NCBI GenBank assembly: GCA_025617745.1
Contig: CM046856.1
Coordinates: 43,081,049 to 43,145,048 of the forward strand
Reading direction: 5' to 3'
DNA length: 64,000 nt
Source: Heliocidaris erythrogramma
Lineage: Eukaryota; Echinodermata; Echinoidea; Camarodonta; Echinometridae
Part shown: in pieces, positions 1-64,000 of the stretch
Position numbering within the stretch: position 1 is the stretch's first letter
Layout of the letters: the number at the start of each line of letters is the position of its first letter
The notes under the pieces: generated by a model
Told to the model about the DNA's origin: nothing
Database searches by the model: none
Seen by the model: the letters and a program-made list of their open reading frames with translations, nothing else
Made by a program: the position numbers and the translations under genes

Positions 1-311
1 TGCAAAAAATAAGCTGGAAATTACACGTACTATAGTCAAACTAACCTTTTTTCCTATTCCTAAACAGAATCAACCTGAAACGCATTTGCAGATTTTATCC
101 TCTTATAGGGCCTGCCAGAATTTTCAGCATTTTATCCCTGCTTCATAAACCACTGCCTCTCGAGACCTTACCATTTCCATGTATCAAAAATTATCTGCCC
201 CCAAATCAATCAAAATTCTGTTTTGTATATTTTGCTCTCACCTTGCCCTCTACCCATTTCCTAAATATCCCCCTTTCACTTCCACTCTCGTCTTTACTTG
301 CTGTTACATGC
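1..311. other. Non-coding DNA, no feature recognised
   Basis: AT-rich sequence with scattered stops in all frames and no recognisable exon. If the LARP4-like model on the minus strand is right, this is intron 3' of the PAM2 exon. The short open frames near 180-530 are pyrimidine-rich low complexity. Confidence 0.4.
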
Positions 312-445
312 TCACACACACACACACACATACTCTCTTCTCTCTCTCTTGCTTACTCTAGTTTTCTCTCTACCTCCCTCTCTATACCTCTCTCTCTACC
401 TCTCTCTCTACCTCTCTCTCTACCTCTCTCTCTACCTCTCTCTCT
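312..445. repeat. CA and CTCTCTAC-type microsatellites
   Basis: A (CA)n run at about 312-330 is followed by a pyrimidine-only array of ten-base units close to TCTCTCTACC from about 390 to 445. The overlapping open frames, rich in Leu/Ser/Tyr, are by-products of the repeat. Confidence 0.9.
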
Positions 446-1337
446 TCACACAATTCTCTCAGAGTCTACCCTCAGCCTCCTCTGACTCTCTCCTCCAATC
501 TCCTAGACGAGATCTAAGAATAGCATCCATGTGAGCGCTACATGTTTACTTCACTCTATTCTCTCTTCCTATTACCATCTACGTCATCAGCATCGCTTGA
601 CAGGCTTCTTCCATCTGGACTCTGTAAACACCGGCCCTCTTCCCCTGCACACTATGCACTATCAAAATCTCCCATTCTCCCTCTTTATTTCCCCGTTCCC
701 TGTCCTCTCCCCCATTATTTCCACCCTTGTCTTCCCGGGATGAAGAGTGCAAGGGCATCATCCACAGAAAACAAATGTCATACATTCCAAAAATAGATAA
801 GTATTATTATGAATTATGCACGAGCCTACTGAACTTCCTGTCTTGGTTTTTTGGGAGGATGGGGAGAGGAAGGAAAAAAAAGGTTGCTATCAAAACCTAA
901 ATTTGAAGCAGCTTTGGCTAAATTTAGATCCTTGACATTAACCACGCTACACGTATGTCACCGTCCAAGGATTGTCTCGGCCTCTTGATAACAAACAATT
1001 TGACAGGGCCTGGACACAATGTTAAAGATGCCCTTTTTTTTTTTAAGGCAAATAAAGTAGTATTCCTTAAACATAGAGATTCAAATCAATGTATTCCTCA
1101 TGAAATCTTTAGGGTTTGGCATACAGCTTTACTGACATTGCTTTATGCATGCATAGTAACAATGTTTTATTTACTAAAATTCTTTCTTACAGCAATAACA
1201 TTTCATAAGCCCTACAGTAAAACATGCTTTAGTCACCACCTGTATGGAAAGCCCACCTGTCTTTAAAGATCACATACATGTTCTTTGTCTTCCTTGGATG
1301 GTCTTTACATTTTTTTAATACAAATTATAATGTATTA
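446..1337. other. Non-coding stretch with a MITE fragment near 1190-1310
   Basis: No coding exon is recognised. Around 1215-1310 the sequence reads TACAGTAAAACATGCTTTAG, then ACCACCTGTATGGAAA and a later GGTCTTTAC. This resembles the better preserved MITE at 6220-6410 (TACAGTCAAACCC ends). The 103-residue open frame at 955-1266 runs into this repeat and is not a credible gene. Confidence 0.45.
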
Positions 1338-2024
1338 AGGTGGGTTTTCAAGGGGCACACAAATGATTTGCGAAGGATGTGAATGTTGAAAAATGGCCAA
1401 GTCCAGCATTCGTATTTCTGGCTCCAAAAGTTTGCCAAATATGCACAGTGGTTCGGAAGCCTTGTCAACTGTTCACGGGAGTCGTTCTTAGTTCAGAGGG
1501 AATTTTTAAAAAGTTTGAAATTTCTTGCAAATGTTTCCAGCATCCCGGATCGTGAATTGTTTGTGATTTGCTCTCGAAAATGTCTGAAAAGCTTTGTCAT
1601 ACGCGCATGACCTACTCACGACGTGCGTGATGTTCGCAAAATCTTTGTGAAACCCCAAACAGATTCCGACAGTTTGGAGAATGTCTCGCAAAAGCAGCAA
1701 AGTTTGTCTGATCATTTCTCATGTTGTTCGCATTTTAGTCACGTGTTCTTCGTATACGTGGACTGGCCATAGTTCGACAATGCTACACACTAGGCCCGAG
1801 TCATCACACGTTTTTCAAAACCCAGGTTTGACTCAAAAATTTCAGGCGGGGACCGGGTACCCCAACAGGAACTCCCCACAACAGAAAATTTGAGCGTATG
1901 CATTGACGGGAGGTAAAAATGCTAAACTATATGCAGCGAAGATTTCTCCAAATGGTGCACTTTGCCATTTTTTAAAAATTTGCATCCTTCGCAAATCGTT
2001 TGCATGCCCCGTGAAAACCCACCT
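1338..2024. mobile_element. Non-autonomous DNA transposon (MITE), PIF/Harbinger-like
   Basis: The two ends are inverted copies over roughly 60 bases. The left starts AGGTGGGTTTTCAAGGGGCA and the right, reversed, starts AGGTGGGTTTTCACGGGGCA; both arms then carry ATTTGCGAAGGATG or a close variant. The 687-base element is flanked by TTA at 1335-1337 and 2025-2027, the three-base TWA duplication typical of PIF/Harbinger transposition. It encodes no transposase; internal open frames (for example minus strand 1506-1715) match nothing I recognise. It lies in the presumed intron 3' of the LARP4-like PAM2 exon. Seen: arms and duplication. Inferred: superfamily. Confidence 0.8.
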
Positions 2025-2569
2025 TTACAGGGTGCAAAAGGAATTACTGGAGTACATACCTTGGTCAACTTCAAAAGACCTACAGTATTTCGGTAGATTC
2101 ACAAGTAGATTGTTCATTTAATTATTTTTTTTCCCAAATTCAATCTTGACCAAATGACTTCTGCCTTTTTTCTCCTTTCATTTAAATTTTTAAAAGTACA
2201 TGCATGTATAATGTACTAGCCTAAAAGCTTGAGGCATGGAAACAAACCAGCATTTTAAGGAAACCTTGTTTTACTTGCCAAAACTACATGTATACTGAGC
2301 AGAGAAATATTGCATTAATTAGAAAATGTTGAATTCACACCCAGATTTTAGGTACATGTAAGGAAGGAAACATGTAAGTCCTTCAGGTGTGAGTGACCAA
2401 ATTGGTATTTTTAAGCCATTTCATCATATTTTTCTCTAAACTTAGATACTTGAATATCCTACACTCGGGTGAATATTCAAATGGTGTTAAAAAAAAGAGA
2501 TATTTGTGTTCGGACCAGCAGTAAGCTATTCATATAATTTGGATATTTGAATAATAGTTCCAGGACTAA

Positions 2570-2585
2570 CGATGACGATGACGAA

Positions 2586-2620
<35 letters not shown>

Positions 2621-2621
2621 C
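2570..2621. repeat. GAT trinucleotide microsatellite
   Basis: About fifteen near-perfect GAT/ATG triplets lie 47 bases beyond the donor site of the minus-strand PAM2 exon. The plus-strand poly-Asp open frame here (2547-2861) is antisense to the real exon and is rejected. Confidence 0.9.
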
Positions 2622-2667
2622 AATGATCATAGTGATATGTACATGAACAACAAAAATATTGACTTAC

Positions 2668-2836
2668 CCTGTGATTTCATTGCTACCTGGGGAGAGGAGG
2701 CAACTGAGATCCCACTATCATGGTCTGCCCAGTCCTGTGAACCGTCACCTGTATCTGAATTCACTGAACCCGTTGGAGTCTTGGGACTCTGGAATGCCTT
2801 GGCATTGGGATTCAAGGTAGTCTTTTTTGTAACACC
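2668..2836 (-). CDS. PAM2-motif exon of a LARP4/LARP4B-like La-related protein
   Basis: Internal coding exon of 169 bases: phase 0 at its start, one base over at its end. Upstream is a pyrimidine-rich tract ending TTGTACAG (AG at 2838-2837); downstream is a strong donor, CACAGG then GTAAGT (2667-2662). It encodes 56 codons from GVTKKTTLNPNAKAFQ to VAMKSQ. LNPNAKAF matches the PAM2 consensus (L-N-x-x-A-x-x-F), which binds the MLLE domain of poly(A)-binding protein. LARP4 and LARP4B are cytoplasmic RNA-binding proteins that stabilise mRNA and carry a variant PAM2 near the N-terminus. From memory, human LARP4 has a similar start to the motif and a Trp 23 residues after LNPNAK, the spacing also seen here. 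Ours has the canonical Phe rather than LARP4's Trp at the motif's aromatic position. Other PAM2 proteins (ataxin-2, PAIP2, USP10) are alternatives. The La-motif exons should lie left of position 1. Confidence 0.75.
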
Positions 2837-2973
2837 CTGTACAACCAAGAAGGGGAAATAAGCAATAGAAAGAGGGGTTAGACTACTTGAAAAAAAGGCA
2901 ATAAGAGGTTATATTACTGAAAAAGGCCATGAAGAAAAGAAATTATTCATACAGTACGATCTACACTGTATTT

Positions 2974-3066
2974 GAGTCTTGGAGTCTTCAGACTCTAAAT
3001 ATGCCTTGGCAGGAGGATTCAAGGTAGTCTGTAACACTCTGTACAACCAAGAAGGGGGAAACAAGC
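2974..3066 (-). pseudogene. Decayed duplicate of the PAM2 exon acceptor and 5' end
   Basis: This segment repeats 2775-2864: the CCTTCTTGGTTGTACAG acceptor tract, GTGTTAC, then GACTACCTTGAATCC and GCCAAGGCAT. Relative to the real exon it has lost five bases of an A run after GTGTTAC, so reading from the equivalent acceptor (exon start about 3038) reaches TGA within 17 codons. The deletion creates a new TTACAG just before ACTACC. From there the frame is open and reads TTLNPPAKAYLES, a weakened PAM2-like core. No good donor follows (only a poor GTATGA). Best read as a local tandem duplication that decayed; a cryptic alternative exon cannot be excluded. Confidence 0.6.
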
Positions 3067-3077
3067 ACAAGGGGGGG

Positions 3078-3320
3078 GGGGGGGGTTCATAAGGCCATTT
3101 GTAAAGTTACACATGACTTTACGAATGACTTAAATATGACAAGCCAAATGGGATGCTCAATCATATTTAACTGCATCAACTTAAGTTGAACTGTGCAGAT
3201 GTAGATTAACATTCTTATTATAACAAACATTTTAATGCAAAGTATATTTTTTGCCATAATTCAATTGAGGTTATTGTTAAATCATCAGGAAAAAATTTGG
3301 TAATGTACGGTAATGTACGT
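3078..3320. mobile_element. MITE relative of the 51.8-kb element, rearranged
   Basis: It begins in a G run (3071-3085) with GTTCATAAGGCCATTTGTAA. It contains ATTAACATTCTTATTATAAC and a CATCAGGAAAAA block, both also in the element at 51788-52026, and a reversed copy of that element's CATCCCATCTGGCA segment as TGCCAAATGGGATG-like sequence. No transposase. Confidence 0.55.
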
Positions 3321-3383
3321 GAATATCACGTGCATTACAGGCTTTCTAAATAAATACGGATATTCCAAAGAAAAACAAGCGTA

Positions 3384-4353
3384 GCATCCCCAAGCTGGGT
3401 ACAAATGGCCTACCGGTATATACGTCAGAAAAAGTTAACTCTATTAGACTATACTATTACTAGCAGAAGCAGCCCGTGGACATCCATGGGCACTAGCTGT
3501 ATTTTATGATTAATCACCGTATCATATATTTGTCACAATAATCAAGTGAATAAAAAAAGTCGGGTAAAGTGATATTTTTTTTACCAAGAAGTATTTATAA
3601 CATGTGAATATGTGTTATTTATCCAAATCAAAATCCGTCAAACATTACTAAAGTTGTAAACAAATCTTTAGGCATTTTACTCCCAGTGTTAAAGATCGTA
3701 TGCTCGATCTGTAATGAAAAACACAAGTCAGAAAAAATTGGAACCAGCGGGATTCAAACCTGTCATCTACTGCTTGCCGGGCAGCGACTTAACCACCAGG
3801 CTATTCTGGTTCACGGCAAGCAGTAGATGACAGGTTCGAATCCCACTGGTTCAAATTTTTTCTGACTTGTGTTTTTCATTACAGATCGAGCATACGATCT
3901 TTAACACTGGGAGTAAAATGCCTAAAGATTTGTTTACAAATTAAAAATTCCTCCCCAGTCAAGCTTCTTCGTTTACATTACTAAAGTTATCGAATGGAAA
4001 CCACATTTTTCAGATTTACGTATATATAATGAGCTATGACCTATGACCTACATACTCTGAAATCAAACTTTGGCTGTATTTTGATACCACGTACCTTCAA
4101 ACCAAATTTCATTAAAATCCGTCAAATATTATTCTCAAACGGAAACCACATTTTTGCATACATAAAGAGCTATTTTTGCATATTTACTGAGCTTTGACAT
4201 ACATACCATACCATGTAACTTCTTACCAAATTTCATGAAAATCTGTCAAACATTACTAAAGTTATCGAACAGAAACCGATTTGTTAGATGGATGGAAAGA
4301 CAGACGGACGGCGGTGTTGCTATATCCCCTCTGACTTTGTCGGCGAGGGGATA
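3384..4353. mobile_element. Short-TIR element with repeated AAATTTCAT units (family A), SINE inserted
   Basis: The right end reads CGGCGAGGGGATAATA; the left is a degraded inverted match, GCATCCCCAAGC. The copy at about 57285-57435 shows the left end better as TATCCCCTCGCCGG, so the inverted ends are of the type TATCCCCTCGCCG/CGGCGAGGGGATA. Inside are three or more imperfect units, each containing ACCAAATTTCATKAAAATC and a GTCAAACATTACTAAAGTTA-type segment. The palindromic SINE at 3656 splits the element. No protein-coding capacity is seen. Confidence 0.65.
3642..3988. mobile_element. Palindromic head-to-head tRNA-derived SINE dimer with 14-base target duplication
   Basis: Two near-identical arms of about 124 bases (3656-3778 and 3815-3938) are inverted around a 36-base loop. 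Each arm carries a tRNA-like B box: GGTTCGAATCC on the plus strand (right arm) and GGTTTGAATCC on the minus strand (left arm), each followed by a T6 run that could end RNA polymerase III transcription. The minus copy, read through the loop, also has an A-box/D-loop-like TAGCCTGGTGGTTAAG. The insertion is bounded by ACATTACTAAAGTT at 3642-3655 and 3975-3988, a perfect 14-base duplication as expected for LINE-driven integration. It sits inside the family A repeat, whose own units contain this target sequence. Confidence 0.8.
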
Positions 4354-4757
4354 ATAAAGAGCATTCTATGTTCTAATTCATAATGTAATTCAAACAAAAT
4401 AATCAATTTACTTTCCAGTTCTACAAGCATACAACGCCGAATCAATGCATGTAAATTTGAAATAAAACTGAATGTTGCAATGTATTATTGACATGTACAC
4501 CAACATTGCTGCTCTTTCTGTCAAATGTTTTTTTTTTGTTCGGTATTCCCCAGTTAAAACTTTTAAATCGTGACAAATTGCACAACAGGATATGAAACTA
4601 AGTCTATACTAACAGCAACGGGCATCTATGTAAATAAATTATGAAACATGAAGGATATCCGCATATATCCCAGTATATGTTTTCAAAATTGTAAACACCC
4701 TTTGAAACAGGATGTCTTTTTCATCCTTTATCATTATATTTACAACTTACACATTTA

Positions 4758-6018
4758 ACAAGGGAAATGCCCAGGGCTGTCTCGCCTGCATCATGCAGTT
4801 TTCATTTGGTGAAAAATCAAAGATTTTGGGGTATTGATGGGGTGCTGCCCCTGAGCCGAGTGTTTTTTTTTAAGAAGCAGAATATGTGTACATGACATAA
4901 TTGTCATTGGGACACTTTCGGGATGGTACCCCTCCATCAGACCCCTTGAAAATAATGATCTACTATGAAGTCCCCTTCCCCTAAGAATGATTCCTACATT
5001 GTTGGTTACAATCTACATGTGGAAATATATTTTACAGAAGGAAAAATGTCAATTGGGTGTCACAGGCTTTGGGGGGGGGCCCTTCCCCCCCCCCAATCCA
5101 CTCCCTCCTTAAGGAATATACATGTATGTAGGTACCACATTTGCATTAATTTAGATCCTCTTTGCCTAAGGATGATTCTTACCTTGTATGGTTAGAACCC
5201 AGCCATGCATTTCAAAAATTTCTCATTTTCACTGTAGGGGCACTTAAGGGGTGTTGCCCCTGAGCCCCTTGGAGGCAAGGTACCCTGTTTCAGAAATTGA
5301 GGTCTTCTTCCTCTAAGGATGATATCTACAATCTTTGCTAACAGTCTTGCAACAGGGCTTAAAGAAGAAGCAAATATGAATCTAATTTACTGCTATGATT
5401 GGTGTGCTTGGGGATGGTGCCCCCAAGACCCCCCCCCCCCTCCTCCCCTATATTGATAGGCACCCCCATCTGTATTAATTTAGATCCTTCTTGCCTAAGG
5501 ATGATCCCTGCCAATTTTGGTAGAAATCCACCACCAGCAAAGTTTTGAGAAGTCAAATGCATGTGTACAATACATATATGTAGACACAAAACTGAATTTT
5601 ACCAAAAAATTAACCAAGTTAAAAGTTGTCAGTAGGTGACCTTTAATCATTTAATGTGATGAAAATGTAGGATTTGGGTATTCATTTGAAAGAGGGTCAC
5701 ATGAAGACAATCCCTACCAATAATGATGCCAAGTTTCAAAGAATTTGAACAAAAACTTTTGAAATAAAGTAAAAATTCAAAAACAAGTTTTTGGAACACA
5801 ATTTAACTCAATTGACCTTAATTGACCTTTGAACTTGAATTTTGACCTGAAATTGTTCCACATTATTTGTAATAGTCTACAACCCTTGTGTTCAAGTTTC
5901 CTGGAAATCGAACAAATACTTTTGAAATGAGAGCATTTCCAAAATTGTTGATGCTGCCACCACCGGAAAATGGCGCCTACATGTAGGTCTCGCTTTTTGC
6001 TAATACACAGGCGAGACA
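4758..6018. mobile_element. Dispersed 1.25-kb repeat, copy 1
   Basis: Shares start, end and internal order with 26319-27652. Both begin ACAAGGGAAATGCCC and GTCTCGCCTGCAT, carry G/C-run segments such as GGGTGCTGCCCC, and end with CAGGCGAGAC or GCAGGCGAGGC. TGTCTCGCCTG near the left (4778) and CAGGCGAGACA at the right (6008-6018) form an inverted pair. Internal 100-150-base units repeat phrases such as AAGGATGATYCCTRCCAATT and GACCTTAATTGACCTTTGA. No enzyme is recognised; the short open frames are incidental. Confidence 0.75.
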
Positions 6019-6219
6019 ATAAAGTGACAAAGTTACAAACTGTGCTTGACTCTTTATAAATTTAGGCATACTGTAATTTTCATTTCCGTCTACAGGTATT
6101 TTTCCAAGGTATGCCTTTATGACACCCTTGATACCAAAACAGTAATTGACTCATTTTGGAGCTCAGCTCCTTTCATGGACTGCTCTTACTTTATAAAGGG
6201 GATATACATGGTATACGTG

Positions 6220-6410
6220 TACAGTCAAACCCATTTTAGCAACCACCTGTACAGAAATACCACCTATCTATAAACACCACAATTTTTGTTCCCCTTGAAC
6301 AGCATCTCATTGAAACATGTATGAAAGGAACCTGTCCATAATGCCACCTGCTCATAAAGACCGCTTTTCTCGTTTCCCTTGAGTGGTCTCTATGGACTGG
6401 TTTCACTGTA
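6220..6410. mobile_element. MITE with TACAGT ends
   Basis: The element starts TACAGTCAAACCCATTTTAG and ends, reversed, TACAGTGAAACCAGTCCATAG-like. The interior has phrases such as ACCACCTGTACAGAAATA and GACCGCTTTTCTC. Related ends occur near 1215-1310, 14985-15000, 17955-18010 and 50650-50702 (GGTGGTCGCTAAA, GTTTGACTGTA). It is non-coding; TA duplication is possible but not clear. Confidence 0.6.
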
Positions 6411-7997
6411 TTCATACTGGATGAACATGGTACAGAAGTGGTACAATAACCCTATGCAATAAGGAATGCTTGGGTCTTCTTAACATGGGCAAGGACGGAA
6501 GGGGTGCACCTCACATGATCTTTCTTTTCTTTAGCAACTTCCACAACTACATGTATGTGTACCTAAATGTTTTGTGACTTGACAATACATCATTTCACCG
6601 GGACTCTTTCCACGTTATTATTCGTATTCTGTCGGGGGATACAGTATTAAGTTAGTTATGAATTTTTAAAGGTGTAATCAATCAAACACAAATTGGCAAC
6701 TCGGTGACGTATCTTACGAGCCCCTCTCCCTTTTGGTCTGTACAGAAAATTTCATACATTTTCATTTTCTTGGTTGTTAATAAAAGATTTCAATACTTCA
6801 TCCGAGTTCCGTTTCATAAAACCTGAAATGTGGCAGTTATCAACTTCCAGTAGCTTTTAACAGCTATTGCAACTTGTTACAAGAAAACAAGTTTTATGAA
6901 ACAGGGCCCTGATATATAATTTCTCTCTTTTTCAGCAGGTACCAGCAGGTACCAACGACTCCACATGACTGTATGTGGCATGAACATTATTCTTTAATAG
7001 GTCAATGTGAGAACTCCTCTCTGGGGATGAATCATTATTACAGGATGTGACCGACAATAGAAACAAGTCTCATGAAACAACACATCAGAATATGCTGTTC
7101 ATGTTAAAGGGCTGGTCAGACCTCACTGATAATGAGAACGATAACAAGATTTTTAATCATTAAAAACTAAAGCTAAAGCTAAAAACTGAATGGAATTCTT
7201 TGTATTAACTATTTATTGTAATGTGAAGAACAACTCTTGGACTATCTAGAGCAATTTGTTAGAAGTCTGTAGCATCTACATGTAGGATAGTGGAGAACCA
7301 TGTACATGTAGCACTAAAAGAAAAATATTATTGTTGCCAATTTGAAGAACACAACGTGATCAATTTAGCACTTGGTTTATTCCTGTCCTGAAAGGGTTAA
7401 AGTAGATTCTGGGTACTTACACGATTCTTTTGAAATCAACGGATCGGTTATTGAGCAATTCAAACCCTCACATACCATATCTCTATCTACCATAAAATCT
7501 ATATCAATACCAATAAGCAAATTTTTCAGTTTCAATTTCCCTCCTACTATCAAAATAGAAACACTACATACATGTACATTCTGATCACGTACAGTATGTA
7601 ATCATAGCTGAACCAATAAATGAAGTGAACAGTTGAGCATGTGCTCATTTTGTAAAAATAAGTACATCATCTCCAGTCAGGAAGTAAACCATTTCATTTT
7701 TATTTTTGAACTGTGTTACAAACACCCACATGTACTCAATGCATCATGCATACCACTCATGAAACCATCCCCATGTGGGGTCGTGTCAATTTCATCAATG
7801 GACGACCTCTTAAGGTAAAAATCAGAATAATCAGCAAAATTCTGGGAAAATACATGTACTTCCTTTTATACATGTACATTTCAGGATGATAAAATATTGT
7901 GTTTCCAAACAATTCCCTGTATTGGATCATTATCACCCTGATCAAGTGAAATTTTCAGGCTGTATTTGGCCAGTGATCTTGTTCCTTTAGGAAGCTC
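6411..7997. other. Non-coding, one small inverted repeat
   Basis: Probably intron of the LARP4-like gene. About 6814-6904 holds a short fold-back pair, GTTTCATAAAAC and GTTTTATGAAAC, flanking about 70 bases, a common small MITE type. Otherwise AT-rich with many ACATGTAC words. No exon recognised. Confidence 0.45.
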
Positions 7998-8460
7998 TCA
8001 AAGGCTCGAGATCACACACTCACCCATGGGAGCTAATCCCAGAGGTACAGAGAGGTATAGAGTGCCTTCAAATGCTACAATACATCCATACATGTGTAAT
8101 ACCTTTATAGTGTAAAGTAGCGAGTAGCCAGATACCCCGTTCTCCTGCCATCTGTAAGGTGAGAACACGGCGACATCGTTTCGGAGCGAACCACAGAGGT
8201 CCACAGCGATCCATAACAGCAGAGACCGCTGGACCACCTCTAGGGGGTGGTCCACAAGAGATAGTGTGATCTGTTGTGCACCAATATGCATTTCCTGTGC
8301 AGAGAGTGCCAAGATAGATCGCGCTAACCTCTGCAGGTGTGAACCAGCGGCGTGCCAGTGGACCTCCCTGGCACGCGCCATGGGTCGCGCCCATGGGTTG
8401 CCCCATGATAGCGCAATTCACTTTCCAATCTCGTAATAACGGGGTCTAATTTACCAAAAT
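7998..8460. other. GC-rich island with overlapping open frames, unrecognised
   Basis: The base composition rises sharply compared with both sides. Two long minus-strand frames overlap: 127 codons ending at 7998 and 117 codons ending at 8068. Another frame is open on the plus strand from about 8159 to 8439. None gives a protein family I recognise. The segment has strong local inverted repeats, for example GGACCACC/GGTGGTCC around 8232-8254 and GTGCCAG/CTGGCAC around 8354-8376. Three frames open at once suggests high GC with few stops rather than a gene. It could be a CpG-type promoter or non-coding exon. Confidence 0.3.
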
Positions 8461-8702
8461 TTAGTATCGTCTATAGACTCCAAATTACAATGTACTAGTT
8501 CTCCAAGCAACTTCCTTCCATTCTTAAGTCGAGAACTCAATAAAACTTTACATGTAGGAATACATGAACATGCATGTAATGTGCATGTACTTTATGTCGC
8601 TGACATACATGTATACAGTACATGTACAGGCTTACAGGTAGATTTACAAGAAACTGCAAAGTGTGGAGAGTAGGCCTATAATATAAGTAGCCCATGGCGG
8701 GT

Positions 8703-11396
8703 ATTCTGATAGCAGGTTAATTTAACCCTAGGTACTACACTTAAACCTCACCTCCGGTCTAAGTGTGGTTTATAAACTCGGTTTAATTTGATACTCTGAT
8801 AGCCAGGTTTAGTAAAATCCAGGTTTAAGTCTGGTTTAAAATTTAACGGTGGGCTAAATGCCCCGCCCATGTTTAATTACCATGGAAAATCTACTGCACA
8901 TGCTCAGAGCTCATTTGCTCATGAATATTCACAGACGCGCACGATCGATATATTTATGTACCGTACAGAGTGTAGGCTATCTGCTCTTTTTAACTGTAGA
9001 TATATGTCATAGTTACATGACGTAATTGCTGCCGCCTGTGCTGTTTTGTTTGTTTTTTGTTTTTATAAACTGCAATAACTTTTATATTTGTTTGTAACTG
9101 TTGTGATTATGTTTGATTCAATAAAAGATGTTTGAAAAAAAGCATATTAACCTATTGCATATTAATACGAGGCAGGGACGGCAATGATAGTATTTCTAGA
9201 AATCAAAAAAACTTGATCTAGGATGGTATTTCTTTCTAATTGATTAAATAGGACTATTTTATTAATTTTTTTCTTGGCTTGGCAGAGGGGGTGACATACA
9301 GTGTACGGTACGCAGTTTATACCCATATATACATGTAGCTATTTTCCCTTTGCAGGATATGCCACTTTTTATTTAAGTCACACATCACCGGGGACGGATA
9401 ATTCTATGCCCCCAACCATACATGTATACCTCGCTCGAAAAGTCAACACATTTTTACTACGCGCTTGCTTAACGCGTGCATATGCGCAGCGCATTTTCAG
9501 TGCTTATATTTGTATAATAGCGTGACGTTAGTCATCATCCTATCACTTGATGTCATGTCAATCATAGACTACAGTAGACAAGACAATCTACAACTTTCAT
9601 TTCTTTATTGGCAAGATATATCCAACGTGAGATCTGGAGAATTAAGAGATCTAACTTAAATTTGTTACAGAAAGGATAATGCCTCAAAAACATGGTTGAG
9701 TCTAAAAACTGTTATGACTTAATGTTAAATTCAAGCTAGGTCTAACTGTTAGTCAGGTTGGTCAAATCTGTCCGCTACTTTTATGCTGAATTAGCACCGA
9801 AATTTTTATAATGCACAGGTCATTTTCAAACTAACTAAAAAATGTTATCCCAATGGCAGTTTGAAAATCAAGTTTAATCCTTTCATTATTAAAGAAAAAC
9901 TGAAAAGGAATAGAAATCTTGATCTATGACTACCGTATGTTTGATGTGACATCTCGGCAAGTTCTTGTCTTAGATAGAAGTTCTTGTCAGACAGAAGAAA
10001 AAAAGCCAGGTTGTAACCATGTTCTTAATTTGTTCTTATTATATTTTAATGAGTAGTTTTTAACCATTATGTGTAAAGGATTTTAATATTCATGATTACT
10101 ATTAGCTACATGAACTACGATACTCTTTACTTTGGCAGTCTCTCTCTCTTTCTTCCTTTGTACATGTTTTTTTTCTTTTCATTCTTCCTTCCTTTCCTCT
10201 TCTCTATTTTCTTCTTCCTTTTCTTCTCCTCCCCTTCTTTCTCCTTTTCTTCTTCTTCTTATTAATATTTTATATGTTATAATTTGTCAACCCGTTAATG
10301 TTGCTGTTCCATGCATTTTATTGAATTGTTATGTTATTTTATCTGTATCATGTGCCAATCCAACTGTTAAGTTGCAATAAAGAATAAATAATCTATGGCT
10401 GATTTGCACGTTTTACACCTTGTTGCTATGGAAACCATGCATATTTAAAAAACAATTTCATTGTTGATAAGTGAGACACTTGTCACTTCTTGATATCTTT
10501 CCACCAAAGTTGCAGGAATCAATGTAAATCAGCATTATGACATGCCAATGATTCAAGACATTATACGTCAGTCAACTTAAGTTCGGCTGTGGAAATGCTT
10601 CCGAAAATACCCCTTCGCTTTTGCTTCGACAGAATTTCGGGTCTGCTCAAAGGGATCGCAAGGTTTCGGAATTGATTTGGGCAGAGCTAAGTATTTCATT
10701 CATGAATATTTCAGCGAAGATCTCTATCTCATCTAGGTGCTTTGTAACATACATTTCTGAACAGCTGAGATCAGAGCTTTCCAAAGAGGTAAGATACGTA
10801 GGAATTGGGTAATAAACAAGCATCTTTCTTGCAATTTGAAAATGGTGTTTTCTGGGGGGCTCAAATGCCATACACACGTGGGTGTCTCCAAAATTGGGCA
10901 AGGAACTGAAAATCCTAATGACATTTAGATTACGTCTGTTAACAGTAGGTGTTGCCTGTTCGCCATTCAGGAACAATCTTTTGGCATTATCGTGGTTGAG
11001 GAAACCACCATGCACTCCGCACAGAAGCGCTTCATTGCGTTACACGCATTGGTTTCCTCATTCCCCGTCTATAGACTCCGCACTTTATTTTTGCGTGCTA
11101 ACAAGCGAGTGGTTTCCTAAACCACAATATAGCCAACCTTTTCGTGCCAGGTCTGCGAGAATTTCATTTTGATACAATGCCTAGAAAACCGAGTACCGTA
11201 TTAACTGTACTTACACATGTAAGCCACCCCTGCATGATACTAAATTTTGAGGGAGTTATTACCACACTTACACTAGGGTTAACACTAAACCTCGTTATCG
11301 GAATACCAAATTTTAACCCAGGGTTAAAAATGGTGACTTAACCCAGGGTTAAAACACACAATAGACCAGGGTTAAGTTAAACCCAGCTATCAGAAT
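8703..11396. mobile_element. 2.7-kb inverted-end repeat element, non-coding or degraded
   Basis: The left end carries ATTCTGATAGCAGGTTAA and the right, reversed, ATTCTGATAGCTGGGTTTAA. Both subterminal regions then have several AGGTTTAA/CCCTGGGTTAA-like repeats over 150-200 bases. The interior holds a pyrimidine tract (10131-10262) and a 122-codon minus-strand frame at 10647-11015 that I cannot place in any transposase family. An X-box-like GTTGCTATGGAAAC lies at 10422-10435. No convincing target duplication was found, so boundaries are approximate. It could be one element or two related ends flanking unrelated DNA. Confidence 0.5.
10131..10262. repeat. Polypyrimidine tract
   Basis: A C/T-only-like stretch of TCTTCCTT words on the plus strand. 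The Ser/Phe/Leu-rich open frame crossing it is low complexity, not a gene. Confidence 0.8.
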
Positions 11397-14020
11397 CTAT
11401 GCACCACATACAATACAAGTCACATGCATGTACATGTATGTACATCTACACAAACTGCATGTGACCCAGCTGTGCATTGAAACTTCCATGTAGCCCTACA
11501 CGTCACAAATGCAGAGTCATGCTTTCATTCTAATATGTTGTTCTGCTCTCTTTTTTCTTTATGACAAAGGCACACATAGTGTGAAACCAGGAGTAAATGC
11601 ACCAACAAACAATAAATGTCACAAACATTCTTTGTATGTGTATAATTATGCAGTGGTATAATAATGCAAAGAAATTTCTTACCAGGCCTAACACATGTGC
11701 CCAAAAGATCCCATACAAAGACGAACACACACGCCCACCTTGGTCCTACATGCATGCACGTACACACAAATGCATTATACCAATAGGCCTACCAGCATAC
11801 ATGTACAAGTCATGTCTATCTGAATACACCACAATCTAGTGATAATGTCACACCGTGCAGTCTATTTATAGACTTCGACAAAGAGTTTAGTGCACTGTTC
11901 TCTCATAGCCTACCATCCAGACAGCGTCATTTTAATACATTGTAAGTACATTATTAAATGAAGACCTGCAGGCTACAAGGCCTACACAACCATGATTTTA
12001 AAGAATTTTCAAGGAAATATCTGATTTCTCCACCAATATTTGCTCTTGTATACAATCAAGTCTGTATTTGAAAGACTACACATCTGTGCAGTATACTGTA
12101 AACGCTGTCATTTTCGCGTGACTAAATTTTTGCGCTGAGCGACCCAAAACATATACGCGTGTTCTTAAATTCACGATGCACAATTGCTTGCTCGTATGTA
12201 CACCCACTCCATTCATTAATTTACAACACAGGCAGTCCATTCAAATGCATACATGTACAGCATGCGCAACTACACACACACACGCTGAAAATGAATTGGA
12301 CACACACACATATTAATGTGCTGAAGCGCGCAATTCAACCCGCAATGGAGAATCATGCTAAAATTTTCACGATATCTTAGAATTCGCACTTGCCGGAAGT
12401 AGCGCGAAATCCAAAAATTAATGTCTACAATAGCAGGAACATAACTTGAGCATCAAGAAAATGTGCACTTTGAACAGGCATTTTATAATTTTTTAATTTC
12501 TGTGTGCACTGCATGTGCTTTTGAGCGAGTTTGGGTTGATTTCTTATCATTTTGATGATTCCAAAACCCCAGTGTTATACACCAATCCTTATTTAGACAT
12601 GATCAACATTTCCCAATTGCTTCCAAACAGTTTCTTTGACAATGTAATTGCATGACCAGAACTCAGCTTTATCTTTAAATCACCATTTAAAAGTGTAGAG
12701 GAGTGACCACTGTTTCAAAATTCATGTTTTGAAGTGACTGCAGAACCTCAGGAATTATGAACCTTCTGAAAATATGAGTGCATCCATTTAGATAAGCTCA
12801 AACGTGCACCAAGGTGAATTTACATGTTAAAGTACTCATTGCGATAAAAATAGTTTTGTTTTGACGTTCATAATGTTGTCAATGGTATACACTGGTGTAA
12901 ACTCATTGCCGTGAAATTAAGAGGCAAGGGATTTTTGTCTTTTCCGGGCCTAGCCTTCATGGGAAGGGAAAAATATTAACATTTTTTTTCAGGCACACAA
13001 GACACCTCCCCCCCCCCCCCCCCATCGTTATTTCCCTCTTCGCCCCAACAGAAGCTAATGGACCTATCAAAGGTCAATCCCCAAAACATTGAAATATAGG
13101 CAAGGAAATTGTTATAAACAGTCAAGATCTAATACTACTAGTATCAATAGAAATAAGAAAAAATATACAAACATTAACCTTACATAAAAAGTACAAGGTA
13201 TTTGTTACTGCTGATAGGCCTATATGTTTACAATGATGAAAAGCCCCAACAGAACACTGTTTTAAACATTAGAAACCTAATTTAAAACTTTGCAACATAG
13301 CTGTCAAATGTATCCAAGGAGGTATCTCCTTGATGTCCAAGTAGTCATTTTTTGTGGCCAAAATAACCATGTAGGGACAAGGCCACATTTTCTTGCCTTT
13401 ATAAAAAATGATGGTCATTTGGTCAAGATACCCTTGACGGTCGAATGACACTGATGAAATAATGTCCAATAAAACTTATTATTGGTCAGATGTTTATCAT
13501 TTTGGGGCCCTCAAAAATACCATCGTCACTATCGAATGCAAAAGTTATGATAAAGCCGCCTTGTCTGCATGCGAAGCTCTGCCTACCCTAGCTCTGGCCT
13601 GCACGGTGCCCGCTATGCCCAGATGAAACACCACTGAAAACTGAATATGACGTAATCACTCATGAATGATGCATATTCTTCGTCCAATCAGCGCAGATCG
13701 AATAGCCTGTGGGCGGGTACTGTTCATTGTCCCCAAAAATTTTCGGGGAGAATGGCAAATGGGACTGGACTGTCTGCGAGGGTTTAGGTAGAGATCAGTG
13801 GGGTGGAGTTGTAAAGGACTGTTATATGTAGTTGTAGTGTTGAGGGTGTATTATTAGCCTTCAATGAAGGCAGCTGTGCTGCTCTGTCGATCTCCTGGTC
13901 GATCCTCGAAACGCACAAAATAGTCCTCTGATTGCGCGAGAATTTGACACACGCATGCAGCTTGCTGCACGCCGTCTTTGAACACCCGTCAACGTCATCA
14001 ATATTCAAGAAGACCAAGAG
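11397..14020. other. Non-coding intronic DNA with dispersed-repeat fragments
   Basis: No exon recognised. About 12500-12690 is homologous to 61575-61745 (CATTTTGATGATTCCAAAAC in both, then ATACACCA/TTTACACCAA and CATGATCAAC/CATGACCAAC). About 12095-12190 is a fragment of the CGCG-rich MITE family seen at 14023. A C run lies at 13011-13023. Around 13740-13860 phrases such as AAAGGACTGTTAT and GTGTTGAGG recur near 18985-19022. Confidence 0.45.
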
Positions 14021-14022
14021 TA

Positions 14023-14282
14023 CTGTATAAGCTGTTATTTTCGCGAGGGTTTTATTTTCGCGAATTTCGCGAATGAAACATCCCCCGCGAATTTAACATC
14101 CCCCGCGAATTTAACAACACGCGAAAGTGTTTACAAACAGCATGATCGTAAACTGGTTGATGTCAGGGAATTTCCCTAGATCTGTTGTGTGGTGGTGAAC
14201 GCGAATTTAAACAACACGCGAATATGTGGCAGAGGTCGCCATTCGCGAAAATATCTGTACGCGAAAATATCAGCTTATACAG
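14023..14282. mobile_element. CGCG-rich MITE with TA duplication, mariner-like
   Basis: It starts CTGTATAAGCTGTTATTTTC and ends, reversed, CTGTATAAGCTGATATTTTC, flanked by TA at 14021-14022 and 14283-14284. The interior repeats CGCGAATTT and CGCGAAAAT words many times, on both strands, unusual in this AT-rich context. Relatives: about 12095-12190 and 61955-62030 (GCTGTTATTTTTTTCGTGAA). TA duplication fits Tc1/mariner mobilisation; no transposase is encoded. Confidence 0.75.
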
Positions 14283-16861
14283 TATATGAATCATTCAACA
14301 ACCTTCCCAAATAGGGCAGTACGACTTGTCACGTTTCTAACCTACAGACTGAAACATAAACACTGAACTCTATTGTTCAGTTCGTTTAACCAATCAACTA
14401 AAAGGAACTGTAACAGAAAAGATTGAGCTCTTCCATTATTTAGTGGGGACCGAAAAGGGTAGATAGTGGGATAAAGCTAAATTATTCATACTTTTCTTTT
14501 CTCTTGATAAAAAAAGCACTCACAAATAGATGTTTGCTCATTTTTCAAAAAGAAAATGGTCAACAATCATACTTTTCTTGTCCTATTTGTCCAAATTTTT
14601 ACTTTCCCCATGTTAGGAATAAGCTGAGCGGCCTCTTCACGCCATGTCACAGAAGCTTTTGATTGGTTCATTTTCTCTACCAGGAACTGAATTATTCATG
14701 AAAATTTTTCGTAGAAAATGGACGAAAGATTTCGAAGTTAAAAATAAGAAAACAAGTAACGTTGACGGGTGTGTAGAGGCTATGTGCTGAGCAAGACTTC
14801 CCGCGCAATAAGCAGAGGATGATTCCTCGAGGAACGACCAGGGGATCGACAGAAGCACAATTGCCTTGATTAGAGGCTATCGGATCACGCGATACAGAGA
14901 CAGTCCAGGCAGTGTACTAGTGACCGCTATATGCATGGTCTACAACACAGTAATTTTCTGCGGGGGATATTTTAGTGGCCGCTGAGACAGGTTTGACTGT
15001 ATAACGTTTTTATTCTGCCCTGGAAAAAAACCCAGACTTTTATGAACATGAGGCAACGACAGTGGGTTTCAAACAATTTGATCAGTGATACATTACATGT
15101 TCCTGATTCGCTTCATAGGTTTTATGAACAAACACATTTTTACGAAAATAAATGTTCACCATAGTCTCTCAAAGCATTAACACGTACAGAGTAGAGCCTC
15201 TTTGGAATTTATGTGTTCAAACAAGGAGGTGCTAGGCAAGTATAGTACAATGTATGCCATATATACATGTATCAATACAACAGTACATGATACATTACAA
15301 GCGCTGTACAAAGGTTCACAAACATACATGTACACTGGCTAAAGCTAAGCCAGGGGACAATGAGTCTATATCATATATGATTATGAGAGAGAAAGCAGTA
15401 CCCAATGTAACATAAATAACATTGCAGTAGCTACATTGTACATCAATCAAATATAGGATAGTAGCATAATCATGTACTCACATTCAAGGATAAGATACCA
15501 TAGTGCACAAGACCCACTTCAACTCACAAAAGGGGATTGTAATATTGAATGATGCATGCACATTATAACACTGCAGGCCTACATTGTACATGCACACTGC
15601 AGCACAGTTACTAAGGGCCTTCTTGACCCATTGTAACACCAGGGCCATGAGTAGTCTACTATATTCAGACTAATAATCACATAACTTTACATTATAAGAA
15701 GGCATCTCTTCATGCAAGACATCAAACAAGACTGAACTTTCAGCACCCAAATAAAGAAAAGGCTTACAGCATCTGTAGAGAGCTCATAAGTAATAAAGCA
15801 GGCCAAACACCTATTTTACAAAAGGTTTACAAAAGGCCTGAGCACTATGATGTTATAATCTGCATAACAATTCATTGATCCCTGTATTCTTGTGATAGCC
15901 ATGGATAACCCTTAGGGTCAAGATTTGTTTGATTATTTGTGCCCTCATTTTTAATTCATCACTGTTGTTCCTGGGAAGATAAAAATCTCTCATTTAGCAG
16001 ATCAAAACAATCTGTTTGAAATTACATTTAAGTTGAGTTCAATTATCAAAAAACAATTATGAATTTTGTAGACCTAAACAGACAAATACAAATTAAAGTG
16101 GTTAAACAATGATTCAACATGGGCTAATCATTGGTTAGTATCTACCAATTTTAAATAAGCTCATCAAAAAAATGTAGATTAATGCAGCTTATCTCACAAG
16201 ACTATTCTACATAAAGATGTCTGCAAAGAAGACTGTGCAAAGACCCCCCCCCCCCCTTAACATGACCTCTGGTAATACAGTACAAAATAACAACATGAGC
16301 CCTCCTACTCCTAGTCCCAAGTAATCTGACAATTTGCAACACAGCGCTCAATATGTTTTGCTTTATGTTTTAGACCTATAACATGCAGGTAATTTGGAAA
16401 TACAATTTTCATAATTCAAATTTTCATATACATGTACATGTACATGTATTTACATCCTCGGTCACTTTTCAAAATTTCCCCCGCAGCTACTGAATGGGTT
16501 TACAACTGGGTTATGTCCTGGGCTTTCAGGCTGACACAAGCCGGAACTACTTTTGTTAGGCCACTTGCTTGCAAGCCTGAGTGAGCACAAGGCAACACCA
16601 CCATGTGCTTCCTGGGTTTAGTCTTTCAGGACAGGTCTACTGTGAGGAAAATCCTTGTTTACAGTTGATGCTCAGTCAACAGAAAATGAATAGGGAGCCT
16701 GGTGCACAAGTATAACAAAGAAGTGAAGTCAGCTGTGCATAAATTAGTCATTCTAGGTTCACTTCACTGACTTTGAAGTGTAACTCCATTTATGACTTCA
16801 CAAAGTAGCTTGTGTGTAACAAGCACACGTAAACATTCCAGAACACTCTGCATTCAATCAT
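14283..16861. other. Non-coding intronic DNA
   Basis: No exon recognised. About 14940-15000 ends in GACAGGTTTGACTGTATAAC, a terminus of the TACAGTCAAACC MITE family, preceded by CGGGGGATATTTTAGTGGCC (compare about 17935-18010). A C run lies at 16245-16257 and a CATGTA-rich run at 16430-16450. Confidence 0.4.
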
Positions 16862-17097
16862 AATAGACCTGTTTACTAAGTGATTCAAATTTATGGATGT
16901 TTCTTTCCTGGGGACCTAGTAACGAGGTATTCCATTAACCTGTTATTAATGAATGAACTACAATACTTGGAATCCAGTTTGCATACGTTACTTGTTGCTA
17001 TATCTGACAAGCCTCTGGCAAGCTTTCAGGTTGTCAAGAACAACCTTTGTTTCAAAAGTATGCATAAAATTTGAATAACTTAGTAAACAGGTCTATT
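16862..17097. mobile_element. MITE of the AATAGACCTG family, copy 1
   Basis: The ends are inverted over about 30 bases: AATAGACCTGTTTACTAAGT on the left and the same sequence reversed on the right, then ATTCAAATTTAT / AATTTGAAT. The 236-base interior matches the reverse-oriented copy at 19604-19837 (AGCCTCTGGCAAGCTTTCAG and GGTTGTCAAGAACAACCTTT). Non-coding. Confidence 0.8.
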
Positions 17098-19339
17098 GTC
17101 CATTATTGTTATCGTTCTCCAAGTGACTGAATTTCAGCACATAATGCACAAAATTTAGATTTTGTAGTTTTCACAGAGATTCCCACATGGTGTTACCGAA
17201 AGCCTTCAATTATGAAAATTTAGATTTTGTTTCTAAAGCCCCTTTCACACAGGCCTGCGTAGAGTTGCGTAGTGCGGCATACCGACTACGCAGAGTTTAT
17301 GCCTCCCTACGCTGTGCCTACATGGCCTACGTTGAAATACGCTGTGGGACGCAAAGGAGTATGCAAGATGGATGCAAACTAAACATGTTTATTTTTTTAT
17401 GTACTTTCAGCGTAGAGCACTGGTGTGTAATTGGATTATTCTCTTTCTGCTAAGACAGCTTTTGAAGTAATTTGTTCCATGGTTTGGCACGAGTTATGAA
17501 CGTAAGATATTTGGAATGGTGAACTTTGGTGACTTGTTGCCGATTGTTGATGAAATCTGGAGGTCCAGCACTTCAGGTGTCTGTACTGCAATGTTTGAAC
17601 ATCAACTTCATAACACCTTCCCTGTCTCTCAGTGAGTTTGAAATTTTACCTCATATGTAACACTAGTGTACCCTAGATCAGAGCCATGCACTTAATCTTA
17701 AGCCAAGAAAATATATTTTTTGAACTATTTAGTTTCCTTTTAGACAAGATTGTTACAAACAAGCCCGTTTGATTGACGTGTGCTCGGACCGTACCGTGTT
17801 GATTTATCGATGTGATCATATGCGGGGATATCACTACGGCGATCAACTGCGTGTTCGAAACAAAAGACGCATTGTTTGCTGGTCGCCTAAACTCGGATTA
17901 TCCATTTAATGTGAGAGAAACATGCAAATTTTCTGCGGGGGAAATTAGAGTGGTCGTTATGAACTGGTGGTCGTTATGAACAGGTGGTCGCTAAAGCAGG
18001 TTTGACTGTAGCTGAAGTTTAAGAAATTTACAATTTAAATTTGGTGATTTGATAAAGTTATATGGTCCCTCACAAATATGTTGCAGTTTCTTATACCCTT
18101 TAAAACAATTGTAGTTTGCACAATGAAAATCATTTTATGTACATGTACGCCAATCTTGTTAAAATATTCAGAGATCAAGGGCAGATGCAAAGTGGATTGC
18201 ATAAAAAATGCATATCAAAAGACAAAATGGAGCAGTATCTTCACAAACAAATTGGTTGCCTTGCTGTTTCCTTTCAAGATGGCCAATATTGTAAAGAACA
18301 AATAAGTAAACTGTATGCAGTGTAAATATGGGTAAATGAATAGGCTACATTAAAAATATCTAGGAAACTTTTGCATAATTTTAACCAACCAATGAGCAGG
18401 CAGCTACAACTCATTGTGTATATAATTTTGTGCATTGTTGTACAGGGCACCACCACCAGTGAAAATCTACATGAACATGTGATGCACCATGCCGTACCCC
18501 GGGGTACCACGTTGAGTAGCGCCGTCTTGTGTCCACCCAAAGTACTACCATACTGCAGAGCAATCATGGTGCCGCAGCTGCAGTGCTGGTGTACGTTGTG
18601 TACGTTGCGTACAGTGCATACAGCACTTGTATGCACGCTACCCCGGTAAGGTCCGGATATTACTGGTTACCGCGCTATTACAGTACGTTTTACAGCTGGA
18701 TTTCACTTGCGTACACTAGCTGCTACCTTCAAAGCTCGCCAGCTGCTACGTACACATTACGTTGCTAAGCCGAGTACACTTTGATTTACTTACAGTTACA
18801 GTCTGTGAAAACAAATTATGCAGGCGATACTGTATGGGTTTATTGTTAGTCTAGATTCTATCCAGGATTTTTTAAATATTTGGGTTATTCCCCAACGCTA
18901 CTCTTTCTCCACACAGCGCGCGACTCTCCACTAATCGCACGATCCCCAAAATTTCACCCGTCGACGAGGGTGGAGATCGATGGTGTCTAAAGGACTGTTA
19001 TTGTGTTAGTGTTGAGGTTGTATCTCGATCGCACGATATACAAAGACAGTCCTGGCATGCAGTGGACTATAGTTTATTGCATGTAGTCTACATGCGTGGT
19101 AAGGTCTTTCTATGTCTTCAATATAGCATTCATGGGATCACTTTACAAGAACATGGAGCACAAGAAGTGCAATTTACCGTTAATAAAGCATACCAAAAAT
19201 AATTTCACCCTTTTTGGTAATCCAGGGTACAGCCCTGAATAAAATTAAATAATTCAACAAAATGTCGGATTTTCATTTGGTACCCCAGGGTACCATTCAT
19301 GTAATCATGTATGTAAAACATATTTTCAATTGAGAATGC
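17098..19339. other. Non-coding intronic DNA with MITE fragments and a GC-richer patch
   Basis: No exon recognised. About 17240-17370 has a CCCCTTTCACACAGGCCTG start and TACGC-rich sequence, a MITE-like end without a clear partner. About 17930-18010 repeats GTGGTCGTTATGAAC twice and ends GGTTTGACTGTA. About 18490-18770 is GC-richer, with GTACGTTGTGTACGTTGCGT-like repeats and overlapping short open frames on both strands, none recognisable. Confidence 0.4.
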
Positions 19340-19487
19340 AATAGACCTGTTCACAAAGTTATTCAAATTTATGGTTTTATTTATTTTTAGTTTTATTTAG
19401 TTTTAGTTATTTATTGTTTTAAGAGTATGCATAAAATTTAAATATATTTGTGAACAGGATTTAAATATATTTGTGAACAGGTCTATT
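19340..19487. mobile_element. MITE of the AATAGACCTG family, internally deleted copy
   Basis: Ends AATAGACCTGTTCACAAAGT and, reversed, AATAGACCTGTTCACAAATA. The normal interior is replaced by a short TTTTAGTTTTATTTAG segment, and the right end carries a local duplication of TTTAAATATATTTGTGAACAG. Confidence 0.75.
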
Positions 19488-19601
19488 AACTGTAAGTTAA
19501 ATGACTCCCTGCATAGAATTTGATGCACTCCTTGTTCTGCTTGATAATGTATTCAAATCTGAAGATGATTCATCATGAAAGAACTCTTGGTAGCATGTCA
19601 T

Positions 19602-19839
19602 TTAATAGACTGCTTCGGTAATGTATGAACATTTTATACAGATCTTACAAAGGTTGTTCTTGACAACCTGAAAGCTTGCCAGAGGCTTGCCGGACATAGC
19701 AACAAATAATGTAGGCAAACTGGATTCCAAGCGTTGAGGCTCATTTATAAAAAGCAGGTTAATGGAATAGCTCATCACTAGGTGCTCAGAGAATATATAT
19801 GTGCATAAATTTGTATACATTACAGAGGCGGTCTATTAA
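19602..19839. mobile_element. MITE of the AATAGACCTG family with TTAA flanks
   Basis: Runs from TAGAC to GTCTA with TTAA at 19602-19605 and 19836-19839. The interior is the reverse complement of the copy at 16862-17097, including GGTTGTTCTTGACAACCTGA. The outermost arms are more diverged (GACTGCTTCGG / GAGGCGGTC). TTAA flanks would fit piggyBac-type transposition, but the other copies have altered bases there, so the superfamily is open. Confidence 0.7.
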
Positions 19840-21259
19840 GCTGCAATGCATGATAACATCCATGTAGGAGGAATTCACTTACTTTTACAATGGATGTTGC
19901 TATATGAGGCAAGCTCATGACAGGCAAATCAAGAGCACATTATGTTGAAATATAAGCATGAAATTTTAATACATCAATAAGATATGGTCTAGTGATGCTG
20001 CACATAAAAAGTGAAACAAAGTGTGGTCTACATGTACATGTAGGTATGTAAGACTTGCATCTTTATCCTTTTATGTGATTACGAAGTTAGATTTGGCAAT
20101 CCGGTACCCATCATCCATGCCATGATTCTATAATATACCCACAGGCCACATGTTCATACTCTTGAGATCATCCTTCCAGTACTTTCTATTGGCCTACATT
20201 TAATAAATGTTCACTCTAGCTTCAGGACTGTACGACTCTCCAGAGATAGCTTAGTATCATGTATTTGATTCCTAAAAATAACCAAGAAACTGAACTTACA
20301 TAGAGAGTTTCCAAACACTTTTTTAAATCTTTCTGTTAGTTTCCAAATACATAAACAGCTACTTACCATGAAGTTTGGTTACATGTACCTTCTGACCAGT
20401 TAATTCCTTTACTTCTACACATTTGCCATAGGATTTTCTCTTGGTCTATCTCTACTCAGGGAGAATACAACACTGTTGTTGTGCAGCAAGCATACTAACT
20501 AATGCAGGAATCTTCTTGTCATGCATTCATCACATACTGCCCAGGGTGTAACCTGGGTTGATAATGCTAATGATATACCACAAGTCAGTCTCAATCTCAG
20601 ACACTCTCTAACCTTGAACAAGAACAGGTTGTGAGTGAGACACAACAACCACAAAAGCAAGTGACTGAATATCTTCAATTTTACAATCTAATTCAACTAT
20701 TGAACAGATTTTGTATCTAGTAGATTAGAAATCTCAAATTCTTAGGTCTATAACAACATATAAACATAGCAAAGGGCACCGTAACAAGAACAAAAGATTA
20801 ATGTCTCAGTCATTGTAAATGTGCATTGTGGAGTGCAGGCTTCAAATAAAGACTACTTCTTGGGTTTGATACACAGCCTGCAGGAAACATTGAATAATTT
20901 GTTATGCACCAGTGCATGCAGGAGGTGGTTATGTAACAATGTACTGGCATTGTATCTGCCCATAACTCAACAGGAACTTTACTATCCTCAAAGAGGTTAA
21001 ATTGAATTGCTAAACATATACTTCTTGAACTAAAATATGTCAAGAACAATAAGCTGGAAAAAGGAGGCCAATTACTTATAAAATTTTATTCAAGCCAAAT
21101 TTCTAACAGAATACTGGTAGGCTACTGCACAGGCATGTACTTGGCTGACAAATATCACTGAAAGGACAATCATGCTGCTGCAATTTTCCCTCTACAAGTG
21201 AAGTAATAGGAAATGAGAAATAAAATACAATTCATCTTTCATTTCAGACTGCAATTGTA
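19840..21259. other. Non-coding intronic DNA, nothing recognised
   Basis: AT-rich sequence with scattered stops. The open frame on the minus strand at 20810-21049 is not recognisable and lacks clear splice sites. Confidence 0.4.
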
Positions 21260-22659
21260 ACTAGAAATGTCCATTGCCGTACAATGCAAATGTATCCCAC
21301 TGGCAGCGATTCGAAGGAGGGACAAAGAACCTCCCCCCCTCCCCTCCCTCAAACAAAAGGATGGCGTAGAGATTGCCGCCAGTGGCCCGGACTATTGCCA
21401 ACACCAGGAGCAGCATCACCAAAACGATGTGTGCAGATTAGAGTATAATGCATCTCTATAGAAAATTCGAAAGAAATCTGTCAAGAAATGTAACTTCAGA
21501 GCGCACACAAGATATCCACTAAAATATGACCTTTGACCCTATGAAAGACGGAACACTGGGGGCAGCATCACCAAAAACTGTAGAGGTCTAGAGTAATCTA
21601 TGATGGACCTCCATAAAAAATCTGAAAGAAATCAGTCAACAAATAATAAATAAAATAAAATAACTAATAAATAATAATAATCCAATTAAAGTCCACTCCA
21701 AATTTTATTAACCGAAATGGAAATTATTTTTGCCCAATTGATCGTGGGCCCGTGGCCCCGTCAGCCACTGTGCAGCGCCAGATCGATGTTGCACTATCCC
21801 TTCAATTGTTGAACGCCAAACAAGGTAGCAGCTACTCCCATCTTTTAACGTCTTTTGGTATGACGCGGCCGCTCTACTGACTGAGCCAACACATCGGTGT
21901 CCTCCAGAATGCATGCAACCAAAATATGACATTTGACCCTATAAAAAGTGGAACACTGGGGGCAGCATCAGCAAACAATAGAATCTGTGTAGATTTCACT
22001 AAGACACACCTCCATATAAAATTTGAAAGAAATACGTCAAGAAATGTGGAAGTTAGAGTGCACAAAAGACATATGACCTTTGACCCTATAAAGGACGGAA
22101 CAATGAAGGCAGCATCACCAAAAAGTAAAGATGTGTAGATTATACCAAGTTACATCTCCATGGAAAATTTAAACGAAATCCGTCAAGAAATGTGGCCTGC
22201 AGAGTGCATTCGCGCCATCCCCTGAAGTATGACCTTTGAGCCTATAAAAGACGGGACACTAGTTGCAGCATCACCAAAAACTATAGGTTTTTAGATTACA
22301 CCAAGAGACACCTTCATGCAAAATTTGAACGAAATCCGTTGAGAAATGTGACCGCCAGAGCGCACACAAGAGTGCACACAAGACATCTATCAATATATGA
22401 CCTTTGACCCTATAAAAGACGGAACACTGGAGGCAGCATCACCAAAATCTAGAGGTTTCTAGATTATACCAAGAGACACCTTCATGCAAAATTTGAACAA
22501 AATCCGTTCAGAAATGTGACCGCTAGAGCGCACACAAGAGTGCACACAAGACATCTATCAATATATGACCTTTGACCCTATAAAAGACGGAACACTGGAG
22601 GCAGCATCACCAAAAGCACGCAGCTAAATCCAAAGTAGATGGCATTCTGCCGGGGGATA
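21260..22659. mobile_element. Tandem-unit element (family C), copy 1, with SINE insertion
   Basis: Starts CTAGAAATGTCCATTGC and GTATCCCACTGGCAGC, ends TGCCGGGGGATAA. Between lie about six imperfect 150-170-base units, each with TATGACCTTTGACCCTATAA, GACGGAACACTGG, GCAGCATCACCAAAA, then AAATTTGAAMGAAATCCGT. A reverse-oriented SINE interrupts the first units. The second copy is at 62400-63816. The short Pro/Asp-rich open frames are incidental. Confidence 0.8.
21645..21898 (-). mobile_element. tRNA-derived SINE, reverse orientation, head partly deleted
   Basis: Reversed, this matches the SINE at 38300-38548: GGCTCAGTCAGTAGAGCG, then GCGTCATACCAAAAGACGTT, TTTGGCGTTCAACAATTG, the ATCGATCTGG-type segment and a tail in ATTATTATT. 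The tRNA-like head lacks the B-box portion present in the other copy, so it is dead for polymerase III. It is inserted within family C element copy 1. Confidence 0.8.
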
Positions 22660-22696
22660 ATATTAAAAAACTAGAAATATCACTGAAGATGATGAT

Positions 22697-23113
22697 TAAT
22701 ACCCCCGCCCCGTGACAACAGCCTTTCTTGACTTTTGGTCAAGCTTCCGACACATCAAAAAAATATGTTGTACACATCTTCCCAGTAAGACCAATGTGTG
22801 TACCAAATTTCATGACTTTCGGTCAAAAACTGAGGAAGTAGTTCGATCCGCAAGGTGTTTCCTTGATTTTCTGCCATAAATATGCCGTTACCATGGCAAC
22901 GCACATTCCGACTCATCTGAAAAATATGTCTTGCACATCTTCCCACCAAGACCAATGTGTGTACCAAATTTCATGACTTTTGGTCAAAAACTGAGAAAGT
23001 AGTTCGATCCGCAAGATTTGCATCAGACCGACCGCCCGACCGACCGCCGAACAGTTGACGGATTCCTATATATATATATATACCCCCTTCCAACTTCGTT
23101 TGGCGGGGGTATA
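22697..23113. mobile_element. Short-TIR tandem-unit element (family B), copy 1, carrying an X-box-like site
   Basis: Ends TAATACCCCCGCC and GGCGGGGGTATAAT are inverted. Two and a half units repeat ATATGTCTTGCACATCTTCC, AAGACCAATGTGTGTACC, AAATTTCATGACTTTYGGTC and GTTCGATCCGCAAG. A perfect GTTACCATGGCAAC lies at 22887-22900. The right side has GACCGACCGCCC repeats and a short TA run. Copy 2 is at 27742-28385. Confidence 0.8.
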
Positions 23114-25907
23114 ATAAAGTAATAATGATTAATAACTAAAATCACAAAATTTGGTGTACTGTATACCGGTACTGCATTACTGTATACCGGTAATAAGACA
23201 TTCAAGACTTAAAATATTGTGAGTCTGAGTCATAATGATAGCAGAGAACCTCTGAAATTTATAAATGTATTAAATGTATGTGATATTCTAAAAAAATGAA
23301 ATATTTTTGAAAAAGAAGATGAAAGAAGAAAATTACAAAAATGTATAACGAAGAAGGAAAAGTTGACATTTCCTTAAATGCGAAGCTTCATATGAGCGAG
23401 AATCAGCGTTGACGTAAAATTGCATGAACGCTCTCCACAAGAAACCGTGTTTTAAAACAGTGTTTTGGATCGTGATTCATGTTTGAGAATCTAGCTTCAA
23501 AATTAGCTTGAATGCACCCTAAGACAGCTCTCGACAAGAGCAATTCCATTACCAGTACAAAGGATTACCTCTAAAAACAAGAAAACTTACTTCCAACTTT
23601 TAGTTTTGCTCTCTTCCTGAGGTAATTTTAGTAAGCTAGAATTGAAAGAGAACTTCTACCATGTAATGAATGGATAACCCATTAGGTAAATGATTGCACA
23701 ATGCTCCATATATGCTATCAATTCTTCAGTACTGCCAGCCATGCATGTCTCACAGCTCAGTGCAACACTACTGATTTTATCAGGGGATACACACAAATTA
23801 CCCAATCACTGCTAAATATAGCTTACTTTTTTTCTTTTCCTCAAGGTCCTTGTATTGCCAAATGCACGAGCAATTACTCTGCAGACATGCAGTGATCTAT
23901 GTACATGTACTTGACAGAAAATCTCGTGCAAGAAGCCATGTACCTGTTTGTAACATGTGACTGTTGTACTGAACTTACATTAACTACCCAGCAGGGCAAA
24001 AAATACTTTTGCATTCACAGATCTTTTAGGCCTCACTCTTAAAGGGATTCAGTAACTTTGTGGAGGCTTGATTTAATAAATTGTTTAATTTTGATATCTG
24101 TCTTGTATAATGATGTTCAGAAGGATAAATAAATAGCCAGGCATAGAAAGGTTTTCAAATATATAATGTTATTATTAAGGTATCTATGACTGAATACTCC
24201 CATTTACAAAAATGTATGGCCATACGCTTTAGTCTAACACTGAGTCTATGGGGGAAAATGAGTCTGGCATTTCCGGTCACTTGCAGGTTTACTTTTGTGA
24301 AGGATATGATGATTTTGAAGTGCTTCCCCCCCCCCCCCCCCCTGGGCTTCATTTTTATACCATATTACATACAATGATAGCATGTAAGGCCAGGCAGCTC
24401 AGATTTTATCAAGCCTCTACAAAGTTACCAAATCACTTTAAGAATTGTGGATTTTCTTCAACAGCAAAAAAATTGCTACATATATGTACATGTATTTTTA
24501 GGTTTACAAACATATACACTGTACAATTGTTTCTGATACAGCATAAATCACAAAATCCAACAAAATATTCAATGCCCTTCAAAAAAGTTTTGAGCTTACC
24601 AGAGATAAATCGCTAATCTCTCCCGTGTACTATGCATTAAATATTGAAATATCATCAATTTTGTTTGGTAAAAGAATTTTCAGTAATTAGTACAGAAACA
24701 TGTTGGAAAGAATAAAAATTAGGGGGGGGGGGTAGGGTTGAACCAAGTCCAGCTAAATAGCAGTAAGACATTCACTGATGGCCGCGCTATATATTACTTT
24801 TGTTGTGATGCCTGTACAGGGATGCGATATGAGTTTCCCATTAATAAGCTAATATGTCTTAGTCAAGAATGGGTCTAAAACGCTATTGAAAAATGACTTA
24901 AACATCGATTTAAATCATATTCATCTTTCCTCAGCTACATCCAGATCGCCTCGGAAGTGATAGTTTGTCCCATCACCTTCACCATGGTAATTATTTGCTT
25001 ATTAACTGCCAAGTTTTGCTAATTAATACTATACACCACCCAACAATTATCACAATAAACTGTAGTTGAGATGGTTCAGCCAAACTGTCTAAATGAGCAA
25101 TACGTATTCAGAATTGTCATGCATCCACTGTGCCATGAAAAAAAAGGGTGACAAATGACCATCTACAAGTATTTTGCAAAGTTTATGCAGAGGGGGCCAT
25201 AATTATAATAACACCATCTTCACTTTCTTCCCTCTGTACAGTCTTGCTTTTCATAATATTCTGATGAAAGGTTCTTCTGTACTTTTCCTCAATTCATATT
25301 ATTCCTATTTCAACCAAAAACTAATCTAAACGACTTAAAGGACTGTCATTAAATCTTGCCACTTTCAAGCTAACAGAATTGCAACACATTTCCTGCACCT
25401 TCCCCCTTCCTGTTCAAAAAACCTGGACTAAATGGATTATTTTTAGGATTTGATAAGAAGATTTGAGCTAGGCATGTAGTAGTACTAGTACCAAACACAT
25501 GAAATCTTCAAATATACAGCAAAGAATTACACTCGCAAAAACAAAAAGGATGCAATTACCCCAGTTTCCCCTACTTTCTTTAAACATGTTAGAAATTGAC
25601 ACTTTTTTTAAAAGTACAGCAAAAATGTGTGCTCGCAAGGTAAATCACTGAGTCACCACTTGGTATCTGAACAATCACAACTTTACAACACTTTCTTATA
25701 CTTAGTCAGATTTTCCTCAAACTTTCACTGATTTCTTTCTCTCAATGGTATGCCTTTATTTAAAGCTAACTTGTTGCTAGGGTGTAATTCCTATTTCATA
25801 CCTTTTAATTTTTATGTCTTAATCAATAACATGTAATAGAATTTCCCAAACGTTTTCTGTTATATCATGTTTTGGGTCAACTGCTCTTACCAACAGCAAA
25901 ACATAAA
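23114..25907. other. Non-coding intronic DNA, nothing recognised except homopolymer runs
   Basis: No exon or complete element recognised. A C run at about 24328-24342 and a G run at about 24722-24731. The open frames around 24155-24616 cross the C run and give poly-Pro/Gly, so they are rejected. Confidence 0.4.
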
Positions 25908-26116
25908 GGCCCAAATTCACAAAGGAGGTTTGGTTTAATCCATGGTTTAAACCCCCTCCTGGGTTTTTAAGCGTACGTGCACACAGAATCAGATCCAATC
26001 ATATATTTTCTTTGAGCGCGCGCATGGGCAATGTGCGCTTATTTACGCCTATTTCAGTACGCTTACTGAGGTTTAAACCATGGTTTAGGTTTAAACCTCC
26101 TTTGTGAATTTGGGCC
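25908..26116. mobile_element. 209-base MITE with GGCCCAAATTC ends
   Basis: The ends are inverted over about 45 bases: GGCCCAAATTCACAAAGGAG on both strands, then GGTTT and CCATGGTTTAAACC. Both sides are flanked by AAA, so a three-base duplication is possible but not distinctive. The centre has GCGCGCGCATGGGCAATGTG. Non-coding. Confidence 0.8.
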
Positions 26117-26318
26117 AAACTGACCAGGATCTGACCAAATACTCTCCCTCACCGATGACACGTTGACAAATCTAATGTGTCATCAAACTCACATGTACAC
26201 AAAAGGCATGGCTATCCCATGACAGCGGGGGTCTACATATGGGAGTCTACAACAGACCCCAGAAAAAAAAAAGGCTTAGTGAAGAGCCCTGCCTACAGTC
26301 ACCTGTATGTAAACCTAT

Positions 26319-27652
26319 ACAAGGGAAATGCCCTGGGCAGTCTCGCCTGCATTAATAGCAAAATTATTGGGGCAAAATTTTGGTGAAAATCAAAGGTTGG
26401 GGGTACTTAAGGGGTGCTGCCCCTGGACCTGAGCCCCCCCCCCCCCACCCCTGTATGGGACAGGTACCCCATTTGTGTATTAAAATCCCCTTCAACTCAG
26501 ATTTATTGGACAGTGAAGTTCATTTGAAATTAAGCTGTGTGTTTTAAAAAAGCAGAATATGTGTACATGAAATACATGTATTTGCCATTGGGACACTTTT
26601 GGGGTGCTGCCCCTCCATCAGACCCCTTGAAGAAAATCTACTATACTTGAAACATTTTAAGTCTCCTTCCCCTAAGAATCATTCCTTCCTAGTGTGGTTA
26701 CATTCTACAGGTAGCAATATATGTAGGTTGTACAGAAGGAGGAAGAATGTCCATTTGGTGTCACAGGTTCTTGGGGGCACAATGCCCCCCCTCCTACTCC
26801 CTCCTTAAGGACTACATGTAAGTACCCTATTTGCATTAATCTAGATCCTCTTTGCCTGAGGATGATTCTTACCCAATTTGGTGAAAACCCAGCCAAGCAT
26901 TTAAAAATATCTCATTTCCACAATAGGGCACTTTAGAGGTGCTGCCCCTGAGCCCCCTCGGGGGGCAATGTACCCCGTTTAAGAAATTGAAGTCTACTTC
27001 CTCTAAGGATGATACCAACTTTGCTACAGGGCTTAAAGAAGAAGAAGAAGCAAAACTTAATTACTTAATTACTGCCATTATTGGTGCTCTTGTGGGTGGT
27101 GCCCCCAAGACTTTACCCCCCCCCCCAATATGTATTGATGTAGATCCTCCTTGCCTAAGGATGATCCCTGCCAATTTTGGTTGAAATCCACTACCAACAA
27201 AGTTTCGGGAAGAAGTCAATTGCATGTATACTACATGTACATGTACATACCTGGTACATATGTATTGAGAGACAAAACTGAATTTTACCAAAAACTTAAC
27301 CGAGTTAAACTGAAGGTGACCTTTAATGTGATGAAAATATAAGATTGGGGTATTCATTTGAAAAGGAGAACATAAAGACAATTCATACCAAGAATGATGC
27401 CAAGTTTCAAAAGAACTTGAACAAATACTTTTGAAATAAAGTAAAAAACTTATCCTCGGGTTAAGCTTTTAGAACACAATTGAATTCAATTGACCTTAAT
27501 TGACCTTTGACCTTGACTTTTGACCTGAAATTTGTTCCACATTATTTGTGATACTCTACAACCCTTGTGTGCAAGTTTCATGAAAATTGAACATATACTT
27601 TTGAAATGAGAGCATTTCCAAAATGCGACATCGTCGGAAAAGCAGGCGAGGC
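26319..27652. mobile_element. Dispersed 1.3-kb repeat, copy 2
   Basis: Collinear with 4758-6018 in the same orientation: start ACAAGGGAAATGCCC, GGGTGCTGCCCC segments, CTTGCCTAAGGATGATCCCT, GACCTTAATTGACCTTTGAC, and the end GCAGGCGAGGC. Spacing and homopolymer lengths differ, so the copies are old. Open frames in it (for example 27061-27381 minus) are incidental. Confidence 0.75.
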
Positions 27653-27741
27653 AAAAAATAATGAAAAGATATCCCAAAGAAGTTTATTACAAGTCAACGT
27701 ATTCTATACAAACAAGAATCACAATTATCACTAAAGGTGAT

Positions 27742-28385
27742 TAATACCCCCGCACCAATGTGTGTGCCAAATTCCCTGAGCATTGCTCAAAAAATGAGGA
27801 AGTGGTTTGATCTGCAATATTTTCCCGTTTTATTGCCATATGTCGTTACCATGGCAACGCAGTTTGCAACACATTGAAACAATATGTCTTGCACATCTTC
27901 ACCACAAGAACAATGTGTGTGCCTAATTTCATAAGCACTGCTTGAAAAAGTGAAGAAGTTGTTTGCTCCGAAGTATTTTCCTGATTTATTGCCATATGTC
28001 GTTACCATGGAAACGCAGTTTCCGACACATTCCGAAAATATGTCCATCTTCATCCCAAGACAAATGCGTGTGCCAAATTTCATGAGCATTGCTCGAAAAT
28101 TAGAAAATAGTTCGATCCGCAAGATTTCCCAGATTTATTGCCATAATATGCCATTACCAGGGCAACGTACATTGTAGTTCCGACACATTAACAAAATATG
28201 TCTTGCACATCTTCATCTCAAGACCAATGTGTGTGGCGAATTTCACGAATTTCACGAGCATTGCTTGAAAAATGAGGAAGTAGTTCGATACGCAAGATTT
28301 GGAATGGACCGACCGCCCACCTGCCCGCCAGACCTTACGCTGATTCCTACATGTACCCCCTTCAAACTTTGTTTGGCGGGGGTAT
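27742..28385. mobile_element. Short-TIR tandem-unit element (family B), copy 2, with two X-box-like sites
   Basis: Starts TTAATACCCCCGC and ends GTTTGGCGGGGGTATC. About four units each carry ATATGTC, TTGCACATCTTC, AATGTGTGTGCC, AATTTCATRAGCA and GTTCGATCCGCAAG or a variant. GTTACCATGGCAAC lies at 27845-27858 and GTTACCATGGAAAC at 28001-28014; the last unit has a decayed ATTACCAGGGCAAC. Confidence 0.8.
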
Positions 28386-29560
28386 CAAAATATAATTCTA
28401 CCCCTAAATCCTCTTCCCTGCTAAGACCAAGACCTTAACTCAAATCTTTTTACACCGAGTCAATACCCTGGACTCCGAGCAAATGCTATCTGCATTCCTG
28501 ATTCCTTGCATATCCAACACAAAACAGCCCAGGAGAAATTTTACCAAAGAACTGCAACTGCAACAGTGAATAATTATAAAAAAATATCTTTTTTCTTACA
28601 GAAGAAAATAAATAAAATGTCAAATATTAGGCCAAGTAAAAATTGGGTTTCTCATCAGGAGTTTCAAAATTAAGGAATCTGATATAAATCTAAATACATG
28701 TACTGTATATTTCCCCAAACATGCAAATCCTGTCACTTCAACACAAATTTTCTGGATTCAATTTTCTTTGTCCACGCACTTCTAATACTGAAAACAAGGA
28801 ATAACTCTAATATACTGTACATGTCTATGACTTTTGTTACTTCACTTTCTAGATTTTCTTCTATTCTTTATTTCATATCCACAAAAAAAGTAAAAAATAA
28901 AATAAATCTTGAAAAGGGATCTAGCTGCATAGCTGGGGGGGGGGGGGGGGGGAATGTAGGAGGGGAAAAGGAAATAGGAATAATTTCTACTTGGCCAATG
29001 TTTAATTATTTCTTTTGCCAAATAATAAAGTCAAGAATCATGCAAACAAGTAACAAGTAGATGGTCTTCCTAACTACTTTGCATAGAATGCCATTGTCAC
29101 TGTATTAGAATGGAAAAAGACACCCATCTATGCAATATTTGTAACAGGTTTCATCATGAAAAATACCATTAATTCATGACAAATCTAACTCTAAACCCAC
29201 CATAGAAATATCTGTATTGATTATGTTGGCAAAATTTCACAGGCACTATTGAGAAATAGGCACACCTACAGACAGGCATTGACCATATGGTTGCACACAC
29301 ACCCAAACATATGTTCAATGAATAATTTTAGATATTTGAACTAGACAGGGAAAAAACAATGAAAACAAGTCCATATATGATTTTTAACATATCCAACACA
29401 CAGGAGGAGTCAATATAACATATAAAATTGTTGGAAGAGAGCAAATTTTAGCCCTTCAACCCTTCTCAGCTGTTGTAAACATTACATTGCCATATGCAGG
29501 AGAAAGTCACTGCACTGTATACACATGTATCTAGCACACACAAACTGCGCACACACTCAC
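28386..29560. other. Non-coding, presumed start of the long LARP4-like intron
   Basis: Lies just 3' of the donor at 29560 on the minus strand. AT-rich, with a G run at about 28936-28952. No repeat family recognised. Confidence 0.4.
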
Positions 29561-29728
29561 TGTTTGAGCTGCAGCAGCCGACAAATCGTCCCCTTTCTTA
29601 GGCCGGTCACTCGTCATGGGCAACAGGCTAAATTTCACTTTAGGTCCAGTGTTTGTATCCTCACTATCTGATCCACTGTCGGACGACAGGACAACTGTCC
29701 AGATACCTTGAGGTGGAAAAATCAACAT
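29561..29728 (-). CDS. Putative first coding exon of the LARP4-like gene
   Basis: An open frame of 56 codons ends exactly at a good donor, CTCAAACA then GTGAGT (29560-29555), in phase 0, matching the phase-0 start of the PAM2 exon at 2836. Two starts are possible. The ATG at 29728 has A at -3 and an in-frame TAG four codons upstream. The ATG at 29617 gives MTSDRPKKGDDLSAAAAQT, close to the MTSD start I recall for LARP4B, but has a weaker context. The stretch between is acidic and Ser-rich (SSDSGSDSEDTN). Alternatively, TTTTTCCACCTCAAG at 29721-29707 could be an acceptor, making this an internal exon from 29706. The join to the PAM2 exon would span 26.7 kb and is inferred from phase and resemblance only; intermediate exons may exist. 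Confidence 0.5.
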
Positions 29729-30350
29729 TGTGATAGGCTATGTCACTCCCAGAAAATAAAGAAACAGATTGCACAAAGTAAGTTTCGGCAGCGCTCTTCG
29801 AGCGCCGCACTGCACACACACTAATGTTTTTTCTCTTTTCTGCCTAGTCTCACACACAATCCCAGCCCGTATACTGATCGGACGTAGGATTTTAGTCGGG
29901 GGCTGAATGATCCATACGGTCACAGATATGTACACTATTCCAATGGACAGGAATGATATTGCCACGATACATCTGTGACTGAGCGGTATAAACAACGATA
30001 CAAACTTCGTGATTGAAAACCTGTTCGCATCTTTCCTGATCGGAAGGCCCGATGTGTGCACGCGACACTGCGGGAACTAAATTTAGAAAAGCAGGCAGCT
30101 CAAAATTCATGTGGGGGTTTTTGCATTATGAAGCTTTATGCCGAATTATGCCAGTGAAATCAAGAAAATGTCGTACCGCCCACGCGCGAGTTTCGCTCAC
30201 TTGCGTGCGACCTACGTAATCAACACGTAAGAGGGCAAAGATAGATTCAATGTTCTCAGGCAAAAATAAGAGTTAACGATTTGACTCGCGAGCTTCAGTA
30301 TCTCGTTGCTCGTCTCCTTCGAGAAGACGTGGGGATATGTGCTCTTAGAA
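29729..30350 (-). promoter_or_regulatory. Candidate 5' region of the LARP4-like gene
   Basis: Directly upstream of the putative first exon on the minus strand. It is richer in CpG than the surrounding introns (for example ACCGCCCACGCGCGAGTTTC near 30174-30193 and CGTGCGACCTACGTAATC near 30203). No TATA box in a convincing place, no repeat family and no credible protein. Calling it a promoter is inference from position and CpG content. Confidence 0.35.
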
Positions 30351-31403
30351 ATTGGGGATGAGATTGTAGGGATTTTATTCAACGATGCAGAATGGTTGGA
30401 AAGTTGCTAACTAAACTGCACCGACTATATGCAACGCCAATACAAGTCAATAGCGCAGATATGTTCGGTATATACGGTACACATGCACAGCGGCCAACGT
30501 TAACACACAATGCACACATATGCACACAGAGTATTCCACGTGACAACGTCCGACATGCGGTTTGAACAAACACCGGCGAGCTAGAGTATACATGGTATAG
30601 GGCTTATACTTACTGCAAATTGTAATATTTGAGCGAATTGTAGGCAATAAGTATGCCTACAAGGTAATGCCAATGACTTATAAACCTGTGCTGCTGGTTG
30701 CAACTGGAACACACGGATATCATCAAATTCCAACACAATTAACGGGTATAGTCGACTACGGTATCCTCCCTACCTATACCGCGAGGCCCAGGTTGTACGT
30801 TAAACACATGCGCGTTCGATCTTCAGCGACCTTTAAAATTCATCCGCTGAAGTAAATTAACACAACCGGTTAATTTGAATCTGGTTTATATTAACGCAAT
30901 ATCTGTTTGCATTTGATTAGCTGATAAATCCCATATTGATAGTATCTGGTATTCATACTTCTCTGAAATATTATTCTTTCATTTTACACATAAATTATGA
31001 TCGACATCGTACAAGGAGCACGTCCAGCTCCAGCGATTGTCGCATTGCGGATAGCCGGCCGGCCGTGTATACGCCCCTCGTGTGTATGGTTTGAAACCCG
31101 TTGCAACCACCAAGCTGCGCGAATATTCAAAACGGCTTCTGGTTTCACCATAAAATTGTACAATTTCTTGTTTAATCCGAAAAAAATAATGTATTTTGTA
31201 ATTAAATTATGAGAGACACATATTTTAATGTTTGAAAATACGTTGATTATCTCGGCCCGTGGTCGTTGATCGAATGATCAGGAGCTTCTCGGCTAAGTTA
31301 TGGTATTGGTACAGTGCGCACACACTCCGCCGCGCCGCCGGCGCGGCGTGCGTGGAGGAGGGCTAGCTCCCCGAACGCAAGGGATATTGGTCATGGCAAG
31401 GAG
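30351..31403. other. Unassigned intergenic DNA with a GC hairpin
   Basis: No gene recognised. A perfect GC hairpin lies at 31328-31348: CGCCGCGCC and GGCGCGGCG around a three-base loop. The open frame at 30997-31212 has no recognisable domain. Confidence 0.4.
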
Positions 31404-32149
31404 TAGTCCATGGGCCAGGAACCGAACAGGCTCCCCCCATGGCACACTTTTAAATGATGTTTTTCTGTTATAGGCCCGTCAGCTATCGGAATCTGCTTGT
31501 TTGCCATAAAGTTGGTGGTGGGTGTGGCCACGAGGGCTGTTACCATGGTAACGGATCAAGAAAAAAATGAATTTTAGGAAAATTCTTATAATTCCAATTC
31601 ACCAATCTAAAAATACTTGGCAAGCATCCTAAAATATGTATTGATCAGGGTGCCCGATTATTAGCTAGGACTCTCAACTATGATAATCCGCCTGTTTGAT
31701 GTAGGCCTACAGTTGGTGGTGGGTGTGGCCTCTAGGGCCGTTACTATTTACTAAAATACACTGGAATTTTATATTTGTAATTCAATAGCTTTAAAATATA
31801 TGGCAGGCATCCTAATATTATGTCGGCCTATTTCAAGCTGCCTGATCGACTGCAACCACAATCTGAGTCATTTAAAGTTATGGGCGTGTCAAAAAAGACC
31901 GTTGCTATGGAAACGGTCCAACAAAAAGCTGTTATTTGTGAAACAATCTATACCTAACCATTACAACAAAAAAGAAAGAGGTGTCTGCACAGTGTTTAAT
32001 AATGTTTTTATATTAGTTACCATGGTAACACGCCAGGGAATTGTATTTTAGAAAATAAAATAAAATTTGCAATTCACCATCACAAAAACAAAGTATAACC
32101 ATCCAACTATATGTATATGGGGGGGGGGGGGGGTAACATTGCTAGTCAT

Positions 32150-32415
32150 AAGGACCGCTTTTCATAATTATGGACCAGACCACTTATTCATAACGACCGC
32201 TGTCCATAACGCGTGACTAAATGAATAGCGTTTTGTATGAAAATGAGGTCCTTCTAAATAGCGAGCAACCATAGACAAACTTTACCTCGCTATTCATAAG
32301 GACCTCCATTCATAAGGACCACTATTCATAACTACAATGTATTCAAAAGGACCACTATTAATAAAGCATGTTAAATGAATTACGTTTTTTAATGAATATA
32401 GTGGTCCTTGTGGAT
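32150..32415. repeat. ATTCATAAGGACC palindromic array, copy 1
   Basis: Words close to GCTATTCATAAGGACC and its reverse GGTCCTTATGAATAG recur at least eight times in both orientations, giving a cruciform-capable segment. The better preserved relative lies at 53110-53490 and a fragment at 57140-57196. Confidence 0.75.
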
Positions 32416-32571
32416 AGCAAGCGGACCCCATATTGGGATGCCCGTTTAATTGCAAGCAGAATTGTAGTCATGCATTGGAAGTCACAATCATGTCAAAACA
32501 TGGCTGTTGCTATAGAAACAGTATGATAAAAATTGAACATTTCTGTAACTAACACTCTAGCGTACCCGATG

Positions 32572-32630
32572 GGGGGGGGGGGGAGGGCAGACTGCCCCCG
32601 ACAACTTTTTACCCAACCCCCCCCCCCCCC

Positions 32631-32667
<37 letters not shown>
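32572..32667. repeat. G run, then C15 followed by A36
   Basis: A G run at about 32571-32583, then about fifteen C and 36 A in a row ending at 32667. The minus-strand poly-Phe/Gly open frame at 32557-32760 is produced by these runs. The A run could be a retroposition tail, but no source sequence is identifiable. Confidence 0.85.
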
Positions 32668-32669
<2 letters not shown>

Positions 32670-33099
32670 AGTATAGATTCCTCCCCCTTTCTTTTAGAAC
32701 TTTTTTTGCTTGCTTGCTTGTCAGAGAATTGGACACCATAATATCTTGTATACCCCTCACTGTCTAAAAAAATAATTTTTGGACGGCTGGCGATAAAAAC
32801 AAAGTTTTTGAAGGGCTGGCGAGAAGAAAAAAAATACGGATCTCCCTACAAACAGTTTCCGCTCATCATTTTCTCGCAAGTTTTGCCCCTCTGCCACTGG
32901 TAACTAATCGATAAAAAACATAGAACAAGACAGTGTCTGTACAGCCTGAAATGGTGTTTATCTGTCAGCTAGGACCCTCAGCTATCACAATCGAAAGCTT
33001 CCTAATAAGCCACAAAGTTGGCTGTGGGTGAGACTGTCAAGGTAGATACCATGGTAAGGCATCAAGAAATATCTCATTTCTTTAATAATAAAGTAATTG

Positions 33100-33310
33100 A
33101 TCTTACTTACCCAGGATAGCCGCATCAGTAATATTACTGCCCTCCAATATTATCATTACCCAGCATTGCCCGGTATACATAATACATCTGGGTCAAGCGA
33201 AACAAAATGTGGGCAAAACACCTTGCCCAGGGATGTAAGCACCGATCAAGGATCGAATCCAAGACCTCTCGTATGAGAGTGAAAGGCCTTCACCAATATA
33301 TCACAGTGCT
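33100..33310 (-). mobile_element. tRNA-derived SINE inside X-box element copy 1
   Basis: Reversed, it reads ATATTGGTGAAGGCC, CTCTCATACGAGAGGTCTTG, GGATTCGATCC (B box), TTGATCGGTGCTTACATCCC, CCCAGATGTAT, CAGTAATATTACTGATGCGG and CCTGGGTAAGTAAGATC. The homologous SINE occupies the homologous place in copy 2 (43235-43460). Confidence 0.8.
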
Positions 33311-34162
33311 TCCACCATGTATTTTTAATGTAAGGAAGTATAATGTAGGCAGAAGCTGCGCCTTTGAGTTTGAGTGCAATTAAAAGCCGGGTCATCTTAG
33401 GTCATACACGGTCATATAAAAATATGTTGTTAAAGGAATAGCATAATAAGAAAGCGAAATTGTTTTTTGAAGAAAGGAATATTTATGTATCTAAATCATG
33501 AATTATCATAAACAAGCCTGGCTTCATGAATTTGTAACTGTCCTGTTGGTCACAGGTGTAGCCAGGATTTTTCAATAGAGGGGGCCAGACGTGAAGGATC
33601 CAACCTCATACTCAGGATTTCATTTTAGGGGGCGGTGCAAATTTGAGAGAAAGATAACCGCTCGTAACACTTTTTTTTTTAAGGAGGAAAGTTAGTTCGA
33701 CGCCCTGGCTGCTTTTCCGTTATTTGGATGGAATACTGCACTGTATGTAACAGGGGTGGGTGCAGGGAGGGGGGAGTTTCCCCCTTCCCGCACGAAGCGC
33801 GAAAGCTCTGACGTTTTAGCAAATTTGAGAGGAAGATAACGGCTCGTAACACTTTTTTTTTTTAGAGTGCGAAATTGGTGATGAGCACACAAAACGTGCT
33901 CCCAAGGGGTGAGTGCAGGGAGGGAGAGTTTCCCCCTCCCGCGCGAAGCGCTAAAGCTCTTACGTTTGAGAGAAAGATAACGGCTCGTAACACTTTTTTT
34001 TAGGCGGAAAGTTATAGTTCGACTCCCCGACTGGTTATTAATTACTTGGACGGAGATAACGGCTTGTATCAAACCATTTTTGTAGGCGGAAAGTTATAGT
34101 TCGACGCCCGGACTGCTTTTCAATTGTTTGGACGCAACATTTCACATGCGAGGGAGCGAAGC

Positions 34163-34906
34163 CAGTGACGTATCTATAGGGATTATGGCGCCCGGGGCTA
34201 ACAATGAAGTTATATCCCCCCCCCCCCCCCCCCCCGAGTGCCCCAACATATCTTTATTATTGTACAAGCGAGGGAGCAAAGCGACCGAGCGGCCAATTTT
34301 TTAATTTTTAACCCTAAAAAACGCATTTTCTTGTGCATTTTACCCAGGAAATTTTGCATTTGACCACCGCAGTTGAGCGGTAGAGAAGCTCGAATTTTAT
34401 ACATTCACTCACTTCTACAATCGGGAGCAGAACTAACGAAAACTCTAGCTATAGGCTTGAAAAATTCAGCAAGGCGACCTGAAGTTGAGATTTCTTTCAA
34501 GTTTGCAAAATGCTGTTTTATACATTTTATCCTATATTGGGAGCGCAATATTTAGCAGGAGTCATATGAAACTTACATGATATAGCGAGCAAAGCAGTTT
34601 TTGAACCCTTTAAGCTATTTAAGAACTATATACTGGGGGAGTGAAATTACGAGATCCTGAAAGAAAATAATTATGCGAGGGAGCAAAGCGACCGAGCTTT
34701 GGACAATTTTCGCATTTCAAACCTTCAAAAACTAGATTTCTAGTGCATTTACCCTGTGGATTTGGGGATGCGTGATCCGTAAAGATTAGGATTTTTCTTC
34801 ATTTCCCCCTATTTTTCTTTTTCTCCCTCCTTTGCATTTATTGCGCCCCTTCCAAGTGCTGCCCGGGGCACGTGCCCCCTGCCCCGGCCCCCTAGATACA
34901 CCACTG
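34163..34906. mobile_element. Non-autonomous hAT-like element
   Basis: Starts CAGTGACGTATCTATAGGG and ends, reversed, CAGTGGTGTATCTAGGGGG. Flanks are AGCGAAGC (34155-34162) and AGCGAAGA (34907-34914), seven of eight matching, as for hAT eight-base duplications. Inside, GCGAGGGAGCAAAGCGACCG recurs at about 34267 and 34676. No transposase is recognisable. Confidence 0.65.
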
Positions 34907-35130
34907 AGCGAAGAGAGACCGCACGGTGGTGGGAGGAGGTATCCCCCTCCTACATCAGGGAATTTTTCAAAAATCTGTCTATAAAACTTGCATTTGGGAT
35001 GCACTTGCATCCCAAAATGGTTTTTAATTTTTTTTTTTAGTGGCTGAATAGGGGGGGGGGGCATGCTTGGTATAGGTGTTGTACTGTTTGTGTCTGTGAG
35101 CACCAACAGCATCTTCAAAATATTGGCATT

Positions 35131-36177
35131 TCATAAAGTGGCATTGTTGTAGTTGACAGACTTCAGAAGTACATACGGAACTATACTAACGTTAATTCCC
35201 TCTAGGGTGAAGTGAGGATTCACTCATCATCTTCATCCTCACCACAGAGACCTCACTCAAGCATTGCAAAAAATTGCATTCTATTCCAACATAGTGATGG
35301 AGGTAGATGGCATCTCCATCCTGAGTTTTCTGCCAAACCAAACACCAGCAAGACTGGATAATCTCCTCACCATACCCTTCTCAGCCTGTGATTCAAGCCA
35401 GATAAGTGTGCCTCACCATATCAGACTTGTAAGAGAGTCAACAAAGTTTTCATAAGAGATTGCTCAGTTCAATAAGGATGCAGAAAAGCCTTAAAGCTTT
35501 AAAAAATATATAGATAAACCCACTGATGGTCACTGATTTCACAACATCATGAACCCCCATCCTTTATCCGACCATGCTTATATGGCAAGATAGTTCAAGA
35601 AGTATTGGCTATATTTCCTGTAAATCCAAGAGAACTGCAGCTTACACGTACGGGCAACCAATATGTAAACTTATAGTTCTTATATGGTCCCCAACACATC
35701 AAGTCCATGGCTAATATACAATAATTGTACCACCAATCATGCAAGTCATGATAATGCTGAGCTGCAATTGCACCACAGGCCTTCTCAGTGGATCTTTTGA
35801 ATACCTGCATGCAGCAAACATAAAAAACTCCAGGCAGCTGTCAGCGCTTTAGTCCTGGACTAAAGTTCTTTGTTTTTGATGAAGTCCAAATCCTAGACCA
35901 CCTTGGTCATGCAGATTTCTCATGGGCAGGATTAGGAAAAAAGTTTGTTAAATTCTATTCCAATCTATTCAAATAGACAGGTTTAGCTAAAGATCGACAA
36001 GTTAAAGGAGAACGAAACTCGACATACATTAGCTGATATTCATGTGGAAATTTGTCAGTCTGTTCAAAATATCTTGAAAATACTCTGATTTGATTAATCA
36101 GTAAGGAGAACAGTCTCACACACAGTTTACACACCCTCAGCCCACCCACACACACACACACTATATATATATATATA
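35131..36177. other. Unassigned DNA, one exon-like open stretch
   Basis: After an acceptor-like TTAATTCCCTCTAG (ends 35203), the plus strand is open for about 50 codons, reading GEVRIHSSSSSSPQRPHS, to a stop near 35360. No family is recognised, and a Ser run in a repeat-rich region is weak evidence. Minus-strand open frames at 35595-35810 and 35955-36188 are also unrecognised; the latter crosses CA and TA runs. Confidence 0.3.
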
Positions 36178-36793
36178 CACTCAACCAAAAAAGTAAGTTC
36201 CCCTCTAGCATTTTTGGATATATCTCAAAAAGTATTTTACCGATTTTCATAATTCAAACGGAATGGATAGGAAATTTTATTACTCATAACATGAATGGCA
36301 TATTATTGCCACCAGATATCATTATTGGTGTAAAAAAATGCATTTTATGTCAAAATGCATGGGAAAAAAAGTTGCACTTAAGGTTATATGAAGCATATTG
36401 TGTACATTTCCTATGCAAGTTAGCAAATGACCTTTTTAAATTGTTATGTAATTCTCAGGAATTTCTTCAGGTACAATATGTTTCCCTATTAAAGTGTATG
36501 CTCATGAAAAGAAAGAGATAGAGAAATATGCAATAAACCATGTTCAGAATCATTGTTTGATTATTTCTGTAAAAGTCAATGCAAATCACTAAAGTGCAAC
36601 TTTTTTTACCATGCATTTTGACATAAAATGCATTTTTTCACACCAATAATGATATCTGGTGGCAATGATATGCCATTCATGTTATGAGTAATACAATTCC
36701 CTATCCATTCCCGTTTGAATTATGAAAATCGGTAAAATACTTTTTAAGATATATCCAAAAATGCTAGGGGGTACTTACTTTTTTCGTTGAGTG
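36178..36793. mobile_element. Mariner/Tc1-like MITE with about 200-base inverted arms
   Basis: Starts CACTCAACCAAAAAAGTAAG and ends, reversed, CACTCAACGAAAAAAGTAAG. The arms match over about 200 bases (36178-36379 and 36592-36793). It sits in a TA run, so flanking TA is present on both sides. The central 36400-36590 is AT-rich and non-coding; the frame at 36291-36521 crosses an arm. It is nested in X-box element copy 1. Confidence 0.85.
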
Positions 36794-36805
36794 TATATAT
36801 AATAA

Positions 36806-36838
<33 letters not shown>

Positions 36839-37059
36839 CGGGGAAATCATACTCCCCAGGTATGAGGACCTGTCTACGCCAATGGTCCTACCTAACACAA
36901 AAATAAGAGTTAAGATTGTGCAGATGGTTGTTTTCTATTTTGTATTTATTAATGATATTTTTCACAAAAAGCAGCATTTTGTGGGACCGCTTCCATAGCA
37001 ACGGCATTTTTTTTACACGCCCATGACTTCAGAAATCTCATATTTTGGTTGGAATCAGT

Positions 37060-37365
37060 GGAGGTGTCTTGGTCTAGTGCATGGATAAGTCGCCGGATTG
37101 TGGAGCACAAGGTGTGGGGTTCAGTCCCAGCCATGACACTAACGTCCTTTGGCAAGACATTAATCTACATTTTGCCACTCTTCACCCAGGTGAGGTAAAT
37201 GGTACCCGATAGGAAGGAATTCTTGAATGCTTGCATGAGCACCACGGTAGCTCATCTAAAGCCGGGGTAATAGTATGATTGCAGGACCCTCAGGGAGAAC
37301 AGTATAATACCGATGAGTCTATCCTGGGTAAACAAGACATATTATATTATTATTATTATTAGAAT
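37060..37365 (+). mobile_element. tRNA-derived SINE, full length
   Basis: Head with TGGTCTAGTGCATGGATAAG (A-box/D-loop-like) and GGGGTTCAGTCCC (B box). The body has CATGACACTAACGTCCTTTG and GAGGTAAATGGTACCCG, and the tail is CCTGGGTAAACAAGACATAT followed by ATT repeats. It interrupts an inverted X-box unit. A 3' fragment of the same family, reversed, lies at 53365-53455. Confidence 0.8.
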
Positions 37366-37540
37366 CCATATATTTTATGCTGTTAAATGACAAATATACG
37401 GTATTTTCTAAATTGCAGTATTTCCTTGATATGTTACCATGGCAATGGCCATGGTGGCCACACCCACCAAAAAATTAAGGCAAACAGGCAGATTCTGATA
37501 GCCGAGGTTACTAGCTATACCAGGAAAACATCAATAAAAA

Positions 37541-38285
37541 ATGTTCGGACAAGAATTTTGTGAATGACATGGATTGTCTAAGTAACTGAGAGTCGCAGTG
37601 GGTGATGCAAATGTTGTGAATTTGTTTAAAACTTTTAAGTCTTTAGTACTAATAATCTAATATAACATAAATTTGCAGTATACCTTGGTTAAATTTAAAG
37701 AGAACTGTTGCTGGTCTAGCGCCATGAGCGTCCTTGGACGGTGTGTGCGCTATACGTTTACACCATTATTATTTAGTGGGGTGAAATCTCATATATAATT
37801 ATGTAAAATGGGGTGACTATTTCGGGACAGGCTCCCAGATTATTAGTTACGTGTCATCTCCTTATAGTCTGGGAGCCTGCCTGTCCAGCAATATAGTCAC
37901 CCCATTTTACATTTTGACCATCTAAGTCAATGCAGGTTGTCAGCCTGAGTCGGGTCGATTTCACCCCATCTCCCCCATGCATGCACCAAACTTTGTCAGT
38001 AGGAAGTAGTATGACTGGACATAACAAAACACACAAAACATGACAAAAATTTCAGTTGGGATGGGGTGTCAGACGGCCCCTAAAAATTGGGGAATATTTT
38101 CTCCCTTGAAGTCCAGGGACGCAATTTTGTCAGAAGAAAGAGCTATGGGTGTACATTCCAAAATTATAAAAAACGGACAAATTGTCCATCGGGAAGGGGG
38201 TGCCAGACCCCCTGAAACAAAAACACCAAGGTGCTCTTTGACAATGCTTAATTTGCGCCCAAAATGTTATGTATGAAAAGAAAAA
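37541..38285. other. Intergenic, one local inverted repeat
   Basis: No gene recognised. About 37800-37915 holds an inverted pair: GTAAAATGGGGTGACTATTT with CTGGGAGCCTG-type sequence reversed around a short loop, a small fold-back element. Confidence 0.4.
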
Positions 38286-38295
38286 GCATTTCTTA

Positions 38296-38548
38296 CCGAT
38301 GTGTTGGCTCAGTCAGTAGAGCGTCCGCCTCACAAATCCGGGAGGTCGTGGGTTCGAACCTCGGCCGCGTCATACCAAAAGACGTTAAAAGATGGGAGTT
38401 GCTGCTACCTTGTTTGGCGTTCAACAATTGAAAGGATAGAGCAACGTCGATCTGGGGCTGCACAGTTGCTGCCTGGCCCACGATCAATTGGGCAAAAAGA
38501 ATTTCCATTTCGGTTAATAAAATTTGGAGTGGATTATTATTATTATTT
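38296..38548 (+). mobile_element. tRNA-derived SINE, full length
   Basis: Head TTGGCTCAGTCAGTAGAGCG (A-box-like) and GTGGGTTCGAACCTCGG (B box), then CATACCAAAAGACGTTAAAA, TGTTTGGCGTTCAACAATTG, CACGATCAATTGGGCAAAAA and an ATTATTATT tail. Same family as the reversed copy at 21645-21898. Both overlapping open frames here belong to the SINE. Confidence 0.85.
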
Positions 38549-39371
38549 GGAAACATAATTATTATTTGGAAACCTTCTGACTGTGATAACTCAAAAGCGT
38601 TTCATTCAATTCAATTCAAATTTACAAAGCATGATTTTGAGTATAATAATTAATTCGGAGGTGCAATTTGGTTTCAATTGTAGCCTAAAATTATTGTCAG
38701 GATTATATTAGGTTTTAAAAAATTGACAATTTTGATCGTTGATAACTCCCAAATTATACTTTGTAACTCACTTAGGTATTCACATTGTAAAGTTGAAGGA
38801 TGTCACATTTATTAGGAGTAAGTTTTATGGCATTTCTGTGAATACTATTCTTAAAATAATGCTGTGAATATTTAGTACTTGAAAAAAAAAATCAAGGCCA
38901 CAATATATGTGTGTATCAGTGATTAATTCAGAACCCAACAATTGCCATTGTGTATGGCAGTTGAAATTCTAGAGCATCTCTTTTAATCCAGAGTCATGAA
39001 TCATTAATGAGATGCACTGGATAGCAATAGGTTGGCAGGTGGGATGCACAATGGTGTGTTGTGTTCTGAATTAATTACTGATACACAGAGCATTGTTTTA
39101 AGAAATGTGTTAGAACTTATTTCAAATAAACTTGTCACCCTTCAACTTTAAAATGTGAAAACCTCAGTCTGATTTAAATTCTAACATTTCAGTTATTAGC
39201 AATCAAAGGCGATAAATGTTGGGAGTTTTTTTTTTACACCTAGTATAAACACATCATTGACCACGTGACAAGGCATAATAGAGGAACTTGCTTGATATCT
39301 GTGTACATTTCAGCCTGGCAGGCACACTACTACTACTACTACTCTTCCTCTCCTTCCCAAGTTCTTCTTCT

Positions 39372-39404
<33 letters not shown>

Positions 39405-41714
39405 AGTTCTTCTTCTTCTTCCTCTTCCTTTTCCTCTTTCTTACAAGTTCTTCTTCTTCTTCTTCTTCTTCTTCTTCGCTTATATTGAGAGTAATTTTGG
39501 AATTGTGTCCCCCTCCCCTTTTACCATAATCCTGGATCCGCCACATATGATCAAACTTTTGGAATACAGCAGATTATGGTAGCCCCCCCCCCCCCCGATG
39601 TAAAATTTGAAGGGGTGATTAGGGCGCGATTGATCCTCCATAAAGAAAAAAATGTGTGGGGAGGGGGGGGGGGGGCTAAAATAATAGATGAGACACAATA
39701 GCGGGCATATTCTTCTTCTATTTTTTGTATGTATGGGTATACCAGATTAAGTTTTGCCCAGGGCGTTGCCCCCATGCCGCCCGCGATCTGCCAATGTATA
39801 TGTTGTTTTGTTTATTGGAGGCCCGTGATTTGTTTTCTTTTTCACTGTATCTAATGTCGTGTATCGTATATAGAGCTTCATTTCAAGAAAGTAAAAGCGA
39901 ACTCAATTTATTTTGATTTTTTGAAATATGATTTATGAATAAAGTGAAAAAGATCATTGGTTTTAAAAAACACTCAAAAGCAGTTTTAGGCTTAACAAGA
40001 AAGGGCCATTGTTTTGCATGAACTGATGAAGGGGTATTACCTATAAGGTACATTATCTGAAGAAACTGACAATAATATATGATGTTTTATACAGTCTATT
40101 TACAAGCTTAATAAACCAGGCTGTTTCACTATGCTACCGCTACGAGTACGTTTAGGCCTATATATAACGAACCCTATTTCATTTTCGGAATTACGAACCT
40201 TCGGAGTAATGTATCAAAATAATGTTCGGAATTATGCACCCTAATTCATTTTCGGAATTATGAACCCCCTGCTATGGGAAATTCGTGTTTCGGAATTACG
40301 AACCTTCGGATAAACGACTACCCCCCTATGGTTTTGGTGCGCTGTCAGCCGATCTTATAGCATGCGGTCCCCACCTCACACAGTGTTTTGATTGTGGTTC
40401 TAAATAGTCGTATAAATGTGCATGTTTGATATTCATATTATTGTTTAGAACCTGAATCGGGTAGATTTTATTTGTTAAAATGCCCATATTTAATGTTATT
40501 TGATTTACTTCAAAATTCGGATCGCAGTCGATCGTAATGTGCGATGGGCTTTAGCAAAGATCTTAAGATCTTGGCTTTAGGCACTCACTGCTTCTGAAGT
40601 TTAAAACCCTTCCCTTTGGAGGGGGGGGGGATAAAAATTCATTTTATTTTTGACAATTTATCATAATTATGGTAGTGAAAATGTTATTTGGACATCAGAA
40701 TCATTATACTGGATAAAGATATAACCGAGGAGTTATAACTCCTTGATATAACACTACAAAAATACCACCTTATTGCCTGAATAGTGCATGGGTGCCCGAA
40801 TATGAGGTGGTGATTGGCCGAATGTTGGTAATTTCGAAATTCTCTGGTCTGCCCCCCCCCCCCCCCATCTCATACGCTATACGCGTGAGTGCTTATCGTA
40901 ACCAGTGTTAGACATACCTTTTCAATCGCGGTGCTAGAACGATTTTCCACCTGTCAAATAACATGGCGATAGCAAGAGAACCCATACGTCCATCGTGGGG
41001 GGGGGGGGGTACTTTTGGTCGTGGGAAGAGAGATTTTTGAGCTGTAACAGATCAGAGCCTTGTAAAAAGAATTTTGATGAAATGATATTGAGAAATTAAA
41101 TATTTGTATATTTCCTATATAGTCGTTTATCAATTATTACTTTCACCAGCGTAGGCAGACTTGCTGAACACGGGGGAGGTGCACAGGCACTGACGTATCA
41201 AGGAACTAGTGCCCTGGGCAAATCAGAGCCAGCTCTGGGGCAAACTAGTGTCCCTGTATTAAAGAGTTGCGACATGGACGTCCCACTTTTCTGGAAACAA
41301 AATGGCGTTCGAATTCTTTCTATTGAGAACACCCAGGTGCTCATCGGAAATGAATAGAAATGTTACGTAACAGTGGAAACAAAATGGCGTTCAAATTATA
41401 AACCCAAAAGGTGAATGAATAAATTTGAGGATTTTGAGTAAATGTGATGACACAATTTTTCTTGTTTTATTTTTTTTAGTATAATGCCATTTCCGTTCTT
41501 GTCAGAAAATTTTTCGGAATTACAAAATCTAGAATCCGCTCCTGCGGCTGTTGTTACTTAAATTTTTTTTCTTACCCCCCCCCCCCCTTCATTCAGCATT
41601 CTCAAATCACACTATTCAACACTACGTGGCGAGGGAGGGTTTTATAGGATGTAGCCTGCCCTCAGAATTTTGAAATCACCTGTAATAATTGGGCAGTATA
41701 ACCTCATGACATAG
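38549..41714. other. Intergenic DNA with low complexity and repeated TTCGGAATTA words
   Basis: No gene recognised. 39330-39478 is a TTC/CTT polypyrimidine tract. 40170-40310 repeats TTCGGAATTAYGAACC-like words four or five times. Poly(C)/poly(G) runs lie near 39584, 39664, 40621, 40854, 40997 and 41576. TGACAAAT/ATAATT-rich sequence fills the rest. Confidence 0.45.
39330..39478. repeat. TTC/CTCC polypyrimidine microsatellite
   Basis: Nearly uninterrupted C/T on the plus strand, with ACT, TTC and CTC triplet runs. The poly-Ser, poly-Leu and poly-Glu/Lys open frames on both strands are artefacts of it. Confidence 0.9.
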
Positions 41715-44700
41715 TAGTCTATGGGCCAACGTAGACCCCCTCCCCCCCCCCCCCTTAGGCACAATTTTTAGTGATGTTTTCCTGGTAGCTAGGACCCTCG
41801 GCTATCAGAATCTGCCTGTTTGCCATAGAGTTAGTGGTGGGTGTGGCCACCAGGGCCGTTACCATGGCAACGCATCAAGGAAATATGGGAATTTACTAAA
41901 ATACCTAATATTTCTAATTCAGAAATTTGAAAAATGACTGGTAAGCATCTAAATATATGTATTTTGTGTTTCCTGATTGATTAAAACCAAAATCTAGGTC
42001 ATTTGAAGTCACGGTCATGTCAAAACATGGCCGTTACTATGGAAACGGTACCATAAAAAGTTTATATTTTAGAAAAATATCTAAACTTATCAGTATAAAA
42101 TAGACAGAGAGGTGTCTACACAATCTTAGATTATATTTGTCTATTAGCTAGGACCCTCAGCTATCATAATCTGCCTATTTTCCTTAGAGTTCATGGTGGG
42201 CGTGGTCGCTAGGGCCCTTACCATGGTAACACATAACGAAATACTGGAATTTAGAAAATACCGTATATTTGTCATTTAACAGCATAAAATATATGGTAGG
42301 CCTCTAATATATGTATTTCAAGCTGCCCCACTGATTCCAACCACAATCAGAGTCATTTGAAGTCATGGGCGTGTAAAACAGGGCCGTTGCTATGGAAACG
42401 GTCCCACAAAATCACTTATCATTTCACAGATGACCGTGAACTCAGTACCGACACATTAATTGCAGTTAGCAGTACAGTCAGAAATTAACTTTATAAAAAA
42501 TAATATCACTACCAACAACATCTTTCGTGTTGTCAAATCACAGAAATATGCCACTTTTTTCTAAATATAGATTCCTCGATCATAATCTGCCTTAGCAGCG
42601 ACCATATTTGGATATGATCATTGTCTTAAATGATTAAGATTTTCAATGCAATCATTCAGACTGCTTGCAATGGAGATATCTAGCATGTCTAGACTGTTAT
42701 ATTGTTTTAAAATAATGTTAAACTAAAACACTGCCACTTTCTGAAATGCCAATATTTTAAAGATGCTTTTGGTGCTCACAGCCACAGTACAACACCTACC
42801 AAGCAGTCAAAGTTAATACTGCCATACAACAACACAGTAGATGAGAGTATTAAGTACAGTGGTAACTTTTCAATATGCAATGAATTTTCAGAAGCCTTGC
42901 ATATCTATTTGAACATTTGCATCTTCGTTTGTCATAGTAAGTGTCCTACCAGGCATGAACTTGAGGCCTCCAACCTGGAAAATATTCTTGATCTGGATTT
43001 GAACCAATAGGACAGTTACAAATTTATGAACACAGGCACTTGTTTATAATTCATTATTTAGATACATAAATATAAATATCCCTTTCTCCAAAATTTAGCT
43101 TTCTTATCATTCTTTTCCTTTAGCAACGGCATAATTTTATATGACTGACCTAAATTCATCCGGCTTTTGATTGCAATTAAAGGCGTAGCTTCAATTGTTT
43201 ATAATTAGATGCCTACATTGTACTTTGTTACATTACAAATACATGGTGGAAGCAATGTGGTATATTGGTGAAGGCCTTTTACTCTCATACGAGAGCTCTT
43301 GGATTCGATCCTTGATCGGTGCTTACATCCCTGGGCAAGGTGTTTTGCCCACATTTGTTTTGCTTGACCCAGATGTATGAAATGTGTACAAGGCAATGAT
43401 AGTTGCAGGGCAGTAATATTACTGATGTGGTTATCCTGGGTAAGTAAGATCAATTTATTATTATCTATTATTCTAAAACTCTGATGTTTCTTGGTGCCTT
43501 ACCATGGTAGCTACCTTGACAGTCTCACCCACAACCAACTTTGTGGCTACTAGGAAGCTTTCGATTATGATAGCTGAGGGTCCTAGCTGACAGATAAACA
43601 CCATTTTAGGCTGTACATACACTTGTTCTTTGTTTTGTGTTGATTAGTTACAGAAATATTCAATTTTTATCATACTGTTTCTATAGCAACAGCCATGTTT
43701 TGACATGACGGTGACTTCCAATGACTCTGATTCTACTTGCAATCAAACGGGCACCCCAAAATACATATAGTTAGATGGTTACAATTTGTTTTTATGCTGC
43801 TAAATGACAAATATACGGTGTTTTCTAAATTCCAGAATTTCTTTATGTTACCATGGTAACGGCCCTAGTGGCCACTCCCACCATGAACTCTATGGAAAAC
43901 AGGCAGATTATGAGAGCTGAAGGTCCTAGCTAACAGAAAAACATGATTTAAGATTGTGCAGACAGTTGTTTCATATTTTGTATTGATATATCATAGATAT
44001 TTTCCACAAATATCAGCATTTTGTGGGACCGTTTCCATAGCAACAGCCCTTTTTTTACACGCCCATGACTTCAAATAACCCAGATTGTGGTTGGAATCAG
44101 TGGTTCAGCTTGAAATACATATATTAGAGTCCTTACCATATATTTTATGCTGCTAAATGACAAATATGCGGTATTTTCTTAATTCCAGTATTTTGTTATG
44201 TGTTACCATGGTAACGGCCCTAGCGGCCACGCCCACCACCACCTTGATGTTAAACAAGTAAATTATGATAGCTGAGGGTCATAACTAATATAAAAACATT
44301 ATAAAAGACTATGCAGACACCTTTTTCTTTCTATTTTGTAATGGTTAGTTATAGATTTTTTTCACAAATAACAGCTTTTTGTTGGACCGTTTCCATAGCA
44401 ACGGCCTTTTTTGACACGCCCATGACTTTAAATGGGTCAGATTGTGATTGCAATCTATCAGGCAGCTTGAAATACACATAATGGGATACTTACCACATAT
44501 TTTATAGCTATTGAATTACAAAGATGCAGTATTTTCTAAGAATCCAGTATTTTTTATGTGTTACCATAGTAACGGTCCTACAGGCCACACCCACCACCAA
44601 CTGTACATCAAATAGGCAGATTATGATAGCTGAGGGTCCTAGCTAATATATACATATATACACCTTTTTGGCTATTTCATATTAATATATTTAGAAAGTT

Positions 44701-45062
44701 GTCAAAAATACCCGCTTTTTATGGTACCGTTTCCATAGTAACGGCCATTTTTTGACACGCCCATGACTTTAAATGGCTCTGATTATGGTTGCAATCGATT
44801 GGGCACCTTAAAATACATATATTAGGATGCTTACCAAGTATTTTTAGATTCGTGAATTGGAATTATATGACTTTTCCTAAAATTCATATTTTTCTTGATC
44901 CGTTACCATGGTAACGGCCCTGGTGGCCACACCCACCACCAACTTTATGGCAAACAAGCAGATTCTGATAGCTGAGGGTCCTAGCTAACAGAAAAACATC
45001 ATTTAAAATTGTGCCTAAGGGGGGGGGGGGGGGGACCTTTTCGGTTTCTGGCCCATGGACTA
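41715..45062 (-). mobile_element. X-box array element, copy 2, with both ends
   Basis: Bounded by inverted TAGTCTATGGGCCA (41715-41728) and TGGCCCATGGACTA (45049-45062), 3348 bases. The left arm holds X-box-like palindromes at 41858, 42033, 42217 and 42386; the right arm, in opposite orientation, at 43847, 44031, 44212, 44389, 44560, 44729 and 44902. Spacing is 169-184 bases throughout. Sites alternate between GTTACCATGGTAAC and GTTTCCATAGCAAC (or the reverse, GTTGCTATGGAAAC). Each is accompanied by GGTGGGTGTGGCC or ATGGGCGTGTC and by GCTAGGACCCTCAGCTATCA. It contains the SINE at 43235-43460. It is collinear with copy 1 read in the opposite direction. No transposase or other protein is recognised. 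Confidence 0.75.
43235..43460 (+). mobile_element. tRNA-derived SINE inside X-box element copy 2
   Basis: TATTGGTGAAGGCC, TCTCATACGAGAGCTCTTG, GGATTCGATCC (B box), TTGATCGGTGCTTACATCCC, GACCCAGATGTATG, GGGCAGTAATATTACTGATG, CCTGGGTAAGTAAGATCAAT and an ATT-rich tail. It is the counterpart of the reversed SINE at 33100-33310. Confidence 0.8.
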
Positions 45063-45089
45063 TAGAGGGGTCTCTTTGTAACCTAATAT

Positions 45090-45236
45090 CAGTGCCGTAT
45101 ATAGAGAGAGAGTCTGGCCAACTCGGTTTCAGTTGGGTAGCAACATGGCGTATGTAAGCTTGCAACAAATGAATATGCGCCATGTTGTTACCCAACTGGA
45201 GCCGAGTTGGCCAGACTCTATCTATATACGGCACTG
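45090..45236. mobile_element. 147-base hAT-like MITE with perfect 8-base duplication
   Basis: A near-perfect fold-back: CAGTGCCGTATATAGAGAGA at the left and CAGTGCCGTATATAGATAGA at the right when reversed, with arms of about 60 bases including TCTGGCCAACTCGG and AACATGGCG. CCTAATAT at 45082-45089 and 45237-45244 is an exact eight-base duplication, diagnostic of hAT-type insertion. The 116-codon minus-strand frame crossing it is rejected. Confidence 0.9.
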
Positions 45237-45244
45237 CCTAATAT

Positions 45245-46330
45245 ACTCCAATAACAAAGTTGAGCATCTGGATAAAAAACGTGTCTTTGAATAGTCATAA
45301 AAGTATAATAATGATAGTAATACTTATCTCAATTTTGATAACTGTACATGTCTTGCATAATTTAAAAAAAAGATAATGAATATGAAATTCATCAATCGTC
45401 GAAATCAACTTTACTGTTCTAAATATCAATTTATGATTCGATAATTCTATTAATTTATACCTAAACATAATTACAATACGCTGTTAATGTCAATCTATTA
45501 CCTATGACTCTGCAATTTTGTATACCTGTATCTGACTGCAATTCTAATCTTCATTCCAATGCTTGTATCAATATTCATCTTCTTCACCTTCTTCTTTTCT
45601 TCTCTATCTACCCTTTATAGCCTATCCTTTAATTTTCCCTCTTGATTTTATCGTTCAGTGTTGTTTCTATTTTGTAAATCACTGTATTTTATTGAATCAG
45701 TTTTTATTTTTTTTTTTGTAAATTCAATTTGTTTCAACCTTATGGCTGATATTTTGAATGTGTTTTATGAATAAAGAGATTCATTTCATTGATAAAGCAA
45801 TAATAATCTCACCAATTTTGCTCGTTTGTTCCTTTTTGTAAACAAGAAAGTTGATTATTCGCGCAATAAACTACATAGGCGAATGTACATTACCATTTTG
45901 ATATCATTAAGTAAAATAGCCCTTTATGAAGGATTAATTTCCCTGTAAATTTCTGTCGGCAAATACATAACTACAGTAGGGCTAATAGTCCTTTTCATAA
46001 TAATAATCGGCTCATTTGGTCGGTACCCCCAACATGAAAAAGGTTACTACATGGATGCTTCCTCCCACCTTTTGTTTTTTGGTCCATCAAGTCATGGACG
46101 ATATTTCTCTCTTTAGTTTAAGATTATTAATTGAATAACGTACATGCATCGATTTTCCTCTCCGATCTATATTTATCAAGTTCATTCAAAAATTATAATG
46201 CTTTGTGTCCCATTTAGAGTCACGTCGAAAGGCTAGCCTTTCCATTTCATCTCAGGGGATGAATTAATGATAGGGCCTATAGATTTTGAACGCGAATTGT
46301 GTATAGCAGGCATACAACATACAAACACAC
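45245..46330. other. Intergenic AT-rich DNA, nothing recognised
   Basis: Stops in all frames, no repeat family or exon identified. Confidence 0.4.
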
Positions 46331-46361
46331 ACTCCACAGTGTTGATCTACAGAAGCACCGA

Positions 46362-46389
46362 TGACGTCAGTGATTTTGTTGTGACGTCA
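46362..46389. promoter_or_regulatory. Pair of full CRE palindromes
   Basis: TGACGTCA occurs at 46362-46369 and 46382-46389, two helical turns apart. This is the CREB/ATF consensus palindrome. GC-richer DNA with overlapping open frames on both strands (46367-46655) follows, without a recognisable protein or TATA box. Function is inference. Confidence 0.35.
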
Positions 46390-46954
46390 CATGAATGGTC
46401 GCCACATCGGAGCCCGTTCTCAGCCTGAGGAGCAAAATGCGGAAGCAAAAGGCTTTATTCCCATTGCCACGGCAAATCAATTCCGACCATGGGCTATTAC
46501 GTTTACGAGAATGTGTCGAGTTACGCAGTGGCAATGCACCGCGAGAAGGCAGTCGTAATGCATGTTTCTCCTCTCTAATATTATGGGCGTTACTAAGAAA
46601 ACGAGAAAATTGGGGCATAAAATATAAACGTGGAAAGCAGTTAATGGCAATATGATGGCGGTGATATTATTTCTGACGTGTCGTAAAGGATATGGTGTCA
46701 GTCCGTTAAAGTGGTAGGGTACATCAGAGAAAATAATTATGGTTCAAAATATACTGTAATGGCAGGTGTTTGATATCGTAGAATAACGCTTGATGAAACA
46801 ACCTTGAACTTGAGTCGAGATATAGTGTTGTTATACGTCTAAATTCACTGAACATAAATTATTTTAGAACTTGGGTTAATGTCAGATTTTTGTGGGGCTG
46901 AAAAGCAACAGAATCCTGGAAAGCTTAATAAACTTGAAATAGTTGCAAAGGTGC

Positions 46955-47892
46955 TACGATGATGGTGATGATTATAACGATCGTGATAATAGCAATGATA
47001 ATTCCAAAGCAGATATGAGTGATAATGGTAAAGAATAATGATGATGATGATGATGATGAAGAAGAAGAGGAAGAGGATGGGTTGATGATAAGAAAAATGA
47101 TTATGATGCGAGGATGATGAAGATGATGACGATGATAATGACAATAATGATGGTAATGATAATGGTGATGACGACAATAATAGTTAACCGAAGGTGCTGA
47201 TAATGGCTATGATGAAAATAATAGAAATAAACATGATAGAGCTGATATGAATGATGATAATGGCAATGATGATGGTGGTGCTGATAATGGTGATTATTAT
47301 AATGACGATGACGGTGGTGATGTTGATGATGATATTACGACGATGGTGGTAGTGGTGGTGAAGATAATGATGAAAATGATGGTAATGATGATAGCGATGG
47401 TGAATATGATGATAATGATGGCGGTAGTGAAGGTGATGGTGATGGTGATGATGATGATGAAAATGATGGTGGTGATGATGTTGATGCTGATGTTGATGAT
47501 GATGGTGGTGGTGAGGTTGATAATGATGTTGGTGGTGAGGTTGATGGTGATGTTGATGTTGATGTTGATGTTGATGATGATGATGATGATGATTATGAAG
47601 ATGATGATAGTGGTAGTGTCGGTGAGGTTAATGATGTTGATGATGATGATGGTGATGATGGTGGTGGTGGTGGAGAAGTTGATGATGATTATGAAGATGA
47701 TGACAGTGGTAGTGGCGGTGAGGTTAATGATGATGTTGATGTTGTTGATGATGATGATGAAGTTGATGATGATAATGTTGATGTTGATGTTGATTATGAT
47801 GGTGGTGGTGAGGTTGATAATGATGGTGGTGGTGAGGTTGATGGTGATGTTGACGATGATGATAGTGGTAGTGGCGGTGAGGTTAATGATGT

Positions 47893-47923
<31 letters not shown>

Positions 47924-48776
47924 GTTGATGATGATGTTGATGTTGATGTTGATGATGGTGGTGGTGAGGTTGATAATGATGGTGGTGGTGAGGTTGATGG
48001 TGATGTTGATGTTGATGTTGATGATCATGATGTTGATGATGATCATGATGATGTTAATGATGATGGAGATGGTGGTAGTGGTGGTGATGATGATGATGGT
48101 GGTGGTAGTGGTGAGGTTGATGATGTTGATGATGATGATGGTGATGATGATCATGATGATGTTAATGATGATGGAGATGGTGGTAGTGGTGATGATGATG
48201 ATGATGATGGTGAGGTTGATGATGATGTTGATGATGATGGTGATGATGGTGGTAGTGGTGAGGTTGATGATGATGTTGATGATCATGATGATGTTGATGT
48301 TGATGATGATGATGGTGATGATGGTGGTAGTGGTGAGGTTGATGATGTTGATGATGATCATGATGATGTTAATGATGATGGAGATGGTGGTAGTGGTGAT
48401 GATGATGATGGTGAGGTTGATGATGATGTTGATGATGATGGTGATGATGGTGGTAGTGGTGAGGTTGATGATGATGTTGATGATCATGATGATGTTGATG
48501 TTGATGATGATGATGTTGATGATCATGATGATGTTGATGTTGATGATGTTGATGATGTTACTGATGGTGATGATGATGGTGATGATGGTGGTAGTGGTGA
48601 GGTTGATGATGATGTTGATGATGATCATGATGATGTTAATGATGATGGAGATGGTGGTAGTGGTGATGATGATGATGATGATGGTGAGGTTGATGATGAT
48701 GTTGATGTTGATGATGATGGTGATGATGGTGGTAGTGGTGATGTTGATGATGATGTTGATGTTGATGATGGTGATG

Positions 48777-48807
<31 letters not shown>

Positions 48808-48910
48808 TGGTGGTGATGGTGGTGAGGTTGATGATGATATTGATGATGGCTTTTGATGATAGTGGTGTTGGTGAGGTTGATGATGATGTTGATGATGATG
48901 ATTATAATGA
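46955..48910. repeat. GAT-rich satellite block 1
   Basis: Almost wholly GAT/GGT/GTT triplets, with higher-order phrases such as GGTGGTAGTGGTGAGGTTGA and GATCATGATGATGTTGATG recurring every 100-150 bases. It is open in several frames (573 codons of Met/Val/Leu/Lys on plus, 443 of Ile/Thr/Asn on minus) because triplet repeats rarely form stops. None of these is a credible gene. Confidence 0.9.
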
Positions 48911-50345
48911 TGTCCTGATCTCTTTGAAAAGGAAAATGGTCATAGATCTCAACGAGTTATTGGTATAATTATTACTATTTCGCGATTAATATATCATTGT
49001 CATTACCAGGAATATTTACCATAGCATGTATCAGGCCTATTTCGTGCATAAGCATGTGTTGTTGTTTTTTTTATGGAGGATGTGAAATAAGGAAGAAATG
49101 ATATAAAATTAAATTAAATATTGGTTACTTGTTCAAATTTTACCCACTAGTGCCTTCTATTAACGTTCGAGTTCTTTAACGTCATTACGAATACGTTGAA
49201 TGATTTTAACACATTTGTAGGTTTCTTTTTATTTTTCCTAAAGCGTGTGTGGAGGTGCGTGTGGGTGTGGGTGTTATGTGGGTGTGGTTGTGTGTGTGTG
49301 TGTGTGTGTGTGTGTTATGATAATTATTAGGATGAAAATGATGAAAATGAATGTTGATGTTGATGATGATGATGATGATAATGATGATGATGGTGGTGGT
49401 GGTGAGGTTGATAATGATGATGATGATTATGAAGATGATGATAGTGGTAGTGGTGGGGAGGTTAATGATGATGTTGATGTTGATGATGATGATGTTGATG
49501 TTGATGATGATGATGTTGATGTTGATGTTGATGATGATGGTGGTGGTAAGGTTGATAATGATGGTGGTGGTGAGGTTGATGGTGATGTTGACGATGATGA
49601 TGTTGATGTTGATGATGATGATGATGATGATGATGTGGACGATGTTACTGATGGTGATGATGATGATGATGATGATGATGATTATGAAGATGATGATAGT
49701 GGTAGTGGCGGCGAGGTTAATGATGTTGATGATGATGATGATGGTGGTGGTGAAGTTGATGATGATTATGATGATGATGTTGATGATGATGATGAAAGTG
49801 GTGGTGGTGAGGTTGATGATGATGATGGTGCTGGTGGTGAGGTTGATGATGATGTTGATGATGATGATGATGATGATGATGATGTCCTGATCATTTGTTT
49901 CTACGACTTTGTCTAATTAACTCCATTGTCAATATATTTTATATTTAAGGACGGGAATGAAAATCTTTTTGAGAAGGAAAATGGTCTTAGGTCTTAACGA
50001 GTTGTTGGTATAATTCTTACTATTTCACGATTAATATATCATTCTCATTACCAGGAATATTTACCATAGCATGAATAAACTCAAAAGTACAAATATGCAC
50101 TTACATTATGCAATATTGTTAAACATAATGTATCAGGCCTATTTCGTGCATAAGCATGTTGTTTGTTTTTTATGGAGGATTGTGAAATAGGAAGAAATGA
50201 AATAAAATTAAATGAAATATTGGTTACTTGTTCAAATTTTATCCCTAGTGCTTTCTATTAATGTTCGAATTCTTAAAACGTCATTACGAATACGTTGAAT
50301 GATTTTTAACACATTAAATTTGTAGGTTTCTTTTGAAAGATATAT
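48900..50345. repeat. Second copy of the satellite plus its unique flank (tandem duplication)
   Basis: The flank at about 48905-49235 (GAAAATGGTCATAGATCTCA, CATTACCAGGAATATTTACC, TATTTCGTGCATAAGCATGT, ACGAATACGTTGAATGATTT) is repeated at about 49975-50335 after a second GAT block at 49330-49890. Each flank leads to a TG-repeat run (49283-49316 and 50438-50465). This is a tandem duplication of satellite, flank and TG tract. Flanks differ by small indels and a 60-base insertion near 50075-50130. Confidence 0.8.
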
Positions 50346-50433
50346 ATTTGGCCTAACTCTTATCCTGTAATTGCAGTGTGTGTGTACGCCTGTGTGGAGG
50401 CGCGTGTGCGTGTGCGTGTTAGCGTGTTAGGGT

Positions 50434-50437
<4 letters not shown>

Positions 50438-50467
<30 letters not shown>

Positions 50468-50518
50468 CTCAGAGGGAGAGAGAGAGAAAGAGAGAGAGAG
50501 AGAGGGAGGGAGAAAGAA
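50438..50518. repeat. TG run followed by GA run
   Basis: (TG)n at 50438-50465 joined to GAGAGA sequence up to about 50510. Alternating purine-pyrimidine next to pure purine can adopt Z-form and triplex structures. Confidence 0.9.
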
Positions 50519-51787
50519 TCAAACCTGTATATAGAGACCTCTCAAGAGAAGAAAAATTTTGTTTATCATGTTTATATAGGCATGCAAGTGGTTTATGGGT
50601 ACAGATTTCTATGAGAAACACTGTTCAATTCAAACTAAATGTGTGGTCTGAAGACAGGTGGTCTTTCTATATACAGGTGGTCGCTAAATGAGGTTTCATC
50701 GTAGTTTGAAAATAAAATTCCTTATTCGATTCGATATTACACTGTACTTGAGCCGTCAAGACACTTCTCTTGCACTTCGCTTTGATGTTTTCCAAGGGAC
50801 AGTAATGTCTCCGACGAAAATAAAGAATAATGCCCTTCCCTTCGTCTGTCTGGGAGCCGTCTCGATATCATAAAGACTGACAAAAGACAGCTATTATTTA
50901 TAAAATGTGCTTACGTGCTATTTTACCCATCGTGCGTGCATGCAAAGACATCCATGAATAAAATTTACTCGGATACTGATTTTTATCGACGTTATCAATT
51001 CTTTCTGTCGAGAGACGTCGATTGTTATAGTATCTGCTTATCACAAATGTTTCCCACTCTGTATATTAAAAAAATGTTCATTGTCTATTATTTTGATGTC
51101 AGTAGGCTTATGCTTGCGTTATAGATTATGATTTTTCTTTTGGCTCGGTAAATTACAATCAATGGTCATAGATCATCAGTCCATATTTATACGCGGGGAA
51201 GAGGATTTTGAAACTCGACATGCAACCGAAAATCTTAATTATCTATAAAGAGGCAATCGAATATGGATCCTAAAACTTTTTTTTTTGTTCTCTTGAAACC
51301 TAACGCTAACGATAGGGAAGTAGATGACGCTGGGTAGGGGGTCATACATGATTGTGTTCAATAAAAGGAGCTGGTTCTCCTTCCGCCTTTATAGCCTATA
51401 CAGGTCTACTATGAAAAGTAAATATAAATTTTATAAATTTGCATTGTTTATTTTTCTGTTACATAATTTTTCTGCCAGTGATCAGTGGTGTTTGTTCCTT
51501 TCAGTGGCGGGTCTAGGGGAGGGGGGAGGGGCGGTGTAGTCCAACAATTTTGTCGGAGAAAGGGGAGGGGCGGGGGACACTAGTATATTAATTTGAGCGC
51601 ACATATTCCTTTTCTGTACTTAAGGTATGCCAGATCATAGGTTTTGGGTTTTGCCAGGGCACGTTTTCCACTCATTTGAAAATGTGAAAACGTTTTCTTC
51701 TTGTCAGAGAATTTTTCGGACTAGTGCCCCCACCTTCTAAGGTCATCCTGGATGGGCCCACTGCATTGAAGACATCATTGTCAGATC
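50519..51787. other. Intergenic DNA with MITE-end fragments
   Basis: No gene recognised. About 50650-50702 reads GGTGGTCGCTAAATGAGGTTTC, an end of the TACAGTCAAACC MITE family. About 51500-51770 has TCAGTGGCGGGTCTAGGGGA and G runs, an hAT-like left end without a matching right end. Confidence 0.4.
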
Positions 51788-52026
51788 TGGGGGTGTTTCA
51801 TAAAGCTGTTCGCAAAGTTACGCATGATGTATATTAACATTCTTATTATAACAAACATTTTTAATGCAAACTGTATTTTTGCCATAATTTAATTTTGGTT
51901 ATTCAATATAGAGTCACACTTTCTTAAAACATCAGGAAAAACTTTGGGCATCCCATCTGGCACTTCATATTCAAGTCGTTCGTCAAGTCATGCGTAACTT
52001 TACGAACAGCTTTATGAACACCCCCC
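51788..52026. mobile_element. MITE with GGGGGTGTTTCATAAAGC ends
   Basis: Ends are inverted: GGGGGTGTTTCATAAAGCTG on the left and GGGGGTGTTCATAAAGCTGT on the right when reversed, continuing TTCGCAAAGTTACGCATGA / TTCGTAAAGTTACGCATGA. The interior matches parts of 3078-3320. Non-coding. Confidence 0.75.
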
Positions 52027-52102
52027 TGCTGTATTAGTACCTCTTGTTTCCCCCTTCCTTTATACAGAGATTGCAAAAATCAATCATTTTTTTTTATTTC
52101 AG

Positions 52103-52456
52103 ATGAAGGAAACGTATATAGCTATGGCTACAGCAGTAAATGTCTGCATATTGAACCCATGTTGTTCTTTGTACACCTTTGATAGGACGTACAACCAAAA
52201 TAAAGTAATTTCCATGCAGAAGCTGCCATATTATTCAAATCAAATAAGAGAGGAAAATCTCCGTCTGGAAGACGAAGTCTTCAATCAACAGACTATATTA
52301 TGCGAGCCTCACTTTCGGGACTTCTGTTACCAGGCAACGCCATCTCGTGTCGTTCTTAGTTGCTATGGAAACGTCTCCTTTCTCTACCTCATCATCATTT
52401 TTTATCCACCGCACCTCCTCGCCGTCCATCCCTCTGACTCTTCTGCGGCGCAATAA
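52103..52456 (+). other. Unrecognised 117-codon open frame after an acceptor-like site
   Basis: TTTTTTTTTATTTCAG ends directly before ATGAAGGAAACG, an unusually good acceptor context. The frame then reads 117 codons (including IREENLRLEDEVFNQQ) to a TAA. I recognise no domain; the C-terminus is hydrophobic then Pro/Ser-rich. Two RFX-like words, GTTACCAGGCAAC at 52326-52338 and GTTGCTATGGAAAC at 52359-52372, lie inside it. It could be a stray exon, a repeat remnant or chance. Confidence 0.2.
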
Positions 52457-52539
52457 GAATGGCTTGTAGTCGTTTCTTGAATATGAGACACGGAGTGCTT
52501 AGGAGATATAGGAGAAGAGAAGTAAGAGTAGAAGAGGAT

Positions 52540-52925
52540 ATGAAAATGAGATTAAGAAGATAAGGAGCCATTGGTGAAGATGACGAAGATGGTGAAGATG
52601 AAAGAGAAAAAGCAGATATTGATAAAGAATGATGAAAAAGATCAAGAAAGGTGAGAGAGAAGAATAGTTTTAGGATAATAATGAAGAAAAAGAGGAAGGG
52701 GAAACAGAAAAGGAAGGAAAAGAAGCAGAAGAAGAAGAAGAAGAAGAAGAAGAAAGAGAAGAAGAAGAAGAAGGAAATAACAAGAAAGATAAAAGAGAAG
52801 AAGAATGAGGAGAAGACGAAAGAAGAGGAGGAGAAAAAAAAAGAAAATGATAAGAAGAAGAAATAAGAAAAAGAAAGAAAGGGGAGGAGGAGGAGGAGGA
52901 GGAGGAAAACAAAATGAAAACGGAG
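52540..52925. repeat. GAA/AAG polypurine tract
   Basis: Over 300 bases almost wholly A and G on the plus strand, densest at 52675-52910. The long Phe/Leu/Ser and Lys/Glu open frames on the two strands are artefacts. A smaller purine-rich GATGAAGA patch recurs at 53520-53830. Confidence 0.9.
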
Positions 52926-53109
52926 ATGATACGAGTAGTACTTCAAGAGATAGATGAATCAAAAATTGATTTTTAAAAAACCCATCAAGGGCAAATTTCA
53001 GTACCCTATTTTTTCCCCATAAAATCAAATCATGTTGGGATAATGTAATATTTCATTGTCATACTCGCATATTGCAAAAGGTGATGGACAAGGCTGATGA
53101 AATTACATT

Positions 53110-53490
53110 AGGTTGATCTCTCGAAAGGGGTCCGCTCGCTATTCATAAGGACCGCCATTCATAGAAAACCGCTATTCATTTAACACGCGTTATGAATAGC
53201 GGTCCTTATGAATAGTTATGAATAGTGGTCCTTATAAATGGAGGTCCTTATGAATAGCGAGGTGATTTGTTTATGGTATGCTCGCTTTTCATAAAGACCG
53301 CTATTCATACAAATCCGCTATTCATTTAGTCACGCGTTATAATAATAATAATAAAAATAATAATAATATGTCTTGTTTACCCAGGGTAGCCTCATCAGTA
53401 TTATATACTGTTCTCCCTGAGGGCCCTGCAATCATATTATTATTATTATTATTATGGATAGCGGTCCTTATAACTAGCGAGGTTACCCCC
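53110..53490. repeat. ATTCATAAGGACC palindromic array, copy 2, with SINE fragment inside
   Basis: GCTATTCATAAGGACCG and its reverse CGGTCCTTATGAATAGC alternate; CGCTATTCATTTAACACGCG sits at a symmetry centre. The array is interrupted at about 53342-53455 by ATT repeats and a reversed SINE 3' end (TGTTTACCCAGGGTAGCC, CTGTTCTCCCTGAGGG), then resumes with ATAGCGGTCCTTATAA. Relatives at 32150-32415 and 57140-57196. Confidence 0.75.
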
Positions 53491-54314
53491 TCGAAAGTCT
53501 TTGCGATCGTTTCAAAAGTTGGTGAAGATGAAAGAGAAGGCAAAGAAGGGGTCTGATCTCTGATGTTAACAAATGAAGATGAAAATGATAACAGAGGCTG
53601 AAGGAAGATGAGGAAGGTGATGAAATATTAAAAACAGGTCGAAAAAAAGATAGGAGATTAACAATGTGATGAAGCAGATATTGGTGAAAATGAAGAAGAA
53701 GAGGATGTCAATAGGAGAGGAAAAAAGGGAGATGAAAAGTGGAGACGAAGCAGATATTTGACATTTAATGAAGACAAATAATATTTTTTAAAGATGAGGG
53801 GAATGAAGGAAAAAATAAAAAGGAGACTAGAACGAAGGTATATAATCCCCTTCATGATTTTAAACGCCTCTTAATTACCAGCTTCTCCACGGTTACATGA
53901 ATCCGGGAAATTAGAGAACTCGCGCGAGCGCGCGGCGAAATTGAAGTCTGATCTTGTAATATCTTTTGCATTTCAACGTTTGGAAGGTTTCATTTTCCCG
54001 AGTTTTGTATAATTTTCCTTATTTTATTTTACACCTGCGGATATATGGGGGGGGGGGGGGGTGAAACGACATCCCCCCAATTTATTTTCTCGTGGGCAAC
54101 TGCCCCCTGCCTCCACGATCGACGCCCCTGAAGTGAACCACCTAACTGACTTCTGAATTAAAAAAGGTTGCCCAAGGGTGACATACAATGTTTCACTCTT
54201 TAAGATTAAGTTCAACCTGAAACAAATAGGCACAGAGAAGCGTACGCATAGCAAACGTACATAGAAATAAAAAGCTGAGTTTATTATATTTCATGATAAT
54301 CATGGTTAAAGGTC

Positions 54315-54890
54315 CAAGTAAAATGCAAGTTGATTTCTGTTGATGTACAGGGATGCATTTAACTCATCTTTTGTTATTCAAACATCTAAATATGTTTCAT
54401 AGATTTTTAAATATTTTTTAAAATCATTTTCTCAAACATGCTAAGCTCCACCCTATAAAAAAATGCTCCAGATCTCATTCCTGCAATGACATCATCTGTC
54501 AATCATTATAGTGAGCTACGGAGATGCAGTGGTATGTAGCTTTGCCAGAGATGACCATCTGTTCTACTAGACCATACAGTGCCTACCTAGGAGTTGCTAT
54601 GTCAGACATGCTGTAGCATCACCAGGAAAAGAATGGTAATGAGGAGGTATTGTTTGAAAGCATTCACTTCTATTGTGAGCATGTGCTGAGCTGGGGGAAG
54701 CTACATTCCACTGTCTATTGTAGAACGTTAGTGTCGCTGACCCTTTTTGTTGTAGGGTGGAGCTGAGGAGGTTGGAAAAATATTTCAAAAAATATTAATA
54801 AGTCTATATGAGACATATCTAGATGTTTGAATAACAGAATATTAGTTGTATGCATCCCTGTACATCAACAGCAATAAACTTACATTTGGG
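54315..54890. mobile_element. MITE with about 150-base imperfect inverted arms
   Basis: The arms share GTTGATGTACAGGGATGCAT, TGTTATTCAAACATCTA and AGCTCCACCCTA in mirror order, with the left arm ending near 54460 and the right arm starting near 54745. The centre is non-coding. Termini are AAATGCAAGTTGATT and, reversed, AAATGTAAGTTTATT. No clear target duplication was found. Confidence 0.7.
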
Positions 54891-57280
54891 TTGCGTTTGG
54901 GTTGCAGGGGCCCTTTCACTGGCTTAGGAATTGCAAACAAATAACCATATGGCTTCAAAACTGACAGAATATGTGTAAAATCTAATTGACTTGTGAATAA
55001 TGATAGGTTAAACAAGGTTGAAATACATTGTTTTACTCTAAATTTAATTGATTCAAAAGTAATAATGTTCAGTTTGTATACATATATAGAGATAGCATCT
55101 GATTGAAGGAGACAAAAAGGAATTCATCTCTGCAAACTTGTATTTCTTCGTCAAATTTGATTAGATATCTGTGCATTTCATCTGTTGGTGATGTTTTACC
55201 ATTGTGGATATTTATCGTGATATATTTTTAACGCACATGTCATACGTTTAATAACGTTCTAATTGTGAATACTTGTCAACATTCTGAGATCAACGCCACA
55301 AGTCATAGTCCCATGTATTTGTAATTTAAGGTTTATTTGTCAACTGTATCTATTTTATCTTGCCCTGTACCGCATTCGATAAGAACAGGTAACCAGGACT
55401 TATTGTATTCCCTTTATTAATTAATTTAAAAAGTCCATATTGTACCGCATGATTCAGATATCATTTCATAGAGTTAGGCTATATTTTCAATTTTCGTTAT
55501 GAATTCTACAGAATAGCGAAGCGTCTGTCCAAATGTAGGGGAGCAACAACCTCCAAATAAATAATCAAATAGTGGCACTTATACATATAGTGATCACAAA
55601 GCGGATTTTTTTAAAAGTCAATTTGTATACCTATCCGTTACGATAAATAAATATCTCTTAAATGTTATTGTTTCTGACTTTACGTGGTTCTGGATACTGC
55701 TTAACCTACATCATATATCTGCGGTCGTGTGTAGTGCTGTGATGATTCATTTTAGAGTGAGCGAAGCGAGAGAGTATAAATTAATGAGGGCCAGGAGCCG
55801 TCAATTCATAATTTAGGGCCTTTTACAGGAGAAGGAACACCCCACCCCTCACCGCCCCCCCAAAAAAGTCACAAAAATGTGAGCCTGTTAAAAAAAGATT
55901 GGAAACCAACCTTACCTTAGATAAAATACCTCTGAAGTTTCTATTTTCTTGCTAAACATCCTTCCATGGGGGTCGCCAATTTGAGGGAAATTGTGACAAT
56001 GCGATCCGGGAGGCAAATTAGGTCCGACATCTCCCCCCACCCTCCAAAATTTCTAGCGACGCCCCTCTAGTATAACGTTATCATTTGCTGTCATCAGCAC
56101 GCTGCAAAATTAGTAACCAAGGGGTTCGCCATCTCTCAAATATAATATAATGGAAATGTTCTTCTGACACCATATGGTGACAAAAAGAGCGCATTTACAC
56201 ATCAACACCGTACTATCAAACCTATTGGCTCAGATAGGATTACAATGATCTTTTTTCTTTTTTTTTTTGTCTAAAACCTCTGGCCTGAAGATTAAAAGAA
56301 AAGAAAAACACCACCTGCCAGTTTATATGGCATAGATTTATTAACAGTTTCTTTTTCCCCTTCTATAGGGCTTTTCAGATATACATCTAGTTGATTTTTA
56401 ATCAAAAGGGGTTTTCCCGCCAATATTGTATCGCGTTGTTTGTGAAAGGGAGTAACAAAATCTATAAGGCAAATAGCCGAGAGATGGCGCTATGCCACAT
56501 ACAACGCGCTCTGACATACAAGATCAGTGAAGATCGTGCATACAAAATATGAATTTCAAGATTTTAAAAAAATAAATGAAATTTTGTCTCCACACATCTA
56601 TATCAAATTAACACAAACACCAAGCGTGAAATCACTAATGACCAGTACACATTTCAACTCTACATTGAAACTGTACCGTCTTTTCACTTTATGTTTAGAT
56701 ATTCTTCAGCAATAACATACAATTTAAAAACCGGATCAAGTTCAGGATCCCTCTCCCACCCAACCGATCTATCTCTTTCTCTCCCCCTTCTCTCTCTCTC
56801 CTTTCTATCTCTTCTATTTCTATTTCTGTGTCATATCCATGTATTCTGTTTTTGCAGCGTTTGTAATTTCTACACGTTGTTGTAATTTCATTGTAAATGT
56901 GGAATCTGAATAAAATAAAATAAAATAAAATCTCTTCCTCCTTCCCTCCCCTTTTTCTCTCTCTTTTTCTCTCTCTCCCTATCTCTTCTTCCTTGCAAGA
57001 TGGTTGAAAAGCGGACTATAAGTCTAAACTGAATTAAGGAATCATTTTCTACCATAAAATCTTTTTAGCACGTTTGATGGATATGCGCTATATTAACGAA
57101 ATTATATGACATGTATGAACTATATTTCCACATGTTTAAACTATTCATTTAACACGCATTATGAATAGCGGTCCTTATGAATAGCGAAGTTATCCCGTTT
57201 AAAGAACAGAAAAAAGTAAAAGCTATTAAAACTATTGTTTCATGATTTTCAAAAGTGCAACGTTAACAAGGGCAACGCAA
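54891..57280. other. Intergenic DNA, nothing recognised
   Basis: No gene or complete element. 56750-56990 is pyrimidine-rich with an AAATAAAATAAAATAAAAT run; 57140-57196 is a fragment of the ATTCATAAGGACC array. Confidence 0.4.
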
Positions 57281-57435
57281 AGCGTAGTATCCCCTCGCCG
57301 GGTTAATGAGCTACATGTATGACATACTCGAATATCGAATTTGGGCTATCTTCATACCATGTATCTTCTTACCAAATTTCATTAAAGTCTGTCTATTAAT
57401 AATTGTTACTATATCCCCTCCGACTTCGGAACGTA
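57281..57435. mobile_element. Short copy of the family A element
   Basis: AGTATCCCCTCGCCGGGTTA at the left and ATATCCCCTCCGACTTCGG at the right, with CATACCATGTATCTTCTTAC and CAAATTTCATTAAAGTCTGT between, closely matching 4200-4345. The expected inverted right terminus is missing, so the copy is truncated. Confidence 0.6.
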
Positions 57436-60400
57436 ACTCGTTTATGAATGTCAATTAAATTTATAAAGGGTCAAATGATAAATTGTTCATACCGAAACAA
57501 CGCTTAAAACCTGGAAAATAACTGGAGAATTATCATAACATCTAACTTTGCTCATTAGGCATGTAATGTCCGCCCAAGGAGGTACAGGCAAGCCAAAGAT
57601 GACCCCTAATTTTTCGTGTCTTTTTTGTTACGTTACTAACTGAAATTAGAGTTGCGAACGTAGCTCTATGCAAAGCCCAAATTATTTTATTTTCACACAA
57701 GTTAAAGGGCAATCCAACCTTGGTGATAAGTTGATTTGTGTGAAAGCAGAAAAATAAGAAAAACGGGATCGTGAAAGTTTGAGAGAAATCGGACAAGGAA
57801 TAAGAAAGTTATGTTTGAAAAATGAGATCACTACATCTATGCGAATCTGGGGAGTCGATTTGGTTGAGTCGATTGTGACATACTTGTGGACAACTCTCCT
57901 GTTTGTCGTACACAAAAATATTAATTTGCGGTTTTCTCCGAAGCGCCTTTACCCTCGGGGCAGTACTCAAAATATATTGGAGATTGCATATTGTTATAGG
58001 TCCTCACGGAAGAAAAAAAAATGACATTTTAGTCATTTTGTGTGTTGGAGCGTATGGGGGAGTTGTCCGCAACTACATCAGTTATGTTACCTAATCGGCC
58101 AATTTGAAATTCCCATATGTATAGTGATTACAACTTGGTTTGTCCGATTTGCCCATAATGATAACACTATAAGATCATTCTAAGCTGAGAATGTATTGGA
58201 TCCAATTAATGCTGAAGGCTCATAAGCATACATTGGTAAACACTCGACAGTTTCTACATAGACTGAATATATTGTTATCACTGAAATATGACTAGCCCTT
58301 TACACAATATCATACTTAGAAGGGGGTAGAATTTTTGCTAAATCAAGTATTTCTACTTCTGTGACTGACTACATTACAATCATTCTCAGATGGCATACTA
58401 AATGTTGATCAGACAAACAAATTGAACAAGTCATAACAATATTTATTTCTACTTTCGTTTAAACATGCATGATCAAATTGTACAAACAACAAAAAGGAGC
58501 AATAAAGCAAAGTGATAAAAAATGGGAGCTTTTTTAACCATGGAGGGGGAGGAATGTAAAAAAACACAAAAAAAACCAAAGTATGTAATGTATTTAAGTA
58601 AACAGCTGTCTCATTATCGATCTAGGTAAAGATGAAGTAAGAGAGAAAATAATGGAGAAACAATCCATAACTACATTTTAATACTAGATTTATGCTTCAT
58701 AGACTTAAAGTACATGGACATAAATTGCAATTGTCAGAAAAGGAGTCAGATAAAAAAGGATTAAAGGTGGCGTTACACTGAATCAAGTTTTGAAGATACA
58801 GTAGTTAAAGCCATTTCATTAATAAGTGTTACTCTGAAACAGTTTGCCACCAGTGCCTGACTAATGTAAGACAACGCCATGTGATGAAACAGCAGATTAT
58901 AGTAAACAGTGTATGTATAATACACACTGTGATTGGTTAGATTCGCATCACATGACTTTGATTTTTGCACGTCGTAATACACAATAACAGGAGTCTATTT
59001 ACTATAACAATTAGTGCATGTTCTATTTATGCACCACTACTGGACTATATGAACTCCAAATACTAAATTGTCCCTCGTCCAGGTCTATTTCAAAACAAAA
59101 CTGCACTCGGGATAATTTAGTATTTGTCCTGCACATAATCCAGTATAGTGCATGTTATATACCGCATGTCTAGATTCTAGGCCTCTGATTGATCAAATTT
59201 GCGTCATGAAATTCACTACGGACTGACGGGCGGTACTGTGAAAAATATTGACCGGGCATAGTTCTGCTTAGCTTTGGCAATTTAGATACGCGGGCACGCG
59301 GCCGGCACCATACATGTACACCGAAAGAAATTTCAAAAGAACGATCGATGAGAATTACTTTACGGTACCGTATTTCATCCGTCTTTGAAATGAATTTCTG
59401 AGCTAAAGAAGGATGCGGTATATAAAACAAACGTTGACTGCTTCTTTTTCGCTCACCTCGGGCCATAGTTTTCACCGTGGCCCTCAAAGCAGTCAACATT
59501 TGTATAATAGACATTGCACTATTTATAAAATAGTCGATCAACAACAGACCTGTTCACACATGTATGTGTATTCAATTTGTACGTCTCTGCATTCCTCTAA
59601 AGCAACAGCTATGAGAGATGACCCCAATGCTTACCTGGGTTTGTTGACATAGCAACAATTGATGTATGTAACATGCATTCTTGGCTATTGAAATGCAAGA
59701 GCCCAAAACGGGTGAATTTAGTTCATCTAAAGGGCCTTGGAACAGAAGCCTCCAGAAATCTGAATACACATGTGAACTGATCCATCATGTACCAGTTTTT
59801 ACAGACAATAATAAAAACAACTGACCCATAGCTCAGTTGCTCACCATCATCCAAACCCTATTTCAATAAAAACATTTGTCAGTCCATGATAAATAACAAT
59901 GCAAGTTACTTTGGTGTCACATTTCATTATGATCACCATTGGTTAGATGGTTACATAAAGTATGCATAATAAAAAAGGTAGAATAAATCTTTATATAAAA
60001 CTAGGCCTAGACCGAAAAGAGTCCTCTAAACCTTGAAATTAGAATTTACCTTGTATCGTATTCTATGCCACGTTTTGAAAGTAACTGTGAAGTAGGCTAA
60101 TTGTGTTGAGTGAAAATGACACATGTTTGATTAGTTTAGTGAAACAACATACAAAGAAAAAACAATATGTAATGCTACAATTAGTAAATGACACAAATGC
60201 TACCAAAAATGACACTAAATTGAGTAGATACAGATACAAAGTCTAATCAGGGCAAGAAAGAAGATATCAGATCATGTTTGATAGTTTGTTGTGGGGATGA
60301 CTATGGTATTAAACTTCCACCTAAACCATTTAATTGATGAAACAACTATGAAAAGTTTAAATTTCAAAAGAACTCTCCGAAATGTCTCTCGAGTGACCCA

Positions 60401-61022
60401 ATACAATCTTTAATGAACTCCTTTGGCAATATGCCTATTCTGATAGACTGTTACAACAAAAGAGAAGACTTTTGCCTCACATATTAAATGCTCTTTAGTC
60501 TGATGCCCTTGTACATTTTTATTCAAAGCAATACATAGTGAAAAAGAAAGTACCAATGCAATGTGTTTTTGATCACAATCTCGTTTATTTTTTGCATAAA
60601 AACGTCACTTCTCTCTAATATATATTCTTTGATTAGATACAAACAATGATCAAAAAATCTCATACAAGTCTTCAAAGCATTGATGTTATTGAAGTAGTAC
60701 TGAAGTACTACTGTATTAGCAATAGTAGCTGTTCAACATGATTTTTGTCACATTTTGTTAATGATTTTTCAGTGTGCTACCTACACAGTCTGTCTCAATG
60801 ATTCTCTTTGCCTTTAATCTTTACTGAATCACATTTGGGTAAATTCAATCATTTGATCACGAGATATCGTATGACCAAATAAATGAAAATCTGCCTATCG
60901 TGTAGAAACAAACATGTTTGGTGTGTGTACGGGAGTGACCTTAAAGAATTTTTGTTGGTACTTCTCTCTTATATTAGACTATGCAATGTATCTGTAGACT
61001 GAGCGTGCATGCGTGAGTAGGC
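57436..61022. other. 3' flank of eIF1 and intergenic DNA
   Basis: About 57700-57830 has GGGCAATCCAACC and ATCGGACAAGGAATAAGAAA, phrases typical of a dispersed invertebrate repeat. 59055-59125 is an inverted pair (AATACTAAATT with AATTTAGTATT). 59448-59500 is a hairpin with GTTGACTGCTT/AAGCAGTCAAC. 59549-59780 is a diverged MITE (CAGACCTGTTCACA ends). No other gene is recognised; open frames on 59170-59544 give nothing familiar. Confidence 0.4.
60518..60589 (-). terminator. Candidate polyadenylation signals for eIF1
   Basis: On the minus strand AATAAA occurs at 60589-60584 and again at 60523-60518, about 435 and 500 bases past the eIF1 stop codon. That is a normal 3'-UTR length for this small gene. 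Which, if either, is used cannot be read from sequence. Confidence 0.35.
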
Positions 61023-61169
61023 TTAGAAACCGTGGACCTGGATCTGGTCCTTCTTGCATATGCCGACCGAGAGGAAGAGCTCATTGACGTGAGTCCGCTG
61101 GTCGCCTTGCAACTGTATCACTTGGCCGTATTCTGCGTGTTCCACCACAGTACCATTGCATGCAAATTC
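61023..61169 (-). CDS. EIF1: eIF1 (SUI1 family), last coding exon
   Basis: Encodes the C-terminal 48 residues of translation initiation factor 1 and the stop. eIF1 binds the 40S subunit near the P site and enforces AUG selection during scanning. The exon follows a pyrimidine-rich tract and CTCTACAG (AG at 61171-61170) and starts in phase 0. The protein reads EFACNGTVVEHAEYGQ, then VIQLQGDQR and ends KKDQIQVHGF. The FACNGTV-E-YG-VIQLQGDQR core and the VHGF terminus are hallmarks of animal eIF1. The middle of the last part (THVNELFLSVGIC) is more diverged than I would expect. The first about 65 residues, including the basic loop, must be encoded right of 64000, since nothing matching lies in 61170-64000. 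A retained intron boundary argues against a processed pseudogene. Confidence 0.93.
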   Translation of the reverse strand, partial: EFACNGTVVEHAEYGQVIQLQGDQRTHVNELFLSVGICKKDQIQVHGF

Positions 61170-62399
61170 CTGTAGAGTGGACAAACGGGGGAGAGGAGAT
61201 AGGTTGTTGGTGAGCATGAGAGAAATCAAATCAAATGCGACACTTGTGGCTGTACAGTACGTTCATTACAAAGGGGTGGGATTGCCCATCATCACATTAT
61301 TATCACCGAGGTAGGGTAAAGTTTTTGTTAAGCAAAATGCATTGGAATAAAACCTGTTTCAATAGAAAGTTGAGTTCTGGGAAAGGTGAAAAATATTTTG
61401 TGACCTTTCTCATTCTTTTTATGTCAGTTTGGAAGAATATCATTAAAATAGCTCCCTGAAAAGGATTGCTCTTCAAATGCCCTCATATGCCCTCATATTC
61501 AAACTATGATGAGAAATAGCTGAAATGTTTGGGCCGAACATTTATGCCATGTGTATGTACAGTCCCATATACCCATTTCTGTGTGCAGTGCATGTGAGCT
61601 GCAGGGAGAGTGGGTCAATTTCTAGTCATTTTGATGATTCCAAAACCACAGTTTACACCAACTGTTGTGAAGACATGACCAACCTTCCCCAATTTCGTTG
61701 AGACTTTCACAATACATTTGACCAGAACTTTATGGTTGAATTTCCCTTTAAGCAGGGCTCGACACTAACTGAAAATTTTGGTGGTACAGGTGGTTCACCA
61801 AATTTGACTTATTTTCATTTTTTGGTGGACCACACTCAATTTTGATGGTCCACATACAATAAAATAAATTAGATTTTTTTTTTCAAACGTTCAGAATTGT
61901 TTACGGTATTGTTTTCAATTTCATGACATGCGCTTGAACATTCAGTTTCACATTCTATAAAAGCTGTTATTTTTTTCGTGAATTTCGCGGTTGAGTTGGG
62001 ATGCAAATTTAACAGCTCGCGAAAATATTGCCACTAATTTGCACCGTGGAAAAAAGTGAAGCCTGAGAATTTCACTTTTATTCTAGCTCAGAGCTAAAAT
62101 CACATGCTTTAATTCATTCTCCAGGAAAAGACATTTATATTCTTTCATTTAATGATTTTTTATTGCAATAATTCAGATTTGGTGTCAAATTATTGTATTT
62201 CCTCGATTCTTCTTCACTCTCCAGTATAGTCACATGAATCATGTTCGTGATCGCGATAGCAAAATCTGCTGTCGATCGCGAACGTGAGTCACATGACTTA
62301 CACGAGTTTGAAAAGGCCAGGAAGGATATTCAGAGAAATTCAATATTTTGACACCAAAACCAACTTTTTGAACAGGTATCTAACATAAAATCAAATTGA
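61170..62399. other. eIF1 intron with dispersed-repeat fragments
   Basis: About 61575-61745 matches 12500-12690. AGGGCTCGACACTAACTGAA near 61757 starts a second repeat with GGTGGACCACACTC. About 61955-62030 is a fragment of the CGCG-rich MITE family (compare 14023-14282). No exon recognised. Confidence 0.5.
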
Positions 62400-63816
62400 A
62401 CTAGAAATGTGCATTGCTGGGGCCGCGCAATGCTAAATGTATCCCCCGGCACTGGCAGCAATTTGAAGGAGGGACAAAGACCCTCCCCCATCCCCTCCCT
62501 CAAACAAAAGGATGGTGTAGAAATTAGATGTGTAGGTTTCACTAAGACACATCTTCATATAAAATTTGAAAGAAATGTGTTGAGAGATATACCAAGATAC
62601 ATCTCCATACAAAATTTGAAAGATATCCATCAAGAAATGTGGCCTGCAGAGTGCACTCACGCCATGCCCTGAAGTATGACCTTTGACCCTATAAAAGACG
62701 GAACACTGGTGGCAGCATCACCAAAAACTATAGGTTTTTAGATTACACCAAGAGACACCTTCATGCAAAATTTGAACGAAATCCGTCAAGAAATGCAGAA
62801 GTAAGAGTGCAAGAAATGGAAAAATGACCTTTGACCCTATAAAGGACGGAACAATGAGGGCAGCATCACCAAAAATTAAATATTTGTAGATTATACCAAG
62901 ATACATTTCCATACAAAATTTGAATGAAATCCGTCAAGAAATGCAGAAGTAAGAGTGCACAAAAGGGACAAATGAGCTTTGACCCTATAAAGGACGGAAC
63001 AATGAGGGCAGCATCACCAAACAGTAAAGATGTGTAGATTATACCAAGATACATGTCCATACAAAATTTGAAAGAAATCCATCAAGAAATGTGGCCTGCA
63101 GAGTGAACTCACGCCATCCCTTGAAGTATGACCTTTGACCCTATAAAAGACGGGGACACTGGTGGCAGCATCACCAAAAAGTACAGATTTTTAGATTACA
63201 CCAAGGGACACCTTCATGCAAAATTTGAACGAAATCCGTCGAGAAATGCAGAAGTTAGAGTGCAAGAAATGGAAAAATGACCTTTGACACTATAAAGGAC
63301 GGAACAATGAGGGCAGCATCACCAAAAATTAAACATGTGTAGATTATACCAAGATACATCTCCATACAAAATTTGAACAAAATCCGTTGAGAAATGTGGC
63401 CTGCAGAGTGCACTCACGCCATGCCCTGAAGTATGACCTTTGACCCTATAAAAGACGGAACACTGGTGGCAGCATCACCAAACACTATAGGTTTTTAAAT
63501 TACACCAAGAGACACCTTCATGCAAAATTTGAACGAAATCCGTTGAGAAATGTGACCGCCAGAGCGCACACAAGAGTACACACAAGACATCTATCAAAAT
63601 ATGACCTTTGACCCTATAAAAGACGGAACACTGGGGGCAGCATCACCAGAAACTATAGGGGTCCAGATTTTACCAAGATACACGTCCACAGGAAGTCTGA
63701 AAGAAATTCGTCGAGAAATGTGACCGCTAGAGCGCACACAAGAATGTGACGCGGCGGCGGCGGCGGCGAAACGCTGCTGAATCCAAAGTATCCTCCGGCA
63801 TACTGCCGGGGGATAC
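62400..63816. mobile_element. Tandem-unit element (family C), copy 2, in the eIF1 intron
   Basis: Starts CTAGAAATGTGCATTGCTGG; TGTATCCCCCGGCA near 62437 is the exact inverse of the right end TGCCGGGGGATACA. About seven units of roughly 150 bases follow, each with TGACCTTTGACCCTATAAA, GACGGAACA, GCAGCATCACCAAA, ATTACACCAAGAGACACC or a variant, and AAATTTGAACGAAATCCGT. Unit types alternate (AACACTGGTGGCAGC versus AACAATGAGGGCAGC). A GGCGGCGGCGGCGG run lies near 63752. Minus-strand open frames here (for example 62718-62912, 62866-63060) are near-identical because the units repeat; they are not genes. Confidence 0.85.
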
Positions 63817-64000
63817 AATAAAAGAATACAAATGTCTTTTACTAGAGATCGAATAATGGCATGGGGTTTCAGCTTTGAGCTGCAATTAAAGTGAAATTCA
63901 AGCCAATTTTTTGAAGTGTCTACATGGCAGAGTTTATGTTCAAATTTAATGCAAGACTAGAAAATTGTAATTTTAACAGTCTCGTCACATGCACGTCACT
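63817..64000. other. Right edge, presumed eIF1 intron
   Basis: Short AT-rich stretch with no recognised feature. Confidence 0.4.

Follow-up and report, generated by a model that had tools for sequence, protein, structure and literature searches.

The locus considered here, positions 41715 to 45062 of a 64,000-nucleotide stretch of the Heliocidaris erythrogramma genome (the window, C4:43081049-43145048), carries inverted arms in which sites resembling the X-box of RFX transcription factors recur at nearly even intervals. This raises the question of what kind of element it is, and of why such sites should be arrayed along its arms.

Ends, copies and architecture of the element

The inverted ends proposed by the earlier note to bound the element were borne out by a genome-wide end search. 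They lie at 41715..41728 on the forward strand (T type, TAGTCTATGGGCCA) and at 45049..45062 on the reverse strand (C type, TGGCCCATGGACTA), are inverted copies of one another differing solely at the C/T position, and have the triplet TAG, a target-site duplication, on either side (41712..41714 and 45063..45065). The pattern TAGTCYATGGGCCA describes the inverted ends of the whole family. In the genome searched, which comprises 1.064 Gb in 26 contigs, there are 536 + 556 exact ends versus 4 + 0 in the control, hence these boundaries do recur; a search with the whole element gave at least 181 matches, with 40 of 2,886 first-look candidates scored. Twenty copies were fetched as 10-kb stretches, 14 of which have both ends (allowing one mismatch from the form searched for) and measure 5.8-7.1 kb. 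The 3-bp flanks are identical in 13 of these 14, L024 being the exception, and the triplets are TAA in five copies, TTA and ATA in two each, and TAG, CTA, TTT and TAT in one each.

Full-length elements measure about 6 kb; the copy in the window has been shortened to 3.3 kb by an internal deletion. It aligns to L014, one of the full-length copies, over element positions 1-692 and 3547-6115, and relative to it lacks 2,854 bp (element positions 693-3546) at the junction 42411..42412. The rest of the central region (42412..43497) includes a tRNA-like, SINE-type stretch at approximately 43240-43440 that was spotted by eye and in which ARAGORN detected no tRNA. As L014 has this stretch too, the insertion probably predates the spread of the family. 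An older copy of the same family, or more than one, has left pieces on the reverse strand at 31404-32124, 32430-32552, 32900-33550, 35064-36003, 36884-37061 and 37366-37551, and the total span of these (31404..37551) suggests that they belong to one element. Immediately to the right of the window copy, a 54-nt inverted repeat at 45100-45228 (89% complementary, with a 21-nt spacer) is likely to be a small MITE.

The features of the foldback structural class, long inverted arms of tandem units and recurrent ends with a short target duplication, are both present, and the element is best read as a non-autonomous cut-and-paste foldback DNA transposon. FB and the sea urchin foldback elements have an architecture like that of Tetris. 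The part of the Tetris report available, which mentions both beside it, describes an element of Drosophila virilis with inverted arms in which the number of tandem units, each of about 220 bp, varies, a middle without apparent coding capacity, a non-autonomous mode of life and a driver that was not found (PMC4079207). The element studied here resembles Tetris in its long inverted arms of tandem units and in being non-autonomous, and differs from it and other foldback-like transposons, as far as that text describes them, in its units of approximately 355 bp with two X-boxes each and its 3-bp target duplication. The foldback architecture is thus already known; the new part is the arms of RFX sites, for which a role is suggested below. 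Among the matches listed from the open-licence literature, titles and the starts of abstracts contain no account of arrays of RFX sites or X-boxes in transposons.

X-box sites in the arms and their conservation

The left arm (41729..42411, forward strand) and the right arm (43498..45014, reverse strand) are inverted with respect to one another, as had been claimed, with for instance 202 nt alignable at 83% and 174 nt at 86%. The RFX X-box consensus, in the form used by the earlier note, is GTHNYYATRRNAAC. All eleven sites described there were located at their coordinates, and ten of them fit this consensus exactly. The left arm holds an A site, GTTACCATGGCAAC (41858..41871), a B site on the forward strand, GTTACTATGGAAAC (42033..42046), a second A site, CTTACCATGGTAAC (42217..42230), which is off consensus at its first base, and a second forward B site, GTTGCTATGGAAAC (42386..42399), the A sites being unstranded. 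The count of seven for the right arm (43847, 44031, 44202, 44389, 44560, 44729 and 44902) proved incomplete, because that arm also contains an exact consensus fit at 43677 and an off-consensus site at 43498 (two mismatches from the pattern searched for), so that 11 of the 13 sites in this copy are exact. The claimed regularity of spacing stands, but its upper limit does not, the range within arms being 169-187 rather than 169-184. Over the whole window there are 59 matches with at most two mismatches, against 11.3 expected and with none of 100 shuffles reaching 59, in a count that covers both strands and therefore includes most sites twice. Outside any array seen, two X-box-like sites stand close together at 52326-52372 (GTTACCAGGCAAC at 52326 and GTTGCTATGGAAAC at 52359), perhaps marking a genuine RFX-regulated promoter.

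Across copies, the arms are built of tandem units of approximately 355 bp in which one A site, most commonly GTTACCATGGTAAC, alternates with one B site, most commonly GTTGCTATGGAAAC. Neighbouring sites are on average 176 bp apart (sd 14; 245 intervals below 260 bp in 14 copies), hence the near-nucleosomal interval previously remarked upon holds good as a spacing. When up to two mismatches are allowed, each of the 14 copies has 19-23 sites, including some in the centre; 14-18 are consensus-exact. The 65,311 flanking bases outside elements in the fetched stretches contain two consensus matches.

To avoid picking units by their motif, profiles of the A and B flanks with the 14 X-box bases masked were used to scan 27 loci along with the window. 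The X-box was present in 218 of 219 A matches (170 with 14 uninterrupted letters and 48 with a site at most 12 bases away, the remaining one having no letters there) and in 186 of 201 B matches (184 clean and two with a site nearby, the other 15 being uninformative because the alignment breaks off inside the site or a little short of it). Among the 170 clean A sites, position 6 is C in 147 and T in 23, and position 11 is T in 135, C in 34 and A in one; among the 184 clean B sites, position 4 is G in 143, A in 40 and T in one, and position 9 is G in 147 and A in 37. Bar one inner A unit (GCTACCATGGTAAG, 22 of the 170 clean A sites), which has drifted at the specified positions 2 and 14, the variation therefore sits at positions 4, 6, 9 and 11. 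The pairs 4/11 and 6/9 occupy equivalent places in the two half-sites, and the RFX consensus leaves all four positions degenerate, which it does not do for positions 2 and 14.

The X-box ranks first of 134 profile windows in conservation in B units and seventh of 123 in A units, where shifted alignment rows probably depress its rank; the rows of these profiles are not independent, and represent only about 20 independent unit positions. It is also the top window in an alignment of 21 units picked by motif (0.81 versus a mean of 0.58). Diversity between the 14 copies is 0.0087 in X-box columns versus 0.0221 in other columns. When sets of 14-column windows were drawn at random from the arms, a fraction of 0.0002 of the 5,000 sets reached this level. 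In both this and the following comparison a motif vote decided which columns counted as X-box, a source of mild bias. Variants shared between copies occur in 1 of 280 X-box columns and 104 of 3,269 other arm columns (p = 0.0028, or p = 0.013 without CpG columns), whereas the depletion of singletons, in 13 of 280 and 262 of 3,269 columns respectively, is weak (p = 0.047, or p = 0.095 without CpG columns). The stronger depletion of shared variants agrees better with selection on the mobile lineage than with selection on individual copies. The earlier note had regarded copies without the sites, sites kept no better than adjacent sequence and ends that do not recur as telling against its reading; in the foldback family, the copies carry the sites, the sites are more conserved than the rest of the arms and the ends recur.

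A second X-box family and ends without the A site

The motif GTTNCYATGGNAAC is found 16,345 times on the forward and 16,399 times on the reverse strand of the genome, compared with 71 and 79 matches to its reversed control, an excess of about 230-fold in counts that score near-palindromes on both strands. A B-type 18-mer is present 823 + 820 times (control 0 + 0). In part, the 16,345 matches reflect a second family with X-boxes, which consists of tandem units of approximately 156-161 bp, is represented by 1,810 + 1,619 exact 23-mers (control 0 + 0), and reaches at least 17 units at C1:13631526-13635092 among the matches listed. A member of this family lies at 27735..28400 of the window, on the forward strand, with sites at 27845, 28001 and 28153. 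In nine copies, its X-box is kept no better than the rest of the unit (0.127 versus 0.105, p = 0.885); this drift at the pace of the flanks means that the second family gives no sign of retention after insertion. It has 20 bases in common with some A units (GCCGTTACCATGGCAACGCA) and, judged by eye, little else; a common origin of the X-box core in both families is conceivable. It is tentatively suggested, as a possibility short of the probable, that two distinct transposable element families each acquired regularly spaced arrays of host RFX sites, amounting to more than ten thousand X-boxes; they would then be selfish DNA exploiting a regulator of cilia and sperm, which they may rewire or titrate.

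Other arrays in the window have different contents. Tandem repeats of approximately 148-168 bp at 21922-22615 and 62676-63743 have units with a nuclear-receptor-like DR1 (TGACCTTTGACCC), and TGACCTTTGACCY is found in exact form ten times in the window, always on the forward strand and eight times inside the DR1-containing arrays, which are possibly another repeat family arraying a site like that of a transcription factor. Very long degenerate ATG/GAT trinucleotide arrays occupy 47038-48912 and 49338-49884 (approximately 625 and 182 units).

Not all elements sharing the ends of the foldback family have its subterminal site in exact form. Of the 1,092 exact ends, 483 (237 + 246; control 0 + 0) have an exact A site where its distance from the end predicts it. 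Among the first 100 ends, from C1 and part of C2, 46 have it and 54 do not. These 100 ends include 26 convergent pairs less than 25 kb apart. In 18 of the pairs one end or both are of the C type, and each such pair has the A site at one end or both. The other eight are T/T pairs, spanning 6.5-20.7 kb, with an exact A site at neither end in any of the eight, and comparison by eye placed no B-type 18-mer in their spans among the matches listed. This implies that T/T ends do not seem to need the A site, although X-box variants are possible in the arms of these elements; 38 of the 54 ends without an exact A site fall outside T/T pairs.

The T/T elements may include the driver. One long pair was considered for this role, L039, but the 5.9 kb of its interior that was read (C2:3337600-3343500) showed two pieces matching the reverse transcriptase family RVT_1 in different frames, which on our own reading are broken and of the non-LTR type, and did not reveal the driver. 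At E 1e-5 this interior matches none of the 14 full copies, and it contains one X-box-like site, at the mismatch limit.

With regard to superfamily, the length of the target duplication fits PIF/Harbinger (3 bp), in which the duplication is TWA, and seven of the 13 triplets are TAA or TTA; it also matches that of Zator. Duplications of 3 bp fit Academ or CACTA-like elements as well, and autonomous copies of Academ carry an XPG-type nuclease. In the portion of one account available, 3-bp duplications are given for both Zator, which has an ISAzo13-like transposase, and the Harbinger group (PMC10045372). A Pfam search with seven central pieces of L014 found no family at E up to 1. Across the genome, PF07592 (the Zator ISAzo13-like transposase) had no match and was equally silent in all 14 controls, PF00867 (XPG-type) had four matches, none of them on C1 or C2, where the 26 end pairs lie, and among the 150 of 581 DDE_Tnp_4 (PF13359) candidates scored, no C1 or C2 match was seen by eye inside those pairs.

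Host RFX factors and alternative explanations

The leading explanation, to which slightly less than an even chance is given, is that the arms of this foldback transposon array sites for host RFX, and that RFX is bound there with an occupancy that aids the spread of the element. Each core would be bound by a dimer of host RFX factors reading the two GTTNCY half-sites, and occupancy of many sites would help the element to spread, most simply by opening chromatin or by promoting expression or transposition in ciliated or sperm-forming cells, where RFX is abundant. The transposase would come in trans from an autonomous element. The earlier suggestion of a transposon that recruits RFX-type factors is upheld by the copies, ends, duplications and masked-core searches in so far as it concerns a transposon with RFX-site-like cores, the recruitment itself being a prediction from the match of these cores to the consensus. 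Favouring this reading are the symmetry of site variation between half-sites and its confinement to RFX-degenerate positions, inner A unit excepted, the arraying of the same site by a second family with a different sequence outside it, and the T/T ends that seem to do without the A site. It is weakened by the unexceptional conservation of the second-family X-box, the drift of the innermost A unit and the rank of the A X-box, by the weak depletion of singletons and the small number of independent unit positions, and by the 54 of the first 100 ends without an exact A site, most of them outside T/T pairs.

A parallel is offered by the D sequence of the AAV inverted terminal repeat, likewise a terminal repeat of mobile DNA, which according to the accessible part of one study is bound by the host factors RFX1 and RFX3 (PMC5760533); as described there it is not an array, and it is the end of a virus, of unrelated origin to these arms. 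If RFX does bind the arms, then the transposon packs 14-18 consensus-exact sites for a regulator of germline and cilia into each full copy, and offers a natural experiment on the driving of mobile DNA by host factors and on the response of a genome to so many of these sites. Arms of RFX sites would also supply one testable reason for the tandem-unit build of foldback arms.

The main rival is that the X-boxes are subterminal sites for the element's own transposase or an accessory protein, arranged in Galileo-like arms and resembling RFX sites by convergence, which is considered possible but doubtful. The regular repetition in both arms is in keeping with this, and its best point is that the terminal repeat contains CYATGG, the core of the X-box with the same C/T variation. 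This hints at a transposase motif, the longest run that the repeat has in common with the degenerate X-box being 7, a length reached by 3.8% of 20,000 random 14-mers from the window. En/Spm-type subterminal repeats, bound by TNPA, are similarly a short motif repeated near both ends, although motif and protein differ from those here, and the target duplication of Galileo differs in length from 3 bp. Galileo, of the P superfamily, provides a precedent, in that its long arms are described in the text available as having tandem units with repeated protein-binding sites, including extra sites for the transposase (PMC3688188); those sites bind Galileo's own THAP domain, unlike the host factor proposed here. 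Against sites for a transposase stand the eight T/T pairs, which have the ends without an exact A site or a listed B-type 18-mer, variants being possible; the second family, which arrays the same site in a different context; and the manner in which site variation tracks the degeneracy of the RFX consensus.

That the arms grew by unit duplication, and that DNA structure, replication or gene conversion between the arms preserves the palindromes passively, is unlikely. The arms are indeed inverted, tandem and partly alike, and many A sites are perfect palindromes, but the description of every site as a palindrome fails for the B sites, about half of the total and mostly GTTGCTATGGAAAC, which break the symmetry at 4/11 and 6/9 and are still the best-kept block of their profile. 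The upkeep of hairpin centres, one of the readings first offered, is disfavoured on this account, as is passive upkeep by the fact that, in an alignment centred on motif matches, A units are unlike B units along most of their length yet have the X-box in common. Least probable of all, and very unlikely, is that the sites serve the host, copies being maintained as ciliary enhancers or RFX decoys, since the roughly 16,000 motif matches (230-fold over the reversed control) and the near-nucleosomal spacing in its favour are countered by the drift of the X-box along with its flanks in nine second-family copies, and by the constraint in the foldback family, which shared variants show more clearly than singletons.

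The binding protein postulated by the host RFX reading was also sought as a passenger of the transposon. With all 28 candidates scored, the RFX domain (PF02257) gives 12 exon-sized matches at about nine loci only, which would correspond to a host-sized set of RFX genes. A transposon-borne RFX domain was rejected, no high-copy carrier having been found among these; this low copy number speaks against a domain encoded by a high-copy transposon, and not against another protein with a like preference. At C11:35393369-39464762, RFX-domain matches occur at four places on one chromosome, some of them with stops; an RFX gene may have expanded locally or left relics there.
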